Positions 1 through 64,000 of a stretch of DNA of 64,000 nucleotides are shown here, piece by piece. The notes beneath the pieces were generated by a model. That model did no database searches and was not told the origin of the DNA. It saw only the letters and a list, made by a program, of their open reading frames with translations. The stretch's first letter is position 1, and every line of letters starts with the position of its first letter. This DNA comes from Candidatus Saccharimonadota bacterium (GTDB taxonomy: Bacteria; Patescibacteriota; Saccharimonadia; Saccharimonadales; Saccharimonadaceae), in contig JAFUEB010000004.1 of NCBI GenBank assembly GCA_017464135.1, positions 62,001 to 126,000 on the forward strand. Direction: 5' to 3'. The translations under genes and the position numbers were made by a program.

Positions 1-1
1 T

Positions 2-3000
2 TCTGGAACTTTTTATAGTTCTCCTACTGGAATTGGTAGCACTGGTAGTTATTGGGCAGCAGGATGGAGCAGCAGCAATGCAATGCGTTGTCCAACTCTC
101 GATACTTCCAACACGGCTTTCTACCCGAATTTGGAAAAGCAGCGTGACCTTGGCGCTTCAATACGTTGTGTAGCTAAACGAACACTTTATCCGCTGACAG
201 TTAAATATGGCGAAGGTGTTGTGGACGTAAAAGTTAATGGCGTGTCAGTTCAAGATGGTGGAATAATCAACATTGAGAAAAACACAGCATATCCAATTTC
301 TGCAACTGTTTCAGATGGCTATGCATTTTATAGGTGGTCTAAACTTGCCAAACCTGGACTCATTAATAATTTTCGAAGACAGTCGACAACTCTCACGATG
401 AGCGATGAAAGAGAGGTTTTGACGGCCACTGCATTACCGAAGATGCAATATCTTGATACGGGAGTATGTACGTCTGCTTCAAGTAAAGTGATTGATGAAC
501 GTGATAACCACGTATATACTATAAAGCGTCTTAATGACGGTAATTGCTGGATGATGGAAGACTTAGACCTCGGTCGCACAGCTCTTACGACAGATTTAAC
601 ATCTAATAATACTAATCTTTCAGCAACGATAACAGCTGCAACTTTTAATGGCTGGAAGAATACGACTGGGATAATTTCTTATACTACTGGTGTTTTCGTT
701 CCTCTTTCGGGCACTGATTCGGCTTCCGGTACCCCATATGGCGTTCTTTATAACTATCACGCTGCTTCTGCTGGCACAATTACAGGGAATAGTAATAGTG
801 CCAATGCCAGTTTTGACATTTGTCCATCTGGGTGGAAATTGCCAACCAGTGGAAACGGTGGCGAGTTCCAGACTCTCTATGAGCATTACAATTCGAACGC
901 TCTTCTTACGGCTCCTATATCCCAAAATGGCGCTGCATTTGCTTATAATGGATCCTTCTATAATACTGTGCCGTCCGGGTTGGGTACAGCTGGTGGGTAC
1001 TGGTCTTCAACCGTAAGCAATAATTCAAATATGTATTTTATTGGCTTTAATACATCGACTATTTACCCATCCAACTCGACTTTTCGTACTACTGGACATG
1101 GTATACGATGTATTATGAAAAACTCTACTCGCACTCTCACCATTTCATATGGTGCTGGAGTAGCGAGTGTAAAGGTTAATTCTGTCAGTATTCTTAATGG
1201 CAATACAATTGATCTCGAGCCAGGCGTCTCATACACTATCGAAATGACGCCGTCTACTGGTTATGTGTTTGATTATTGGTCTGCAACTTCTGGAACGATT
1301 GGTTCTACCACTACACAAACAACAACTTATTCGATTGGATCAAATAATGCCACTTTAACAGTTGTCGCAGCTAGTACTGCTCCTGTCATACAAAATCTTC
1401 CATCAGCTAGTTGCACCACTACTGCATCTCTTGCAAGAGATAATCGCGATGACCATATTTATACCGTTCAACGTTTAGCGGATGGTAGATGTTGGATAAT
1501 GGAAAACCTTGATCTTGGTCGTACTACACTTACTGCGAATCTTACTTCTGCGAATACGAATCTCGTCTCTACAGTTTCCGCTACAACATTTAATGGCTGG
1601 AAGAAGACTTCTGGAACACAAACATACGATGCTGGTGAATTTATCAGTGTTTCTGGTTCGGACACTACTTCTCAAACTCCGTATGGAACTCTATATAATT
1701 ACTATGCCGCATCTGCTGGCACCATTACTGGTAGCTCTAATAGTGTTGACGCATCTTACGATATTTGTCCGGCTGGCTGGAGGCTTCCAACTGGTAGTAC
1801 TAACGGTGAGTTTAAAAAACTTTATGATCAGTATAATTCGCTCGAACGAATTCGTGCATCGATTGCAAACAATGGAGCCGCTTTTGCTTTTGCAGGCTAC
1901 TTTACTAGTGGTGTTCCGGCTGGTCAGGATAATAGTGGTGATTATTGGGCTTCCACAAGACATAATGATACGGTGGTAGGTCGTTTGGTTCTTAATACGT
2001 CCAGTGTTAACTCGACCAGTTTTGGTTATCGTAATTCTGGCAGATCGATTCGTTGCATTATGAAACAAACGACGCGTGTATTAACTGTTACATATAATAC
2101 TGGCGTGGCACACGTAAAAGTTAATGGTATTACTGTTCAAAATGGTGGGATGATTATTCTCGAACAAGGTTTACCTTATCCTATTGAGGTAACACTGACT
2201 AGTGGATATGAATTCACTAACTGGTCTACAAAATACGGAACTATTGATTCTACAACTGCTCAAACTACAACTTACAGAATTGGCTCAAATAATGATACTC
2301 TAACCGCTACAGCGGCTTCTAGCATCCCTTCCATACAAAATTACCCGTCAGCTAGTTGTACTACTGCGGTTTCTCAAGCTAAAGACAATCGTGACGACCA
2401 TGTTTATACGATTAAGCGCCTTGCCGATGGCAACTGTTGGATGATGGAAAATCTAGATCTTGGTCGTACCACTCTTACAACGGATCTTACCAGTTCAAAT
2501 ACTAATCTTTCGACCACTGTGACTGCCTCCACTTTTAACAGCTGGAAGACGACCTCTGGTTCGTCAAAATACAATGCTGGTGAATTTATTACTGTTAACG
2601 GTTCAGATTATACTTCGAATAATCCATATGGCACTCTATATAATTATTATGCTGCTTCTGCAGGAACCATTTCAGGGGATGTTAATTACAATAATGCTTC
2701 TTATGATATTTGTCCGGCTGGTTGGAGATTGCCGACTGGTGGTTCAGGTGGGGAATTTGAGACTTTATACTCGCACTATAATTCCTATGCGCTTATGACG
2801 GCTTCAGCAGCTAACGGTGGTGCTGCCTTTGCAGCTGCTGGACGCTTCTGGGATGGCACAAACGTACTCGATGGTTCAAATGGTTACTATTGGGCTTCAA
2901 GTAGAAGTACAGACACGGATATGTATTATTTGATGTTCTTTGGATACAATACTACTATATTTCCGAATTCTGCTGATCATAGATATCTTGGCTTCTCGAT

Positions 3001-3775
3001 CCGTTGCGTTCTAAAAGAACCTCTTACTATTCAAAAGATGTCTGTTCTCCAAAGTTTTAATAATATTTCATCTAGTGATAAATCTTCTATAATGAATTCG
3101 ATGACGACTGGGACTACATATAATCTTATAGATAATCGTGATAATAAAACATACAGAATCGCTAAGTTAAAAGATGGCCTAATATGGATGGTAGATAATC
3201 TTGACCTTGGACGCACCAACTTATCTGTTGACCTTACTAGTGCAAATACAAATCTATCGAGCACAGTTTCGGCGTCCACATTTAATGCATGGCGGACTCA
3301 GCCATCAACATACTTCAACTATTCTACTGGTTATTATCTTCCTTTGTCCGGTTCAGATGCTAATTCAAATTCACCATACGGTACTTTATATAATTTTTAT
3401 GCCGCTTCTGCGGGTACTATTTCCGGTACTACTAATGAAAATGATTCTATTTATGATATATGTCCTGCTGGTTGGAAGTTACCAGATGGTAATACCTCGA
3501 CGGGAAATTATATTTCGCTTGTTAACTCCGGTTATGGTTCGGTTGGGCTATTGAACGCATCCCCGTCTTCTGGTGGCGCAAATTTTGCCTATTCAGGTTA
3601 TATTAATGCGTATAATATGTTTTATGATGCTGGAATCACCGGTACTTACTGGTCGTCTACACATTATACTGGCGAAGGCAGAATAAGCTTAACGCTAGTT
3701 CCTAATTCAAATCAAATTGCTTTCTATGAACAACCGCGTTACTTTGGCTTGTCGATTCGTTGCATTCTTAAATGA
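2..3775 (+). CDS. Multi-FISUMP-domain surface protein (5' end outside window)
   Basis: The frame is open from base 2, so the gene begins left of the window. The first in-frame ATG at 83 lies inside a FISUMP domain end and is not the real start. The product alternates FISUMP domains (repeated D-x-R-D-x-H-x-Y, CWMMENLDLGR, YDICPAGW, YW(S/A)S, and a terminal IRC(V/I)(L/M)K) with about 80-residue beta-rich linkers resembling InlB B-repeats. One partial and four full FISUMP copies are visible. The protein ends directly at the last FISUMP domain, with no C-terminal anchor. FISUMP proteins are secreted, probable adhesins or recognition proteins. The repeats differ mostly in the last 60 residues, the part that is DGR-diversified in the paralogue at 58906-60237. 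Domain identity is confident; the ligand is unknown. Confidence 0.9.
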   Translation, partial: SGTFYSSPTGIGSTGSYWAAGWSSSNAMRCPTLDTSNTAFYPNLEKQRDLGASIRCVAKRTLYPLTVKYGEGVVDVKVNGVSVQDGGIINIEKNTAYPISATVSDGYAFYRWSKLAKPGLINNFRRQSTTLTMSDEREVLTATALPKMQYLDTGVCTSASSKVIDERDNHVYTIKRLNDGNCWMMEDLDLGRTALTTDLTSNNTNLSATITAATFNGWKNTTGIISYTTGVFVPLSGTDSASGTPYGVLYNYHAASAGTITGNSNSANASFDICPSGWKLPTSGNGGEFQTLYEHYNSNALLTAPISQNGAAFAYNGSFYNTVPSGLGTAGGYWSSTVSNNSNMYFIGFNTSTIYPSNSTFRTTGHGIRCIMKNSTRTLTISYGAGVASVKVNSVSILNGNTIDLEPGVSYTIEMTPSTGYVFDYWSATSGTIGSTTTQTTTYSIGSNNATLTVVAASTAPVIQNLPSASCTTTASLARDNRDDHIYTVQRLADGRCWIMENLDLGRTTLTANLTSANTNLVSTVSATTFNGWKKTSGTQTYDAGEFISVSGSDTTSQTPYGTLYNYYAASAGTITGSSNSVDASYDICPAGWRLPTGSTNGEFKKLYDQYNSLERIRASIANNGAAFAFAGYFTSGVPAGQDNSGDYWASTRHNDTVVGRLVLNTSSVNSTSFGYRNSGRSIRCIMKQTTRVLTVTYNTGVAHVKVNGITVQNGGMIILEQGLPYPIEVTLTSGYEFTNWSTKYGTIDSTTAQTTTYRIGSNNDTLTATAASSIPSIQNYPSASCTTAVSQAKDNRDDHVYTIKRLADGNCWMMENLDLGRTTLTTDLTSSNTNLSTTVTASTFNSWKTTSGSSKYNAGEFITVNGSDYTSNNPYGTLYNYYAASAGTISGDVNYNNASYDICPAGWRLPTGGSGGEFETLYSHYNSYALMTASAANGGAAFAAAGRFWDGTNVLDGSNGYYWASSRSTDTDMYYLMFFGYNTTIFPNSADHRYLGFSIRCVLKEPLTIQKMSVLQSFNNISSSDKSSIMNSMTTGTTYNLIDNRDNKTYRIAKLKDGLIWMVDNLDLGRTNLSVDLTSANTNLSSTVSASTFNAWRTQPSTYFNYSTGYYLPLSGSDANSNSPYGTLYNFYAASAGTISGTTNENDSIYDICPAGWKLPDGNTSTGNYISLVNSGYGSVGLLNASPSSGGANFAYSGYINAYNMFYDAGITGTYWSSTHYTGEGRISLTLVPNSNQIAFYEQPRYFGLSIRCILK

Positions 3776-3826
3776 GAACAGAACGAGGAGACCGATAAAT
3801 ATAATCATTCTTTCGACCATTTTTCA

Positions 3827-4603
3827 CTATATTTTTGTCCTTTTTTGTTCGTAATAATCGAAGAAAGCCCACGGATATTCGTCGTGATTGCCTTCAAAAT
3901 ACCAATTACGGAATTCGACTTCATGCTTTTTTAAGAATTCGTATCCGCTGACTACGGGTGGCTCCGTAGTTTTATTCTGGGCATTGCGATGATAATCATA
4001 ATCATTTCCAAGTTCGCGTAGGAGTCTATCCCAATCATCTACTGCTGAAAACCTCATGATTGCTGTTTTGATGCCAAGCTGGCATTCTTTTTTACCGCCA
4101 TGGGCCGGATGACGAATATATTCAACCTGATGTGGATCCACAGTTTCTTTTAGTAATTTTTCGCTAGTGCGGCCAACGGCGAAGAAATATTTTACACTTG
4201 GAAAAATCGCTAAAAAATCTCGCAAGAATTCCTGGCCATTTTTTAATTCTTTGGCAGTTGGTTTTCGATTAGTATTTAAATCGCCTTTTTCGTGAGGATG
4301 AAAAGGGAAGGCATTCCACATAAGAGGCGTAATATTTGGCAATTCTTTTTTAAAAGCCTCATTCATTACCCGAGCAGACATTTCACCATCGTCACTAGTA
4401 AAGGGAACACCGGTCCTAGCGCAACCTTTATAACCTGGCGCTTCACCAACAAATATATATATTGGGTTTTTGATGCTTAATAAGTAATTCTTTAGTCTAT
4501 TTCTTCGTTCAATGGCATTCTTACTATATCCATAGTACATATTATTGACTGTATCTGTACTTTTATATTCGCTCAGTTTTTTAATAAATGAGTCTATGTT
4601 CAT
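3827..4603 (-). CDS. Uracil-DNA glycosylase superfamily protein
   Basis: The protein has the UDG-superfamily signature: a GEAPG motif near residue 50, a WNAFPFHPH segment and a later RHPAHGG motif, matching the water-activating loop and the C-terminal HPS-like loop of this fold. It probably removes damaged bases (uracil or similar) in base excision repair, but the family within UDG is uncertain. The C-terminal 70 residues extend past the catalytic core. The ATG at 4603 is preferred over an in-frame TTG four codons upstream because GGAG lies at the right distance. It starts one base after the stop of the HD hydrolase gene, so the two are translationally coupled. Confidence 0.75.
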   Translation of the reverse strand: MNIDSFIKKLSEYKSTDTVNNMYYGYSKNAIERRNRLKNYLLSIKNPIYIFVGEAPGYKGCARTGVPFTSDDGEMSARVMNEAFKKELPNITPLMWNAFPFHPHEKGDLNTNRKPTAKELKNGQEFLRDFLAIFPSVKYFFAVGRTSEKLLKETVDPHQVEYIRHPAHGGKKECQLGIKTAIMRFSAVDDWDRLLRELGNDYDYHRNAQNKTTEPPVVSGYEFLKKHEVEFRNWYFEGNHDEYPWAFFDYYEQKRTKI

Positions 4604-4604
4604 T

Positions 4605-5174
4605 TTATTCTCCAAAAACGGCTTTCACTCTTTCGCTATATTCTTGATAAGCAAATGTTGCTCTGATTCTATCGTTTTCACCGAGAATTGTAGCAATGCC
4701 GCTGTAATACCAGCCGTGTTTCTTTGGATCTTTATTATTGAATCTTTGCCAGAAGTCTTCGCCAATGGCTTTATAATCTCTTTCAATAGCGCGAATATTG
4801 GATAATTTATCGCTAAGGCAAATTAATAATGTATCGTAATCCGCTTTTTTAAGTTCGTCCAAAGTTTCCTGTTTTCTAATCTCCCAGGTTTCTTCGTCTG
4901 GAAGTTCTTCGCGTTTATTTTCACTTTCTGAGGCTATTAGTTTTGCAACTCTTTCGCCAAATAATTCTTTAATATCTTCAACCGTAGCGTCGGTATCTTC
5001 TACCGTATCATGTAATACGGCGGCAGCTAAAAGTTCTTCGTCATCAGTGACACTCGCGACGATAGTAAGGGCTTCAAGAGGATGTACGATATATGGGATA
5101 CTGGTGCCTTTGCGATTTTTCCCGTTGTGTTTTTTGACGGCATAAATGATTGCTTCGTTTAACATTTTTCCCAT
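4605..5174 (-). CDS. HD-domain hydrolase, RelA/SpoT (MESH1-like) type
   Basis: This 189-residue protein has the HD-hydrolase metal ligands typical of small (p)ppGpp hydrolases: an early YIVHP histidine, then AAVLHDTVEDTD (the HDxxED motif), and later LSDKLSNIRAI. It is short and lacks the synthetase and TGS domains of RelA/SpoT, so it may degrade alarmone or a related nucleotide. It leads a two-gene operon with the UDG-like gene. A clean promoter lies upstream and the start has an AAGGAG Shine-Dalgarno. Substrate specificity is inferred from family only. Confidence 0.75.
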   Translation of the reverse strand: MGKMLNEAIIYAVKKHNGKNRKGTSIPYIVHPLEALTIVASVTDDEELLAAAVLHDTVEDTDATVEDIKELFGERVAKLIASESENKREELPDEETWEIRKQETLDELKKADYDTLLICLSDKLSNIRAIERDYKAIGEDFWQRFNNKDPKKHGWYYSGIATILGENDRIRATFAYQEYSERVKAVFGE

Positions 5175-5202
5175 ATTGACTCCTTTTTATCTTTACTTTT
5201 TT

Positions 5203-5231
5203 ATTATACCATTAAATATGGGAAAGGTCAA
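5203..5231 (-). promoter_or_regulatory. Sigma70-type promoter for the HD hydrolase operon
   Basis: Read on the minus strand there is TTGACC, a 17-bp spacer and TATAAT (plus-strand 5203-5208 is the complement of the -10). The -35 overlaps the stop codon of the ADP-ribosylglycohydrolase gene. Confidence 0.7.
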
Positions 5232-6319
5232 GCGTTATCAGGTTTGAAAAATTCATCATCTTCAAAACGAGTGCGTTTAATGACACATTCGTTCATCTCA
5301 AGAAGTTCATCGGCGATTTTGACGAGTTCGTCCGACAAATAGACGCCTTTTCGCCATTCTTCTGGAATTGCTTCGTAACCATAATAAGCGCCGGCGAGTT
5401 GACCATAGCAGGCAGCATTGGTATCGGTATCGCCACCAAGGCGAATCACGGCCATCATGCCATCTTTGAAATTTTTAAAATTCATGAGCCCCCAGAGTGC
5501 AATTGCGAATGTATCAACAATGTAACCACCAAGATCGTGGAATTGGTTCTCGTCGCGCTTCAATGGTCTCTCGGTCAATTCATTGATGTTAGAAATCCAG
5601 AACTCGTCAAGTTCTGCACCTTTCATCCAACGAGACGCATAGTTTAGTATATTTCGTTTTTCAAGGCCGTGTAAGGCTGAGTAAAGCGTTGTAGCAAACA
5701 ATTCGGTTACGGTTATCGCTGCAATACTATTATGTGTTTCTCGGCACGATAATTCAGCCATTTTGAGCGTCGGCGCGATATCTTTGCCGTCGATAAACTC
5801 ACTTTTTTCATCTTCTGGGCTAATTACAAGCGAGCCACTTTCGTAGCCGTCTTTTAAAGTCGGATAATTCTTATTTGGGAAAGTATTCGCAATAATGACT
5901 GGTGCTAGTCGCATAATTGGTGCGTTGCCGGCAGATTCGGTTTTCTCGGCGTCTTTTGGTACGGTTTTAGATTTCTCCCATTCGTCGAGAGCACGGAGAG
6001 TTTGATTACCGACATCAAGTGGTGCTTGTGGGTGCTTGCGATAATCTGAATAGCACCATTCATAGAAGCGCCTCATAATATCATAGGAATCGTAGCCTTT
6101 GTTCGCGATTAGACTATCAGCGATGCAGAGTGCCATTGAAGTGTCGTCGGTCCAGACGCCTGCCGGGACCCTTGAATTCTTGTGAAAATGTTCGATTTTC
6201 TCGCCTTGCTGCTTAATATAAAAGTCTGAAGGGGCTGGTAAAAATTCTACCGGAGCGCCCAAAGCGTCGCCGACGGCTAGTCCGACTAACATCCCACGCG
6301 CTTTATCTTGGTATTTCAT
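5228..6319 (-). CDS. ADP-ribosylglycohydrolase family protein
   Basis: This 363-residue protein matches the DraG/ARH fold: an N-terminal GMLVGLAVGDALGAPVEF block, WTDDTSMAL (metal-binding TDDT) near residue 57, and a C-terminal GGDTDTNAA metal motif. Such enzymes hydrolyse ADP-ribose from proteins, nucleic acids or small molecules with a dinuclear Mg2+ centre. Both metal motifs look intact, so activity is likely. The start codon overlaps the stop of the upstream membrane-protein gene by one base (TAATG), giving tight coupling. Substrate is unknown. Confidence 0.85.
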   Translation of the reverse strand: MKYQDKARGMLVGLAVGDALGAPVEFLPAPSDFYIKQQGEKIEHFHKNSRVPAGVWTDDTSMALCIADSLIANKGYDSYDIMRRFYEWCYSDYRKHPQAPLDVGNQTLRALDEWEKSKTVPKDAEKTESAGNAPIMRLAPVIIANTFPNKNYPTLKDGYESGSLVISPEDEKSEFIDGKDIAPTLKMAELSCRETHNSIAAITVTELFATTLYSALHGLEKRNILNYASRWMKGAELDEFWISNINELTERPLKRDENQFHDLGGYIVDTFAIALWGLMNFKNFKDGMMAVIRLGGDTDTNAACYGQLAGAYYGYEAIPEEWRKGVYLSDELVKIADELLEMNECVIKRTRFEDDEFFKPDNA

Positions 6320-7131
6320 TACTTTGCCTTTTTAGTAGTTTTCTTCTTGGCGGCCGGTTTCTTGGCGGTAGTTTTAGTAGTAGTTTTCTTGGTTGAAGTT
6401 TTCTTAGCAGTGGTTTTCTTCGTAGTCTTTGGCTTAGTTTCGGCTTTAACGGTATTCTTCTTGGCGCTCCTAGCGACTGCTTTCTTTGCTGGAACCTTTT
6501 CAATTGGCTCTTCGAGCTCTCTTGTTTCTGGCTTCAATTCTTTCAATGCTTCGGTGAGCTCTTTTTCTGGAGTTTTCTTCGGTTTCTTTTCGTAGAGTTT
6601 AGTATTATCTACCACTAGACGACGCTTGCTGTATTCGCGAATCGCTTTCTTAATCTGTTTCTTGTATTCAATACGGGTAGAAATCAAAATCTTGGTTGGA
6701 TCCTTTGGGATAAAACAGATGGTGTAGTGATTAAAGATAACGGATTTAGTATCTTTCCAGAGCAAGCGATATTTGCCACTGGAGTTCTGGACTTCGATGA
6801 AATACTTAGCAATTTGGAGGCTGCGTTTTCCCTTGATGGCGTGATATTTATTGATTTGACGACGGACATAAAAGAAATAGAACGTACTGATGACGAGGAC
6901 GATAGAGAAGAAGATGATTGGATAGACATTAATGATGTGGTGATTGATGAGGAGCGAAATAACAAAGATTAAGATCATGACGACCGAAACAATTGCATAG
7001 ACTAAAGGCCTAGTGGTCGCGAAGTGCACGCGTGACTTTGGCTCTTCGTGGAGGAAGTCGTAGTTGAGTAGTATCCAGTAAAATTCGTTGTAGTATTTTT
7101 TGTCTGCCGAATCAGTAATATTAATCTTCAT
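6319..7131 (-). CDS. Membrane protein with histone-like lysine/alanine-rich tail
   Basis: Two adjacent transmembrane segments lie around residues 45-95, followed by a soluble beta-rich region (residues 100-180) like YcxB-type domains. A C-terminal tail of about 70 residues is made almost only of K, T, A and P, resembling histone H1 or AlgP tails. The ATG at 7131 follows GGAG and is preferred to an upstream TTG. The tail suggests binding to nucleic acid or another polyanion on the cytoplasmic face; this is inference. It is followed with a 1-bp overlap by the ADP-ribosylglycohydrolase gene. Confidence 0.7.
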   Translation of the reverse strand: MKINITDSADKKYYNEFYWILLNYDFLHEEPKSRVHFATTRPLVYAIVSVVMILIFVISLLINHHIINVYPIIFFSIVLVISTFYFFYVRRQINKYHAIKGKRSLQIAKYFIEVQNSSGKYRLLWKDTKSVIFNHYTICFIPKDPTKILISTRIEYKKQIKKAIREYSKRRLVVDNTKLYEKKPKKTPEKELTEALKELKPETRELEEPIEKVPAKKAVARSAKKNTVKAETKPKTTKKTTAKKTSTKKTTTKTTAKKPAAKKKTTKKAK

Positions 7132-7192
7132 TGTTAACTCCAATCACTCTGTTCTACTCTTATACTACCATAAAATCGCTTTCTCTGTTATC

Positions 7193-7221
7193 TTGAAATA
7201 GCATTAAATATATTATATAAT
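7193..7221 (+). promoter_or_regulatory. Sigma70-type promoter
   Basis: TTGAAA (7193-7198), a 17-bp spacer and TATAAT (7216-7221) lie 40 bp before the nucleotidyltransferase start. Confidence 0.7.
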
Positions 7222-7261
7222 ATATGTATCGTACATTAATAATTTGAAAGGGGGGATAAAA

Positions 7262-8434
7262 GTGTTGCATATTAGAAAGCCAATTATAGAATCTCAGTTT
7301 GAGTTTGCTATGAAGCATGGTTTGGCCCGGGCTAGGCACGCTTTGATGTTGGAACAATTCTTTGATAAGTATGCCGGTGTCAAATTTGCATATGTACCGG
7401 AGCTAGTATACTTAGCTTTAGCGCAGCTTCTTGATCACGAAGATTCGAAGCGGATTATTTTATACATCCCGTTTGAAATCTTAAAAGATGCACCGCTTTG
7501 GTTTCGAGAAGTCTATCTTGACACTTGGTACAGTATGCTTGGCACGATGGACGTGAGGGAGAACTTTCACGAAGGTGACATGATGGAGCCGGATGCCCGA
7601 CCGAATGGGGAATTACCACGAGTCGTAAAGTGCGCCCATCTTACACCTTGGTTACTTGATTATGGTTACCTCACGTCTAGCGAAGTTCACGATTTAATCT
7701 CGCAGAATATTCATCACGAAGTATTAGTTCGTAGTTTCAAAGAAACTTGGGGAATTATTTCCGAACGAAATATCTTAAAGCCAGAGCAGCTGGATGAGCT
7801 GGCTTACCTTACAAAAGATATTCCGGATTTTACACGTCTAGAACCACTCTATATTTCGCCAAATCGAGCCAAATGGCTGGAAGAAAAAGATAAACCGCTA
7901 GGTGATTTAGTGACACCAAACGCCTGTTTAACTGGTCCATTTTATTCGAATTTAGATGTAATTTTGGACCGATTGACGGCTTATCAAGAAGAAATGGATC
8001 CGTTTGATATTGCACTCGTTGGTGGTTCTTTCTTAAGAGGCTATGGCACAACCGATTCGGACCTTGATATCGTGCGTTATAGTGATTTTAAGAAAGATAA
8101 TAAGTTCTATATCGGCGATCCGAACCAAGCACATCTATTCTTTAATTCCGCGTGGCTTCCTGGCAAAAGAGTCTTCAACATAGAAGATTATGTTATCTCG
8201 GCGGCCTGGCGGTATCGAAAGAATGGGAAACGGAGATTGACGCTCGAAAGAATTGAGTCGAATCTGATTCAGTATCGCTTGCTTCATAAAGGTTATAGCA
8301 GATTTACCGGTAAAACTAGTTTCAATACTAGCTCACATCCGGAATTAGACGGAGATTCACCCTTTTATGATGATGACTTCCGTAAGATTGCAACAGTTTT
8401 ATTCTATAAATATGTCTGGCTACCACAGGCATGA
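7262..8434 (+). CDS. Nucleotidyltransferase-fold protein
   Basis: About 390 residues. The centre carries GGSFLRGYGTTDSDLD, the GS...DxD signature of the polymerase-beta-like nucleotidyltransferase superfamily. The N-terminal 230 residues are helical with no family I recognise. The GTG start at 7262 is chosen because AAGGGGGG lies 7 nt upstream; an earlier in-frame TTG at 7244 lies inside that ribosome-binding site. The gene is single, with its own promoter, and ends at a bidirectional terminator shared with the convergent gene. The target (tRNA, protein or small molecule) cannot be told. Confidence 0.6.
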   Translation: MLHIRKPIIESQFEFAMKHGLARARHALMLEQFFDKYAGVKFAYVPELVYLALAQLLDHEDSKRIILYIPFEILKDAPLWFREVYLDTWYSMLGTMDVRENFHEGDMMEPDARPNGELPRVVKCAHLTPWLLDYGYLTSSEVHDLISQNIHHEVLVRSFKETWGIISERNILKPEQLDELAYLTKDIPDFTRLEPLYISPNRAKWLEEKDKPLGDLVTPNACLTGPFYSNLDVILDRLTAYQEEMDPFDIALVGGSFLRGYGTTDSDLDIVRYSDFKKDNKFYIGDPNQAHLFFNSAWLPGKRVFNIEDYVISAAWRYRKNGKRRLTLERIESNLIQYRLLHKGYSRFTGKTSFNTSSHPELDGDSPFYDDDFRKIATVLFYKYVWLPQA

Positions 8435-8438
8435 AAAA

Positions 8439-8465
8439 GGCCCCTAACTCGGGGCCTCTTTTTAA
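8439..8465. terminator. Bidirectional intrinsic terminator
   Basis: GGCCCC/GGGGCC hairpin with a 6-nt loop, flanked by A-run and T-run, between two convergent genes. Confidence 0.85.
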
Positions 8466-8473
8466 TGTGCGAT

Positions 8474-9650
8474 TTACAGAATGTTTTTTCCGGTCAGACT
8501 TTTAACGCCACTGCGTTCAGGTCTTGCTACGCCCAGTTCGCTCCAGTTGATTTGCGAACCGAGTTGCCAGAGTGCGACAAAGTAATCTACTTCCGCATCG
8601 GAAGTGATGGTGTCGTGCTTCACAAAACCAAGGACATATTTGACCAGGTTCTGTTCGAGCCGGACATAATTACTGGAGACGCTGGCGCCGATTTTCTTCA
8701 GCATCAGCTCGCGATTCTTCACGCCAACCATTGACGGCAAACGGGGGTCTTCGAGAGTATTTCTGATGTTGTTGGCTTCATAGGCCAGAGCAGCAACAAT
8801 CTGAACGCCGGTGCCACGAAATACACGGTTAATCGAGTTAACCAGGGTATCGGCTGCATCATGAAGCGGCGAAGTGTCCGGTGGCGGAAGCATTCCGACA
8901 GCTGAGGAACCGTTTAGGGCACCAACAATTGATGCCGACAGCATGCTCGGGTCGAGCAAATTGCTTCTTCTGGTTTCATACCAGGCATCGAGTGCCTGAT
9001 AACTTTCGGCGATGGCCGGCCAGAGAGTGGTGCGAATACGCCCCAGAAATTCACTCCGACGACCTTCGGTAATGAAGGAGCCGTCGAGGCCATCAATGGC
9101 TGCAAAGATGTCGCCATAGGCCCGGCGGGTCAGAGATTTACGGAGTGCGTAGAAGGTCGGATCGACTTGTTCTTCGGTCTCGTCCGCATATTTTTCCATG
9201 GCTTTCGCGAGAGCTTCCGGTACATTGTAGAGTCCGGCACGATCTGCCAAAGCAGCTCTAATTGCTGCAATGTAAGACGATTCGTCCACTTTCAGGATAC
9301 CACCAGTTTTCAAGGCGGTGAGCCAAGATTCATCGGTGGGTACGGAAGGAAGCAACATTTCAAGCGCCGGCGGAATGGCCGCTGCTTTTGTGGTTGCTTC
9401 GGGCATAATGGTTGCTTTCTGTTCTTTTTTAAGATCAGAGACGAGCCGGCGAGCTTTGGCCAGTTTCAGACCGACGTTCGTCAGGTCTTCAACCTCCAGT
9501 ACGTAGAGATCTTCGAGAGTCTCGACACCGAGTTTCTCCTCGATGTTTTTGATGGTTTCCGCATTGATGCCATACTCTTTCAGTTTGGCGACCACGGGAT
9601 TTTCCTTCACTTCTTCGACCTTTTCGATCATTTTCTTAGTTTCACTCATG
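8474..9650 (-). CDS. Uncharacterised protein with N-terminal HhH/SAM-like helices
   Basis: About 392 residues. Residues 20-65 (KEYGINAETIKNIEEKLG through LTNVGLKLAKARRL) look like a helix-hairpin-helix or SAM-like module. The rest is predicted soluble and mostly helical, with no motif I recognise. The ATG at 9650 follows GGAGGAGACTATC. It is the last gene of the kinase-like/VWA/PurA-like operon on this strand, so it probably acts with them. Base composition in this cluster is more GC-rich than the flanks. Confidence 0.6.
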
Positions 9651-9665
9651 ATAGTCTCCTCCATA

Positions 9666-10976
9666 TCATTTTTCAAAATAAATTTTTTCTACTTCCGTAG
9701 GTCCAATTGATAAGCATTCAAGCTCCAGTCCACATTCCTTTTTTATGATGCCGCCTACTCTTAAAAAGAGTTCTTGGCTCGAAATGTTTTCCGGAATTTG
9801 TTCGCTTTCTATGATAGGTTTTGCGTTTTTTAGAAAATCCGTGTAGCTTTCGCTATTCTTTGGGCTATTCTGATAGCCCGTTGAATACTTAAAGACTTGT
9901 TTCTTTACTATCTCATCAAACCAAGTTAAATAGATTCCACGAAACTTAGTTTCTTTGCAAGATTCTAGAGCGTATCTCATTAGAGAAAAATCTAAAGGAC
10001 CGGCCCTAACTTTACCTTGCCAGCGATTATTTGATTTGTGACTGCCTAGCAACATCGTTCGGGTGAAGTTTTCGTCAAAAGTCGGCATTGGGCCGGCACC
10101 ATGACGAATTTCATAGGCGCGATGAACTGCTAGATGATTAATTTCGCCGTCAAAACCGGCATTTCTAATCATTTGCTCGCTAAATATCGGGAGCGTCCTA
10201 ATGGCACTGACATGGGGTTTTAAACCAGTTTCAGCGTCGGTTAGTACTCCGTGTGAACATTCAACGATAGCGGTTCCGTCTGGTTTTAATACTTCTTTTA
10301 AAGTTGTGAGACGAAGTTTCTTACCAATATTAAAGAATAAATCCACAATATAAGGTAGAAAATCCGGGTCATCTAGGAGTGCTAAGTTATCTTCCAAACA
10401 ATTGACGTCGTCTTTTAAAACATCTTCTGGTTTTAAGTTCCGATATAATTGTCGGTAGTATTCTAGCTCTCTTTTTAACTTTTTTAAGATTATCTCTTTT
10501 GAGGTCAGTTCGGATGCTTTAATGATGTATTCTTCACCTAAGTTTTGATACATCCGATAAGCTTGCCCAACGCCAGTGCCAACTGTTCCGCGAGGATTGT
10601 CTTTTCGCTTGATTTCTTCAAGTTCGGAGGCAATCCGGTGAAATGGTGTGGCACAAAGGCAATTTGGATCAGCCTGAAGCATAAGAAAGGGATTTGCGAT
10701 ATCATGCTGTTTTAGGGCTTCGGCTTCATTTTCTAGAGAAACCGGCGAAATGATTATCTGTTCTGATAAAAATGTCGGTACTCCTTCAAAAGTTCCGCAG
10801 CCCCATTCAGAAAAGTTAAAACTATCTCCGTTTGAGGTGCGAACGCCATGAGAGCCCTGTGCGCCACCGCGTTTAATGATAACGCTAGCGTCCTTTTCGT
10901 AGGACAATGTGTGCACAATGTTACCTTTACCTCCGTCGCCAGGACCGAGATCGGTAACAATGATGACTTCGTGCAT
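9666..10976 (-). CDS. Divergent adenylosuccinate synthetase (PurA-like) paralogue
   Basis: This 436-residue protein spans the whole PurA fold. Visible PurA counterparts are GDGGKG (for GDEGKG), GGAQGSHGV (for GGxNAGHT, catalytic His kept), GTVGTGVGQ (for GTTGRGIGP), HGAGPMPT (for GAGPFPTE) and SIGPTEVEK (for STGPDR). The catalytic Asp and His survive, but the Glu of GDEGKG is Gly, and the Asp that reads the guanine of GTP in GPD is Thr. Nucleotide or substrate choice is therefore likely altered, and a plain purine-synthesis role is unlikely. The operon with VWA and kinase-like genes points to a stress or signalling pathway. Start ATG has GAGGTG upstream. Confidence 0.75.
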   Translation of the reverse strand: MHEVIIVTDLGPGDGGKGNIVHTLSYEKDASVIIKRGGAQGSHGVRTSNGDSFNFSEWGCGTFEGVPTFLSEQIIISPVSLENEAEALKQHDIANPFLMLQADPNCLCATPFHRIASELEEIKRKDNPRGTVGTGVGQAYRMYQNLGEEYIIKASELTSKEIILKKLKRELEYYRQLYRNLKPEDVLKDDVNCLEDNLALLDDPDFLPYIVDLFFNIGKKLRLTTLKEVLKPDGTAIVECSHGVLTDAETGLKPHVSAIRTLPIFSEQMIRNAGFDGEINHLAVHRAYEIRHGAGPMPTFDENFTRTMLLGSHKSNNRWQGKVRAGPLDFSLMRYALESCKETKFRGIYLTWFDEIVKKQVFKYSTGYQNSPKNSESYTDFLKNAKPIIESEQIPENISSQELFLRVGGIIKKECGLELECLSIGPTEVEKIYFEK

Positions 10977-11018
10977 TTCGCACCTCTTTTCTGTAAACTA
11001 AATTGTTAAAGATTTTGA

Positions 11019-12098
11019 TCACAGGTATTCGATTTCGGTTGAGGGCTTTTCTTCGTCTTCAACTTTTTCGTCCGGTTGAATCGGCCATAAATCTTCTTTT
11101 GTCCGGAAGATGTCGCCGATTTTCGGGATTGGGAAGGGAAGTGCTTGACGGAGTTTGGCCTGGGCGCCAATTTCGATATTGTTCAGATCGTAAATCGTTG
11201 GCGAGTCGCAGTGGTAAGCCACAGTATTTCCGATATCAGTTATATCGACAGTGCCTTCGGTCAGGCCGATGATGGCTGAAATCACTTCCGGAAGCTGCCT
11301 AGTAGTACTAATTCTGACCACGGACTTTTTGCCACAGACCTCGCGCCAGTATTCATAGGCGCTTGAGCGTTTATCGACCACCAGAATAAATTGATGCGTC
11401 TTCGCCTTCAGATCTTTTATGACTTTCTCAAAGCTCGGAATTTCGCGCATGTTTTTCAGTTCATTCTCAAAAACATTATTGCCGAAAATCCGCTGAATAT
11501 CTTGGCGCCTTATGGAACCGTGACAGGTCGCGTCGGTAACGATAAAGTGATAACCTTTAAGGCCGATACGGTTGGTGTAGGCATTCGTCAGGTAGGCTCT
11601 CGCAAACATTGCATATTGCGGATCTTCCGGAGAATCTCCACCGGCGCGCTGCGGGGCCATTTCTTTGAGGTAGCGTACGATTTTCTCGGCTTCCATCTCG
11701 AACTGCGGGCGGCAGAGGACAAAATCGTCCACTACGTCTCCGAAAATGCCGAGACAGAGTTGCGGATCATACCCGGGCAGAACTCTGGCGATGGCTTCGT
11801 AGAGTTTCGGAAGAATTTTCATCTCCGTATCTACTTCACCACCCATCGAGCCAGTTGTATCGCAACTGACTTCAATGTCCATCGGGCATCCCATGGTGGT
11901 AATCCACATCTTACGGTGCGGATTTAAACGAATCTTGGAATAGCGCATCGGTTTAATCCCGGGGTCAACGATTTCGCTCAGCTTCCCGGTCGCACGGGCT
12001 TGCCTTTCGGCAGCTCTCGTGACGTCCTTATCGCTCGTGATGCCGTAAGAACGGCGTGCACTGACATAGCTGTCGACGGAAAAAGGTTTGTCTCCCAC
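11019..12098 (-). CDS. VWA-domain protein with intact MIDAS motif
   Basis: A von Willebrand factor A domain begins near residue 75 with the metal-ion-dependent adhesion site DTTGSMG (DxTxSx form). Later acidic and Thr positions (GGDSPEDP, VTDATCHG) fit the remaining MIDAS loops. No signal peptide is present, so it is cytoplasmic, like TerY-type VWA proteins. The GTG start at 12098 has GGAGG 7 nt upstream, and that site lies inside the end of the kinase-like gene. The domain is confident; partners are inferred from the operon. Confidence 0.8.
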   Translation of the reverse strand: MGDKPFSVDSYVSARRSYGITSDKDVTRAAERQARATGKLSEIVDPGIKPMRYSKIRLNPHRKMWITTMGCPMDIEVSCDTTGSMGGEVDTEMKILPKLYEAIARVLPGYDPQLCLGIFGDVVDDFVLCRPQFEMEAEKIVRYLKEMAPQRAGGDSPEDPQYAMFARAYLTNAYTNRIGLKGYHFIVTDATCHGSIRRQDIQRIFGNNVFENELKNMREIPSFEKVIKDLKAKTHQFILVVDKRSSAYEYWREVCGKKSVVRISTTRQLPEVISAIIGLTEGTVDITDIGNTVAYHCDSPTIYDLNNIEIGAQAKLRQALPFPIPKIGDIFRTKEDLWPIQPDEKVEDEEKPSTEIEYL

Positions 12099-12101
12099 AA
12101 T

Positions 12102-12902
12102 TTATTCCTCCTTCAAATTTTTCCAAATGAGTGTGCCTTTATCTCGATAGGTAAATGTGTGGTATTTTCTGCCCCACAGTTCTTCGATTACGGCATACAT
12201 CATTTTGTGTGCAGCTTCAAAGGTCATACTACCATCTCTGGCTAGATTTTCGAGAAGTTCTCGGTAAGCTTTGTCTTCCTCTTCTATTACCGCCCATTCT
12301 AAAAACGTCTTTGCAATTTCTTTGACATAGTCATTTGCAACTACATCGACGTTCTTTTCGGGAAAGTTATAGAAGATGACACGGTGTTTTTCCGGTTCGA
12401 TTAGATAATCGCCAATGGAAAAAACTGGGTATTCGACGGTGGATTGGTCGTTTGCAACTGCAATTAGCTCGAAAAAGCCGTACAGTTTAAAGATTCGACC
12501 AAGGATCCAGGCGCTAGTTTTAGCGTCTACTTCGATTCTTGCCATCAACTTTGATAGCGGGATTAGTTTGTCGAAGTCAACATTTGGAAGCGAGTAGACA
12601 TTAATCCTGCGGCCACCTTGCGATGATTCGATGAATGACGCTTCGAGCTTAGCAAATAGCCAATCATAGTGGCTATCATTTTCTTTGGTCGGATTCTGAA
12701 AACGTCGAATTTCTGATTCAACGGTTTTCATTATGTTAAACTTTCCAGCCTCGAATGCTAAGACGTCGCCGTCTTCAAAAGTCTTGGCAACCTTCAGTAC
12801 AACTGATGAGCCGTCGGCTTTTTCGCCTAGGTAAACGCGGTATTTGTCTGACTCTCCAATCCTGTTTTTGACTTCAAAATCTCTAACCTTCGTTGTTCTC
12901 AC
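12102..12902 (-). CDS. Protein-kinase-like protein, probably degenerate
   Basis: The N-terminus resembles a kinase N-lobe (RIGESDKYRVYLGEK as glycine loop, VVLKVAK as the VAIK lysine). The C-lobe has a catalytic-loop-like stretch, IGDYLIEPEKHRVIFYNF, where the HRD and DFG motifs are not recognisable. It may be a pseudokinase or a very divergent kinase. The start is uncertain: a GTG at 12902 sits very close to GGAGG, and a further upstream ATG at 12938 is out of reach of any ribosome-binding site. It is the first gene of a four-gene operon that includes VWA and PurA-like proteins. Confidence 0.55.
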   Translation of the reverse strand: MRTTKVRDFEVKNRIGESDKYRVYLGEKADGSSVVLKVAKTFEDGDVLAFEAGKFNIMKTVESEIRRFQNPTKENDSHYDWLFAKLEASFIESSQGGRRINVYSLPNVDFDKLIPLSKLMARIEVDAKTSAWILGRIFKLYGFFELIAVANDQSTVEYPVFSIGDYLIEPEKHRVIFYNFPEKNVDVVANDYVKEIAKTFLEWAVIEEEDKAYRELLENLARDGSMTFEAAHKMMYAVIEELWGRKYHTFTYRDKGTLIWKNLKEE

Positions 12903-12959
12903 TCCCTCCTGAATCAAAATGTAAAAAAATCTATGCACTTCTCCAGTGCATCGTTTATT

Positions 12960-12988
12960 ATTTTAGCATAATTGCTTATTTCTGTCAA
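12960..12988 (-). promoter_or_regulatory. Consensus promoter of the kinase-like/VWA/PurA-like operon
   Basis: On the minus strand, TTGACA, a 17-bp spacer and TAAAAT. It lies back to back with the flotillin promoter, about 18 bp between the two -35 boxes. Confidence 0.75.
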
Positions 12989-13006
12989 TCTATAACACCG
13001 ATTAAA

Positions 13007-13035
13007 TTGACTATTTATATTGTTTGTGGTATAAT
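13007..13035 (+). promoter_or_regulatory. Consensus promoter of the flotillin gene
   Basis: TTGACT (13007-13012), 17-bp spacer, TATAAT (13030-13035). The leader to the ATG at 13136 is about 95 nt and contains TAGGAGG. Confidence 0.75.
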
Positions 13036-13135
13036 TATAAGTATTAGGGTGAGTACATTAAATTTTTGTGAGTTTTTATTTTTTGTCTCTCCCTTTAATA
13101 TACTTGATCAGACTGCTATTTTAGGAGGTTCAAAA

Positions 13136-14773
13136 ATGTCAATCATTCCCATCATTATCATTGCGGTGGCTGTCGTTCTGTTCATTGTGTTGATCTTTGC
13201 GATGATCAAGACTGCGAACGGTAATGAAGCCTTGGTCGTTTCCGGCGTTGGTGCTACTGATAAAAACGGTAATCCCACGATTAAACGCGCCGGTGGTAGA
13301 GTCGTAATACCTTTTATCCAAAAAGCAAAGTATTTCGACTTGTGTGTTCGTACAGCAAAAGTTGAGGGAGATGTAACCAAAACTATCTGCGGTGTTCCGA
13401 TTTCAATTGACTGGGCTGTGGCATACAGCCCGGACATTACTTCTGAGGAGAGCCTGCAGAAGGCGGTTTGCAATTTTCTCGATAAAGATGATCAGGACCT
13501 TGAGCGTGTTATTCTTGATATCGTTTCCGGCGGCGTCCGTGCGGTTATCTCTAGAATGACGCCCGAGGAAGTCATGAATGGCAAGGACCAGCTTGACGAC
13601 AACGTCAAAAAGTCCATTGCTACGCAGATGCATGACCTTGGCTTTAATGCGATATTGTCTATCCACGAAGTTGAAGATGCAAATGGTTCGACCTACTTCC
13701 ACGATTTGGCGGCCAAAGACCGTGAGACAAAACGTCGTGAAGCGGCGAATATCACGGCTGAAAATGATCAGCAGATTCGTGAGACAAAGGCCGAGACTGA
13801 TCGGGCAGCACAGGAAAAAGAGCTGGCTGCGCAGGTCATGATTGCGGAAAAGCAGCGTGATACTGATGTGAGACGAGCTCAATTCCAAGCAGAGACGGCG
13901 CGCGAGCAGGCAAAGTCAGAAATGGCTGGCGAACTCGAGCGGACTGATATTACTCAGGAGCTCGAAAAGAAGAAGGGCGCCGTTGCCGTAATGCAGGCTG
14001 AACAGGCTAATCTGGCGGCTTTGAAGCAACAGGAAGTTGAAGTGACTCGTGCCGAGACGGCTAAACGGACGACGATTATTTCGGCGCAGGCGGAAGCTGA
14101 GCGCAAGAAAGAAGAGGCGACTGGTGAAGCTGAAGCGGCGGCGGTCAGGAAAATGCGTGATGCTGATGCTACGGCAGAAGCGCGCAAAACCGAGGCTGAA
14201 GGTAAAGCCTCGGCGCGCAAGACTGAAGCGGCGGCAGAAGCTGACGCCATAAAGATTCAAGCGGAAGCGGACGCCTCGGCTGTGAAAGCCCGTGGCGAAG
14301 CGGAAGCGTCCGCAATTTCTGCCAAAGGTAAAGCTGAGGCAGAAGCAATTGAAGCCAAAGGTAAGGCTGAAGCTGAGGCGGCTCGTGCACTCTCGGATGC
14401 TCAGGCAGCTAACGACAAGGTTAACTTCGAGTTGAAGAAGATTGAAATCGAGCAGAATACTCGTGTGCAGGTTGCAACTAGTATTGCAACGGTTATGGCC
14501 GAGGTCGGCAAGAACGCTAAGTTCTACGACTTCGGTGGTGGCGCCAAAGAAGGTCAGTCCGGCGATCTTTTGACTAGTGTTCTCACTAGAATTCCGACGC
14601 TGTTTGCTCAGGCAAATATGCAGAATCAGGCATTGAATGATGAAGAATTGACCAAGACGATTAGGTCTTTGGTTGCTTCAGTGGTTGATGCTAAGGATAA
14701 GGGAACTACTACGCCAAGTGACGACGGCTCCGATGTTGAAGTAGTTGACCACGATGACGCTGATGTGATGTAA
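13136..14773 (+). CDS. Flotillin/SPFH-domain membrane scaffold protein
   Basis: 545 residues. An N-terminal membrane anchor (residues 3-23) is followed by a SPFH/Band-7 domain (about 30-200). A very long alanine/glutamate-rich coiled coil (about 205-460) has repeated AEA and EAKGKAEAEA motifs, as in flotillins, and the tail is acidic. Flotillins assemble into membrane-domain scaffolds on the cytoplasmic side. The ATG at 13136 is set by TAGGAGG 8 nt upstream. The open frame extends upstream to 12893, but that part overlaps the promoter and is not translated. It is divergent from the kinase-like/VWA/PurA-like operon, whose promoter is adjacent, so co-regulation is plausible. Confidence 0.88.
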   Translation: MSIIPIIIIAVAVVLFIVLIFAMIKTANGNEALVVSGVGATDKNGNPTIKRAGGRVVIPFIQKAKYFDLCVRTAKVEGDVTKTICGVPISIDWAVAYSPDITSEESLQKAVCNFLDKDDQDLERVILDIVSGGVRAVISRMTPEEVMNGKDQLDDNVKKSIATQMHDLGFNAILSIHEVEDANGSTYFHDLAAKDRETKRREAANITAENDQQIRETKAETDRAAQEKELAAQVMIAEKQRDTDVRRAQFQAETAREQAKSEMAGELERTDITQELEKKKGAVAVMQAEQANLAALKQQEVEVTRAETAKRTTIISAQAEAERKKEEATGEAEAAAVRKMRDADATAEARKTEAEGKASARKTEAAAEADAIKIQAEADASAVKARGEAEASAISAKGKAEAEAIEAKGKAEAEAARALSDAQAANDKVNFELKKIEIEQNTRVQVATSIATVMAEVGKNAKFYDFGGGAKEGQSGDLLTSVLTRIPTLFAQANMQNQALNDEELTKTIRSLVASVVDAKDKGTTTPSDDGSDVEVVDHDDADVM

Positions 14774-14796
14774 ATCACAATCTAAAAACTCACATT

Positions 14797-14828
14797 GCCC
14801 CCGATTCTGGGGGCTTTTTATTTTTTTA
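14797..14828 (+). terminator. Intrinsic terminator after flotillin gene
   Basis: GCCCCC/GGGGGC hairpin followed by a T-rich run. Confidence 0.85.
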
Positions 14829-14852
14829 AAAAAATCCGCCGTTTCCGGCGGA
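14828..14852 (-). terminator. Intrinsic terminator of the AAA-CYTH gene
   Basis: TCCGCC/GGCGGA hairpin; the A-run on the plus strand is the T-run of the minus-strand transcript. Confidence 0.8.
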
Positions 14853-14866
14853 CTTGGTAGCTGGGA

Positions 14867-15988
14867 TTATTTTTCTGGGTGCGGAAGATGTCCGACGCTT
14901 GCGATATTGACATTGCGATAGACTGGGTTTTCGGTAACTTCTTTTACTACCGTCAGATAGCCAGGGATATAAACCTGACTTTCGGCGGTCGGAAGTTCAA
15001 CTTCGAGAATCGCGTATTCTTTTTCGTTGGCGTAAACATCGATTTCGAGATACTGACCGGTGTCTCTTTGCATAACACAGTAACGAGTTTTTCGAATCGG
15101 ATGAAGGTCGGGATCGGCATGCATCAGAAGCTTCAAATATTCATCTTTACTGATGCGGCGCTCGATTTCGACGCGTTTACTCGGTTCGTCGGTGTAGCGT
15201 TTTTCGGTCTTGGTGAAGCTGTAGCTTCCATTGCTACCACGCTGACGGACCCTGACTTCGACATTCGGTTCAGAGACTAGATAGGTTTGCAGGATTTCAA
15301 CCTCTTCGCAATTTGGCATGGTCAGTAAGAGCTCGGTGTCTGGATATTTAATCAAATATTTCCGTTCAACTTCGTAGGGCTCCGGCTCGCCAAGGAAAGA
15401 AGATACTTCGCTGATTAAGTTTCTCAATTTATCCTCAAAAGAACCGCGATTTCTGATGATGCGAAGGTGTGGATGTCCAACCCAGGCATTCTGGGTTTTC
15501 CGGTCTAGTTCGACAGCTTCCCGAATTCCTTCACTTCTTGCCTTATTGTTTTCGAGCGTATAGAATTCTTCGGCGCCATCGGCTGCGGTGACGAGATGAA
15601 AGACGGCGTCATAGCGATCAAGTGCTCTTGTAACGTCGTAACCGAAGTATTTTAAAACTGCTTCGAATTCTTTTTTACTAAGATAAGCACGATTGTCGCA
15701 AATACCTCGGTCGCACACGACTAAGACTTTGTCTTTGTCTTTAAGACCGGGGGCGTACACTTCAACTGCGTCTTCTTTGTCAAGCTGCGTGCCCATCAAG
15801 AGCTTCTGAAAGGCCAAGGGATTAGTGAAATCGACTGGCGACATGCCGGAAGTGATGAGTTCGGTGGCAGCTTCATTTACAACGATAACTTTCCAGCCGT
15901 TTTTACTAAAATAATTAGAAATCCAGCTGAGTGCAGTGGTTTTACCGGCGCAAGGACCGCCGGTTAAGACAATCCTTTTCATCTCCAT
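14867..15988 (-). CDS. AAA-type ATPase fused to CYTH domain
   Basis: Residues 1-190 are a P-loop ATPase/kinase-like domain with Walker A GGPCAGKT near residue 10 and CDRGICDNRAYL downstream, as in NadR/AAA_28-type domains. Residues 205-370 are a CYTH (triphosphate tunnel metalloenzyme) domain starting with the EVERKYL signature and containing paired charged strands (VEVRVRQRG, RVEIERRIS, YLEIDVY, AILEVEL). CYTH enzymes hydrolyse triphosphate or make cyclic nucleotides. The fusion suggests phosphate-ester chemistry on a small substrate. Start ATG at 15988 follows GGAGG with 7-nt spacing. Confidence 0.82.
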   Translation of the reverse strand: MEMKRIVLTGGPCAGKTTALSWISNYFSKNGWKVIVVNEAATELITSGMSPVDFTNPLAFQKLLMGTQLDKEDAVEVYAPGLKDKDKVLVVCDRGICDNRAYLSKKEFEAVLKYFGYDVTRALDRYDAVFHLVTAADGAEEFYTLENNKARSEGIREAVELDRKTQNAWVGHPHLRIIRNRGSFEDKLRNLISEVSSFLGEPEPYEVERKYLIKYPDTELLLTMPNCEEVEILQTYLVSEPNVEVRVRQRGSNGSYSFTKTEKRYTDEPSKRVEIERRISKDEYLKLLMHADPDLHPIRKTRYCVMQRDTGQYLEIDVYANEKEYAILEVELPTAESQVYIPGYLTVVKEVTENPVYRNVNIASVGHLPHPEK

Positions 15989-16066
15989 AGAATAACCTCC
16001 TTAACTACAAAATATAAAGGTGCGACAAAAAATTTGTCCCTATTATTATACCACATAACAGAGAGA

Positions 16067-16483
16067 CTAATATTTCTTTTTGATTTTGACAAAGATGCCG
16101 TTTTCGCCGAGGATCTCGACAATGCGAGAAAGTGTTTCCATACAGAGTAACACGCGGGGATGTGGCGTGTCTTCATTGTAGTCAAAGATATTAAAGCCGA
16201 AGAGCTTGTTAGATTTAAGGCCGTCGCAAAAGAGAAATTCGTATTCTTCGCCGTCGAAATTATCGTTTTGTTCGAGGTTTTCCATTTTGATGAGCTTGGG
16301 GTTTTCCTGAATCATCGTTACAATTTGAAGTAGAGACTCTTTTGGCAAGGTATGAGTACTGTATTCACCATAATCCTTGACGGAAACATTATTCTCGGTC
16401 GTATAATCAATTTTAAGTTCAAAAAATTCATCATCGCCATAAGGCCACATTGCGGGCTCACGCCGATACTGAAAAATAACCAT
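16067..16483 (-). CDS. Uncharacterised 138-residue protein, probably leaderless
   Basis: A soluble acidic protein with no family I recognise. The start chosen (ATG at 16483, MVIFQY) lies 6-8 nt after a TATAAT box on the minus strand and has no Shine-Dalgarno, fitting a leaderless mRNA. The longer open frame to 16561 would run back into the preceding gene. Confidence 0.55.
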   Translation of the reverse strand: MVIFQYRREPAMWPYGDDEFFELKIDYTTENNVSVKDYGEYSTHTLPKESLLQIVTMIQENPKLIKMENLEQNDNFDGEEYEFLFCDGLKSNKLFGFNIFDYNEDTPHPRVLLCMETLSRIVEILGENGIFVKIKKKY

Positions 16484-16515
16484 ACTTATATTATAAATGA
16501 AAAAACCGCCTATTT

Positions 16516-16983
16516 CTAGACGGTTTCGGCTTTTCGGCTTGCGATTAGTTTTCGTAGCCATTCGTAGAGGAGTCCAAGTAAGATGCCGAGTACAGTTCCG
16601 GCGATATTGATGCCAGCATCGACAAGCGATGTGCGGCGATCAAAGATGTAGGACTGCAACAATTCGGTCAGGATGGAAATCATAATCCCCATGATGGCTG
16701 AAGTTAGAATTGTTGCTCTCATTGAAGTGGCGGTTTCTGCTATCGCAAGATGGCCGGCAAAGGCCAGTATGAGGAAGACGAGTCCATGTCCGCTTTTACG
16801 AATCAAATAGTAAAGTTTTTCGGTATACTCGAGATCTTTTCCGAGCATATGCGATAACTTTTGAACTATTCCGACCGTTGTATTAGTAACGGTGGTTGAA
16901 TCGTATGAATTTTGCCAGCAAAGTACGAAGACTACCAGCAATACGGCAACGTATTTGACCCATCTTTTGAGTGCTAAACTCAT
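16516..16983 (-). CDS. VanZ-like integral membrane protein
   Basis: 156 residues with four transmembrane helices and the VanZ pattern: an early WQNS, KSGH at the start of the second helix region, a TELLQ in a later helix and RRTSLVDAGINIAGTVLG near the end. VanZ-like proteins are small membrane proteins linked to teicoplanin or stress tolerance, with no known reaction. The ATG at 16983 has GGGGTGA upstream. Confidence 0.75.
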   Translation of the reverse strand: MSLALKRWVKYVAVLLVVFVLCWQNSYDSTTVTNTTVGIVQKLSHMLGKDLEYTEKLYYLIRKSGHGLVFLILAFAGHLAIAETATSMRATILTSAIMGIMISILTELLQSYIFDRRTSLVDAGINIAGTVLGILLGLLYEWLRKLIASRKAETV

Positions 16984-17047
16984 AAAAATCACCCCTTAGT
17001 TTTAATGTGCCAAAGCCATTATTATATTATATCAAATTTCTTGTGTT

Positions 17048-17077
17048 TTGTCAATATTGGGGTGGTTGTAGTAAAAT
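17048..17077 (+). promoter_or_regulatory. Promoter giving a leaderless Y-family polymerase mRNA
   Basis: TTGTCA, an 18-bp spacer and TAAAAT ending 6 nt before the ATG at 17084. There is no Shine-Dalgarno. Confidence 0.55.
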
Positions 17078-17083
17078 ATAGAT

Positions 17084-18439
17084 ATGAATAAGGTCTATAT
17101 CGCCATTGATTTAAAGTCGTTCTATGCGAGCGTGGAATGCGTGGATCGTGGTTTAGACCCTTTAACAGCTAGGCTCGTGGTGGCGGATGCTTCTAGAACC
17201 GAAAAGACGATTTGTCTGGCCGTTACCCCGGCCCTCAAAGCCCTGGGGATTTCCGGGCGAGCGAGGCTTTATGAAGTTTATCAGAAGACGTCGGATTTTA
17301 TCATCGCGCCACCAAGGATGCGAAAATATATGGAAATTAGTACCAAGATTTTTTCGATTTATGCGACTTTCGTGGCGCCAGAGGACATTCACGTTTATTC
17401 GGTAGATGAAGTATTTATTGATGCGACTTCATATCTCAAGCACTATAAAATGACGGCGAGGGAATTGGCGCGAAAAATGATTGGAAAAGTACTGGCCGAA
17501 ACTGGTATTACAGCTACGGCTGGTATCGGAACGAACTTGTACCTCGCCAAGATTGCGATGGATATTAAGGCTAAACATATGGAAGCCGATTCTGACGGCG
17601 TCCGGATTGCCGAGCTTGATGAAATGAGCTATCGGCGTGAACTTTGGGGCCATCAGCCGATTACGGATTTCTGGCGAATTGGTCGGGGATATGAGAAAAG
17701 GCTTTCAAAACTTGGAATTCATACGATGGGCGACGTGGCAAGGTATTCTCTCACTGGTTCGGAAATTCTATATAAAGAATTTGGTGTGATGGCGGAGCTT
17801 CTCATCGACCATGCTTGGGGCTATGAACCAGTCGAGATGAAAGACATTCGAAATTTCCGTTCGGATAATCATTCTGTTTGCTCTGGCCAAGTACTCCCCA
17901 GGCCGTATAAATTTGATGAAGCAAGGGTGGTGTTGCTCGAGATGGCAGATCAACTGGCACTTGATTTGATTCGGAAGAAACTGATGACCAATCAATTAGT
18001 TTTAACCATTGAATATGATGTCTCTAACACCAAGAGATACAAGGGTGATTTAAAGAAGGATCCATATGGTCGGAAGGTGCCAAAGCATGCGCACGGCACG
18101 GCGAATCTTGATGGCTATTCGGAGTCACAGCAAGAGTTTATGGAGAAAGCAGGGGCGTTATTTGATAGGATTGTGAATCCGGACCTAACTGTCAGACGAA
18201 TATATATTACCGCGAACCATGTAAAATATTATTACGAGAAGAAGCCGCTTCATCAATTGAGTATTTTTACGGACTATGAGAAAAAAATGGATGAGGATGC
18301 ACGGGTATCGCGACGCGAGCAAGCGATTCTCGAGATTAAAGGCCGTTATGGCAAGAATGCGATTCTTAGAGGTTTAAATTTTGAGGAAGGCGCTACTGGG
18401 AGAGATCGGAATGCGCAGGTCGGAGGACACAAAGAATGA
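17084..18439 (+). CDS. Y-family DNA polymerase (UmuC/DinB-like)
   Basis: 451 residues. The N-terminus IAIDLKSFYASVECVDRGLDP carries the first catalytic Asp and the steric residues of Y-family polymerases. The second acidic motif is SVDEVFIDATSY near residue 107. Finger/thumb HhH segments and a C-terminal little-finger domain follow. It performs error-prone translesion synthesis. It overlaps the YolD-like gene by 4 bp (ATGA), the arrangement seen for UvrX/YqjW-type polymerases in Firmicutes. The start is directly behind a -10 box, so translation is probably leaderless. Confidence 0.9.
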   Translation: MNKVYIAIDLKSFYASVECVDRGLDPLTARLVVADASRTEKTICLAVTPALKALGISGRARLYEVYQKTSDFIIAPPRMRKYMEISTKIFSIYATFVAPEDIHVYSVDEVFIDATSYLKHYKMTARELARKMIGKVLAETGITATAGIGTNLYLAKIAMDIKAKHMEADSDGVRIAELDEMSYRRELWGHQPITDFWRIGRGYEKRLSKLGIHTMGDVARYSLTGSEILYKEFGVMAELLIDHAWGYEPVEMKDIRNFRSDNHSVCSGQVLPRPYKFDEARVVLLEMADQLALDLIRKKLMTNQLVLTIEYDVSNTKRYKGDLKKDPYGRKVPKHAHGTANLDGYSESQQEFMEKAGALFDRIVNPDLTVRRIYITANHVKYYYEKKPLHQLSIFTDYEKKMDEDARVSRREQAILEIKGRYGKNAILRGLNFEEGATGRDRNAQVGGHKE

Positions 18440-18663
18440 ATTACGACGATATAATTGATTTGCCACACTTCCACGCCGATGGCAAGCCTTATATGAGCAT
18501 GCGTGACCGAGCTGGGCAATTTATGCCTTTTAAATCTTTGAAGGGTTTTGACGATATGGTCGACGAGAGGGAATTTGATATTAATAAAGAGCGACCACAT
18601 TTTGAATATGATCCCGAGACTAGCGAACCGGAATGGTTTGAAGAGGAAATCTATTACACTTAA
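18436..18663 (+). CDS. YolD-like protein
   Basis: 75 residues with the YolD hallmark MSMRDRAGQFMPFKSLKGFDDM. YolD-like proteins are encoded next to Y-family polymerases and are proposed to substitute for UmuD. The start overlaps the polymerase stop codon, so the two are translationally coupled. Confidence 0.8.
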   Translation: MNYDDIIDLPHFHADGKPYMSMRDRAGQFMPFKSLKGFDDMVDEREFDINKERPHFEYDPETSEPEWFEEEIYYT

Positions 18664-18691
18664 TTGATTTTTTTGATATTTATGATATAAT
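18664..18691 (+). promoter_or_regulatory. Promoter of small membrane protein gene
   Basis: TTGATT, 16-bp spacer, TATAAT directly after the YolD stop codon. Confidence 0.55.
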
Positions 18692-18732
18692 CGCACGCAG
18701 GTAGAACCTGTACATTTAGAAGGGGGGATATT

Positions 18733-18915
18733 ATGTTAAGTCTACATGTAGCGGTAGCAATTGCGTTTTTCCTGTTATTCGTCATCATGCTGATGCAAGA
18801 ACTCCGAATGAGGAATATCCTCTTCGCCGAAAAATGGGAGCACGTAATCAACATCTTTGTTATCATCTGCTGCGTTACAGTTATCGTCGTACTTTCTCTT
18901 GCTAAAAATTCCTAA
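18733..18915 (+). CDS. Small two-helix membrane protein
   Basis: 60 residues with hydrophobic helices at about 5-22 and 38-57 and a charged loop between (QELRMRNILFAEKWEH). AGAAGGGGGG precedes the ATG, and it has its own promoter and terminator, so it is a real gene. Function is unknown. Confidence 0.6.
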   Translation: MLSLHVAVAIAFFLLFVIMLMQELRMRNILFAEKWEHVINIFVIICCVTVIVVLSLAKNS

Positions 18916-18924
18916 TTCTACCTA

Positions 18925-18949
18925 CCGTCTCGAATGAGGCGGTTTTTTT
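18925..18949 (+). terminator. Intrinsic terminator
   Basis: CCGTCTC/GAGGCGG hairpin (one G-T pair) followed by seven T. Confidence 0.8.
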
Positions 18950-18991
18950 CTTTTCATGGTATAATGAGAATAACTAACTAAGGAGTGAAAA

Positions 18992-19753
18992 ATGTTTAAT
19001 TTAAATGGGAAGGTTGCGGTCGTTACGGGTGCATCTTCGGGCCTCGGCAAGCAAATGGCATTAGCTTTCGCAAGGCAAGGTGCTAACCTCGTGATTCTCG
19101 CACGTCGCTACGAAAGACTCGAAGAGTTTAAACCAGAACTCGAAAAAGCGGGTGCAAGCAAGGTACTTCCGATTAAATGCGACGTGACTTCAACGGATGA
19201 TATCAATAATGCGGCAGAAAAGGTCGAAAAAGAATTCGGTAGAGTTGATATTTTATTAAACTGTGCCGGTTCTTCAAAAGATAAAGGCGTTGTTGATATG
19301 ACGGATGAGGAATGGGATTTCACTATTGCCACCGATGAAACCTCCGTTTTTAAGATGACGCGTGCATTTGCTAAGATCATGAAAAAAAATCATTACGGCC
19401 GGATTATTAACATTGCCTCCATGTATGGTTTAGTTGGTAATACCGAGATTCATACAGTTGCCTATCATGCTTCGAAGGGTGCTGTGGTGAACTTTACGCG
19501 GGCCGTGGCGGCTGAACTTGCCACTGATGGTATTACTTGCAACGCAATTTGTCCAGGTTATTTTGAAACCGAATTAACTAAGGCCGTGCTCGATACTGAA
19601 AGATTTCAGGAATTCGCTAAAACCCACGTGCCGATGGAACGTTATGGTAAGCCAGGCGAACTAGACGCAGCTGCGGTATTTCTGGCATCAGAAGAAGCGT
19701 CGTACGTGACCGGATTGATCATGCCAGTTGATGGTGGTTACACTTGTATTTAA
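18992..19753 (+). CDS. SDR-family oxidoreductase
   Basis: 253 residues, classical short-chain dehydrogenase. It has TGASSGLG (NAD(P)-binding glycine motif), NCAGSS, an active-site serine in NIASMYG, and YHASK (catalytic Tyr and Lys). The C-terminus ends PVDGGYT, like 3-ketoacyl-ACP reductase or gluconate 5-dehydrogenase types. The arginine pair after the second strand favours NADP(H). The substrate is unknown. It has its own TATAAT and AAGGAG, and rubrerythrin follows after 12 bp, so the two probably form an operon. Confidence 0.88.
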   Translation: MFNLNGKVAVVTGASSGLGKQMALAFARQGANLVILARRYERLEEFKPELEKAGASKVLPIKCDVTSTDDINNAAEKVEKEFGRVDILLNCAGSSKDKGVVDMTDEEWDFTIATDETSVFKMTRAFAKIMKKNHYGRIINIASMYGLVGNTEIHTVAYHASKGAVVNFTRAVAAELATDGITCNAICPGYFETELTKAVLDTERFQEFAKTHVPMERYGKPGELDAAAVFLASEEASYVTGLIMPVDGGYTCI

Positions 19754-19765
19754 TAAAGGAGGAAT

Positions 19766-20302
19766 ATGTATAAAGGAACTAAAACTGAAGAAAATCTAAA
19801 GAAGGCCTTCGCGGGTGAAAGCGAAGCTCGCAACAAATATACTTATTTTGCTTCAAAGGCAAAAAAAGACGGCTATGAGCAAATTGCCGCCATCTTTGAA
19901 GAAACAGCAGGAAACGAAAAAGAACACGCCAAGATGTGGTTTAAAGAACTAAATGGTGGTTCTGTGCCTTCCACGATCGATAACCTCCGTGCCGCCGCTG
20001 ACGGAGAGAATTACGAATGGACTGACATGTACGTCGAGTTTGCCAAAACTGCACGAGAGGAAGGCTTTGAAGAACTGGCTAAGAAGTTTGAGGCTGTAGC
20101 CGAGATTGAAAAGCACCATGAAGAGCGCTATAGTGCCTTACTCAAGAACATTGAGGATAGTAAGGTGTTTTCTAAGGATGGTGATGCGATTTGGGTTTGC
20201 CGCAACTGTGGTCATATTGTAGTCGGCAAGAAAGCGCCAGAGACTTGTCCGGTTTGTAACCACCCACAGAGCTATTTCGAAATTAAAGCCGAAAATTACT
20301 AG
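19766..20302 (+). CDS. rbr: Rubrerythrin
   Basis: 178 residues. The N-terminal diiron four-helix domain has [15 protein letters not shown] and KHHEERY ligand helices. The C-terminal rubredoxin domain has CRNCGH and CPVCNH, the four-Cys Fe site. It reduces hydrogen peroxide with electrons from a rubredoxin-type donor and protects against oxidative stress. All ligands are present. AAAGGAGG precedes the start. Confidence 0.93.
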
Positions 20303-20310
20303 AAAAGAAT

Positions 20311-20340
20311 AACCCCCGTTTCCGGGGGTATTTTTTATTT
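20311..20340. terminator. Intrinsic terminator between convergent genes
   Basis: ACCCCCG/CGGGGGT hairpin with TTTC loop and T-run; the convergent gene ends inside the T-run. Confidence 0.8.
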
Positions 20341-20907
20341 GTCTGCTTTTGCTTCTGCTTCGATAACGGCTTTCTTGTGGTATTTGGATTTACCTAGACC
20401 CAGGATTAGCCAGCAAATATCTGGGAAGAAGAAGAGACAGACGGCAAAACCAGTGCCCTTGCCAAAGGCTTTGGCGCCGTTTCTGGCCACCCAAACCATA
20501 GTGACGATGGCGAGTGCAGCAGCGAGGATTTCGCCAATAATGACGGCTGGATTATCATAACCATTAAAGACATATTGGTATTCGGTGCCAACTTTGACAA
20601 TTTCGACATTGGCGTTTGCGGTCATTGCGCTTGTAACGACAATGCCACCGAGAAAGACCCAGAAGTACCATTCTTTGATACCGAGAACTCTAAAGAGAAT
20701 ATAGATATTATAGAAAGGAATCAGAGATTTCCAGCCTTTTTCGCCGGCTTTTTCGAAGACCTTCCAAGCGGCAATTATTTGTAAAACGGCGAACAGTATC
20801 GCGATACCAACAATGAATGCGATAACCCCACCGACGACAGCACCACTTACGAAGGCTTCAGATTTAGTAGCCCCGCTAAGTAGTTTCTCAAGTTCTGCGT
20901 TTAACAT
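20335..20907 (-). CDS. DUF5684-type membrane protein
   Basis: 190 residues with four to five transmembrane helices. The central motif AWKVFEKAGEKGWKSLIPFYNIYILFRVLG is typical of DUF5684 proteins, often found next to signal peptidases. AGGAGT precedes the start. Function is unknown. Confidence 0.7.
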   Translation of the reverse strand: MLNAELEKLLSGATKSEAFVSGAVVGGVIAFIVGIAILFAVLQIIAAWKVFEKAGEKGWKSLIPFYNIYILFRVLGIKEWYFWVFLGGIVVTSAMTANANVEIVKVGTEYQYVFNGYDNPAVIIGEILAAALAIVTMVWVARNGAKAFGKGTGFAVCLFFFPDICWLILGLGKSKYHKKAVIEAEAKADK

Positions 20908-20970
20908 GATAACTCCTTAATTATTTTCTTCATTATAGCATAGAAAATGTGTTATAATACTAGTACATTT

Positions 20971-21046
20971 GCCGACTTAGCTCAGCTGGTAGAGCAACGG
21001 TTTTGTAAACCGTAGGTCGTCGGTTCAAGCCCGACAGTCGGCTCCA
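20971..21046 (+). tRNA. tRNA-Thr (anticodon TGT)
   Basis: A complete cloverleaf. The acceptor arm is closed by GCCGACT/AGTCGGC, the D-arm is AGCTCAGCTGGTAGAGC, the anticodon stem is ACGGT/ACCGT with loop TTTGTAA, and the T-arm contains GGTTCAAGCC. CCA is encoded. TATAAT lies 18 bp upstream. Confidence 0.95.
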
Positions 21047-21056
21047 CGAGAGAAAA

Positions 21057-21080
21057 GCAAGCAAAAATGCTTGCATTTTT
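21057..21080 (+). terminator. Terminator of tRNA-Thr
   Basis: GCAAGCA/TGCTTGC hairpin followed by ATTTTTT. Confidence 0.75.
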
Positions 21081-21094
21081 TGTGGCTTTTCCGA

Positions 21095-21130
21095 GTGGAG
21101 CATCTGTAGCGAAGCTACAGGCGGCTCCAC
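21095..21130 (+). other. Two-stem hairpin echoing the tRNA 3' end
   Basis: Outer stem GTGGAGC/GCTCCAC, inner stem CTGTAGC/GCTACAG with GAA loop. Its 3' arm (GGCTCCAC) repeats the acceptor end of the tRNA-Thr. It could be a remnant or a structured leader before rmuC. Confidence 0.5.
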
Positions 21131-21155
21131 AAATATATGTGCTATAATAATACCT

Positions 21156-22289
21156 ATGGATATAGTTTTAGGTGTGATGGGGGTAATAATAATTATTTTG
21201 TTAATCGTTTTGATTTTTAAGAAGTCTGCTCCGGCGCAGTCGGCTGATTTTAAATCAATGGAAGAGCGGCTAATTCGCATGGAGGGTCAGGTTAAGGAGA
21301 TTAACCCTTCAATTGATCGCAATTTCCGCGAAAACCGCAAGGAAATCGCTGAAAATCTCGAACGACTCCAGACCGGCAACGAGAAAAAACTCGAGGAAAT
21401 GCGCGAGACGGTCGATGAAAAGCTTAAAGCATCGGTTGAAAAGCGTTTTAACGAAAGCTTCAAATCGATTTCTACCCAACTCACTCAGGTCTATCAAGGT
21501 CTTGGCGAGATGAAGAGTATGGCGACCGAAGTTGGTGACTTAAAGAAGGTTATGGAGGGCGTTAAGACTCGTGGTATTTATGGCGAAGTTCAGCTTGGCT
21601 CGATTATTAGTGATATGTTAAACAAATCCCAATATGAAGAGAACATCGCCACTAAACCAGGCTCAAGTGACCGTGTCGAATTTGCGATCAAGATGCCAGG
21701 GAAAGAAGACAATGTTTATCTTCCGATTGACTCTAAATTCCCAGTCGAGAATTATTCGCGTTTAATTGCCGCTTACGATGCTGGCAATAAGGCCGATATT
21801 GCCACTTACCAGAAAGCACTCGCAAATGATGTTAAGGAGCAAGCCAAGAAGATTTCGACTAAATATATTGAACCGCCAATGACGACCGAGTTTGGCATTA
21901 TGTTTGTGCCGACCGAATCGCTCTATGCGGAGATTATCCGAATTCCAGGTCTTTCTGATGAGATTCGTAAGAAACAAAAGATTACGATTGCTTCGCCATC
22001 AACGCTTCCGGTGATGCTAAACGGCCTCGTAATGGGCTTTAGGACGCTCGCGATCGAGAAACGTTCAGCTGATGTTTGGCAAACGCTCGGTGCCGTTAAA
22101 ACTCAGTTTGGTAAGTTTGGTGAATTACTTGAGGGCGTACAAAAGAAACTTCAGGAATCAGCTAATAAGATTGAATCGGCGAGAACCACTTCCCGCCAGA
22201 TTGAGCGTAAACTAAAAGATGTCGAAGAATTGCCAGAAACTGAATCTGTTAAATTAATAGGAGAAGTATCCAATGAGTCTGAAGAGTAA
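21156..22289 (+). CDS. rmuC: DNA recombination protein RmuC
   Basis: 377 residues. An N-terminal membrane anchor (residues 2-22) is followed by a long coiled coil (35-120) and the RmuC core with GIYGEVQLGSII, DSKFPVENYSRL, YIEPPMTTEFGIMFVPTESLYAE and SPSTLPVMLNGL. RmuC limits rearrangements at inverted repeats and may be a nuclease. A TATAAT 7 nt before the ATG and no Shine-Dalgarno suggest a leaderless mRNA. It overlaps the next gene by 17 bp. Confidence 0.92.
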   Translation: MDIVLGVMGVIIIILLIVLIFKKSAPAQSADFKSMEERLIRMEGQVKEINPSIDRNFRENRKEIAENLERLQTGNEKKLEEMRETVDEKLKASVEKRFNESFKSISTQLTQVYQGLGEMKSMATEVGDLKKVMEGVKTRGIYGEVQLGSIISDMLNKSQYEENIATKPGSSDRVEFAIKMPGKEDNVYLPIDSKFPVENYSRLIAAYDAGNKADIATYQKALANDVKEQAKKISTKYIEPPMTTEFGIMFVPTESLYAEIIRIPGLSDEIRKKQKITIASPSTLPVMLNGLVMGFRTLAIEKRSADVWQTLGAVKTQFGKFGELLEGVQKKLQESANKIESARTTSRQIERKLKDVEELPETESVKLIGEVSNESEE

Positions 22290-23790
22290 GCTCACCCGCA
22301 AAAACCGTGATTATATCGTATTGTTCATCCTAAATGCCGCCGGTATGATTCTGGAATTAGTTGCCTCAAGGCTAATGTCGCCATATTTTGGCAGTAGTAA
22401 TTTTGTTTGGACGGCAATCATTGGCATCATTCTCCTGGCTGGCAGTCTTGGCAATGTCCTTGGTGGTAGGATCTCAAACAGACGGAATGCTCGTTACCTT
22501 ACTATTATGTTACTATTATTTGCTGCAATTTATCTGGCGGTTACACCAATGGTTGATGCGTCGATTCTATCAGCCATCAAGTCTGGTAATAATGGCGTCC
22601 AATTCTCATCGGTGATTTCAAGTATCGTATTCTTCCTAGTGCCGGCTACGATTCTTGGTATTATCACGCCGATTATCATGAAGGAGCATATTGTAAACAG
22701 TGAAGATCAGGGTAAGGAATCTGGTAGAATTACGGCAATAATTGCGATTGGTAGCCTGCTTGGTACTTTTGCTGGAGGTTTCTGGATTATTCCAGCCATT
22801 GGCACGAGAATGATTTTCAATGTGCTCGCAATTACAATTATCTTAATGGTGCCGTTCTTTATGTCAATTACCGACACTAAGAGTATTAAACTTAAATGGC
22901 GCTATTTCTTCGCAATGCTCCTTGCAACGGTCGTGACGATTGCTTCCATTATCACTGTAAGTAGCATGACTAGGAACGTCGAAGGCTCAATCAGTATTGA
23001 CACTGAGTATGGTCGTGTAATTGTAGAAGATGGCATCTATGGAGATGACGAAGTGCGCTATTACAAGCAAAGTGGCGCTTATTCTTCGGCAACTTTCTTA
23101 TCTGAAGATAAAAAATATGATCTCGTCTTTAATTATCTGAAGAAATATGACGAAATGTTTAAATTCCTAAACGTGAAGAGTACTGCAATGATTGGTGGTG
23201 CAGCTTATCAATATCCGAAGTATTTCATTTCGCATTTCAAAGATAAATCCATGGATGTGGTTGAGATTGATCCGATGTCAACGGAAATTGCGAAGAATTA
23301 TTTCTTCCTAGATGATTTAGTAAGAGATTATGATACCGAATCGACTGGGCGACTAGGCCTATATAATGACGATGGACGTGTTTTCCTCGCTGATTCGACT
23401 AAGAAGTATGATGCAATTCTAAACGATGCCTTTTCAGGTGAAGTGCCAGTAGGGACTCTTGCGACCGTCGATGCGGCTAAGATTATTAAGAGTCGCTTAA
23501 ATAAAGATGGTGTTTATATGTCGAATGTACTCGGCGCGGTTAGTGGGCATCGTGGTAAGTTCCTGCGCGCTGAGGTGAAGACCTTAAAGAAAGTCTTTAG
23601 GCATGTTTATGTGATGCCAGTTTATGAGAACGCTACCAGCAATCAATATGTAAACTGGATGGTGATTGCTACCGATAATGACGATTACGTACCTAAGACT
23701 GTTGATATTGAATTAACCGAGAAGGATATAACCTTGACTGATGACTACTGTCCAATTGATAGCTTGATTACAACTGAATACTTTGATTAG
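22273..23790 (+). CDS. Membrane-bound spermidine-synthase-like protein
   Basis: 505 residues. The N-terminal 235 residues form about seven transmembrane helices (MILELVASRLMSPYFGSSNFVWTAIIG pattern). The C-terminal 260 are a spermidine-synthase-type Rossmann domain with MIGGAAYQYPKYF, VVEIDPM and DAILNDAFSG. This fused family often lacks proven aminopropyltransferase activity. The start overlaps rmuC; AGGAGAAG precedes it. Confidence 0.8.
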   Translation: MSLKSKLTRKNRDYIVLFILNAAGMILELVASRLMSPYFGSSNFVWTAIIGIILLAGSLGNVLGGRISNRRNARYLTIMLLLFAAIYLAVTPMVDASILSAIKSGNNGVQFSSVISSIVFFLVPATILGIITPIIMKEHIVNSEDQGKESGRITAIIAIGSLLGTFAGGFWIIPAIGTRMIFNVLAITIILMVPFFMSITDTKSIKLKWRYFFAMLLATVVTIASIITVSSMTRNVEGSISIDTEYGRVIVEDGIYGDDEVRYYKQSGAYSSATFLSEDKKYDLVFNYLKKYDEMFKFLNVKSTAMIGGAAYQYPKYFISHFKDKSMDVVEIDPMSTEIAKNYFFLDDLVRDYDTESTGRLGLYNDDGRVFLADSTKKYDAILNDAFSGEVPVGTLATVDAAKIIKSRLNKDGVYMSNVLGAVSGHRGKFLRAEVKTLKKVFRHVYVMPVYENATSNQYVNWMVIATDNDDYVPKTVDIELTEKDITLTDDYCPIDSLITTEYFD

Positions 23791-24455
23791 AAACCACGAA
23801 TCTTCTCGAATGGGAAGAGTCTCATAATCACTGGGCCAACGATACGGCAATAAGGAATGGTTCCGAGACCATTTCTTGAATCCCAAGAATTGGAACCTTC
23901 ACGATTATCACCGGAAACAAATAATTCGCCGTCTGGAACTGTAATGTCAACTTCGCCACTAGTGTATTCTTTTGGACCATCATCGGTAGCGTGACGCCAT
24001 TCTTTATCATAGTTAAAGCCATCTGGATATTCATCATTATAGATGGTCATAATACCGGCTTTTACAACTACGCGTTCGCCCGGGAAAGCAATAACGCGCT
24101 TAATAATGTATTGATCAGCGACATTTTCCGGAACAGTGCAAGTCATTGGTTTAACGACGCCTTGTTCTTTGTATTTTTCGACGGACTTTTCATTTTCATT
24201 CATAAAGACGATGATTTGGCCTCGTTTCGGGATATATTCTTGTCCTATAAAGTGGGCCCAAGAGACGGCAGCACGGTTCACAATGACACGATCGTCGTTC
24301 TGTAAAGTATTCTCCATACTGACGCCAACGACGTTGTATGAGCGATAAATGTAGGTATTTAAGAATAGCGTGCCTAAAACTATAGCAACGACAAAGCCAG
24401 CAAGACTCAGAATATCTTTTAATAAAGGATGCTTTTGAAAAAATGTTGGTTTCAT
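23787..24455 (-). CDS. lepB: Signal peptidase I
   Basis: 222 residues with an N-terminal membrane helix (16-36), catalytic Ser in VVGVSMENTL, catalytic Lys in IIKRVIAFPGE, and the SGDNREGSNSWDSR box E. It removes signal peptides outside the membrane, including those of the FISUMP proteins here. It ends 4 bp inside the convergent gene. TATAAT lies 7 nt before the start with no Shine-Dalgarno, so the transcript is probably leaderless. Confidence 0.93.
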   Translation of the reverse strand: MKPTFFQKHPLLKDILSLAGFVVAIVLGTLFLNTYIYRSYNVVGVSMENTLQNDDRVIVNRAAVSWAHFIGQEYIPKRGQIIVFMNENEKSVEKYKEQGVVKPMTCTVPENVADQYIIKRVIAFPGERVVVKAGIMTIYNDEYPDGFNYDKEWRHATDDGPKEYTSGEVDITVPDGELFVSGDNREGSNSWDSRNGLGTIPYCRIVGPVIMRLFPFEKIRGF

Positions 24456-24512
24456 GAAAAATATTATAGCACTTTTAAGCTTATATTAAATAATTTGATA
24501 TAATATAAGGGT

Positions 24513-25295
24513 ATGGCAGATTTTATATTAGCAAGAAAATCTAGGAATATCGCAAGCAATATAGTGCATATCTTTTTAAATATCTTGCTAGGAATCTTAG
24601 CTGTTTTAGTTACAGTCTTTAGCGCGAGTCCGTGGCTCGGCATTTTACTAGTTCTGGTCTCGAAGTGGCGTATTTTTGCAGTTCGCCGTCGCTATTTGTG
24701 GTTAAACCTTAAGTCTAATCTCGTTGATATTATTGTTGGCTTTAGCGTTGTCATTTTGGCTTATTTTGCCGGCCACTCACTTCTTCCAGTTGATTTCTTA
24801 CTCATGGCAATTTATGTATTATGGTTGCTCGTGCTTAAACCTATGTCATCAGAAGCCGCTACGCTTTCACAATCCCTCGTAGCTGTGTTTCTAGGTATTT
24901 CGGCTTCGACGATTATGACCGCAAGCCTTGATCCAATCATCGCTGTCATACTAGCATTTCTGATTGGTTATGCTGCGAGCCGTCACGTTTTAGCGCAAAC
25001 TGGTGGACAGGATTTTACTCTTACGACCTTAGTTTGTGGTTTAGTGTTCGCCGAGATTGCTTGGCTTTGCAATTCTTGGTCGATTGTTTATACTTTCGGA
25101 AATACCGGCATTAGGATTCCGCAAGTTGCTATTATTTTGACAATTTTTGCCTTTATCTATAACTACGCCAGACAGGCAATGTATAAATATCAGGAAGATT
25201 TTAGATTCCGAGATATTTTAGGGCCCGTTCTGTTTGGCGTGGCGTTAGTGGGCATAATTGTAATTTGCTTTAGTAATCCAATATTTAATATCTAA
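24513..25295 (+). CDS. Polytopic membrane protein of unknown function
   Basis: 260 residues with about seven hydrophobic helices over the full length and few charged loops. I recognise no family. TATAAT ends 8 nt before the ATG, so it may be leaderless. It sits 9 bp before htrA, which has its own strong AAGGAGG. Confidence 0.6.
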   Translation: MADFILARKSRNIASNIVHIFLNILLGILAVLVTVFSASPWLGILLVLVSKWRIFAVRRRYLWLNLKSNLVDIIVGFSVVILAYFAGHSLLPVDFLLMAIYVLWLLVLKPMSSEAATLSQSLVAVFLGISASTIMTASLDPIIAVILAFLIGYAASRHVLAQTGGQDFTLTTLVCGLVFAEIAWLCNSWSIVYTFGNTGIRIPQVAIILTIFAFIYNYARQAMYKYQEDFRFRDILGPVLFGVALVGIIVICFSNPIFNI

Positions 25296-25304
25296 GGAGG
25301 TTAA

Positions 25305-26516
25305 ATGGAAAATATTGAAGAGGGCAAGATTTCTGAAGTACCAAAACAAGATACTGCTGTAGTGGTTGAACAACCTAAAGAGGCTAGGGAACCAAGAGCT
25401 CGTAATACGTTTGCTACATTTCTCGCTACAATTGCAGTTTTGCTCGGTGCTGGTGGTTTGACATTTGGTGTGCTAGCTTATACTGAGGCGCACAAGCCGC
25501 TTACCGTTTTATCAAGTGGTACGGATGGAAACTCAGCAAACTTCACGGAAGGCTCAATTGCCGATGTCGTGAGCAAAGTTTCCGACAGTGTGGTTTCGAT
25601 TGTAACATCGACAACTAGTCATAATTACTGGGGACAAGCTTATGAATCCGGTGCAGCCGGTACTGGCGTGGTGGTTTCTGCTGATGGTTATGTACTAACT
25701 AACAAGCACGTGATTGACGGTGCGAATTCGATTACTATCGTGATGCATGACGGCACGACTTACGAGAATGCAACAGTTGCCGCTACGGATCCTCTAAATG
25801 ATATCGCGTTTGTCAAAATCAGCGATGTTTCTGATTTGAAGGCAGCTACGCTGGGCGATTCAAAGACTATTACAGCCGGACAACAGGTGGTCGCAATCGG
25901 TAATGCACTTGGGCAATATCAAAACTCCGTGACTTCGGGTATCATTTCCGGTACCGGTCGTTCTCTTACGGCTACGGATAATTCTGGTAGCATGTCGGAA
26001 CAACTTAGTGATATGATTCAGACCGATGCCGCGATTAACTCGGGTAACTCCGGTGGTCCACTCATTAATGCAGCTGGCGAAGTGATTGGTATCAATACTG
26101 CTACTTCTGCAAGCGGTGAGAACGTTGGTTTCGCGATTCCAATCGCCAGTGTTAAGGGTATGCTTTCACAACTAGTTTCCAGCGGTAAAGCCGAAAGAGC
26201 CTATGTCGGTGTTTATAGCGTTGATATTACACCGGATTATGCCAAGAAATATAATCTTCCAGTGACAACTGGCACCTACATTTATAGTTCGCAATCTTAT
26301 TCTGCAATCCTTAGTGGCAGTCCGGCTGCTAAAGCAGGACTTCATGATAAGGATATCATCACGGCTGTAAATGGCGTGAAGATTGGTTCGGCCGGTTCAT
26401 TATCGACTTTAATTGGTGAATACAAACCAGGCGACACCGTTTCGCTCACCATCATCCGAGATGGAAAAGAAATGGGCATCAAGGTTGAGCTAGCTGGCTA
26501 TCAATCCACAAAATAA
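25305..26516 (+). CDS. htrA: HtrA/DegP-type serine protease with PDZ domain
   Basis: 403 residues: cytoplasmic N-tail, transmembrane anchor at about 37-60, trypsin-like domain and one C-terminal PDZ domain (about 300-395). The triad is visible as His135 (TNKHV), Asp166 (NDIAF) and Ser249 (GNSGGP). It performs extracytoplasmic protein quality control. AAGGAGG precedes the ATG. Confidence 0.93.
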   Translation: MENIEEGKISEVPKQDTAVVVEQPKEAREPRARNTFATFLATIAVLLGAGGLTFGVLAYTEAHKPLTVLSSGTDGNSANFTEGSIADVVSKVSDSVVSIVTSTTSHNYWGQAYESGAAGTGVVVSADGYVLTNKHVIDGANSITIVMHDGTTYENATVAATDPLNDIAFVKISDVSDLKAATLGDSKTITAGQQVVAIGNALGQYQNSVTSGIISGTGRSLTATDNSGSMSEQLSDMIQTDAAINSGNSGGPLINAAGEVIGINTATSASGENVGFAIPIASVKGMLSQLVSSGKAERAYVGVYSVDITPDYAKKYNLPVTTGTYIYSSQSYSAILSGSPAAKAGLHDKDIITAVNGVKIGSAGSLSTLIGEYKPGDTVSLTIIRDGKEMGIKVELAGYQSTK

Positions 26517-27295
26517 AGGATGAAATTCCGGGTCTCGACTAGTTCGAGACCTTTTTTGTTACAGTATTCAATGATTTTTTGATGCTGGCTCGGGTCGGAT
26601 TCAAGGATTAGGTGTTTAATATCTAGCCGTGCCGAGACTTGATTAATAAGCTCGTAGATTAGAGCTAGACCGTCATTTGAGGCGTAGAGCGCTGTGAGCG
26701 GCTCGTATTCTAGACTGTCAAAGTCTAGCCAATCCCAGGATTTGTCGACATACGGCAAGTTTGCCGCAACGATATCGATGTTACGATCTAGCGCGTCGTT
26801 TAAGAGATCTGATTTTTGCAAAATGATATCGGAGTGGAGTTTCTTGCTATTCTTTTTTGCAACTTCAAGTGCCTTGTCGGAGTTATCAATCGCAACTACC
26901 TTAGCCTTAGGGATTTCTAGTTTCAAAGTCGTAGCAATACAACCGGAACCAGTACCCACATCGTAGATGATTGGATACTCGATATTCTCGGCGATTTTCT
27001 TAACTATATCGATAATGTCTTCGGTTTCTGGACGGGGAATTAGGACATTTTCGTCTACATAAAATTCGCGGCCATAGAACTCTTTACTATTGATAATATA
27101 AGCAAGTGGTTTATTTTTAGCGCGCTCGTTTAAGTAATAATTTGCCTTTTCTTCTTCGACTTCGGTTAAATCTCTGGTATCATGCGAAATTAGATAAGTG
27201 CGATCTTTCTCGCGAAGAATATTCAATAGAATTAATTCAGCATCAATACTCGGAACTTTGGTTTTGGCTTTTTCTAACCAGTTTGCTATATTCAT
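26501..27295 (-). CDS. prmC: Release factor glutamine methyltransferase PrmC
   Basis: 264 residues. SAM-binding motif YDVGTGSGCIATTL and catalytic NLPY (NPPY in most bacteria) in VAANLPYVDKSW; the N-terminal helical domain ends IPRPETE. It methylates the GGQ glutamine of release factors and lies directly downstream of prfA with one base between. The second position of NPPY is Leu, a variant that should still bind Gln. Confidence 0.9.
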   Translation of the reverse strand: MNIANWLEKAKTKVPSIDAELILLNILREKDRTYLISHDTRDLTEVEEEKANYYLNERAKNKPLAYIINSKEFYGREFYVDENVLIPRPETEDIIDIVKKIAENIEYPIIYDVGTGSGCIATTLKLEIPKAKVVAIDNSDKALEVAKKNSKKLHSDIILQKSDLLNDALDRNIDIVAANLPYVDKSWDWLDFDSLEYEPLTALYASNDGLALIYELINQVSARLDIKHLILESDPSQHQKIIEYCNKKGLELVETRNFILYFVD

Positions 27296-27296
27296 A

Positions 27297-28340
27297 TTAG
27301 GCTTCGGCCTTCAATTCACGTTCGTGCAAGGTTAATTCATGGATTAAATCATCGATGTCGCCATCCATGACAGCTGGAATGTTGCTTCTGGAATAATGAA
27401 TGCGGTGGTCGGTCACACGATCCTGTGGGAAGTTGTAGGTGCGAATCTTTTCTGAGCGGTCACCGGTACCGATAAGAGATTTGCGGGCTTCCGATGCGTT
27501 CTTGATTTCTTCTTCTTTTTTACGCTCTAAGAGCCTCGAGCGAAGCACATTCATGGCCTTGATACGGTTCTGCTGCTGAGAGCGTTCGTCTTGCATGGCA
27601 ACAACTAATCCGGTTGGTAGGTGTGTGATGCGGACGGCTGAATCGGTCGTATTAACGCCCTGACCGCCATGACCACCGGAGCGGTAGATATCAATGCGCA
27701 GGTCTTCTGGTTTGATTTCTAAATCTTGTTCGGAGGCTTCCGGAAGTACGGCCACAGTGACAGTAGAAGTATGAATGCGGCCTTGCGATTCGGTCACTGG
27801 AACACGTTGTACGCGATGAACACCTCCTTCAAATTTGAGCTTGCCGTAGGCTTCATCGCCAGAAATCTTAAAGATGACTTCCTTCATACCACCGGCTTCA
27901 TTCTCATTTTGAGACATCAGCTCAGCACGTAAGCCGTGGCTCTCGGCATATTTCACATACATACGATAGAGCTCGCCAGCAAAAAGGGAAGCTTCATCGC
28001 CACCAGCACCGGCACGGATTTCAATAATAGCCGGCTTGTCATCCTCTGGGTCACGCGGAATAGTCAGTTCTTCAAATTCGGCCTTGGCCTTCTCGATTTC
28101 TTCCTTAAGGTTCTTGATATCTTCTCTTGCGATTTCGCCAAGTTCAGGATCATTTACGAGTGATTCGGCTTCTTCCAAATTCGCACTCATTTGGGTGATT
28201 TTAGCATCTAAATCGACAATTTCTCGGAGCAAGCTGGCGCGCTTGCTTTTGGTGGCAAAATCAGGAGAATTATAAGCATCAGGTTTCCCAAGAAAGTCCT
28301 CTATCTCTTTTAATTCATCTTTATATTTATCAATATCCAT
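27297..28340 (-). CDS. prfA: Peptide chain release factor 1
   Basis: 347 residues. It has the GGQ motif ([17 protein letters not shown]) and the RF1-type downstream segment [14 protein letters not shown]. It ends translation at UAA and UAG. The mRNA is probably leaderless: TATAAT ends 6 nt before the ATG. Its -10 overlaps that of tRNA-Val on the other strand. Confidence 0.95.
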
Positions 28341-28342
28341 GT

Positions 28343-28352
28343 TATAATTATA
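28343..28352. promoter_or_regulatory. Overlapping divergent -10 boxes (prfA and tRNA-Val)
   Basis: TATAAT on the plus strand (28343-28348) and TATAAT on the minus strand (28347-28352) share two bases. Only one polymerase can occupy the site at a time. Confidence 0.6.
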
Positions 28353-28362
28353 GCATGTTTTT

Positions 28363-28439
28363 GGATCTTTAGCTCAGTTGGCTAGAGCGTACGATTCACA
28401 TTCGTAAGGTCACTGGTTCGAGCCCAGTAAGATCCACCA
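28363..28439 (+). tRNA. tRNA-Val (anticodon CAC)
   Basis: Acceptor GGATCTT/AAGATCC, D-arm AGCTCAGTTGGCTAGAGC, anticodon stem TACGA/TCGTA with loop TTCACAT, T-arm with GGTTCGAGCC, encoded ACCA. It is the last clearly chromosomal gene before the mobile element. Confidence 0.95.
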
Positions 28440-28476
28440 CAAACATGAGCAATATTGATGTAGATTGCTCGGAACA

Positions 28477-28501
28477 AAACCCCTGTTTTTACAGGGGTTT
28501 T
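28477..28501 (+). terminator. Terminator downstream of tRNA-Val
   Basis: 11-bp stem AAAACCCCTGT/ACAGGGGTTTT with a TTT loop. Confidence 0.8.
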
Positions 28502-28596
28502 GTCTTGCCCATGCCAAAACGCATCGGAAAGACGCTGTTTCTCATTAAAATATCAATCCTATAGAAAACAGCCAAATGACACATTTTCATCTGTTT

Positions 28597-28624
28597 TATA
28601 CGATAAGGCCGTTATATACGATAA
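28597..28624. repeat. Two TATACGATAA direct repeats, candidate att half-sites
   Basis: TATACGATAA at 28597-28606 and 28615-28624, 18 bp apart, in the 220-bp non-coding gap between tRNA-Val and the recombinase genes. This is where an attachment site of the adjacent serine recombinases would be expected; no matching site was found at the right end. Confidence 0.35.
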
Positions 28625-28647
28625 CAATCACCTCTGTGATATTGGAA

Positions 28648-28671
28648 AAGCCTGCAGAATCCTGCAGGCTT
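28648..28671 (-). terminator. Terminator of the recombinase operon
   Basis: 10-bp perfect stem AAGCCTGCAG/CTGCAGGCTT, loop AATC, with a short T-run on the minus strand. Confidence 0.6.
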
Positions 28672-28721
28672 ATTGCGTTGTTGTAATGTTCTTACGGCAG
28701 TTACGTCGCCGTACCACGTTC

Positions 28722-30344
28722 TTATTGCACTTCTGCCAGATGAATAGTTTCTTCACAACCATTTCGGAGGCAGAAGACAATGGTCTTGTCTGGCATGATT
28801 ATGACATGGTCTACAAGTGCATGCCAACTCGGAATATCAAACTTTTCTACGATTGAGTTCAGGCTCTTGAGTCCTGTAAGAAAGATCCGGACATTTTCAC
28901 GTCGAGCCAGGGTATCTGAGATTTGTTGCTTGATAGAGCCAATCATCGCCTTCTTCTCTTCAATCCTGTCATTAAGCTCATTAAACTGCGCTGTATAGTT
29001 TTCCTGATTCTGCGCATGGTGGGCGTTGTCCTGTATCAGTCTTTCGATCTGCTCGATAAGCTCTGCGAGCTCATCGTTCAAGACGTTCATCCTCTCATCC
29101 AGAACATTTGTGTTGCCTATTAGCGGAAGTATGTCGCGTTCATAATCCTCAATAAAGTCTTGCCTTTTTTGCAATAATCGGTTTTCGATAACGATAAATG
29201 CCCGTTCAAGCTCTTCATCTTTAATGCGTGGAGTGCTGCAAACACTCTCGTTATTATACCTATCATCACAAAGCCAGACTTCTTCGCGGTTTGGTCTGTT
29301 CGAGTTCCAAACTTTGTGGCCATATGTGCCGCCACAGTCACCACAGATGATTTTGCCGGTAAATGGGCTGTCGTAATAGCGACCACCTCGAGACGACCTG
29401 CGCGCCAGTTCTTTTTGAACCAATTCGAAGGTCTCAGGTGAAACTATGGCATCATGGGAATCATGAACATACCATTGCTTTCGTTCGCCACGATTGATTT
29501 TCACCTGTTTAGTGAGGAAATCATCTACATAGGTCTTTTGGAGCCGAGCATCGCCTTTGTACTTTTCGTTCGTGAGGATACGACGTATTCCGTCTTTCGT
29601 CCATTTATTGCCCTTTAGAGTCGTAATACCGTTCGCAGTCAACTCGCTTGCTATCTGGTTAAGGGTCAACCCCTCCAAATAACGTCTATAGATGTTCCGC
29701 ACGATTTCAGCCTCTTCGGGTACAATCTTTGGAAGCCCATCTTCGCCTTTTTCATAGCCAAGAAAGGTTTTATACGACACGTATACCTTCCCGGCTTCCA
29801 TACTGCGCTGTTTGCCCCAACGGACGTTCTCCGAAATAGAGCGGCTTTCTTCCTGCGCGATAGAGCTTAGCATCGTGAAGACCAGTTCGGCGGTTTTGTC
29901 CATCGAGCTGATGTTCTCCTTCTCGAAGTAGACCTCCACACCCTTGGCCTTTAACTCACGTGTCACGGTGAGAGAATCGACGGTGTTGCGAGAGAAACGG
30001 GAGATGGATTTTGTCAGGATAAGATCGATTTTACCAGCTTTGGCGTCATCAATCATTCTGTTAAATCCACTGCGGTTCTTATAACTGGTGCCAGAGATTC
30101 CTTCATCTGCATAGATGCCTACGAATTCCCAATCCGGTTTGCCCTTAATATAGGTAGTGTAATACTCAATCTGGGCATCATAACTGTTTTGTTGGGCATC
30201 CTGTTCGGTAGAAACTCTGGCATATGCAGCAACTCGTTTCTTCCTTGGGGCAGTAAAACAGTATGCTTTGCTTTCGCTATTATCCGGGTCGAATACTACA
30301 ACTGTCTCCCTTCGATGGGTGTTAGTCGGTGCTTTCAGAGCCAT
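28722..30344 (-). CDS. Large serine recombinase (second of a pair)
   Basis: 540 residues. The N-terminal resolvase domain has YARVSTEQ with the catalytic Ser, then ISGTSYKNRSGFNRM, LTKSISRFSRN and EESRSISENVRWG. It is followed by a Recombinase domain, a zinc ribbon (CGDCGG ... CDD...C) and a coiled coil. It integrates or excises DNA at att sites. ATG at 30344 is set by AAAGGAGAAG. It overlaps the upstream recombinase by 23 bp. Paired large serine recombinases are typical of Firmicutes integrative elements. Confidence 0.93.
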   Translation of the reverse strand: MALKAPTNTHRRETVVVFDPDNSESKAYCFTAPRKKRVAAYARVSTEQDAQQNSYDAQIEYYTTYIKGKPDWEFVGIYADEGISGTSYKNRSGFNRMIDDAKAGKIDLILTKSISRFSRNTVDSLTVTRELKAKGVEVYFEKENISSMDKTAELVFTMLSSIAQEESRSISENVRWGKQRSMEAGKVYVSYKTFLGYEKGEDGLPKIVPEEAEIVRNIYRRYLEGLTLNQIASELTANGITTLKGNKWTKDGIRRILTNEKYKGDARLQKTYVDDFLTKQVKINRGERKQWYVHDSHDAIVSPETFELVQKELARRSSRGGRYYDSPFTGKIICGDCGGTYGHKVWNSNRPNREEVWLCDDRYNNESVCSTPRIKDEELERAFIVIENRLLQKRQDFIEDYERDILPLIGNTNVLDERMNVLNDELAELIEQIERLIQDNAHHAQNQENYTAQFNELNDRIEEKKAMIGSIKQQISDTLARRENVRIFLTGLKSLNSIVEKFDIPSWHALVDHVIIMPDKTIVFCLRNGCEETIHLAEVQ

Positions 30345-31674
30345 TCTTTCTTCTCCTTTCATTTCTGGCTATTGTTTGCTTTCTAGCATCTTCCTTCATT
30401 TCTTCGGTCCAAGATTCTCGGCGTGATCGATGCTGCCATTCAACGGTTTTTTGCGAACCGTCCATAAAAATGAACATCAACTTGTTACCATCTGAGGCAA
30501 TTATCTCCTTAACTCTTTCCCGTAGGATACTTTCACTGAACTCCGCGATTTCCAAAACTTCGCAGGTTTTCTGCATCAGGATATTCTCCGGGATTCGCCA
30601 AGTAGAGGGACACACGCTTTTGCCATATTCTCTGGCACGACCGCAAATCCAGTTTGCTTTTTCGTATTTTGTATGTCGTGCTGAAATGATATGAACAAAG
30701 AGGTTGTGACATTTGCTGCACCTGATTAATCCGGAGAAGATATAATGCTCGCGTGGTTTTTTCGGACCATACGCCTTATCGCGCCTTGCTATTTCTTTCT
30801 GCGTAGCCACAAAGGTCTCCCGGTTTATAATTGGATCGTGCGCATCTGTTACATGATATTTGGGCTTTTCGCCCTTATTCTCGACGGTTTTCTTGCTGAG
30901 ATAATCCAAGTTATACTTCTTTTGAAGTACAAGATCTCCGCAGTATTTTTCATTCATCAAGATACCGCGAACAGATTTTGCAGACCATCTATCCAGTCCC
31001 GTAGGCGTTTTTATGCCCTCACTGCTTAAAGTATTGGCAATGGAAGTGAACCCTTTTCCCGATAGATACATAGAAAAGATTTGCAAAACTATCTGCTCCT
31101 CCTCTTCGTCTATCAGGAACTGGTGGTCTACCATGCGGTATCCGAGACAGTTGCCGGTGACAGGAATGCCTTTTTCGTAAGATTTTTTAATGCGCCAGAG
31201 CTGGTTTTCCGATGCGGATCTGCTTTCTTCCTGCGCGCGGGCTGCAAGGATTGAAATCATCAATTCTCCCTTGGAGCTGAGCGTTTCTATGTGCTCTTCT
31301 TCAAAGTGAATGTCGATTCCGAGCTTCTTTAGCTCGCGGACGGTTTCGAGCAGAATGACAGTGTTACGGGCAAAACGGGTGATGGATTTGGCCAGTACGA
31401 TATCTACTTTACCTTCACGGCAAGCGGTAAGCATGGCCTGAAATCCTTCGCGGTTTTCCTTGGTGCCAGTGATGCCACGGTCTGAAAACACCTCAACGAA
31501 CTCCCAATCCGGGTGATTCGCTATCATTTTCTGATAATAGCTGATCTGTGCAGACAGGGAATGGAACGCTTCGTCGCGGTCACCGGAAACACGAGCATAA
31601 GCACAGACTCGCTTCTTGCGGGTCATGTTCTCGATATCCGGGGTATACTCTATCTGAGTTTTTCTTTCATGCAT
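30322..31674 (-). CDS. Large serine recombinase (first of a pair)
   Basis: 450 residues. Resolvase domain (CAYARVSGDRDEAFHSLSAQ with catalytic Ser, GITGTKENREGFQ, LAKSITRFARN, EESRSASENQ), Recombinase domain, and a zinc ribbon CSKCHN ... C. The ATG at 31674 is set by GGGAGGAACATCAT. The longer open frame upstream to 31821 has no ribosome-binding site. It lacks the long coiled coil of its partner. The two probably act together in integration and excision. Confidence 0.92.
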   Translation of the reverse strand: MHERKTQIEYTPDIENMTRKKRVCAYARVSGDRDEAFHSLSAQISYYQKMIANHPDWEFVEVFSDRGITGTKENREGFQAMLTACREGKVDIVLAKSITRFARNTVILLETVRELKKLGIDIHFEEEHIETLSSKGELMISILAARAQEESRSASENQLWRIKKSYEKGIPVTGNCLGYRMVDHQFLIDEEEEQIVLQIFSMYLSGKGFTSIANTLSSEGIKTPTGLDRWSAKSVRGILMNEKYCGDLVLQKKYNLDYLSKKTVENKGEKPKYHVTDAHDPIINRETFVATQKEIARRDKAYGPKKPREHYIFSGLIRCSKCHNLFVHIISARHTKYEKANWICGRAREYGKSVCPSTWRIPENILMQKTCEVLEIAEFSESILRERVKEIIASDGNKLMFIFMDGSQKTVEWQHRSRRESWTEEMKEDARKQTIARNERRRKNGSESTD

Positions 31675-31711
31675 ATGATGTTCCTCCCAATTTGTTAAGG
31701 TTCTATATGAA

Positions 31712-31742
31712 CAGGGAGCCATCAGCATCTGACAGCTCCCTG
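31712..31742 (-). terminator. Hairpin between small operon genes and recombinases
   Basis: CAGGGAGC/GCTCCCTG stem in the 173-bp gap upstream of the first recombinase. It could attenuate read-through from the leftward operon. Confidence 0.5.
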
Positions 31743-31847
31743 GGTTCTTCGTAAACTGGTTATCTTTACTCCACACACCACCATTCATCACTCGCTTCCA
31801 GAGAGAAGTCCATATTGACATTTCCCTTGAATGCAGCGTGATATGGT

Positions 31848-32051
31848 TTACATGGTAGTCAGGTCGCGGTCATGAGTGTGAGGATTTGCGGATGGCCCGA
31901 TAAGGTCATCCTGCATCTTGTTGATGCGTCTTCTGATCTTCCGTTCTTCTTCCTTTGTAAGCAGGTCTCTTTTCGACAGGAGATCCGTAATTGCCTTGTA
32001 TGCGGCAATCCGGAGCTGGGATTCGTAACGATTATCAGTGGCGTCACTCAC
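31848..32051 (-). CDS. Small helical protein of the element
   Basis: 67 residues, charged, with a central amphipathic helix (KAITDLLSKRDLLTKEEERKIRRRINKM). It overlaps the upstream zinc-ribbon gene by 4 bp (ATGA). Small genes of this kind commonly sit before paired serine recombinases, and may assist directionality. Function is not known. Confidence 0.55.
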   Translation of the reverse strand: MSDATDNRYESQLRIAAYKAITDLLSKRDLLTKEEERKIRRRINKMQDDLIGPSANPHTHDRDLTTM

Positions 32052-32434
32052 CCCTTACTCCCGGCGAGTGTCTGGCATTCCCGGCTACAGAAACGCTTGG
32101 CGGGATTGCCGTATGCCACGAATTCATGGCCACATTGTTCACAGATGCAGATATACGGTGTATGTAGAACCTTCTGGTTATGAAATTCGCTTCGGCATTT
32201 ATCATCGCAAAACAGGCGGTTCCGATGATCGCCGGTCATATCCAGCGGGTTTCCGCAGTTTTTGCAGAAACCGTTCGGACGGACTTGGTCATTTTTCCGG
32301 CCTACACGACTTGCTCTTGAAAAGACGGTGCGAGCATATTCGGCGGTGACGCCGAGGCGCTTGGCAATGTCGTTATAGGAGAGCCCTTGATTGCGATAAG
32401 CGATGATAAGGTCTTTCTGTTCGGATTTAGCCAT
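32048..32434 (-). CDS. HTH and zinc-ribbon DNA-binding protein
   Basis: 128 residues. An N-terminal helix-turn-helix (QKDLIIAYRNQGLSYNDIAKRLGVTAEYARTVFSRASR) is followed by two Cys4-type zinc ribbons (FCKNCG ... FCDDKC and CEQCGH ... FCSREC). It is probably a sigma-like or regulatory DNA-binding protein. The ATG at 32434 follows AAAGGAG; the frame continues upstream to 32566 without a ribosome-binding site. Confidence 0.65.
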   Translation of the reverse strand: MAKSEQKDLIIAYRNQGLSYNDIAKRLGVTAEYARTVFSRASRVGRKNDQVRPNGFCKNCGNPLDMTGDHRNRLFCDDKCRSEFHNQKVLHTPYICICEQCGHEFVAYGNPAKRFCSRECQTLAGSKG

Positions 32435-32498
32435 CTGAACTCCTTTGTTAAGTTTGATATTCTTTGGTACCCCGTAAACGGGGCATGTTTTTGGGATA

Positions 32499-32524
32499 CC
32501 GGCCCGCAGAATTGCGGACCGGTT
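32499..32524. other. Hairpin in a 128-bp gap
   Basis: ACCGG...CCGGT hairpin with CCGCA/TGCGG inner stem, next to a CCCCGT/ACGGGG palindrome at 32471-32484. Possible attenuator or RNA processing site between DUF4314 and the HTH gene. Confidence 0.4.
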
Positions 32525-32562
32525 TTGCTTTAATAAAGGTCTATAGCTGAATACTGCAGCTA

Positions 32563-32787
32563 TCACAGGCGTTTGATTTCGTCTTCACCATAGGCAACTC
32601 CGAGGCTGGAACCGTTGTCCCAGTTCACATGGATGGTGCCGATGTCATCGACAAAAGCAACCTCTCCCTGATCACCCGGCTTCAGACGGGTATAGGGATC
32701 ATTCATACAGACTAGCTCCACACGGCACCCCTCCGGATACCGATCTCGCAGCATCTCAACGATTTCGCTAGGGGTATATCCTTTCAC
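32563..32787 (-). CDS. DUF4314 protein
   Basis: 74 residues with the DUF4314 pattern: YPEGCRVELVCMNDPYTRLKPGDQGEVAFVDDIGTIHVNWDNGSSLGV. It is a small beta-barrel-like domain common in Firmicutes mobile elements. It overlaps the upstream gene by 4 bp (ATGA). Function is unknown. Confidence 0.75.
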   Translation of the reverse strand: MKGYTPSEIVEMLRDRYPEGCRVELVCMNDPYTRLKPGDQGEVAFVDDIGTIHVNWDNGSSLGVAYGEDEIKRL

Positions 32788-33530
32788 GGCTTATACACCT
32801 CCGGCATTGTGAGTTCGTACTTTGTGTTTTTCGCAGAGCCTCCACCATTCTTGGCGAAGTTCTTCATCAGGATTGCACGGGCGCTTTTAAACTCATCGCC
32901 CTTGAATTCGAGATTAATGAGATAGAGGCGCATGCCGAGCTGTAGATCGTCTGGGACTTTCTCAACAGGGTCCACACGGGTCTGCGTAATAGCTTTCTTG
33001 CTCAAAGCGAACACAAGCCTGCTATACGCATCCACCTCGGCGGAGTTGTCCTCGCTTGTAAGCGTGAACCACGGGAAAGTGACACGGTCTTCTTCGATTA
33101 CGACATTCAAAGAATCTGTCCCTAGGGCTTTCTTCAGCAGAGTCTGCTTGCTGCCAATGGCGGCTTTCAACCTCTGCATGGAACCGGGACTCTGTTCGAA
33201 CATGGACACTGGGAGGGACAGCGTGAGATGAATCACGCCATTTTCCTCAGTTTCCGGGGAATCTGCGGGTGCAATTCCCGCTGGTTCGAATGGAGCCGTT
33301 TCGCCAGTTTCGGCGGCTTCTTCGGCCTCCGTCTCCAGGACGATAACAGGTACCTCCTTCGGGGCCTCGGCCTCCACAGGGGCCTCTACGGGCTCCGTGG
33401 GGGCCGGTTCCGTCTGGATGGACTCTGTGGCCTCGACCGTGTCTTCTGGCACAGCTTCGGTCTCGAACAGGTTCTGCTCCGTAGCTTCCATGGGTGCGAT
33501 TTCTTCGCGGGTTTTCTTAGCTCTTGGCAT
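32784..33530 (-). CDS. Element-encoded protein with acidic N-terminal tail
   Basis: 248 residues. The first 95 are disordered and Glu/Pro/Ala-rich. Residues 98-248 are a folded domain (IHLTLSLPVSMFEQSPGSM ... VNVVIEEDRVTFPWF ... ARAILMKNFAKNGG), a type I have seen annotated vaguely as virulence-related in Clostridia elements. AAGGAGTG precedes the start. Function is unknown. Confidence 0.55.
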   Translation of the reverse strand: MPRAKKTREEIAPMEATEQNLFETEAVPEDTVEATESIQTEPAPTEPVEAPVEAEAPKEVPVIVLETEAEEAAETGETAPFEPAGIAPADSPETEENGVIHLTLSLPVSMFEQSPGSMQRLKAAIGSKQTLLKKALGTDSLNVVIEEDRVTFPWFTLTSEDNSAEVDAYSRLVFALSKKAITQTRVDPVEKVPDDLQLGMRLYLINLEFKGDEFKSARAILMKNFAKNGGGSAKNTKYELTMPEVYKP

Positions 33531-33554
33531 TTTGATACACTCCTTTATAAAAAA

Positions 33555-34160
33555 TTAGGTATGCACAGAATAGTAAACTCTGGGGTAGCCGTTTCTCGTC
33601 CCTTCGTGCAGGATAAGTCCTCCACAGATATGGAATGATCTTTCTGTCGTAAAGAAGAAATTACATCCACCATCATAATGAAGCACCACCTGCTCTCTGG
33701 GCCACTGGAACGCATCCCGCATCGCTTTAGAGAAGGCGCGTCTTGTATGCTTGTCTGGAAGAATGTTCCGGATAGTTCTTGCAGCCCCAGTGTGATCTAC
33801 TTTCGCAGATCTTGCCGGTGGCTGATAAAGATAGCTCTTTGTAACAATGTCCCCAGCCAGCAGCTCTTCAATTTTCGATCTTGGCAGAGAAAAAGTCTGC
33901 CTTAAGCCTCTCAGAGCTTGGTTGGCGTATTCGCCTAGCCAGTAGAATTCGAACACAAGAGAATCGTCACGGATTCGCACTACAGCAAAGCTGTTCATGT
34001 CTGTGTCTATCACCTCTCCCGGAGAATTCTCCGAGAGAAGTGCTTCGACGAGCTCTCTCCTTAAAAGGAACCTACCGTGACTGCCGTGCTCCCGGCTGTA
34101 TGTTTTGATGCCGAGACAAAAATGATCACAGCAAATGCTGATTTTGATGCTACCGGTCAT
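33555..34160 (-). CDS. Hypothetical protein of the leftward operon
   Basis: 201 residues, soluble, no motif I recognise. A C-terminal segment (LHYDGGCNFFFTTERSFHICGGLILHEG) is repeated in related small element proteins of this type. Start overlaps the next gene by 4 bp (ATGA). Confidence 0.5.
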   Translation of the reverse strand: MTGSIKISICCDHFCLGIKTYSREHGSHGRFLLRRELVEALLSENSPGEVIDTDMNSFAVVRIRDDSLVFEFYWLGEYANQALRGLRQTFSLPRSKIEELLAGDIVTKSYLYQPPARSAKVDHTGAARTIRNILPDKHTRRAFSKAMRDAFQWPREQVVLHYDGGCNFFFTTERSFHICGGLILHEGTRNGYPRVYYSVHT

Positions 34161-34576
34161 ACTTCCACCTCGCAGTGGTTTTGGAAGTATTCATACAGGG
34201 CATCGAGGACTTCCTCGTGCTCCGAAGTCTTGGGGTAAACGGACCAGCCACGCTCATAAGCAATAATCTCGGGCTTGCCGGGATTCTCATCCGTGGGCAT
34301 ATCCGTGACGAAAAGCTTAATGATGCGACCCTCATTGATCCCCCAAGAGGAATCTTCTGCCGTAACCTTCACCTGATAGGAATAGCCACTGATAGTCCCG
34401 ACAAACCAGTTATTCACCGGTTTTATCGTCATAGAGCGGATCAGGTTGAGCTGGCGCTCTGTGTACTGTTCAGTGTCGTAATCCTCTACAGTGCGAAGCA
34501 CGGGGCAGGTTTTGCAGCCCGTCATATGACGGCCACACTGATGGCATACAATGCGAAGAGCTTCAGGAAAGTTCAT
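34157..34576 (-). CDS. Hypothetical protein with Cys cluster
   Basis: 139 residues. An N-terminal CHQCGRHMTGCKTCPV cluster could bind zinc; the rest is a mixed alpha/beta domain. The ATG at 34576 follows GGAGG; the start overlaps the upstream gene by 14 bp. No known family recognised. Confidence 0.5.
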   Translation of the reverse strand: MNFPEALRIVCHQCGRHMTGCKTCPVLRTVEDYDTEQYTERQLNLIRSMTIKPVNNWFVGTISGYSYQVKVTAEDSSWGINEGRIIKLFVTDMPTDENPGKPEIIAYERGWSVYPKTSEHEEVLDALYEYFQNHCEVEV

Positions 34577-34802
34577 AGATTTCTGCCTCCTTTGCCCAGG
34601 CATCCTTCATGCGGATGATGTAGCAGCCAAAACGGACGTAATCTTTGTAATCAACGTGAGTTGCAAAGAGCTTCTCAGCGAACTCAGACAGTCCTTCTGG
34701 CTTTTTGGCCGGGCATTTCCGGATCTTTTCGAAGCCTTGTTTCTGAGCTTCCATAAGGGCGCTCATAAGAGAAACGGGTTTAAGTGTAGCGTAAGAGCTC
34801 AT
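34563..34802 (-). CDS. Small hypothetical protein
   Basis: 79 residues, soluble, with GGAG before the start. It lies in the continuous leftward operon. Function is unknown. Confidence 0.5.
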   Translation of the reverse strand: MSSYATLKPVSLMSALMEAQKQGFEKIRKCPAKKPEGLSEFAEKLFATHVDYKDYVRFGCYIIRMKDAWAKEAEIYELS

Positions 34803-34804
34803 AT

Positions 34805-35128
34805 TTACTCCTCTCCCCAGCCAGGGATATCGCCTTCCTCATCGTAGAAGTCCGCGAGTCCTTCCAGCCAGTGTTCAAATTCTTCGAGGCTGTCTCCGGT
34901 CCAGCGGGGAGCCCCGAACGGGGCCTCCCTTGAACCGTCTCCGTGTTCCGTGAGGTAAAGGCTTTCGTCCGTTGCGACGTACTTGCCCTTATAGAAGAAC
35001 AGGTACATCGCTCCGTCCATGTAATGGATGACCTTCCACGCTCTTTCGCTAAAGGATTCCGGGTAAGGAACCTCGATAGCGGTGAGAGCGCCGAGACGGT
35101 CATTCATGTCTATGGGAATAAGTGACAT
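34805..35128 (-). CDS. Hypothetical protein
   Basis: 107 residues, acidic, single domain (KVIHYMDGAMYLFFYKGKYVATDE and an acidic tail). The ATG at 35128 follows AAAGGAGAGGCT. Function is unknown. Confidence 0.5.
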   Translation of the reverse strand: MSLIPIDMNDRLGALTAIEVPYPESFSERAWKVIHYMDGAMYLFFYKGKYVATDESLYLTEHGDGSREAPFGAPRWTGDSLEEFEHWLEGLADFYDEEGDIPGWGEE

Positions 35129-35139
35129 AGCCTCTCCTT

Positions 35140-35781
35140 TCACTCGGTGCGGATAAATCCGTCACCGTTTCGCACGATGTGAATGCTGCCGAACTCCGAG
35201 CACTCCGGGTCCGTAAGGTTTTCCACATACGCAACCGGGTATCCTTCGCCGAGATCATTCACATCCGGCTCCCATTCTTCCTTATACTGACTTACGTACA
35301 GGTACGAGAACGACCAGGAGTCTGCGATGAGCAGATACACGAGTGAACCGTGCTCTTTCTCAAACAGACGGATATCATCCATCATCTCCATTGGCATGGG
35401 GATGGGGTGGCCGTCCGGGTGATCGCACAGATAAACCGTGCCGTTTTTCTCAAATGCGTCCGGGACTTCATCATCCGCGAACAGCATCTGGAGGCGTTTT
35501 ACTGCCTCAGCTACCTGTTCTTCATGGGTGGGCGGGGAATAGATTTCCTCGTCCTCTTCTTCCTCCGGGACAGATTCGTCCTGGGTTTCGTCCGTGATCT
35601 CGGCTTCTCCGGTCATGATGAAATTCCAGTACTCCTTCCGGTTTTCGCGGTCATCAAGATAGACGACCAGTTCGTACAGGTGGAGCTGGTTGGCGAAGTA
35701 CATGACTCCGTTTGTATCCAGCATGTTGGTTCTGCCGTCATCGCGGACTTTGAGGATTTGCTGTTTGATCTTGTTGGTCAT
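35140..35781 (-). CDS. DUF5049-containing protein, first gene of the leftward operon
   Basis: 213 residues. The N-terminal 55 (QQILKVRDDGRTNMLDTNGVMYFANQLHLYELVVYL) match DUF5049 and closely resemble the 70-residue protein at 57553-57765. An acidic linker and a second alpha/beta domain follow. The ATG at 35781 follows AGGAGA. The leftward operon starts here and is preceded by palindrome copy 1. Confidence 0.6.
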   Translation of the reverse strand: MTNKIKQQILKVRDDGRTNMLDTNGVMYFANQLHLYELVVYLDDRENRKEYWNFIMTGEAEITDETQDESVPEEEEDEEIYSPPTHEEQVAEAVKRLQMLFADDEVPDAFEKNGTVYLCDHPDGHPIPMPMEMMDDIRLFEKEHGSLVYLLIADSWSFSYLYVSQYKEEWEPDVNDLGEGYPVAYVENLTDPECSEFGSIHIVRNGDGFIRTE

Positions 35782-35977
35782 AGAAACAATTCTCCTTTTC
35801 AAAATAGATTCTGCCGTGGCTACGAAAATCCCCCCTTCCGGGTAGCCTGTTGGCAGTGCGTTTGAAGCGGTCTGTATTAGGTTGTAAAGTTGCTAAATCG
35901 TCAATATTGTTGTGAAATATTCCGATTTGAAGCGATTTTATCACGGGTTTGGTGGCAATTCGTTTGCGCTTTCCAAA

Positions 35978-36003
35978 ATGTTGGAAGGTGTTTCCAGCAA
36001 AAC
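35978..36003. promoter_or_regulatory. Palindrome copy 1 (probable operator)
   Basis: Arms TGTTGGAAG and TTTCCAGCA around GTG, about 200 bp upstream of the leftward operon. The same motif occurs at 39416-39441 and 52383-52408. Confidence 0.5.
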
Positions 36004-36010
36004 AAAAGAC

Positions 36011-36046
36011 GACGGCAGGTCACCCCTTATAGAGTGATCTGCCGTC
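36011..36046 (-). terminator. Terminator of the 118-residue gene
   Basis: 13-bp stem GACGGCAGGTCAC/GTGATCTGCCGTC (one G-U) directly beyond the stop region of the gene at 36095-36451. Confidence 0.65.
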
Positions 36047-36094
36047 TGAAGCGGGATTTTAAAGTATTCGGTGTGCTTGCGTTGTTTTTGCTTG

Positions 36095-36451
36095 TTAAGT
36101 TATGACAGATTTGGTAGAATAGTCAATAATCTTGCAAACCTGTTCCGGCTCTTCTGAGTCAACCGGAGAGCCTTCTTCGTCGGAATCTCCATGCACATCG
36201 TAGTTCGACGGGTCTACTATCATGCTAAAAACATATTCGTCTGAGAGACAATTCTCCGCGGCCGCGAGGATGAGCCCACATGCATTGGCCATATCTTTAC
36301 TGCTTCTGTTAAGGAGGGTTAGCAGTTCGAGGTTATAATACTGTTTATTATTTATACCTCGCTTGACTACTGCGTTGTTTTCTACAATGTGCTCGTGAAG
36401 CTCGTTAATAAGCTCGAAAGCCTTGTCTATGCAATTGTCATGGTTATTCAT
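36095..36451 (-). CDS. Hypothetical acidic protein
   Basis: 118 residues, helical N-terminal part and acidic C-terminal tail. AAGGAG precedes the start. It is divergent from the STAND gene across a 146-bp intergenic region that holds the 27-bp motif. Function is unknown. Confidence 0.5.
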   Translation of the reverse strand: MNNHDNCIDKAFELINELHEHIVENNAVVKRGINNKQYYNLELLTLLNRSSKDMANACGLILAAAENCLSDEYVFSMIVDPSNYDVHGDSDEEGSPVDSEEPEQVCKIIDYSTKSVIT

Positions 36452-36547
36452 TGGATTTTCTCCTTATTTGTTTTTTTGGGGTTCAGGCCTGAACTCTGGC
36501 GCGAGCATAACACGGAAAATGGCTCAGCACAACAAAACTGGCCGTCT

Positions 36548-36574
36548 GTTGTAATAATGCAGAATTTTGCAGAA
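36548..36574 (+). repeat. 27-bp motif copy A
   Basis: GTTGTAAT followed by two TGCAGAA boxes 3 nt apart, 24 bp before the STAND gene. A second copy lies at 51151-51177 in inverted orientation; 22 of 27 positions match. Confidence 0.5.
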
Positions 36575-36597
36575 CGTTTTTTGATGAGGGAATAAAA

Positions 36598-38676
36598 ATG
36601 GCAAAAAGCTACTCAGATTATCAGCCTATCATAGATGATTTCCGCGACGATGCTTATGCGGATGCGGTGGATCGCTTATACAAAATGGCTGGTTTTACCC
36701 CGCCTGTGATTGATAAAAAAACAGACAATAAAACAGAGTGCGCAAAAGCTTTTTTAATCTGGCTTGCGATTTCTGCGTTTGGAGCTTCATCGTCGTCTGA
36801 TATAGCGCTGGGCGAAATGGCGCTCCTTGAAGGCTACTACAGCGGATTAGGAATGCAGGAGCGCAGAGTCAAATTCCTTATTGAGAGTAATTATCACACC
36901 AAGGGCAACCCTGATGGTGTAGAAAATAAGGATTTGCCGTATGATGTTCTTAGAGAAAAAGCCAAGCAATTCAACAAGACCGATACTCCAGTCTTTGAAG
37001 AAATGATTGGATTTTTCTTGACCAAGATAAAGGACAAGCCTGCTTTTTATGAGGACGCATGCGAGAAATATCTCGCAGTGCCAGCCGATGGACATAAAAT
37101 CCGGCAGGCGAAGCTGCCCGCTCCTTCATATGCAGTAAAGTATGAAAAGCCTATCAAATATCTCCCACTGCTTCCTAATTTGGATTTTGTTGGGCGTGAG
37201 GATTATCTTTCCGCTCTTAGTCGTGCGTTTATCGAAAGTGACAAGCGGTGCGTTGTTGCTCTTCAGGGTATGGATGGGATTGGGAAGACGGAGATTGCCT
37301 TACAATATGTGCATCGCCACATTGAGGAATACAGCACCATAATTTGGTTCGATGCAACGAGCACAGATACCTTAGTAACTGATTGCCAGAGGTTCCTACA
37401 AGCATACAAGCCGGATATGCCTTTGGATGCTGACGATACCGAGCAGATTGCCCTTGCTTTCTGTCAATTTGTTGAACAGCGATATAAGACTCTCTTGGTT
37501 TTTGACAATGCAGATTTTTTGCAGCGCATTCCCGGTGAAACACAGAACGCTTCTTACTTTCTCAGAAAATTCATTCCGGCTGGTAACGTCCACGCCATTA
37601 TTACGACTCACTGCGAAGGGAGCCTGCCGGGAGCCAGACCACTTGAAGTGTATCTGCCAGATTCGGAGACTGCTCTGGAGTTATTGACGAGAAAGGCCGA
37701 GAGAGAAGCAGACGAATATGCCAGCATTCTCGCTGAAAAGCTTGGCTATCTTCCGCTCGGCATTGAATACGCTGGTGCGTATATCCGAGAGATGGGCATC
37801 TCCTGTAAAGAATATCTCGATAAATGGGGCCGCGTTGGAGCAACCATTTTCGACCAGAATGACAGCATCGCCACCATCCGAGAAGTTTTTCACATTACAC
37901 TGGAAAAAGTTAAGGATATTCCGTTCGCACTTCCTTTCCTGCAGTTTTTCTCGGAACTTGGCGTTAACAGCTTACCGCTTAAAGATTTTATTAATACGGT
38001 AACCAAGATGAGCTTTCTCGCTGTGAAAGACCTTGATAGCCATCCTATATATGAGCCCGTTGATGACGGAGCAGGTATAGAATTGCTATACCGGATTATA
38101 GAGAAAAGGCCGGACGGCATGGTAGTGCTGGAAAGTCCAGATGGAGAGCAAATCATAAAAATGGAGCAGGAAGATCCACTTATTGATTACTTATCTTCGG
38201 AGAACAACCGAGACAAGCTGTTTTTTGCACTCAGAAAATATTCGCTGGTTGATTCTAATGACAATATGGTGTGCGTACACCCTCTACTTCTTGAGATAGT
38301 ATTCGATGAACTTCATCACCAGAGCAGAATGGAGTGGCTTAGTGACCACTCCTCCGCCGGGGTTCTTTACGAGACTTATACACGTGCCGGGAAAGATCAG
38401 CGGGCGAAAGAACAATTGTTCCAGATAGTTTGTCGCGGTATTGAGCAGATGGAAAAAGACGTACAGAAAATACCCAAAGCGGCAGAAGCCGCCAGAAAGA
38501 ATGGTTTCAAGCTTTTCAACATGGATTCCACTCTGCTTGCCGCAGATTCGGTTACCGAAAAAGCGGAAGCCTATGGCGACGAAATATTGGTCAGTAGATG
38601 CAAGGAATTAAAAGCGGAGCTTGAACAGATCTTGAACGATGCAAGCGATGTGATTGTAATTACAAACGGGAATTAA
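36598..38676 (+). CDS. STAND NTPase (NB-ARC type) with unknown N-terminal domain
   Basis: 692 residues. Residues 1-185 are an unrecognised, mostly helical domain. An NB-ARC-type NTPase follows: NLDFVGRED entry motif, Walker A GMDGIGKT (about 225), Walker B TLLVFDNAD (about 300) and the LGYLPLGIEYAGAY GLPL-like motif (about 390). A winged-helix-like region and helices complete the C-terminus; there is no long TPR or WD array. STAND proteins switch on by oligomerisation after sensing a trigger, and many bacterial ones are anti-phage effectors. Position next to a type I RM system supports defence, but a regulatory role is possible. AGGGA precedes the start. Confidence 0.75.
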   Translation: MAKSYSDYQPIIDDFRDDAYADAVDRLYKMAGFTPPVIDKKTDNKTECAKAFLIWLAISAFGASSSSDIALGEMALLEGYYSGLGMQERRVKFLIESNYHTKGNPDGVENKDLPYDVLREKAKQFNKTDTPVFEEMIGFFLTKIKDKPAFYEDACEKYLAVPADGHKIRQAKLPAPSYAVKYEKPIKYLPLLPNLDFVGREDYLSALSRAFIESDKRCVVALQGMDGIGKTEIALQYVHRHIEEYSTIIWFDATSTDTLVTDCQRFLQAYKPDMPLDADDTEQIALAFCQFVEQRYKTLLVFDNADFLQRIPGETQNASYFLRKFIPAGNVHAIITTHCEGSLPGARPLEVYLPDSETALELLTRKAEREADEYASILAEKLGYLPLGIEYAGAYIREMGISCKEYLDKWGRVGATIFDQNDSIATIREVFHITLEKVKDIPFALPFLQFFSELGVNSLPLKDFINTVTKMSFLAVKDLDSHPIYEPVDDGAGIELLYRIIEKRPDGMVVLESPDGEQIIKMEQEDPLIDYLSSENNRDKLFFALRKYSLVDSNDNMVCVHPLLLEIVFDELHHQSRMEWLSDHSSAGVLYETYTRAGKDQRAKEQLFQIVCRGIEQMEKDVQKIPKAAEAARKNGFKLFNMDSTLLAADSVTEKAEAYGDEILVSRCKELKAELEQILNDASDVIVITNGN

Positions 38677-38682
38677 GAAGAA

Positions 38683-38715
38683 ACGCCCTGAAGTCATTAA
38701 TAGCTATCAGGGCGT
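38683..38715. terminator. Bidirectional terminator
   Basis: 9-bp stem ACGCCCTGA/TCAGGGCGT between the STAND gene and the convergent TetR-like gene. Confidence 0.75.
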
Positions 38716-38723
38716 AGCTGTTA

Positions 38724-39353
38724 TTATTCGTCTGACGGTGGCCATTCAAAACTTAGACCGGAGCGGTAGGCAGAGTCTGCCACGATCCAGGCTTTCACTC
38801 GTCTAAATGCATCTTCCAGATGATCCTCGGAAAAATCTGACACAGACCACCATTCGAGAACGAGTTGGAACTGAAAGCAGAAGACCTCATATAGTTCATT
38901 CCAAATGTCATCCTCATCGTCCCACCAGACCGGGGAGGTGATGTAGAGGATAATGCTTCTTAGATGTGTTTCCCAAAAATGGCGGTCGTCCAGGGCGATG
39001 AGGACTTTTAGCATATAGGGCTGTTTTCTAAGGTTTTCAAGGAGAAAACGAATGACTGAATCTCGCTTGTATCTTCCCATGTTGTGCTCAATCTGTTCGA
39101 TAATCTTACTGAGCTCCTTATATATATCTGACATAATTCGATCAGCAGATTTGAAGTATAAATCCAATGTTGCCGGTGCGACATCCGATGTAGCCAGCAC
39201 ATCCTCCTTTTTTACTTGGTCCAGCTTGCCATGATGAAGGTTGATCCCTTCCAGAAGACCCTTTACAACTTTTTGCAATGTATCATTGTACAGGCCGTCC
39301 GGTTCATACAGCGTTCCGAATACCTCGTATTTTTCATTACTTTCAGTGTCCAT
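38724..39353 (-). CDS. TetR-like regulator
   Basis: 209 residues. A helix-turn-helix near residue 50-75 (DVLATSDVAPATLDLYFKSADRIMSDIYKEL) resembles TetR DNA-binding helices, and the remainder is an all-helical ligand or dimer domain. AAAGGAA precedes the start. It is divergent from a second regulator of similar shape, with palindrome copy 2 between them, as expected for autoregulation. Confidence 0.55.
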   Translation of the reverse strand: MDTESNEKYEVFGTLYEPDGLYNDTLQKVVKGLLEGINLHHGKLDQVKKEDVLATSDVAPATLDLYFKSADRIMSDIYKELSKIIEQIEHNMGRYKRDSVIRFLLENLRKQPYMLKVLIALDDRHFWETHLRSIILYITSPVWWDDEDDIWNELYEVFCFQFQLVLEWWSVSDFSEDHLEDAFRRVKAWIVADSAYRSGLSFEWPPSDE

Positions 39354-39415
39354 TTTATTCCTTTCTTACCTAATTCTACGGGGTGTTGTTCGGCACACCG
39401 GCCAGATTTGATGAA

Positions 39416-39441
39416 ATGTTGGACACACTTTCCAGCAAAAC
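39416..39441. promoter_or_regulatory. Palindrome copy 2 between TetR-like genes
   Basis: Arms TGTTGGACA and TTTCCAGCA around CAC, followed by the same AAAAC as copy 1. It lies in the 134-bp divergent intergenic region. Confidence 0.55.
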
Positions 39442-39487
39442 GAAAATCGTTATGCTTATAGCTCTGTTTTTCATCCATCATAATTAT

Positions 39488-40270
39488 ATGAAGAAACAGT
39501 TTTTTAGCGTTGAACCTACGAATAATCAGCTAATAAATATAGAGGTAGAGAGAACACGGAATCATGCATATGAGCATAGTGCTGTAGCTTTGAACCGGTT
39601 ACAGCGGGCGTATCTGGAACTGAGGGAAGAATGGGGAATCAATTATCCGCTTACGGTGCAGGACTTGTGTCGCAAATCTGGTTACCCGGTATCGTCTTTC
39701 AGTATGAATTTCTGCGGAGGAATGAAAGGGTTCTTGTCACAATCTGAGCGGGTTGTGATTGATAGATTTACGGAGGCCGTGCGAGGCCGGGAGTACCAGA
39801 AAGGTGTATATGCCGGGTTCCAATCACTGCTTCAGCCGATAAAGTTTTCTAATTACAACACCAACCGACAGAGAGGCGTGGACATAGCCCTCAGAACCGA
39901 ATTCTGCTACAAGGTTTTTGGGCTGGATTACTGGAAGCTTGTTCTAACACCTTTATTCCCGGCCATTGACGCTTACCTCGCGAGCTCCGAACCTCGTTGG
40001 ACACGAATTACCGAAGAAGCGAAGAACCACGCCTTTGATCTTTTTGCTGAAGAGCTTCACTGGATCGTAGGGTTGCTCCTCAAAGAGCATAAGAACCAGC
40101 AAAATAGTCCCGATCCATATATCCCGCTGGATGAATATGTGAATCTATTCGGCCAGTTCATCCGGACGACGGTGCTTATCCTTTTCAGCGAGGTAAATCT
40201 GAGGGATACACGGTTTGAAAATTACTTGAGCCGAAACAGCAAGAATAACAAACCCTTGGGAACAGCGTAA
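39488..40270 (+). CDS. TetR-like regulator whose last codons lie in an hsdS recombination repeat
   Basis: 260 residues from the ATG at 39488. A TetR-like helix-turn-helix (LTVQDLCRKSGYPVSSFSMNFCGGMKGFL) is near residue 65. The start at 39383 of the longer open frame is rejected because it would cover the palindrome. The final residues (NKPLGTA and TAA) are encoded inside the 24-bp inverted repeat 40248-40271, so inversion at that repeat leaves the gene intact. Regulator of the element is a likely role. Confidence 0.5.
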   Translation: MKKQFFSVEPTNNQLINIEVERTRNHAYEHSAVALNRLQRAYLELREEWGINYPLTVQDLCRKSGYPVSSFSMNFCGGMKGFLSQSERVVIDRFTEAVRGREYQKGVYAGFQSLLQPIKFSNYNTNRQRGVDIALRTEFCYKVFGLDYWKLVLTPLFPAIDAYLASSEPRWTRITEEAKNHAFDLFAEELHWIVGLLLKEHKNQQNSPDPYIPLDEYVNLFGQFIRTTVLILFSEVNLRDTRFENYLSRNSKNNKPLGTA

Positions 40271-40271
40271 G
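40248..40271 (+). repeat. hsdS recombination repeat, inverted copy (PWEQRK repeat)
   Basis: 24 bp encoding PWEQRK in the hsdS frame. It is a perfect inverted match to 42337-42360, and its 21-bp core matches 46798-46820 and 47404-47424. Confidence 0.85.
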
Positions 40272-40787
40272 TTCTCGGATATTACATATCCGTCTGGAGA
40301 AAAGAATCGAGACAACCTTCCTTACGAGAGTTACTCGATCACGAATGAAAACGGATTTGTGCCACAGGATGAGAAGTTTGAGAACGGTGGAACGATGCGA
40401 GATGCTGACAAAAGGATGTATTACATTGTCTCTCCGCAGTCATTTGCATACAATCCGGCAAGAATCAATGTAGGCTCAATCGGATACCAAAACACCTCAA
40501 AAAACGTGATTGTAAGCTCACTTTATGAAGTTTTTAAGACTATAGAAGATGTTGACGATCGCTTTCTCTGGCACTGGTTCAAGTCGGATGATTTCCAGAA
40601 ACTCATTGTTCAGTTACAAGAGGGTGGTGTCCGTCTATACTTCTACTATGATAAGCTCTGCATGGGGACAATTGCTTTACCGTCCTTGGCCGAACAGCAT
40701 CGTATAGGTGCATATCTGGATAAACTTGACAACCTTATCACCCTTCATCAGCGTAAGCAGGGAATCATTAATTCAATCCAGCCATAG
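40250..40787 (+). pseudogene. Silent hsdS half-gene (one target-recognition domain)
   Basis: An open frame begins at NPWEQRKFSDI and runs through a full target-recognition domain to LDKLDNLITLHQRKQGIINSIQP. It has no start codon, ribosome-binding site or N-terminal half. It is oriented opposite to both intact hsdS genes and bounded by the two inverted hsdS repeats, so it is a donor cassette for DNA inversion. The 142-residue open frame from 40359 is only part of it. Confidence 0.85.
40728..40757 (+). repeat. hsdS recombination repeat, inverted copy (LITLHQRK repeat)
   Basis: 30 bp, perfect inverted match to 46312-46341 and 46915-46944, two mismatches to 41833-41862 and 42454-42483. It encodes the conserved helix start DNLITLHQRK of HsdS. 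Confidence 0.85.
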
Positions 40788-41700
40788 AACGCATTACGAT
40801 ATCAATATCCTGATTTTCCAATTCTTGAATGATATGCAGATAGGTCTTTTGGGTGGTGGTCATGCTGGCATGTCCCAACCGTCTTGCTACACTGGCGATT
40901 GATACGCCCGCGAACAGCAACAGGGAAGCATGCGTATGACGAAGCCCGTGAACCGAAATAACCGGGAGCCCCATTTTTGAACAGTAACGTTCAAGTACCC
41001 CATTAACAGTAGAATTGTAGATGTCCTGATTGTCACAAACGAAAATAGGCTTGTCTTTGGGGAGACCGCGCACCAGTTCAGAGAACTGGATGACCGTCTG
41101 CCAGTCGATTTGGATTTTACGCACTGAAGACTTGTTTTTGGTCGGAAGAAAACCGCCATTACCTTTATAATCCCACGTCTTGCTGATAGAGAGCGTTTGA
41201 TGGGCAAAATCGAAATCATCCGGCGTCAGAGCAAGCGCCTCTGAAAACCGCATACCGGTTTTAGCTACCAGAAGAATGAAATAATCCCAGTTCACGGTAT
41301 CCTTCAGGTTCAGGCCAGAGAGAAGCGTATGAAGCTCATACTGATTCAGATACTTGATTTTTTTGGGGGCAGGAGTTTTTCCTTTAATAATTGCTTTTCT
41401 CGTAGGATCGCGCTCGATGAGTCCTTCATCCACAGCATCGAGAATTGCGCCCTTGATAAGATGGTGAAAATCCATCGTAGTCTGCCGCTCATGCGTCTCG
41501 GCGTACTGGTTGATGATTTCCTGATAGTGAATCCGATCCAGATCACCGAGTTTGAGATCCGGAGCAAGCTTACACAGCCAGGAATGTGCCATGTTATATT
41601 TGCTGAGTGTTATTGGCCTGATAGCCCCTTCTTTGTAGACTTTAACCCATTCCGCATAAAAATCACAGAACAGGTCGTCTGACGACTGCTTTTTTGACAT
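40768..41700 (-). CDS. Tyrosine recombinase, probable hsdS invertase
   Basis: 310 residues, XerC/phage-integrase type: SAM-like N-terminal domain, then the catalytic residues in GMRFSEALAL (first Arg), VHGLRHTHASLLL (HxxR), RRLGHASMTTTQKTYLH (His and nucleophile Tyr). The ATG at 41700 follows GGAGG; the frame to 41733 is longer without support. It lies between the silent cassette and an hsdS gene, within the segment it would invert, a standard layout for phase-variable type I systems. Confidence 0.9.
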   Translation of the reverse strand: MSKKQSSDDLFCDFYAEWVKVYKEGAIRPITLSKYNMAHSWLCKLAPDLKLGDLDRIHYQEIINQYAETHERQTTMDFHHLIKGAILDAVDEGLIERDPTRKAIIKGKTPAPKKIKYLNQYELHTLLSGLNLKDTVNWDYFILLVAKTGMRFSEALALTPDDFDFAHQTLSISKTWDYKGNGGFLPTKNKSSVRKIQIDWQTVIQFSELVRGLPKDKPIFVCDNQDIYNSTVNGVLERYCSKMGLPVISVHGLRHTHASLLLFAGVSIASVARRLGHASMTTTQKTYLHIIQELENQDIDIVMRSMAGLN

Positions 41701-41778
41701 TTTGTATTGTCCTCCTTGCAACAAAAAATACACCGCTTCTCTTGGATCTCAAAACATGAGCAAAATGGCGGGGCTCAA

Positions 41779-43041
41779 TTATACAAGCATCTTTTGCAGC
41801 AGGGAATTCTTTAATTTTTGAAGCATTTCGTACTTACGCTGATGAAGGGTGATAAGATCGTCAATCTGGCGCAAGAAATCGCCGATCTTTTTCTGTTCTG
41901 AATATTCCGGCATGAGAAATGAGTATTCACCATACTCCTGTGCGTTTACGCCCGGTTGTCCTGAACGCTGAGAAGTGATTTGAATATACTTCTCATACTG
42001 CGATGTAAGGGTATTCTGAAATATAAACTCTGCACAGTATTCAGGTTTAATTCTCGCCCTAATAAGGAATCCTGCAAAGTATACAAGACCGTCGGTTCCC
42101 CTGTAAATAAAGGATTTCCCGACACTTGCACCTGTTCTGGCAAAGAGTACGTCTCCTTCATTAAGCTGGTAATTGCCCGCTATAGAAAGATTCGTATCAG
42201 GAGAAGTCAGATCATCCTCCTTGAAAGCACGAGAGGAATCGTCTATATCTGTGATGCGAAGATATTTATTCGTTCCATCGAATTCTTTTGCAGCCGCATT
42301 TAGACCATACTCGAATGAAGAAGCAACATCCTTCAGCTTACGCTGTTCCCAAGGGTTTGTGAAACCGGCAAAACGGATTTCCGGAACATTGCTTCCATCA
42401 CATGGAAACATTTTTTCAAGCATAGACTTTTTGATGTTTTTCAGCCGTTCATGCTTACGCCGATGAAAGGTGATAAGGTTGTCGAGATTCTCAAATATTG
42501 CTCCTAATTCATTCTGCTCTTCTAACGAAGGAGACATAAAGGTAAGCTCTTTCAGCTTTTCCTGAGACATAGTGGGAACACTGCTTCCACCTGTGATGTC
42601 TCGAACCTGCTTCATAAACGCATCGGTCCTGATGGCTAAGAATGTAAAATAGCCATCTGTTCCTTTAAGCGGCGTCAATAACGCAAACTGAGGGTTAATC
42701 GTTGCTTTTTCCTTTAGTTCCCGCACAAAACCTACTTTTCCAATAGAAGCGGTCTTAGTAAATAGAATGTCTCCAGGTTGAACTTTTATCTCTGGAGACT
42801 CTTCATATTTCATCCAAGAGATGTATTTATTATCTGTTTGAGACACATTTCCTGTTTCATCAATATCTGCGGGGCTGAAAGTAATTGCGCCATTTCCTTC
42901 TTCGACCAAGTCTGCTTGTGTATACCCTCTAAAGCCAATTCTGCCTCGCAGAGATACTGTATCTCCCAGCTCACGCTCTTCCCACTCATCAGAAAACCCT
43001 CTAAACCGTATTTCTGGAACTAAAGTTTGAGGGCCTGCCAT
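41779..43041 (-). CDS. hsdS: Type I restriction specificity subunit HsdS (distal copy)
   Basis: 420 residues with two target-recognition domains. The first begins PEIRFRGFSDEWEERELGD and ends DNLITFHRRK; the second begins PEIRFAGFTNPWEQRKL and ends DDLITLHQRK. The central repeat is nearly identical to that of the other hsdS, but both TRDs differ, so sequence specificity differs. TATAAT lies 9 nt before the ATG on this strand, so it has its own promoter. The second TRD can be swapped with the silent cassette by inversion between 40248-40271 and 42337-42360. Confidence 0.92.
   Translation of the reverse strand: MAGPQTLVPEIRFRGFSDEWEERELGDTVSLRGRIGFRGYTQADLVEEGNGAITFSPADIDETGNVSQTDNKYISWMKYEESPEIKVQPGDILFTKTASIGKVGFVRELKEKATINPQFALLTPLKGTDGYFTFLAIRTDAFMKQVRDITGGSSVPTMSQEKLKELTFMSPSLEEQNELGAIFENLDNLITFHRRKHERLKNIKKSMLEKMFPCDGSNVPEIRFAGFTNPWEQRKLKDVASSFEYGLNAAAKEFDGTNKYLRITDIDDSSRAFKEDDLTSPDTNLSIAGNYQLNEGDVLFARTGASVGKSFIYRGTDGLVYFAGFLIRARIKPEYCAEFIFQNTLTSQYEKYIQITSQRSGQPGVNAQEYGEYSFLMPEYSEQKKIGDFLRQIDDLITLHQRKYEMLQKLKNSLLQKMLV
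42337..42360 (-). repeat. hsdS recombination repeat (PWEQRK copy in distal hsdS)
   Basis: Perfect 24-bp inverted partner of 40248-40271 at the start of TRD2. Confidence 0.85.
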
Positions 43042-43050
43042 ATGCTATCA

Positions 43051-43056
43051 ATTATA
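43051..43056 (-). promoter_or_regulatory. -10 box of distal hsdS
   Basis: TATAAT on the minus strand, 9 nt before the ATG; it is embedded in a TATGCTAT/ATAGCATA inverted repeat. Confidence 0.5.
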
Positions 43057-43089
43057 GCATACAGCAAGCCCTCATTTCGTTTTTTGATC

Positions 43090-46000
43090 TTAGTCGGTGT
43101 CATGTCCACCGCTCAGGATAAATTTGCGGAGCGCGGTATCGACCTTTGCTGGTACGCGGAATGGTTTTATCGTCTGTCCTTCGATCTTTTCAAAATATGC
43201 TTTGGCGACGTCTTTGTCTACCGTAGCTTTCAGCCGATCAAAGAGGCCGAATTCATTGATGTTACCGGCGGTCACGTGCCGGTCCATGAATGTACGCAAG
43301 AAAGTCTCGTCCACGCCAATCGCGGAGGCGAACTTATGAATTCTATCATTTTGTGCTTCGGTCTGATATTGATTGATGTAATCGATGAGCGTTTTATCCT
43401 CCTCGACAATGATGTTTCCTTGCTGAACATCCGTGAGGAAAATCTTTGCATACTTCTGTTGTTCCTGTGTAAGCACAGCAAATGACTTATGGAGCTCCTT
43501 CAAAGCGGCGGTAGTCTCGACGCCGTCCTGAAGCTGTTTGAGATACTTGCGGAAGCGGGACTCCATATAATCATGATCGATCTTGCCCGTGTTGATTTCA
43601 GTCAGATGCGGATCAATCTCATAAGGAAGGTCGCCACCACCCGGTGTCGGGCCAGGCCCTGGCGCAAAGAGCTCTTTGTACCTCAGCGCAAGTGTCAGAT
43701 AAGTGGTTTCATCCAGCGCGACTTTTATCTTCTTTGTCTTTCCGCTTTCTGTATCCACCTTGTATTCGAGCTTATTCCAGGTAAAGCCTTGGATTATCGC
43801 AGATTCCAGATATGCATTAAAGACCTTGAACAGCTTTGCGAACTTGCCTCTAGCCGCTAAATCATCAGGCAGTTTCTCAAAGCCTGTGATCCCAGCGGAG
43901 GTAAACAGCGAATCAATCTCCGCGAATATTTCATTCAGCTTATCCAGATTATCGCCAAGCTTGCTTACGAATACACCATAGGTGCGCTCGCCGGAATAGA
44001 GCTTGAACGCATCCTCTACATTGCGTTTCATGGTGTGAGGCTTGCGATAGTAACGGATGATACCGAATGGCTTTTCAGCAGGATTAAACAGACGGTTGGT
44101 ACGGGAGAACGCTTGGATTAGTCCTTCGTAGCGCAGAACCTTGTCCAAATAGAGCGTGTTAACCCATTTGGAGTCAAAGCCGGTAAGCATCTGATCCACT
44201 ACGATGAGAAGATCGATCTGCTTTTCCGGATGGCTTGCAATATCTGTATATGGCTTTTTATGCGCTAAGCGGAGAGAGACATCTTTTTTGTAGGCTGCGA
44301 AGGTTGGGATAGTATATTCTACGCCGTATCTTTCGTTATAATCCTTGAGGAGTTCCAGAAGTCCGTCTTCCTTAAAAATAGCACCAGCGGTGTTATCTAC
44401 GTTCGGGTCAAACAATGGAGTGACTTTTAGTTCTGGAGCATCAGTCTTAAAGAGACGATAATACTGGATAGCCTCCGGTATACTGCTGGTAGCAAAGATA
44501 GCATGGAATTTGCCGTTGCGACTGAGCCTGATCCAGTTTGAGCGAATATCTTCGATCACGACTTTGCGGTGTTCATCGCGGTCATATTGAGCTGCAGAGA
44601 GATAATCCTCAATTCCGTGGACATATTTTCCATCGTTACCGATGTAGCCAGCCATAGGGACGATGGAGGAATCCATGTATTCATAATAAATCTTCTGTTT
44701 CTTTGGGCTTGTGAACACATCCGACACGGACTCAGCTTTAGCCTTGTCGAGAGCGACAGCTTCGCGCACGTCTTGATCCTTATAGGTCATCACCATGGTA
44801 GGATCAAAGCCGAGGACGTTTTTATCACGAATACCATCCGCGATGGAGTAACGATGAAGCTCATTGCCGAAGACATCGGTGGTGGTGTTCATCTTCTTTT
44901 TGTTCTCATCGTGGATCGGGGTGCCGGTAAAGCCGAAGAACATGGCGTTCGGGAAAGTGTTCTTGATGTTCATGATCATTTCGCCGAACGTATCACGATG
45001 GCACTCGTCCACTATAAACACCACGCGCTTGCGGTTGATAAGCTCGATATCCTTAGCCTTATAACCACCCTCCTCCATGATGCGGCTCATTTTCTGAATG
45101 GATGTGACAATAAGAGTGTTTGCCGGGTCCGGGCTTTTCAATTTTGTCACCAGAACGCCGGTATTCTCGGTGGCCTGTACAGAATCTGAATCGTCAGCGA
45201 ATCCACGGTATTCCTGCAATGACTGTGTGCCGAGCTCAATGCGGTCCATGAGAAATACGACTTTGTCCGCATCGCCAGAATTAGCGATAAGCTGCGCGGA
45301 TTTGAAGCTGGTCATGGTCTTGCCGGAGCCGGTTGTGTGCCAGATGAAGCCTCCACGCTGGCCGGGTTCGGACCATCTGCGCTTGGCCACAGCTTGGGAA
45401 ATAGCGGAGGCGGCATAGTACTGGTAGCTTCGCATGACTTTCAGGGTCGCGTCCGTGTCATCCGCAACGGTATAGAAGCCGATCATCTGATGGGCCATCG
45501 GGATAGAAAGCAGATCAGTGGCGATTTTCTCCCAATCATTGATTGGCTCGTTGTTGAAGTCTGCCCAATGGAAATAGTAATCCGAGTTGAACTTTCCGTC
45601 TGGACCGGGGTTTGCGAAATACAGCGTTTCTTCCGGCGTCATGGCAACGAAGATCTGAACGAGCGCAAACAAGCCGGTAAATACGCCCTCGTGAGAATAC
45701 TTCTCAATCTGATAGCATGCTTGGCTGATCGGAATACCGCTCTTTTTAAGCTCCACATGGATGACAGGCATGCCGTTAATCAGAAGCGTGAAATCGCCAC
45801 GACGGGAGTTCAGGAGCTTGTTTTTGGCAGGGAAAACCGGCTGCTCCGCAATCTGATAACGGCTCTGGCCACCGGCGATCTCTTGACGGTCATAGATTTT
45901 CAGACTGATTTCATGACCAAAATGCAGGGTATCTGCGGGATTGTCTCTCTTTATTGTGACGGTTTTCCCGTTAATGAAGCCGTTGAGCCGAACCGGAGTG

Positions 46001-46239
46001 CGGAGATTCTTGATCTGCTCCAGAATCTGCTGCATTTCGCCGTCGGTAAGCGGAGCATCGTTCAGACGATCAATGCTATTGTTGTTCTCAAATAAGATAT
46101 CTGCCCAGTTTTGGATGAGTTCTTTTTCGGTTTTGTAACGCAGAATCTCCGGCTGTCCGGTGGAGTGATTAACCCATCCGGCATTGGCCAGCCTCTGGAT
46201 CAAAGCGTTTTCAAATTCCTGTTCTGTATTGAATACCAT
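43090..46239 (-). CDS. hsdR: Type I restriction endonuclease subunit HsdR
   Basis: 1049 residues. The nuclease domain has GDFTLLINGMPVIHVELKKSG (D...ExK, near residue 150). SF2 motor motifs are HTTGSGKT (near 300), VDECHR (DEAH-like) and a later FSRTNRL motif VI. It cuts DNA after ATP-driven translocation when the HsdM/HsdS complex finds an unmodified site. AAAGGATAGGA precedes the start. No frameshift is seen. It lies between the two hsdS genes. Confidence 0.95.
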   Translation of the reverse strand: MVFNTEQEFENALIQRLANAGWVNHSTGQPEILRYKTEKELIQNWADILFENNNSIDRLNDAPLTDGEMQQILEQIKNLRTPVRLNGFINGKTVTIKRDNPADTLHFGHEISLKIYDRQEIAGGQSRYQIAEQPVFPAKNKLLNSRRGDFTLLINGMPVIHVELKKSGIPISQACYQIEKYSHEGVFTGLFALVQIFVAMTPEETLYFANPGPDGKFNSDYYFHWADFNNEPINDWEKIATDLLSIPMAHQMIGFYTVADDTDATLKVMRSYQYYAASAISQAVAKRRWSEPGQRGGFIWHTTGSGKTMTSFKSAQLIANSGDADKVVFLMDRIELGTQSLQEYRGFADDSDSVQATENTGVLVTKLKSPDPANTLIVTSIQKMSRIMEEGGYKAKDIELINRKRVVFIVDECHRDTFGEMIMNIKNTFPNAMFFGFTGTPIHDENKKKMNTTTDVFGNELHRYSIADGIRDKNVLGFDPTMVMTYKDQDVREAVALDKAKAESVSDVFTSPKKQKIYYEYMDSSIVPMAGYIGNDGKYVHGIEDYLSAAQYDRDEHRKVVIEDIRSNWIRLSRNGKFHAIFATSSIPEAIQYYRLFKTDAPELKVTPLFDPNVDNTAGAIFKEDGLLELLKDYNERYGVEYTIPTFAAYKKDVSLRLAHKKPYTDIASHPEKQIDLLIVVDQMLTGFDSKWVNTLYLDKVLRYEGLIQAFSRTNRLFNPAEKPFGIIRYYRKPHTMKRNVEDAFKLYSGERTYGVFVSKLGDNLDKLNEIFAEIDSLFTSAGITGFEKLPDDLAARGKFAKLFKVFNAYLESAIIQGFTWNKLEYKVDTESGKTKKIKVALDETTYLTLALRYKELFAPGPGPTPGGGDLPYEIDPHLTEINTGKIDHDYMESRFRKYLKQLQDGVETTAALKELHKSFAVLTQEQQKYAKIFLTDVQQGNIIVEEDKTLIDYINQYQTEAQNDRIHKFASAIGVDETFLRTFMDRHVTAGNINEFGLFDRLKATVDKDVAKAYFEKIEGQTIKPFRVPAKVDTALRKFILSGGHDTD

Positions 46240-46257
46240 ATAAATCCTATCCTTTTA

Positions 46258-47472
46258 TTATACAAACATCTTTTCAAGCATTGATTTCTTAATCTGTTGG
46301 AGCTTTTCATACTTACGCTGATGAAGGGTGATAAGGTTGTCGAGGTTGATCAAGACGTCGGCAATTTGCTTCTGTTCGGCTACAGTTGGAATCTGAATTT
46401 CATACTGCAACATTTCGTTAATGTTGAGCACTCTATTGCGTCCAGCACCACCTGGAGAGGCAAGCCATAGATGGTGTCGGAAGTTCTCGTCGAGAATTAT
46501 GAATTTCAGGAACTTCGGATCTAAATCCTCTGACAAAGAAAACTGCGGAAAACGGTGTGAAACAAGCTTTCCAGCGTCTTTTTCGTCAGTTACGGCAACA
46601 GCATGTTCCCATCCAAAAGTGATGTTGACGATGAATTTATCGGCTGCCACTCTATGCATCTGAGCTGTCTGTAATTCATGTCCGGCAGGCACATAGCTGT
46701 GGAATGTTCCTTTTGCATGACTGCGTATTCCAAGACGCTCATAACCATCGTGCGGAATATCTACCGGATCAGAGTAACTGGTGAACACCTCGGCTAACTT
46801 ACGCTGTTCCCAAGGGTTAGTAAAACCGGCAAAACGTATTTCCGGGACATTGCTGCCATCACGTGGAAACATTTTTTCAAGCATAGACTTTTTGACGTTT
46901 TTCAGCCGGTCATACTTACGCTGATGAAGGGTGATAAGGTTGTCGAGTTTCTTGAAATAGTCTCCAATAATATCTTGCTCATCCGAAGACGGAACCATAA
47001 ACTCCATTTTCGAGAACATGTATCCAGTAATCTGATTAATCGTGGCACCCATGTTCATCTCGACTTCTTTGTCAAATCGGGGCGTATTTAGTAAGGCATT
47101 CAAAAATGAAGGATGCTCCGAACGGATTCCCGTCATGAACGCTCCAATGACCGTATTAGGCTTAAATCCCTTTATTTCAGCGTGTTTTCCGATTAGAGCA
47201 CGCGATCCGTTTCGAACAACAACGATAATATCTCCGTCTCGAACATTTTCGGAATTAACAACTGTTGGGTCAACATAGACGTTGTCCGCATCGACAACTT
47301 CGCCGTCTTTCACGTTCGAGGATCTAAGGACAAGAGTCCCAGCTGGACGGATGTCCGCCGGTGAATATGTCAGGCCGCTGAAAAATGAAACGAATTCGTC
47401 AAGCTTACGCTGTTCCCAAGGGTTAGTAAAACCGGCGAAGCGAATCTCAGGGGTATTTGTTTTTTCAGACAT
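46258..47472 (-). CDS. hsdS: Type I restriction specificity subunit HsdS (proximal copy)
   Basis: 404 residues. Both TRDs begin with the same PEIRFAGFTNPWEQRK motif and end with LDNLITLHQRKY, so recombination repeats bracket each TRD (repeat starts at 47404 and 46798; ends at 46915 and 46312). That makes each TRD exchangeable. The ATG at 47472 follows AAGGGG from the hsdM stop region; an upstream GTG is rejected because it lies in the ribosome-binding site. Confidence 0.92.
   Translation of the reverse strand: MSEKTNTPEIRFAGFTNPWEQRKLDEFVSFFSGLTYSPADIRPAGTLVLRSSNVKDGEVVDADNVYVDPTVVNSENVRDGDIIVVVRNGSRALIGKHAEIKGFKPNTVIGAFMTGIRSEHPSFLNALLNTPRFDKEVEMNMGATINQITGYMFSKMEFMVPSSDEQDIIGDYFKKLDNLITLHQRKYDRLKNVKKSMLEKMFPRDGSNVPEIRFAGFTNPWEQRKLAEVFTSYSDPVDIPHDGYERLGIRSHAKGTFHSYVPAGHELQTAQMHRVAADKFIVNITFGWEHAVAVTDEKDAGKLVSHRFPQFSLSEDLDPKFLKFIILDENFRHHLWLASPGGAGRNRVLNINEMLQYEIQIPTVAEQKQIADVLINLDNLITLHQRKYEKLQQIKKSMLEKMFV
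46798..46820 (-). repeat. hsdS recombination repeat (PWEQRK copy before TRD2)
   Basis: 21-bp core identical to 40251-40271 (inverted). Confidence 0.8.
47404..47424 (-). repeat. hsdS recombination repeat (PWEQRK copy before TRD1)
   Basis: 21-bp core identical to 46800-46820 (direct) and inverted relative to 40251-40271. Confidence 0.8.
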
Positions 47473-47477
47473 TATTT

Positions 47478-50030
47478 TCACCCCTTAAGCAGGTTTTTGA
47501 GCTCGGCCAGCCCTTTCATATCGTATTCAGAGCCGGTAAGATTATCGAGCATCGCACTGAACTCTTTTTCTGTCTTCTCTATTTCGGATTCTAAGTCATT
47601 AAGCGTCGTGGCATATTTCTGTGAAAGCTCTGTGACTTTCTTGGAGAGCGTATCGATAACAGCGGTTGGGAGGCCGTGGAGAGAAGCGACGAGCGGGCAA
47701 ATCCATTTTTCTTCAAGGAGATCAAACACCTGTTCATCTGTAAGGTTTTCGATGGTTTCCTTGGTCTTCTGATGGAGCTTTGTGGTTTCGTCTTTAATGG
47801 TCTTTTTAAGGACCTTTTCTTCTTCGTTCATGTTGAGAATCTTTTTCAGGATGGCAAGCAGCTCCGGCTCCTCATCCTTTGCTTTTACCGCTTTTTTCAC
47901 CTCCGGCCACACGAATGCCGTCTTATCGTCGTTGACGAAATCCTTGTCTTTATCCTCTTCGGAAAGGCCATCGAGAGCTTCTTCATAAGAAGCGGTTATT
48001 TCAGCAAGCCTGTCCTCATGGGCTTTCAGAGCTGCCAGCTCGGAGCCGAGAAGTTTTTTCTGAACCAACTCAAACGGAATAATGCGGCCAATCCAGCCTT
48101 CCTGGACTTCTTCCTCTGTGCCGCCCTTCTTTTTTAGAACCATATTCGGGTCGACGGCCTTCGTCGAGGCGAAGCCATCTCTCTGGATTGTCTCAATATC
48201 GGACGAAATAACAGACCATGCTCCGTCGAGGAGCTGGTAAGCCTCATATCTATCGATGAGTGGAACAGATGCCAATCTGCCGAAAATGTTGCTGCTGATC
48301 TGTTCTTCGTTTACCGTGATTTCCATGTTGTGGAGCTTATCGATCAGTTGCTCATGCAAATAGGACTGAAAATCCTCAAATGCCGCTACGAAACCTTTGG
48401 TAAAGGCATCAATATCCCTGCTGCCTTTGATTGTGTCTGCAACACTTTCCACTGCCAAGCTGGAATACGGGGTGCCATCCGAATGGAAGAGTTCGTTTCT
48501 GAGGTTCGGGAATGCATCCCAGTAAGCATGGAGTTCGTCAATCTCGGCGTTTGGAATTCCGCCAGCCATAGTCGCGAGGATGTCCCATGATTCTGGCTTC
48601 TCAGAGGAATCAACATAGCGCGGAATGTTCAGGTTATAGTCGTTGTTACGGATCTCTTCACGAGTGACGACACGGGAGAACTTCTCAACAGATTTGCGCT
48701 GAGTAACGACATCGACAATACGCTTGATGTCCGAGGCACGGAGCTTGTTGTTCTTGCCGACTTTTTCAAAATGCTTGGAGGCGTCCACGATCAGAACATC
48801 GGTGTTGGTACGTTTCTGCTTCAACACCATAATAATAGTAGGGATGCCGGTGCCGAAGAAAATGTTTGCCGGGAGACCAATGATTGCATCTATATTGTTC
48901 TTCTCAATGAGATTACGGCGGATGTCGCCCTCCTCACCACCACGGAACAGAACGCCGTGAGGGAGAACGATAGTCATAATGCCGTCCGGCTTCAGGTGGA
49001 AAAGATCATGGAGCAGGAAAGCATAGTCTGCTTTGCTCTTTGGCGCGATGCCGTAATTTGCATAGCGAGGATCATGCTTTTTATCCTCGGTAGGCTCCCA
49101 GTGCTGTGAATACGGAGGGTTTGACACCACCGCATCGACGTATAGCGGGGCATAAACGTGCTCTTCATCGAAGAACGGCCAGTCTTCTTCCAGCGTGTCA
49201 CCGTTGCGGGTCACAATGTTATCCGGTAAAATGCCGCGCATGACCAGATTCATGCGAGTGAGGTTATATGTATTCTCTTTGAGCTCCTGCGCATAATACT
49301 TGATGTTATCCTTGCCACCCATGCGTTTTGCGGCACTCTGGCCAATATTAATGAGAAGCGAGCCGGAGCCGCTGGTCGGGTCGTATATCTCAATTTTGCT
49401 GCGGTCGCGGAGATGGTCTGCCACGATTTCGGACATGAGAAGGGATACTTCGTGCGGAGTATAGAACTCCCCGGCCTTTTTACCGGCATTTGCAGCGAAG
49501 TTGCTGATCAGATATTCGTAGATGAAGCCGAGAACGTCATAGTCCTCTTTGCCGTCCATCGGGATATCCTTGATGAGTTGGAGCAAGTTGCTGATAGCCT
49601 TGGTGCGAGCACCAGAGGTATCGCCGAGCTTGGAGAGGCCGGTGTCAAGGGTATCAAAGATGCCCGCGAAGACCTTTTTGTGCTTCGGATCGATTAGGCG
49701 GTTGAATGCAGAAAGGGCATCGGTGACATTGGAGACGTCGAAATCCTTGCCTTTCTTCAGCCAGGTCGAGAAGAGGCTGTCATAGGAGATGAAATAACCG
49801 AGCTGGCGACGGCAGTAGCTGACCGTATCCTCGTCTTCTTCGGTGAGCTCCTTTAGATCGTCCTCTTCCCAACCATCTCTACGAAGGAACTGTTCTTCCT
49901 TGTCTGATAGGAATTTATAGAAAATAAAGCCAAGAATGTAGTCTTTATACTCGTTTGCTTCAATCTTTGACCGCAATTTGTTCGCAGACTCCCAAATCTT
50001 AGAAGCAAGCTGCTGTTTGTTCATGCTCAT
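47478..50030 (-). CDS. hsdM: Type I restriction DNA-methyltransferase subunit HsdM
   Basis: 850 residues. HsdM N-terminal domain (ASKIWESANKLRSKIEANEYKDYILGFIFYK), then SAM-binding motif IYDPTSGSGSLLINIG and catalytic VVSNPPYS, giving N6-adenine methylation. The C-terminal 400 residues include a long coiled coil, longer than classic HsdM (about 520 residues). ATG at 50030 follows GGAGA. First gene of the hsdMSR operon with TATAAT at 50062-50067. Confidence 0.95.
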   Translation of the reverse strand: MSMNKQQLASKIWESANKLRSKIEANEYKDYILGFIFYKFLSDKEEQFLRRDGWEEDDLKELTEEDEDTVSYCRRQLGYFISYDSLFSTWLKKGKDFDVSNVTDALSAFNRLIDPKHKKVFAGIFDTLDTGLSKLGDTSGARTKAISNLLQLIKDIPMDGKEDYDVLGFIYEYLISNFAANAGKKAGEFYTPHEVSLLMSEIVADHLRDRSKIEIYDPTSGSGSLLINIGQSAAKRMGGKDNIKYYAQELKENTYNLTRMNLVMRGILPDNIVTRNGDTLEEDWPFFDEEHVYAPLYVDAVVSNPPYSQHWEPTEDKKHDPRYANYGIAPKSKADYAFLLHDLFHLKPDGIMTIVLPHGVLFRGGEEGDIRRNLIEKNNIDAIIGLPANIFFGTGIPTIIMVLKQKRTNTDVLIVDASKHFEKVGKNNKLRASDIKRIVDVVTQRKSVEKFSRVVTREEIRNNDYNLNIPRYVDSSEKPESWDILATMAGGIPNAEIDELHAYWDAFPNLRNELFHSDGTPYSSLAVESVADTIKGSRDIDAFTKGFVAAFEDFQSYLHEQLIDKLHNMEITVNEEQISSNIFGRLASVPLIDRYEAYQLLDGAWSVISSDIETIQRDGFASTKAVDPNMVLKKKGGTEEEVQEGWIGRIIPFELVQKKLLGSELAALKAHEDRLAEITASYEEALDGLSEEDKDKDFVNDDKTAFVWPEVKKAVKAKDEEPELLAILKKILNMNEEEKVLKKTIKDETTKLHQKTKETIENLTDEQVFDLLEEKWICPLVASLHGLPTAVIDTLSKKVTELSQKYATTLNDLESEIEKTEKEFSAMLDNLTGSEYDMKGLAELKNLLKG

Positions 50031-50061
50031 GACATCTCCAATCGTTTTACAATTAATCTAT

Positions 50062-50067
50062 ATTATA
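50062..50067 (-). promoter_or_regulatory. -10 box of the hsd operon
   Basis: TATAAT on the minus strand 32 nt before the hsdM start; the -35 is weak. Confidence 0.4.
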
Positions 50068-50172
50068 GCATAAAGGGAAGCGTTTTGAAATCAAAAGTTG
50101 CTTGCTCGAAGCTTACAAATCATCTGATTTTGCGGACTTGTATAGTAGTTCTGTTTCCCGCATGATGTATGT

Positions 50173-50178
50173 TATAAT
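50173..50178 (+). promoter_or_regulatory. -10 box of the FxLYD-like membrane protein gene
   Basis: TATAAT inside an 18-bp stretch identical to the prfA/tRNA-Val promoter region (28340-28357). Confidence 0.4.
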
Positions 50179-50213
50179 TATAGCATTATATTAATATAGA
50201 CAGGGAATGACAC

Positions 50214-50966
50214 ATGAACAAAGAGACAAAGAGTAAGAAAACGATTCCTATTATTGCTGGTGCTATAGCAATTGCTATCGTTGTCATTATAATAATAGTG
50301 GTATTTGCTATCCCGAGAGGGCAAGAAAGCGATGAACCTATTAACTCGGCAGGTGGTGAGTCGTCACAGGATTTTCAGGCAAAAACACTTAAGATTAAGC
50401 AATCAGGGTGGTCCTATATTAAATCTGACAATCGAGGTTATATTTCCTACGGTGTTGAGCTATTCAATTTAGATAATAGTTATATGGCAAGTTTTCCAAA
50501 AATAGTTTGCACCGGTAAAGATTCCGAGGGGAAGATATTATTTTCATATGATGAAATTGTTGATTTTATTTATCCCAGGGAAACCATATTTGTCGGAGAC
50601 ACTTTTAATGTAGACGAAAAGCCAGATACGATTGAGCTTTCGGTAGAGATAGCAAATCGAAATTGGGAAACACCTAAAAGTACCATCTACCCAAAGAACA
50701 ATTCACAAATTGTATCGAATGTGGCAGAACGTAAGGGAGATTTTTCAACAATGTACACTGGTGAAGTTGAGAACACTAGCGATGCCGATATTTCGAATGA
50801 CGTGATTACGGTTATTTTTAAGAAAGATGGGAAAATAGTTGGAGGTGGAAATGGGTATTCTGATTCACTAAACGCTGGTCAAAAATCAACCTTCACAATT
50901 GATATATATGCCATGCCTAATCATGACACATATGAATTAACAGCAAGAATCGGTTCATTGCAGTAG
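50214..50966 (+). CDS. Membrane-anchored extracytoplasmic protein, FxLYD-like
   Basis: 250 residues. One transmembrane helix (residues 13-33) with a basic cytoplasmic tip, a linker, then two beta-sandwich repeats about 80 residues each (VELFNLDNSYMASFPKIVCTGKDSEGKIL and GEVENTSDADISNDVITVIFKKDGKIVG) resembling FxLYD domains. Probably a surface protein. Its base composition and codon use are more like the chromosomal genes than the RM genes next to it. AGGGAAT precedes the start. Confidence 0.6.
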   Translation: MNKETKSKKTIPIIAGAIAIAIVVIIIIVVFAIPRGQESDEPINSAGGESSQDFQAKTLKIKQSGWSYIKSDNRGYISYGVELFNLDNSYMASFPKIVCTGKDSEGKILFSYDEIVDFIYPRETIFVGDTFNVDEKPDTIELSVEIANRNWETPKSTIYPKNNSQIVSNVAERKGDFSTMYTGEVENTSDADISNDVITVIFKKDGKIVGGGNGYSDSLNAGQKSTFTIDIYAMPNHDTYELTARIGSLQ

Positions 50967-51067
50967 AGAATAATTGCATTCAACACCTGTATGCTTGCTT
51001 TAAGCTGCAGGTTAAATAGATGTTCAATGATAAATCGGGCATTATTGATAGCTTAGTTTTATAAAAA

Positions 51068-51101
51068 AGCGCGACCGCTTGGAAAAGGTGCTGGTCGCGC
51101 T
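51068..51101 (+). terminator. Strong hairpin after the membrane protein gene
   Basis: AGCGCGACC/GGTCGCGCT stem in the 341-bp non-coding gap 50967-51307. The rest of the gap holds a TGCAGAAGAA/TTCTTCTGCA hairpin (51128-51157), motif copy B and a palindrome. Confidence 0.75.
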
Positions 51102-51150
51102 ATTTCAATAATATCATATTTTATTCATGCAGAAGAAGTCTTCGGATTTC

Positions 51151-51177
51151 TTCTGCATTATTCTGCAAAATTACAAC
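51151..51177 (-). repeat. 27-bp motif copy B (inverted)
   Basis: On the minus strand it reads GTTGTAAT plus two TGCAGAA boxes 3 nt apart, as at 36548-36574. The two copies flank the STAND/RM cargo. Confidence 0.5.
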
Positions 51178-51263
51178 GTAAGCCCTAAATCATTGTGCTA
51201 ACAAGCTATCCGGGTTAATATGCAGACAGTTCCCGGCCGGGACTGATAAACAGCAAGTCGACA

Positions 51264-51277
51264 AACCTCCGGAGGTT
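51264..51277. repeat. Perfect 14-bp palindrome
   Basis: AACCTCCGGAGGTT, 30 bp before the first gene of the rightward operon. Possible operator or part of a transfer origin. Confidence 0.4.
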
Positions 51278-51307
51278 ATATCACTTCAGTTTAAAAGAGG
51301 TATAACC

Positions 51308-51673
51308 ATGAAAGCAACAACGTTCTATGCGGTAAGAAGACCGCTCGTCCGCAACTGCAACGGCAAACCGTTCGTCTGGTACAACTCAACGGTCAACCGT
51401 ATCGAGATCTCGCACGGACTCAAGCTCACCATCATCCAGCTTCCGTCGTATGCCTACCCCGTGAAAGTACCGTGGGAAAAGAGATACCGGTGGCTCCCAG
51501 AAAAGTACATCCACGATATGGACGGGCGGATAGTAGCCTCGTGGGTGGGTGGAGACGAGCAGATGGATTTTGATCTCATTGTCATTCGGCATTCCCGGCA
51601 GATAACCTGCTTTGCCATCCCAAAGGGCAGAGTCTTCCAGATCCAGCATGAAACCCTGAAGCGCCCGATGTAA
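51308..51673 (+). CDS. Hypothetical protein, start of rightward operon
   Basis: 121 residues, basic, beta-rich; AGAGG precedes the start. No family recognised. It is the first gene of the operon leading to the transfer genes. Confidence 0.5.
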   Translation: MKATTFYAVRRPLVRNCNGKPFVWYNSTVNRIEISHGLKLTIIQLPSYAYPVKVPWEKRYRWLPEKYIHDMDGRIVASWVGGDEQMDFDLIVIRHSRQITCFAIPKGRVFQIQHETLKRPM

Positions 51674-51765
51674 AAAAACAAGCTAAACCTTAAAATAAAT
51701 AGCCGAGCGCACCGGTCTTTTTTGGTGCCATGTGTGTTCGGCACAAATCAGAAAGGAATTAAAAA

Positions 51766-52080
51766 ATGAGTACTTATTATGAAACCGAAGCAATTGCCCC
51801 GATTCTCCAGTACGATGCAAGCACGTTTTCGCCAACCGTTATCATGAACGGCTCAGCGTATATGGACCGGCAGACAGAGCAGATGATGCGAGATACTGCC
51901 ATGCAGAAGCGGGCTGCAACAGTTGCAACCCACGCGATCTTTGCTCACCATGCCGTTGCAAGTATCGCGATGCAAGCATTGCAGTCTATGCCCGGTGAGG
52001 AGGCAAGCCTCAGAAGAATCGTAAACGCAGCCGATGATAAGTTCATCGAGATCATCATGAATGTCGGGAGGGAAAGATGA
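51766..52080 (+). CDS. Hypothetical helical protein
   Basis: 104 residues, mostly helical; AAAGGAAT precedes the start. Overlaps the next gene by 4 bp (ATGA). Confidence 0.5.
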   Translation: MSTYYETEAIAPILQYDASTFSPTVIMNGSAYMDRQTEQMMRDTAMQKRAATVATHAIFAHHAVASIAMQALQSMPGEEASLRRIVNAADDKFIEIIMNVGRER

Positions 52081-52364
52081 CTACAACTCTATGGGATTAT
52101 ATCGTCGTATTCTTTATTTATGCTGTGCTTTTCGGGTCGTTGTTCGTCATTTTATACTTTCTTGGTTGGGCCTTCGTCGGGCTAATCGGTGCAATCGTTA
52201 GATTCTCGGCATCAATAATCCGAGGACTGAGAGGCCCAGCCGAGCGTGAACTTGAAAGCGTGAGGCTCAGAAAAGACCTTGCAAATATCAATGTTTGTGT
52301 CCTAAAAGCGCAAGAAGATATTCTGACAAGGGTCTGCCGAGCATCGGCCAAGCGACAGAGGTAG
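52077..52364 (+). CDS. Small membrane protein
   Basis: 95 residues with one or two N-terminal hydrophobic helices (10-50) and a basic amphipathic C-terminal part. Translationally coupled to the preceding gene. Confidence 0.5.
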   Translation: MTTTLWDYIVVFFIYAVLFGSLFVILYFLGWAFVGLIGAIVRFSASIIRGLRGPAERELESVRLRKDLANINVCVLKAQEDILTRVCRASAKRQR

Positions 52365-52382
52365 ACAGAAGGATTTTTGAAA

Positions 52383-52408
52383 ATGCTGGAAAGTGTTTCC
52401 AGCATTTT
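52383..52408. promoter_or_regulatory. Palindrome copy 3 (perfect)
   Basis: Arms TGCTGGAAA and TTTCCAGCA around GTG, 110 bp before the methylase/transfer genes. The most symmetrical of the three copies. A terminator role is also possible because T-rich sequence follows. Confidence 0.55.
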
Positions 52409-52518
52409 TGATAGCACAGGCGAGCGTTCCTCGTTTCCGTTATAGAATAGCGTTGTCAGAACATTATAAGCAATAGTTTTGACAACAAGTCAAGTAAATG
52501 TAAAACAAGGAGAAATCA

Positions 52519-52701
52519 ATGAATATTTACATTAAACAAGTCATCGTGTATGCAGATCCGTGTTTCGTCGATGAGGCGAAACAGGACCGTGAAGCCAATA
52601 GGCGGCTCGATCAACTGTTCACAACGGATGATCCGGAGATTACCGTTCGCTTCGTGGACAAGCCTACAGACATACGAAATGAAGGGAGAATACCATTGTG
52701 A
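52519..52701 (+). CDS. Small hypothetical protein
   Basis: 60 residues. AAGGAG precedes the ATG and its stop overlaps the GTG of the MT-A70 gene (GTGA). No family recognised. Confidence 0.5.
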   Translation: MNIYIKQVIVYADPCFVDEAKQDREANRRLDQLFTTDDPEITVRFVDKPTDIRNEGRIPL

Positions 52702-53381
52702 AAAACATCAGACCAGACAAAGTATATATCCCGCCGAAGGATATCAGCCCCGGCACAAAGGCGATCTGCAAGCATGATTTTGACGTTGTATATGCAGACC
52801 CGCCTTGGGATATAAACCAGAGAGGCACATATGGTGCCATCAAGAGCTATGCCCTTATGAAGCGTAAAGCGATTATGGCCATGCCGGTTGCAGATTTCTG
52901 CAAGGAAAACGCTGTCTGTTTTCTTTGGATCGTGGCTGGCCCGGATGGGCAGAAAGCAGGAGAAGCTGTGCTTGATGCATGGGGCTTTAAGTGGGTAGAC
53001 AGGATGGTTGGTATTAAGCCGGGGCTTGGCCTTGGCAATCGTACCCGCCACTGCTATGAGACCTGTCTCATTGGCGTCAAGGGTAGCATGCCGGTAGACT
53101 TCCACGGGCAACCGGACTGGATGTTCTTCCCGCGTCAGGATCACAGCCACAAGCCTGAAGAGATGTACGCCATCATCGAGCGTATGCACCAGAACAAGAA
53201 TTATCTGGAGCTCTTCGCTCGTAAGCGCCCGTCCAATCCGAATTGGTACATCTGGGGCAACGAAGCCGAGGGAGGCAGTGACATCTATATCCCCGGCTAC
53301 CCGGTGCCTCTATATTCAGACCGCGTACAGTTCATCCCGCCTGAGCATAAGCCTCAGCACCTGAAAAAGGAGGAGGCATGA
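52698..53381 (+). CDS. MT-A70 family adenine methyltransferase
   Basis: 227 residues. The catalytic DPPW motif is present in VVYADPPWDINQRG near residue 35; downstream KSYALMKRKAI and YETCLIGVKG segments fit the MT-A70 fold. It should methylate adenine N6 in DNA, perhaps to protect the element during transfer. GTG start overlaps the preceding stop. Confidence 0.88.
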   Translation: MKNIRPDKVYIPPKDISPGTKAICKHDFDVVYADPPWDINQRGTYGAIKSYALMKRKAIMAMPVADFCKENAVCFLWIVAGPDGQKAGEAVLDAWGFKWVDRMVGIKPGLGLGNRTRHCYETCLIGVKGSMPVDFHGQPDWMFFPRQDHSHKPEEMYAIIERMHQNKNYLELFARKRPSNPNWYIWGNEAEGGSDIYIPGYPVPLYSDRVQFIPPEHKPQHLKKEEA

Positions 53382-53387
53382 GTTTCT

Positions 53388-53582
53388 TTGATACCAGAAA
53401 AAAGCTTCTTTACCCGCGTGGCAGAAGCAGCAGGACTGTTCTGGCTAGCCGCATGGCTAGTCAGGACAGGGATCTGCATGCTGCAGGATGTGTGGCCGTG
53501 GATCGTTGGACTAGCGATACTTGGAGCCGTTGTCGTCGTAGGCTTAAGGTTCAGAAAACACTACAAGGATACTCACTTCTAG
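53388..53582 (+). CDS. Small membrane protein
   Basis: 64 residues with two hydrophobic segments (GLFWLAAWLVRTGI and VWPWIVGLAILGAVVVVGLRF). TTG start is probable; an overlapping frame from ATG 53378 lacks hydrophobic character and is less likely. Confidence 0.4.
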   Translation: MIPEKSFFTRVAEAAGLFWLAAWLVRTGICMLQDVWPWIVGLAILGAVVVVGLRFRKHYKDTHF

Positions 53583-53619
53583 CCCTCGGACACCTTTTTA
53601 ATCGAACGGAGGATTGCTA

Positions 53620-55809
53620 ATGAAAACCATTACAGAGGATTTTGAATGGTATGCCATTGACTGGCAACGTCCGTTCGATATTGAAGATGTCATTGGACTG
53701 CTCTCGCACATTGCAACCATGACACCACGGGGCTTCGTTGCGTTGGAGACCCGCTGTCATGAAGGCCAGATTGATCATCTGGTAGGCTTCACTCCACCCT
53801 ACAGGGGCAAAATGATAGAGCTGTTCAAAGGACACGGTGAAATAGAGCTTTCTGATGTGCCATCGGCTTTCCGGAAACCTATGACATCGGCCCAGCACCT
53901 TAGTATTTCTAAACCTGTTCTCTCGCTGAACGCCGGTGTGACTGACAGTGTGGTCCGCACAGGGCTCGCTGCGATGTCGGCAACAAGAAAAGGCGAAGAG
54001 GCAGTGGTACAAGTTATCTTGGGGAGAGGATTCTCCCCGAGATCCGTACCTAAAAAGATGCAGGACCCGCATGAATCCTGGCTGGACCTTGCACTCTTTG
54101 GCATCCGCGAGGCATCGTCAGATACCGTGAGATCGGCTAAAGAGAAAGCGGAGCAGTTTTCATTCCAGACCATTATCAGGGTCGGTGCATCTGGCAAGAA
54201 CGCAGAAGGACGTGTTGATTCAATCATCTCGGCCTTCCGGGTTCTTGAATCAGCCGGTGTCCGGATTAAATCGGCACCAGAGAACCCGGAGTACCTCCTT
54301 TCGGTACACATCCCGTGGCACATCAACCTCCAATTATCTACAAAGGAAATAACCCCCTTTCTCTTACTTCCCGCTGGGGAGGAAGATCTCCCCGGCGTGT
54401 CCAGTATCCATCCTAAGCGCACACAACCTCCGCGCTGGTACAGGGAACCGGACGCAGACATTACAGACCGCTCATTTGCAAAATCTCTTGGTGCTGTTCC
54501 CAAATCTCTTAGTATCTCGCCACGGGATGCCCTTGAACACACAATCATTTTGGGACCTACCGGCAGCGGCAAATCCACTGTAATGGAGAACCTGGTCCTC
54601 GCAGACATCAAGGCTGGACGCTCCGTTCTGGTGCTCGATCCAAAAGCAGATCTCGTCACAGAAATATTGGAGCGCATACCGGAAAACAGACGGCAGGATG
54701 TGGTGGTCATCGACCCAAGCGATCCTTGCCCGGTAGGTTTTAACCCGCTCCGCTTTAAAGGCTTCGGTAATAAAGCTCTGGTTGCCGATGCGGTGCTCTC
54801 CGTCATGAAAGAAATATTCGCAGACTCATGGGGCATCCGGACGCAACAGATTCTCTCAGCTGCACTGCTAACCCTTGCCGATGTTCCTAACGCCAATCTA
54901 CTCTGGCTTCCGTTCCTTTTAACGGATGAAAAATTCCGTGAGAGGATCGTAAGCCAATGTAAGGACCAGATCGGGCTACTCCCATTCTGGAAACAATATG
55001 AGGCGATGAAGGAATCTGAAAAAGCAGCGAACATTGCACCGGTCTTAAATAAGATGCAGCAGTTTGTATTCCGCCCTGGCCTCCGCTCTGTGCTGGGACA
55101 ATCCTACCCGAAGTTCGATCTGATGGAGCTCTTCACCGGCAGGAAGATTGTTCTCGTACCTCTTAACCGGGGAATCATCGGCGGGGAAAGTGCAAGGCTG
55201 CTCGGCTCCCTCATCGTTGGTCTCACCTGGACGCTGGCGCTCTCCAGAGCAAACGTCCCGGCAGAGAAACGGCATCTGGTTTCCATCTATATTGATGAGC
55301 TGCAGGATTACCTCTCCCTTCCAACAGACCTCGCTGATGCTCTCGCACAGGCCAGAGGACTTGGAGTGGGAATGACGCTGGCCCACCAATATCGTGGGCA
55401 GCTTCCACCAGAAATTAAAGCGGGCGTCGATGCGAACGCAAGGAACAAAATCATCTTCGGTCTCAGTGGACCAGACGCCAAGGATCTGGCCGGGCAAGCC
55501 CCGGAGCTTACGCCTGAAGACTTCATGCTCTTACCACGCTACCACATTTACACGAACATCATGCAGAACCGAAAATCCACCGGATGGATGAGCGGAGTAA
55601 CATATCCATCCCCACCACCGATCCGGATAGCAGCAGAGCTAAAAGCTGAATCCATGAAGCGGTATGGCAGACCGGCTGGAGCAGTGGAAGATGAATTCCT
55701 TGGGCTCATTAAAAACATAACATCCACCGAATCCGATGACTCTAATCCGCCCAGGAACCCAAATATTTCTGGTGGCGGCAGCAATTATGCAGGACGGACC
55801 GAAACATGA
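53620..55809 (+). CDS. VirD4/TraG-like transfer ATPase
   Basis: 729 residues. The P-loop is GPTGSGKST near residue 310, followed by VLVLDPKADL and Walker B YIDELQDYLSLP near 555, then AHQYRGQLPPEI. The N-terminal 290 residues form a separate domain. It resembles type IV coupling-protein/HerA-like ATPases that pair with replication-relaxation proteins in mobile elements. No mating-pore genes are in the window, so it would mobilise with help. ATG at 53620 follows GGAGG. Confidence 0.82.
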   Translation: MKTITEDFEWYAIDWQRPFDIEDVIGLLSHIATMTPRGFVALETRCHEGQIDHLVGFTPPYRGKMIELFKGHGEIELSDVPSAFRKPMTSAQHLSISKPVLSLNAGVTDSVVRTGLAAMSATRKGEEAVVQVILGRGFSPRSVPKKMQDPHESWLDLALFGIREASSDTVRSAKEKAEQFSFQTIIRVGASGKNAEGRVDSIISAFRVLESAGVRIKSAPENPEYLLSVHIPWHINLQLSTKEITPFLLLPAGEEDLPGVSSIHPKRTQPPRWYREPDADITDRSFAKSLGAVPKSLSISPRDALEHTIILGPTGSGKSTVMENLVLADIKAGRSVLVLDPKADLVTEILERIPENRRQDVVVIDPSDPCPVGFNPLRFKGFGNKALVADAVLSVMKEIFADSWGIRTQQILSAALLTLADVPNANLLWLPFLLTDEKFRERIVSQCKDQIGLLPFWKQYEAMKESEKAANIAPVLNKMQQFVFRPGLRSVLGQSYPKFDLMELFTGRKIVLVPLNRGIIGGESARLLGSLIVGLTWTLALSRANVPAEKRHLVSIYIDELQDYLSLPTDLADALAQARGLGVGMTLAHQYRGQLPPEIKAGVDANARNKIIFGLSGPDAKDLAGQAPELTPEDFMLLPRYHIYTNIMQNRKSTGWMSGVTYPSPPPIRIAAELKAESMKRYGRPAGAVEDEFLGLIKNITSTESDDSNPPRNPNISGGGSNYAGRTET

Positions 55810-56009
55810 AAAACAACAAAAAAGCCTGCAAGTCCAGATTACACTGCATTTTCTACCCGGACCACCGAACGGACCACCGAACGGACTTCCGATTCAAAGA
55901 TAAGGCGAAGAACCCTGCATCTTTCCCCGGTATCCACCGAAGAACAGGAAGCCACTTACTAGCTCTCACCGCTAGTATTCTCCTTCCTGCCGAGGAGGCC
56001 AGCCCATGA
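55806..56009 (+). CDS. Small basic protein of uncertain status
   Basis: 67 residues overlapping both neighbours by 4 bp (ATGA at each end), which supports translation. It contains a duplicated 12-bp unit (DHRT repeats). No known family; it may only serve to couple translation. Confidence 0.35.
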   Translation: MKNNKKACKSRLHCIFYPDHRTDHRTDFRFKDKAKNPASFPGIHRRTGSHLLALTASILLPAEEASP

Positions 56010-56833
56010 TCAGATACACCACGCTACAGCTCGGCCAGATAGAAATTCGCCTCACGGCCAGAGACCGCCATATGCTAAAAACTCTCCGTCTGCTTAGATT
56101 CATGACAACCAAACAGATCCGACGGCTTTACTACCCCGAAGGAGAAAAGTCTGAGAAGGCAGTTAAATCTGCGAGCAAGAGGAACCTGAAAAGGCTTCAG
56201 AAATATGGTCTTATTGATCATCTTCCGAAGAGGCTGGGTGGCTTTGGTGCCGGGATGAAGGAGTACATTTGGTACGTCACGGAAGCTGGAATCCGGTTGC
56301 TCGAACTATCAAACGGAACAAACCCAAAGAGGAAACGAGTGCTTGAACCGTCTCCTACCTTCCTCCGCCATACGGTTGCCGTTGCTGAGACATTCGTCCA
56401 GATTATTGAGATCTGTAATGCTGATCCAGCGGTGCGGGTCCGAACCATTGATGTAGAGCCATCATGCTGGAGAGGTTACCAAAAAAACGGAAAGACAATT
56501 TCTCTTCGCCCAGATATGTATGCAGAGACAGCCACCGGGGAGTATAACGACCATATGTTTATTGAGATGGATCTCGCTACCGAAGCTCCGCAGACCATTG
56601 CCGATAAATGCAGACGCTACTATGAGTATTACCAGACAGGTAAAGAGCAACAGGTAAACGGCGCATTCCCGTTGGTGCTCTGGATTGTGCAGAGGGAAGA
56701 ACGAAAAGATTGCATCATCCAGACGATTAAGGATTATTTCAAGGGTCGTTATCCTCATATCTTTTACGTCATCACCCCAGAAGAACTGGAGCATGTGATC
56801 TTGGACGGGGTGGAAAAGGAGAAGCTATGTTAG
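56006..56833 (+). CDS. Replication-relaxation (Replic_Relax) family protein
   Basis: 275 residues. A winged helix-turn-helix at the N-terminus (LRFMTTKQIRRLYYP...AVKSASKRNLKRLQKYGLIDHLP) and a C-terminal nuclease-like part (RPDMYAETATGEYNDHMFIEMDLATE) match the Replic_Relax family, found in plasmids and integrative elements of Gram-positives. It likely handles DNA replication initiation or nicking for transfer. Last gene of the rightward operon. Confidence 0.8.
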   Translation: MIRYTTLQLGQIEIRLTARDRHMLKTLRLLRFMTTKQIRRLYYPEGEKSEKAVKSASKRNLKRLQKYGLIDHLPKRLGGFGAGMKEYIWYVTEAGIRLLELSNGTNPKRKRVLEPSPTFLRHTVAVAETFVQIIEICNADPAVRVRTIDVEPSCWRGYQKNGKTISLRPDMYAETATGEYNDHMFIEMDLATEAPQTIADKCRRYYEYYQTGKEQQVNGAFPLVLWIVQREERKDCIIQTIKDYFKGRYPHIFYVITPEELEHVILDGVEKEKLC

Positions 56834-57007
56834 CCCCGAAAAAACCGCACGTGTGCCTCCCAAGGCCGCCCTAGCCTCGCAGCCCCAGCTTCGTAAAAAG
56901 AAGTGCACGCGGGGGCGAACAAGCCCCTTACGTGCCGGGGCTGAAAAAAGAAGCCTCTGCGCTAGGTGCATACTGCGCCCTGCAAAGACTTCGTTACTCT
57001 AATAGTA
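56834..57007. other. GC-rich structured intergenic region
   Basis: Contains GCCCCG...CGGGGC long-range pairing and a GGGGC/GCCCC hairpin around 56913-56930. Candidate small RNA or transfer origin; nothing conclusive. Confidence 0.3.
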
Positions 57008-57397
57008 TCAAATTAGTCCAAATATGTCAATGATTTCACCCTTTTTTGTGATATATAACATCTTTTTAATCTGCTTTTGTTCATTGCATTTTTTAACAAG
57101 GAAAGCACGAGCGCGATCATCACGCATTTTCATTCTGCATGCATCAATAATAATATTTGGGCACTGCCTTAAAGCATTCCGAATCGATTGTTCCAATGAG
57201 CTTGTTTTATCAGTTTCCGGAGCTTTCATCTCGAATTCAATGCCATCTAATAAGATGTCTGCTGTTTTCAGATGGCTTTCTGGAAGGAATTCTACGAAAT
57301 GCCCCGCGAGAGCAAGTACCCTAGCAGTATGAATTTCGTGTGGCCATGGATTTCTTCCGGGATGAATGTATATACCACGCTTAGTTGGTTCTTTCAT
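57008..57397 (-). CDS. CdiA-CT-like nuclease domain protein
   Basis: 129 residues resembling the CdiA C-terminal tRNase-type nuclease domain. The pattern is HPGRNPWPHEIHTARVLA, VEFLPESH...ADILLDGIEFEMKAP (D...ExK), LEQSIRNALRQCPNIIIDACRMK. Normally this domain is the toxin tip of a large secreted protein; here it is free-standing with no obvious immunity gene. TAAAAT ends 8 nt before the ATG at 57397 without a Shine-Dalgarno, suggesting a leaderless mRNA as in the chromosomal genes. Confidence 0.65.
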   Translation of the reverse strand: MKEPTKRGIYIHPGRNPWPHEIHTARVLALAGHFVEFLPESHLKTADILLDGIEFEMKAPETDKTSSLEQSIRNALRQCPNIIIDACRMKMRDDRARAFLVKKCNEQKQIKKMLYITKKGEIIDIFGLI

Positions 57398-57477
57398 ATA
57401 ATTGAATTTTACCATAAATCCGAGAAAACTGTGTGGAATCATCGAGCTCAAAAAATATAGTGATACTGATTAATTAT

Positions 57478-57501
57478 CGGAGGCACAGAGTATGCAGAGA
57501 G
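57478..57501 (+). repeat. Inverted repeat pair 1, left arm
   Basis: 24 bp, inverted match with one mismatch to 57812-57835; the pair flanks the 70-residue DUF5049 gene. Confidence 0.7.
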
Positions 57502-57552
57502 CCTCTGCTACCAGAACCCTAGTAGCAAAGTTAATAGTAATGAAAGGTTTAT

Positions 57553-57765
57553 ATGGATAAACACATCCCAAAATTCACTGATGAAGTTTTCAAAGAGATT
57601 CTCGTCGTAAGAGATACAGGCAAGGTAAACATGTTCGACATCAACGGCGTCATGCGCGTCGCGTATGAGAATGATCTGTTTCAGCTTGTAGAGTATCTCA
57701 GTGACAAGAGGACTCACGGAGAATATCAAAGTTTCATTTTAAGCGGGAAGCGTCCGGTTCGGTAA
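57553..57765 (+). CDS. DUF5049 protein
   Basis: 70 residues: KEILVVRDTGKVNMFDINGVMRVAYENDLFQLVEYL matches DUF5049 and the N-terminus of the protein at 35140-35781. AAAGG precedes the start. Flanked by inverted repeat pair 1. Function is unknown. Confidence 0.65.
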   Translation: MDKHIPKFTDEVFKEILVVRDTGKVNMFDINGVMRVAYENDLFQLVEYLSDKRTHGEYQSFILSGKRPVR

Positions 57766-57811
57766 CCTTTACAAGCATCCTTCCTTCAAAAGGGTAACGG
57801 CAGCAGAGTCC

Positions 57812-57835
57812 CTCTCTGCATACCCTGTGCCTCCG
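57812..57835 (+). repeat. Inverted repeat pair 1, right arm
   Basis: Partner of 57478-57501. Confidence 0.7.
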
Positions 57836-57848
57836 GGTAGTGTCTCTT

Positions 57849-57874
57849 ACCCCGGCGGTGGAGAGTATGCGCGG
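57849..57874 (+). repeat. Inverted repeat pair 2, left arm
   Basis: 26 bp, inverted match with one mismatch to 58747-58772; the pair flanks the 229-residue gene. Confidence 0.7.
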
Positions 57875-57934
57875 GGCGGGCAGAATAAAAAGCCTAAGAC
57901 TTAAGTAGCAAATTTAATTCATGAAAGGATTATC

Positions 57935-57997
57935 ATGATTAGACATAGCACAACAAACGATAAGCAGGAGAACATTTTATGTCTCATTTCTCAGTAG
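57935..57997 (+). CDS. Possible 20-residue leader peptide
   Basis: ATG with AAAGGA upstream and 20 codons, overlapping the start of the next gene by 19 bp in another frame. It could couple or attenuate translation of that gene. Confidence 0.3.
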   Translation: MIRHSTTNDKQENILCLISQ

Positions 57998-58668
57998 CAG
58001 TATTCCACAGGGAAGATCAAAGCATTGAATCGCTCCTATCTCCATACGACGAGAACAAACAGGTGGAGCCATACATTGAATATACCAGACAGGAAGCCAT
58101 AGAGTTTGCCAGGAAGCATATCCCGGACACCCAAGCGATCACGGATGATAAGTGCTGGGAAATGATGGCGGAAGGTCGTAAAACGGACAAAGACGGTAAT
58201 ATCTACAGTACATATAATCCAGACAGCAAATGGGACTGGTGGGAAGTTGGTGGCCGTTTCAACAAAATGCTACAGGTAGGAAAAGTGCTAAGGGACGAGG
58301 CTCGCGTGAAAGATATTGATTTCAGCGATGACCAAGAGTCTTATGATGATGCACTGGACTTCTGGGATGTTGTAATAGACGGCAAGCCAAAGACACCGGG
58401 CAAGAACTATTTTACATTGTTCTCGGAGAAGTACTACAAAGATTACTATGGAGACCGCGAGACCTATGCCAGATACATGTCCCGCTTCAGAACTTATGCC
58501 GTGATCACACCGGACGGAAAATGGTATGCCGAAGGTGACATGGGCTGGTTTGGTTGCTCGTCGGCAACGCCTGAAGAGTTCTGCAAATGGTGCGAGCATT
58601 ACAAAGAGATCTTTCTCGACAATGCTGATCCTAACTGGATCCTGACAATCGTGGACTGCCACATCTAA
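57979..58668 (+). CDS. Hypothetical 229-residue protein flanked by inverted repeats
   Basis: A soluble, acidic, aromatic-rich protein (DSKWDWWEVGGRFNKML, GDMGWFGCSSATPEEFCKW). Similar proteins occur in Firmicutes phages and elements, but I know no function. AGGAG precedes the ATG. It sits alone between the two arms of inverted repeat pair 2, with non-coding flanks. Confidence 0.55.
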   Translation: MSHFSVAVFHREDQSIESLLSPYDENKQVEPYIEYTRQEAIEFARKHIPDTQAITDDKCWEMMAEGRKTDKDGNIYSTYNPDSKWDWWEVGGRFNKMLQVGKVLRDEARVKDIDFSDDQESYDDALDFWDVVIDGKPKTPGKNYFTLFSEKYYKDYYGDRETYARYMSRFRTYAVITPDGKWYAEGDMGWFGCSSATPEEFCKWCEHYKEIFLDNADPNWILTIVDCHI

Positions 58669-58746
58669 ACGTGCTAAATAAGCATCTGATATCCTTACGA
58701 AGTAATATAGCAGACGTAGTCTGAAACTGATTATCCTTGTTCGTTT

Positions 58747-58772
58747 CCGCGCATACTCTCGACCGCCGGGGT
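58747..58772 (+). repeat. Inverted repeat pair 2, right arm
   Basis: Partner of 57849-57874; overlaps a CGCCGG/CCGGCG hairpin at 58764-58785 that may terminate transcription. Confidence 0.7.
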
Positions 58773-58905
58773 CATGTGTTCCGGCGATTTGAAAGACATT
58801 ATTAGACCATCATTTCCACAAAAGTCTAGTCTTTTCATACATTACGTTTGTGCTATCATGGTAGTATCTAAGGTCATATTATTAAAAAGCAACATAAGGG
58901 TCTGT

Positions 58906-60237
58906 ATGATAAAAACGAAAACAAATATGAGACTAAAGACTTGTAGATACGTGATGGGAACATCCGTATCTGTGATTCTTCTCGGCCTCATGATAAATAC
59001 CATCGGGAATAATATAAAAGGTGCATATGCAACCAATCCTGCTGCAGTAGTAGACACACTCACCGTAACCGTAGATTCCACCTGCCATCTTACTCATAGC
59101 GGTGGTGGTACATATACAAAAACTATCAATCCGGGCAGCACCGACACTATCACAGCGAATACAATAACCGCAGTCTGTAATGATGCCGGTGGTTATGCTA
59201 TCTATGCTATCGGGTATTCCGGTGATTCTTTTGAAGGAAACAATACAGATCTTATCAGTAATGATAATGCCAACTGGAACATCAAAACAGACGGCTCCTA
59301 CCAAAGTTCATTTTGGAAAGTACAATTCGCTGCCTCCGGCCAGGCAACCGTTACCAGCCCATATACCACGTACCAACAAATCCCGGCTACTTACGCCAAA
59401 GTTGCTTCATATAATGAATACACCACCAGCGGCTCTATTGTCCCAACCTACCAAATCTCACTTGGGTCCGGACAGCCTGCCGGTACTTATGAAGGTAAAG
59501 TCCAATATGTTCTGGTAAACCCATCCGGTGCCGCTGCCCCATCTACCATCACTGCTATGCAAAACCTCCCGGTGGCACAATGTACTTCTACGCCAAAACA
59601 AGTCCGCGATACTCGTGATGATCATGTTTACACCGTTCAACGTCTTCTAGATGGCAAATGCTGGATGATGGAAAACTTGGATTTAGGACGCACCGGCATT
59701 ACCACAGACCTTACAAGCTCTAATACCAATCTCGCTACTACCGTTACCGCAGAAACCTTTAATAGCTGGAAGAAAACATCCGGCTCCGCTACCTATGATG
59801 CTGGTGAATACATCAGCGTTTCTGGAACAGACTCAACTTCCGGCACTGCCTACGGTACTCTCTATAACTACTACGCCGCATCTGCCGGGACCATTTCAGG
59901 TAGCAGTAACAGCAGTAATGCCAGCTACGATATCTGCCCTGCCGGATGGCGTCTCCCAACCGGCGGAAGCTCCGGAGAATTCCAGGCTCTTTACGCCGAG
60001 TATAACTCCAACGCTCTCATGAGAGCATCAATTGAGAATTCCGGAGCTGCTTTCGCTCTCGCTGGCGGCTTCGGCAATGCCGCTCCGGCGGTTCAGGGGT
60101 CATTCGGCGTCTACTGGTCTTCTACTAGGAGCAATGACACGTATATGTGCAGCCTGAGCCTCAGTACGTCGTATGTCTATCCGGCCTATAACCTCGGCCG
60201 CACCAGCGGGTACGCTATACGGTGCGTACTGAAGTAG
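58906..60237 (+). CDS. Secreted FISUMP protein, DGR target
   Basis: 443 residues. A signal peptide/anchor (RLKTCRYVMGTSVSVILLGLMI, ending near AYA at residue 42) is followed by a beta-rich domain (about 45-215) and one FISUMP domain (about 225-443). The last 65 residues are encoded by the DGR variable repeat. They keep the scaffold (YWSSTR, IRCVLK) and vary between. FISUMP domains are C-type-lectin-like, the usual display fold for DGRs. The ATG at 58906 follows AAGGG and gives a good signal peptide; the longer open frame from 58774 does not. Probably displays a diversified ligand-binding surface, perhaps to recognise host bacteria. Confidence 0.9.
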   Translation: MIKTKTNMRLKTCRYVMGTSVSVILLGLMINTIGNNIKGAYATNPAAVVDTLTVTVDSTCHLTHSGGGTYTKTINPGSTDTITANTITAVCNDAGGYAIYAIGYSGDSFEGNNTDLISNDNANWNIKTDGSYQSSFWKVQFAASGQATVTSPYTTYQQIPATYAKVASYNEYTTSGSIVPTYQISLGSGQPAGTYEGKVQYVLVNPSGAAAPSTITAMQNLPVAQCTSTPKQVRDTRDDHVYTVQRLLDGKCWMMENLDLGRTGITTDLTSSNTNLATTVTAETFNSWKKTSGSATYDAGEYISVSGTDSTSGTAYGTLYNYYAASAGTISGSSNSSNASYDICPAGWRLPTGGSSGEFQALYAEYNSNALMRASIENSGAAFALAGGFGNAAPAVQGSFGVYWSSTRSNDTYMCSLSLSTSYVYPAYNLGRTSGYAIRCVLK

Positions 60238-60285
60238 ATTGTGACTCCCTTTTCCTTCGTTCCGTATGTTTCTTCCCCGTACTCG
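60041..60285 (+). repeat. DGR variable repeat (VR)
   Basis: 245 bp covering the 3' end of the FISUMP gene and 48 bp past its stop. Ungapped match to the template repeat 62541-62785 with 26 differences, all where the template has adenine. The altered window is 60067-60211; 60212-60285 is identical and should contain the site where mutagenic copying starts. Confidence 0.96.
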
Positions 60286-60300
60286 ACTCTCCGGAATAAA

Positions 60301-60329
60301 GCGCCCTTAAGCTAAAGCGCAAAGGGCGC
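60301..60329 (+). other. Hairpin downstream of VR
   Basis: 8-bp stem GCGCCCTT/AAGGGCGC with a 13-nt loop, 15 bp past the VR end and absent next to the TR. In the Bordetella phage DGR a hairpin at this position helps target recognition; same role is inferred. It could also act as a terminator. Confidence 0.6.
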
Positions 60330-60354
60330 GGAAAAGCCCTAAAGAATAATAAAA

Positions 60355-61320
60355 ATGAAACAGCAAAACCTACCTCTCTCCGAACTGATAAAACCGAAGC
60401 CGAAGCCGAAAGCTCCGGCTTCAGAGTTGATGAAGAAGGTGGCAGAAAAAGCCTATAATCCGAAAAATGCTTCGAAAGTATTCTCTGAACAAGAAATGCA
60501 GGATATTTTAAAACGTAGAAATGAGAACCAAAAAATTGAACCGGCTGAACGGGTTGCTTTGAAGGAACAATACCGCAAAATAAAGCGATTTGTGAGTGAA
60601 CTCGAGAGAGACAACCAACAAAAAGTAATTATTTTCCCATCTCTCACAAATGGTACCGGTTGGTATAAGGCGATACAATTTTCGGCTTTGTATTATGCCT
60701 ATCGTTTGGCAGATAGGATTGGCAGGCATGCCAGAGTTCTCAAAGACTCCGATAATTTCTCCAAGGCGGATTTTACTGTTAGTATCACAAATATTGATAG
60801 ACTCGTAGAGCAGTTCAAGCGTTTCGACGAACCAACACTTGAAATCACTGAGAACGGCATTTACATTTTTACGCTTAAGAAACCACTTTCCGATGATGAA
60901 GTTGGACAGCTTAGACTGATCGAAGAGACCCGCCGAGAAAGGATGCATAATGTGCTCAGACCAAAGGCGATGGACCCCGCCACCTTTAATGCCATTCTGA
61001 TGATAGACCGGCAGATATTGCCGCGTATAAAAAAGTTAGAAACGCCCTATTTCAATTCTCTCGGATGCAAGATTGTAAATGATATGTGTGAGCTGCTTGC
61101 TATTTATAACCAATTTGCGGATGGTCTTACTGAGCGCAAGGATGCTGGAACACGCTTAATAGAAATTGTGGACAGCATAATTGCCGGTATTACACTTCTT
61201 TCCGAGCTACGAATTTGGCCGTATGATGTAGCGGCGGTGATTGGTGAGAACGTAAACCAAGTGAAAAACCGTATCAAAAAGGATTTTTGTATAAACACCG
61301 GCAGAGAGAAGAATGGATGA
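60355..61320 (+). CDS. DGR accessory protein: N-terminal extension fused to Avd-like helical bundle
   Basis: 321 residues. The C-terminal part (about 205-321: NAILMIDRQILPRIKKLETPYF ... AGITLLSELRIWPYDVAAVIGENVNQVKNRI) looks like the four-helix Avd protein that binds the DGR reverse transcriptase. Classic Avd is about 125 residues. The N-terminal 200 include a basic proline/lysine tail, a helix pair, and an alpha/beta segment (VIIFPSLTNGTGWYKAIQFSALYYAYRLADRI) that might be MutS-domain-I-like (weak). It overlaps the reverse transcriptase gene by 8 bp. Role in cDNA priming or targeting is inferred. Confidence 0.6.
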   Translation: MKQQNLPLSELIKPKPKPKAPASELMKKVAEKAYNPKNASKVFSEQEMQDILKRRNENQKIEPAERVALKEQYRKIKRFVSELERDNQQKVIIFPSLTNGTGWYKAIQFSALYYAYRLADRIGRHARVLKDSDNFSKADFTVSITNIDRLVEQFKRFDEPTLEITENGIYIFTLKKPLSDDEVGQLRLIEETRRERMHNVLRPKAMDPATFNAILMIDRQILPRIKKLETPYFNSLGCKIVNDMCELLAIYNQFADGLTERKDAGTRLIEIVDSIIAGITLLSELRIWPYDVAAVIGENVNQVKNRIKKDFCINTGREKNG

Positions 61321-62476
61321 TTTTTACGGTCTGATTTCTAAGTCCACTGATAATCTGACGCGGGGCTGGCTGCTGGAAGATCCAAGAAACATGCTCTATT
61401 TTGAACTGTTTCTCGCGGAGCTGCAAGCTAGAAAAGGTGGAAAGCGAAAGACCTATGATACCCATATGTTCGAGCAGAATCTCTATGAGAATCTCACAAG
61501 GCTTCGAGATGCTATCTGGGATTATTCGTATAAGCCTAGTCGTGGGACGGCACACATTATTTTTAAACCGGTTCAACGGGAGATCTTCGCTGCACCATAC
61601 GTAGACCGAGTAGCTCACCACTTCGTCGTAAACGCATTAGTGGATTGGTGGGAGAAGAGACTTAGTCCGGCTTCCTGTAGTTGCCGAGTAGGAAAAGGAA
61701 CCTCTTATGGGATTGAAATGCTTCGGCGAAATATCCAAGCCGCATCAGACAATTACCGGATTCCGGTGTTTGTAGTGAAGATGGATATTTCCGGGTATTT
61801 TATGCATATAGAAAGAAGTATTTTATATGAGCGGGTAATATGGGGGCTTAATCGCCAGTTTGCCGGGAATTATGGTCGCAGGTATAAAATACTAAAATAT
61901 ATGATCAAAGAGATTATTTATGATGACCCGGTTAAGGGCGTGAAAATACAAGGGTCATATGAAGATTGGCGAAATCTTCCTAACGACAAGAGTCTGTTCG
62001 TACAGCCACTGGGTAGAGGACTGGTGATTGGAAATCTTACTTCGCAATTCTTTTCAAACGTTTATCTGGATTCGCTAGACCGATTTATTGAATTTGATTT
62101 AGGATACCACTTCTATGGCCGATATGTTGATGATTTTTATGTTTTAGTGCGGGAAGAAGAAATCCCACAGACGAAACGGGACGTACGTGAGATTGCAACT
62201 TTTTTACAAGGCATCGGTCTTACATTAAACTTCAAGAAGACAAGAATAATACCGGCATGGCAGGGCATTCCGTTTCTTGGTATGGTCGTAAAAAATGACG
62301 CCGTGATACCGGGCAAGAGAATGGTGAACAATTTTTGTGAGTCATCGCGTGAGCTCGTCTCTGGAACTGGCTCTTTGGAATCTGTAATATCTTATCTTGG
62401 GATGCTACATAATTATGATTCTAAGAAAGTAGTGGAAGACGTGTTCAAACAGGTTGGCTGGGAATACCGCTATTAA
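61313..62476 (+). CDS. DGR reverse transcriptase
   Basis: 387 residues. RT motifs in order: FAAPYVDRVAHH (about 92-103), VVKMDISGYFMHI with catalytic Asp158, GLVIGNLTSQFFSNVYL where the IGxxxSQ signature (residues 239-245) marks DGR enzymes, YGRYVDDF with catalytic Asp273/Asp274, and LGMVV. No maturase or integrase domain. It copies the TR RNA with errors at adenines. It is translationally coupled to the accessory gene. Confidence 0.96.
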   Translation: MDDFYGLISKSTDNLTRGWLLEDPRNMLYFELFLAELQARKGGKRKTYDTHMFEQNLYENLTRLRDAIWDYSYKPSRGTAHIIFKPVQREIFAAPYVDRVAHHFVVNALVDWWEKRLSPASCSCRVGKGTSYGIEMLRRNIQAASDNYRIPVFVVKMDISGYFMHIERSILYERVIWGLNRQFAGNYGRRYKILKYMIKEIIYDDPVKGVKIQGSYEDWRNLPNDKSLFVQPLGRGLVIGNLTSQFFSNVYLDSLDRFIEFDLGYHFYGRYVDDFYVLVREEEIPQTKRDVREIATFLQGIGLTLNFKKTRIIPAWQGIPFLGMVVKNDAVIPGKRMVNNFCESSRELVSGTGSLESVISYLGMLHNYDSKKVVEDVFKQVGWEYRY

Positions 62477-62540
62477 CCTTTGTGGGCTTCTCTCGCTTTA
62501 AACTTCTAGCCCAATCTCGTGAGATGCTTTTATCTTTTGC

Positions 62541-62785
62541 CGAGTACGGGGAAGAAACATACGGAACGAAGGAAAAGGGAGTCACAATCTACTTCAGTAC
62601 GCACCGTATAGCGTTCCCGTTGTTGCGGTTGTTGTTATTGGCCGGATTGACATTCGACGTATTGAGGTTCAGGTTGTACATATTCGTGTCATTGTTCCTA
62701 GTAGAAGACCAGTAGTTGCCGTTTGACCCCTGATTCGCCGGAGCGGCATTGTTGAAGTTGCCAGCGAGAGCGAAAGCAGCTCCGG
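62541..62785 (-). repeat. DGR template repeat (TR), opposite strand
   Basis: 245 bp, the template for VR. Read on the minus strand it encodes 21 Asn codons (AAC/AAT) exactly at the variable sites of the FISUMP protein. It lies 64 bp downstream of the reverse transcriptase on the opposite strand, and is not a protein-coding gene. Confidence 0.95.
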
Positions 62786-62789
62786 TGGG

Positions 62790-63120
62790 AATGATGCACG
62801 ACTGGTTTTTAGGTGTTGGCACGGCGCTAATCTTTTTGGCGCGGTATACGCATATGTAATACGCATAAACCTAAATAACAAAGTCTATGTCATTCGGTCC
62901 AAAGGATGTTTAGAATACCCCGCCCTGCCGTAACTAAGCGGGGTAGGCTGGGAGACATAAAACCAGCTAATACTCTACTTTTTAGCTTGCAAAGTACATC
63001 CTTTGTACTCGACTGAAAAGTGCTTGCGGAGCGATGAAGACTCACTATCTTGCTGTCGCTGACGCTTGCGCTATCCTCACGATTTTATTATACTCCAACA
63101 AGTCGTTGCTTGTATGGGTG
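62790..63120 (-). ncRNA. Structured non-coding region, possible TR-RNA leader
   Basis: About 330 bp without a plausible gene. It has an 8-bp hairpin TACCCCGC/GCGGGGTA (62916-62945) and an inverted repeat CAAAGGATGT/ACATCCTTTG (62900-62909, 62996-63005). As it lies upstream of TR on the minus strand, the TR RNA should start here. I could not fix a promoter. Confidence 0.4.
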
Positions 63121-63178
63121 CGATAATTATGGTACAATTCTTGTGCTTTATTATGACGTATAAAGTAGGAGAAAACGA

Positions 63179-63658
63179 ATGATTTACTATGTCTTTTCGG
63201 ATTCCCACGGCTATAGTAGTAATATGCTGGCCGTACTTCAACAGAAGTTGCCGGACGAGCTGATATTCCTTGGAGACGGGGAATTAGATCTTTTAGACGT
63301 CAGAAAGAAATATCCAGACCTCACCATATATAATGTGCGCGGGAATTGCGACGTCGCATCAACGGCAAGGCTTCAAATGGTCATAAAGTGTGGCAGAAAA
63401 AAGATCTTCTTATGCCATGGACATACGATGGGCGTTAAAGACTCGCTGGATACTCTTGTCGACAGCGCTTTTGCTGCAGAGGCGAGCGTGGCCCTGTTTG
63501 GCCATACGCATGTGCCGTATACCGGGTTCTCTATGGCGATGGATATAATGAATCCGGGCACTATCGGAGAATGCCCGGACCCGACATATGGCGTTTTATC
63601 CATTGAAGGATTTAAAGTAGATACGAGAATCGTTCATGTAAATTCATTAAAAAAATGA
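63179..63658 (+). CDS. YfcE/MJ0936-type metallophosphoesterase
   Basis: 159 residues with all calcineurin-like metal motifs: SDSHG, LGDGELD, RGNCD, LCHGH and FGHTH. It hydrolyses phosphodiesters with Mn2+-type metals; physiological substrate unknown. AGGAG precedes the ATG, with a promoter-like region upstream. Probably chromosomal, marking DNA beyond the element/DGR. Confidence 0.88.
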   Translation: MIYYVFSDSHGYSSNMLAVLQQKLPDELIFLGDGELDLLDVRKKYPDLTIYNVRGNCDVASTARLQMVIKCGRKKIFLCHGHTMGVKDSLDTLVDSAFAAEASVALFGHTHVPYTGFSMAMDIMNPGTIGECPDPTYGVLSIEGFKVDTRIVHVNSLKK

Positions 63659-63741
63659 TAGACACGGCAAAAAATGGGGTGCAGTTCAATTGAGGCGCAT
63701 TGAGTGATACGCCCCACGCGGATAACAATATTTTTATGAGA

Positions 63742-63768
63742 AAATTCCAATTTAACAGATTGGAATTT
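63742..63768. terminator. Bidirectional hairpin
   Basis: 10-bp perfect stem AAATTCCAAT/ATTGGAATTT with T-rich flanks, between the phosphoesterase and the convergent transposase fragment. Confidence 0.55.
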
Positions 63769-63877
63769 ATTTTTACTACATGTGCATTTCCTTTAATTTA
63801 TCGTGTGAGTATTTCGAAAACTATACTTTTCGAACCACCGATATTCTGTTTTTCAGCCTGTAATGCTACCATTATTC

Positions 63878-64000
63878 TATTTATCGATTTCAGATGGCGT
63901 TTTGTATTTGGGATATTTATGCAGCCGCTCTTCATTATAATATTTTATATATTCTTGTAACCTCTTCCTAAGTTCCTCCTCCGAACGGAAATCATACCTA
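63878..64000 (-). CDS. C-terminal end of an IS3/IS481-type transposase (runs off window)
   Basis: On the minus strand the frame entering from the right edge reads ELRKRLQEYIKYYNEERLHKYPKYKTPSEIDK and stop: the typical end of rve-type transposases (YYNxxRxH...TP). The rest of the gene lies beyond the window, so its integrity is unknown. Confidence 0.75.

What the first reader, a model, noticed from the sequence alone, without database searches (positions are those of the whole stretch)
40248..47424. hsdS shufflon: silent TRD cassette, inverted repeats and dedicated recombinase
A promoterless half hsdS on the plus strand is bounded by a 24-bp and a 30-bp repeat. Both recur in inverted orientation in the two intact hsdS genes (42337, 46312, 46798, 46915, 47404). 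A tyrosine recombinase lies between cassette and hsdS. Inversion of the 2.1-kb segment 40248-42360 would give distal hsdS a new C-terminal TRD. With the proximal hsdS, more combinations follow. Phase-variable type I systems are known in other phyla; one inside a mobile element in Saccharibacteria is notable.
Basis: partly seen in the sequence, partly recalled or inferred. Interest (0 to 1): 0.7.

Follow-up and report, generated by a model that had tools for sequence, protein, structure and literature searches.

The report
Invertible restriction-specificity gene locus
A very small bacterium carries, on a mobile element, a DNA-cutting and DNA-marking defence system whose target-recognition parts can probably be swapped by flipping DNA; the device is well known in Firmicutes and was most likely borrowed from rumen Clostridia, so it is a known kind in an unusual host.

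Summary
A half hsdS (one target-recognition domain, 40248-40787, +) lies opposite to hsdM-hsdS1-hsdR-hsdS2-recombinase (all -). A shared core, CAGCGTAAG, occurs eight times in the 64-kb window (0.29 expected), always at a recognition-module boundary: two on +, six on -, all in one reading frame, so inversion at matching cores rebuilds open hsdS genes. The tyrosine recombinase keeps all catalytic residues. Relatives sit beside hsdS genes across Firmicutes, in both orientations relative to the hsd operon, and recognition modules recur in other slots. This is a SpnIII/cod-like inverting type I R-M locus. The closest relatives are in rumen Clostridia (recombinase 92-93%, HsdR 84%). Of 393 genomes of its class only this one has the recombinase; a genus-mate carries the same element with plain hsdM-hsdS-hsdR. 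The novelty is mainly the host: a new member of a known kind. Two additions: the distal hsdS start codon is buried in a 20-bp hairpin shared with the rumen relative, suggesting a silent store; and a genus-mate holds an independent inverting type I locus. Inversion itself is not shown.

The parts
40248..40787 (+). silent half hsdS: one target-recognition domain between a 5' and a 3' core, no own start
   Evidence: PF01420 E 1.3e-8; open frame
40263..40271 (+). 5' core CAGCGTAAG, cassette
40749..40757 (+). 3' core CAGCGTAAG, cassette
40768..41733 (-). tyrosine recombinase; its 3' end overlaps the cassette tail
   Evidence: PF00589 E 5.8e-20; R162, K199, H262, R265, H288, Y298 conserved in at least 98% of 58 relatives
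41779..43041 (-). distal hsdS (hsdS2), two recognition domains
   Evidence: PF01420 twice
41833..41841 (-).
42337..42345 (-). 5' core, middle of hsdS2
42454..42462 (-). degenerate 3' core CGGCGTAAG, middle of hsdS2
   Evidence: sequence
42970..42978 (-). degenerate 5' core GAGCGTGAG, start of hsdS2
   Evidence: sequence
43028..43074 (-). hairpin burying the hsdS2 start codon; shared with L004
   Evidence: -36.2 kcal/mol for the 91-nt region, z -8.1; L004 has it with start codon paired, -31.5 kcal/mol
43090..46239 (-). hsdR
   Evidence: TIGR00348, EcoR124_C
46258..47481 (-). proximal hsdS (hsdS1), directly after hsdM
   Evidence: PF01420 twice
46312..46320 (-). 3' core, end of hsdS1
46798..46806 (-). 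5' core, middle of hsdS1
46915..46923 (-). 3' core, middle of hsdS1
47404..47412 (-). 5' core, start of hsdS1
47478..50030 (-). hsdM, the only PF02384 methylase found in the held genome
   Evidence: TIGR00497
28722..31821 (-). two adjacent large serine recombinases of the carrying element, next to tRNA-Val 28363-28439
   Evidence: PF00239, PF07508
53614..56833 (+). T4SS coupling protein and replication-relaxation protein of the carrying element
   Evidence: PF02534/PF10412 and PF13814; 71% and 49% identical genes in G169

Best explanation
This is an inverting type I restriction-modification locus. The tyrosine recombinase recognises a site around CAGCGTAAG that marks the start (GGGAACAGCGTAAG) and end (CTTCATCAGCGTAAG) of each target-recognition module. 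Recombination between a core of the silent + strand cassette and a matching core of a - strand hsdS inverts the DNA between them and exchanges modules in frame, changing the DNA motif that HsdM methylates and HsdR cuts. A 5' by 5' inversion followed by a 3' by 3' inversion swaps one module cleanly. The locus was most likely acquired by a Saccharibacteria mobile element from rumen Clostridia. Shown: anatomy, in-frame rebuilding, intact catalytic residues, family-wide association, both orientations among relatives, modules in different slots. Inferred: that this recombinase acts on these cores, that it does so in this cell, the effect on methylation, and the direction of transfer.
For: Eight cores, 0.29 expected, all in one frame; simulated inversions keep hsdM, hsdR and recombinase whole and give open hsdS genes. 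Catalytic R162-K199-H262-R265-H288-Y298 conserved. In 59 loci with hsdM or hsdR near, the recombinase is in the operon's direction in 45 and opposite in 14; L031 and L017, sisters in the HsdR tree (99) with recombinases 90% identical, differ in recombinase orientation. L004 has the same order hsdS-hsdR-hsdS-recombinase-inverted hsdS, with recombinase 92% and HsdR 84%. The second module of hsdS1 is 90% identical to a half hsdS downstream of the recombinase in L003 and to an hsdS module upstream of hsdR in L049. Full 5' core in 119 of 135 sites in recombinase loci against 4 of 25 in loci without. Listeria innocua has the textbook order with a 60% identical recombinase. Pneumococcal PsrA performs such inversions in vitro (PMC7096588).
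Against: No read data; no second assembly of this species with the other orientation was found. hsdS genes without a nearby recombinase still keep CGTAAG (21 of 25 5' sites, 22 of 22 3' sites), so the conservation is not proof of a recombinase site. The cassette lacks the conserved C-terminal tail, so one inversion gives a shortened HsdS. The wider recombinase family also holds phage integrases.
Confidence: 0.82

Rival explanations
1. The modules are exchanged mainly by general homologous recombination between conserved hsdS segments; the recombinase plays little part.
For: Lactococcal and lactobacillal hsdS genes without a nearby recombinase keep the same segments at DNA level; one study reports pneumococcal spnIII recombination independent of all known site-specific recombinases (title of PMC6620402).
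Against: The recombinase is tied to hsdS in dozens of genera with the same cassette arrangement; 24-43 bp is short for RecA-type recombination (general knowledge); the Q codon of the 5' core is kept as CAG in recombinase loci but mostly not in controls.
Confidence: 0.12
2. Frozen relic: the system arrived by transfer and no longer inverts in this host.
For: Only one of 393 class genomes has it; the genus-mate element has a plain hsdM-hsdS-hsdR without inverted copy; two of ten core positions (both in the first half of hsdS2) are degenerate.
Against: All genes open, catalytic residues intact, eight cores perfect; recombinase 93% identical in protein but 79% in DNA to L003, which implies long purifying selection.
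Confidence: 0.2
3. The recombinase is an ordinary integrase of a nested mobile unit carrying hsdS pieces, not an invertase.
For: More distant relatives are integrases of Listeria phages (about 50-52% identical).
Against: No nested element ends seen; relatives at 60-93% sit between oppositely oriented hsdS genes.
Confidence: 0.05
4. Assembly chimera: Clostridial DNA misjoined into the Saccharibacteria genome.
For: Closest homologues of the locus are Clostridial.
Against: It lies inside a 340-kb contig, between element genes whose homologues flank a related hsd operon in genus-mate G169; contamination estimate 0.06%.
Confidence: 0.03

Closest known systems
SpnIII / SpnD39III / cod locus of Streptococcus pneumoniae with PsrA (CreX)
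   Same: hsdM, hsdR, expressed hsdS, recombinase, silent inverted hsdS pieces including a 553-bp half hsdS; short inverted repeats at module boundaries; inversion swaps the recognition domain (PMC4948785, PMC7096588)
   Different: Here hsdR lies between two co-directional hsdS genes and there is one silent half cassette only; the PsrA sequence and its repeats were not available for comparison, and the recombinase looks longer (catalytic Tyr 298 against Tyr 247 in PsrA)
Inverting type I loci of Listeria and Enterococcus faecalis (Atack et al. 2020, PMC7394358)
   Same: hsdS genes in opposite orientation around a recombinase; Listeria innocua recombinase 60% identical; the window would be caught by their criterion of a 20-bp perfect inverted repeat (30-bp perfect match)
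   Different: Host phylum; gene order
Rumen Clostridia loci L004, L005 (found here)
   Same: Order hsdS-hsdR-hsdS-recombinase-inverted hsdS in L004; HsdR 81-84%, recombinase 86-92%; L004 has the same start-codon hairpin
   Different: L004 has a further hsdS piece; host Clostridia

Membership tests
Type I R-M system | hsdM, hsdS and hsdR present and intact | tested here: met
   TIGR00497, PF01420 twice in each hsdS, TIGR00348
[quoted passage not shown]
   30-base perfect inverted match between cassette and proximal hsdS
[quoted passage not shown]
   half hsdS on + has no start codon before its module; consensus promoter scan no better than chance, so the promoter part is weakly tested
[quoted passage not shown]
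[quoted passage not shown]
   no reads; no second assembly found
PsrA/CreX orthologue | sequence orthology to pneumococcal PsrA | not tested
   the PsrA sequence was not retrieved; position of the catalytic Tyr differs (298 against 247)
Phasevarion | expression of many genes changes with methylation state | not testable with these tools
   no methylome or transcriptome

The most novel reading that the evidence does not exclude
The distal hsdS is a translationally locked module store: its start codon is buried in a 20-bp hairpin that the rumen relative keeps. Only hsdS1 is expressed, so useful switches must invert 5.6-7.1 kb between cassette and hsdS1, which also turns hsdR away from the hsdM promoter. 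Specificity change would then be coupled to a restriction-off, methylation-only phase, which would protect the cell from cutting its own newly unmodified DNA while it remethylates.
Probability: 0.2. Interest if true: 0.6.

Novelty: new member of a known kind. Interest (0 to 1): 0.42.

Why it matters
Inverting type I systems are known from several phyla, but I found none reported for Saccharibacteria, whose reduced genomes and epibiotic life (general knowledge) make a switching DNA barrier interesting: one clone could present several methylation patterns against phages of its niche. It also documents transfer of a whole switching device between rumen Clostridia and a Saccharibacteria mobile element. 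The related element in a genus-mate, with the same hsd family but no recombinase, makes a natural comparison of plain and switching versions. The DNA-level conservation of the module boundaries gives a handle on the recombinase site that can be tested at once.

Tried and rejected
(1) I expected the synonymous conservation of the core (118 of 127 5' sites and 76 of 99 3' sites against about 7 and 5 expected from codon usage) to be proof of a recombinase site. Controls without a recombinase keep CGTAAG too, so I downgraded it; only the full 5' core separates the groups, and the rows are related. (2) Own-versus-cross-locus repeat length did not separate locus-internal homogenisation from family-wide conservation: cross-locus matches are as long. 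(3) Viral contig searches for hsdS1 and for exact cassette and hsdS2 sequences, to find the other orientation: nothing. (4) Exact direct repeats of 11 bases or more between 28301-28760 and 62401-64000 as ends of the carrying element: none printed, so its ends are not mapped. (5) Host 16S: absent from the held genome, so taxonomy rests on order-mates. (6) Folding the start regions of other hsdS genes gives no general rule for the hairpin; only the window and L004 have an hsdS directly after hsdR with a recoverable start.

Full report
Observation. The window lies at 62001-126000 of a 340-kb contig of a 0.67-Mb genome. On the minus strand run hsdM (47478-50030), hsdS1 (46258-47481), hsdR (43090-46239), hsdS2 (41779-43041) and a tyrosine recombinase (40768-41733); on the plus strand a half hsdS (40248-40787) faces them, overlapping the recombinase end. 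They come in two kinds. The 5' kind encodes TNPWEQRK and the 3' kind LDNLITLHQRK. Both contain CAGCGTAAG, which occurs eight times in 64 kb, always at a module boundary, against 0.29 expected.

Mechanics. All eight cores share one reading frame. Simulated inversion at matching cores keeps hsdM, hsdR and the recombinase whole and rebuilds open hsdS genes. Cassette 5' core with hsdS2 middle core (2.1 kb) gives hsdS2 a new C-terminal module but with the short cassette tail (407 codons against 421). A second inversion at the 3' cores would restore the tail and the recombinase orientation, the net result being an exchange of one module. Inversions with hsdS1 span 5.6-7.1 kb and put hsdR on the other strand from hsdM.

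Recombinase. It has all six catalytic residues (R162, K199, H262, R265, H288, Y298), conserved in at least 98% of 58 relatives. The closest are in rumen Clostridia: 93% (L003), 92% (L004), 86% (L005). Flanking genes of L003 and L004 (recG-like, coaBC-like, maf-like and others, judged by eye from the translations) look Clostridial. Protein identity of 93% with DNA identity of 79% means long purifying selection.

Family-wide pattern. In many relatives the half hsdS abuts the recombinase end at a constant distance. L004 has the window's order. In 59 loci with hsdM or hsdR near (the window included), the recombinase points with the operon in 45 and against it in 14. L031 and L017, sisters in the HsdR tree with 99 support and recombinases 90% identical, differ in this orientation. 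Recognition modules move between slots: the second hsdS1 module is 90% identical to a half hsdS downstream of the recombinase in L003 and to an hsdS module upstream of hsdR in L049. This is the natural record expected of inversion and exchange, although it is between species, not within one clone.

Control that limits the claim. hsdS genes of plasmids and viral contigs without a nearby recombinase also keep CGTAAG (21 of 25 and 22 of 22), while the full 5' core is 4 of 25 there and 119 of 135 in recombinase loci. Boundary conservation may therefore partly reflect general recombination. The genus-mate G169 has four perfect cores and no recombinase.

Host and element. Order-mates match the TM7905 probe exactly in 5 of 30 genomes searched, and TM7305 exactly or with two mismatches in the two checked (probe sequences from memory), consistent with Saccharibacteria; the host's own 16S is missing. 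The locus sits between two large serine recombinases next to tRNA-Val and a T4SS coupling protein with a replication-relaxation protein. G169 of the same genus has a related element (coupling protein 71%, serine recombinases 64-65%), with hsdM-hsdS-hsdR of the same family (HsdM 68%, HsdR 70%) but no recombinase, second hsdS or inverted copy. The window's HsdR groups with L004 and L005 (support 100), not with G169. The recombinase is in 1 of 393 class genomes. Transfer from rumen Clostridia is the simplest account; the direction is inferred.

Start-codon hairpin. The hsdR-hsdS2 junction folds into a 20-21-bp hairpin (-36.2 kcal/mol for 91 nt, z -8.1) with the hsdS2 ATG in the 3' arm. L004 has the hairpin with the ATG also paired (-31.5 kcal/mol); arm differences include one change on both sides, several to or from wobble pairs, and one break (read by eye). 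Pairing is better on the hsdS2-sense strand, with G-U pairs, than on the other, which suggests an RNA element, but the other strand has a T-rich tail and may act as a terminator. Two sequences are little; the reading that hsdS2 is a silent store is inference.

Comparison. By what it works like, this is a SpnIII/cod-type inverting type I system; it meets the testable criteria, including the perfect inverted repeat of at least 20 bases of PMC7394358. That paper already lists Ruminococcus species among organisms with such loci. I found no report for Saccharibacteria or the candidate phyla radiation in the held library, which lacks most subscription papers. Orthology to PsrA was not tested.

Verdict. 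Switching is unproven.

Noticed in passing
L108 (G200:C2:228000-246000), 5216-14165: A genus-mate has an independent, apparently inverting type I locus: hsdM, hsdS, a different tyrosine recombinase, an inverted hsdS, and a 1430-aa ORF that joins two hsdS domains to an HsdR; inverted repeats of 36 nt (94%) and 44 nt (89%).
   Followed up: partly
window 58774-62785: Diversity-generating retroelement: variable region 60041-60245 in a Fib_succ_major gene, reverse transcriptase 61313-62476, template on the minus strand about 62581-62785; 26 of 26 mismatches are at template A.
   Followed up: yes
window 43028-43074: Hairpin burying the start codon of the distal hsdS, kept in rumen locus L004; the other strand has a T-rich tail like a terminator.
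   Followed up: partly
L117 (Ligilactobacillus salivarius pLMP1046), 5457-8954: A 55% identical recombinase lies next to two GbpC/Spa adhesin genes in opposite orientation, so the family may also shuffle surface proteins.
   Followed up: no
L180/L181 (G169:C18:72000-110500): Related element with hsdM-hsdS-hsdR, hsdS carrying four perfect cores, but no recombinase or inverted copy; a Fib_succ_major gene is also present.
   Followed up: partly
window 36598-38676 and 39491-40270: NB-ARC/STAND-type ATPase gene, and an ORF without any family match whose end lies inside the 5' repeat of the cassette; possibly further defence cargo.
   Followed up: no
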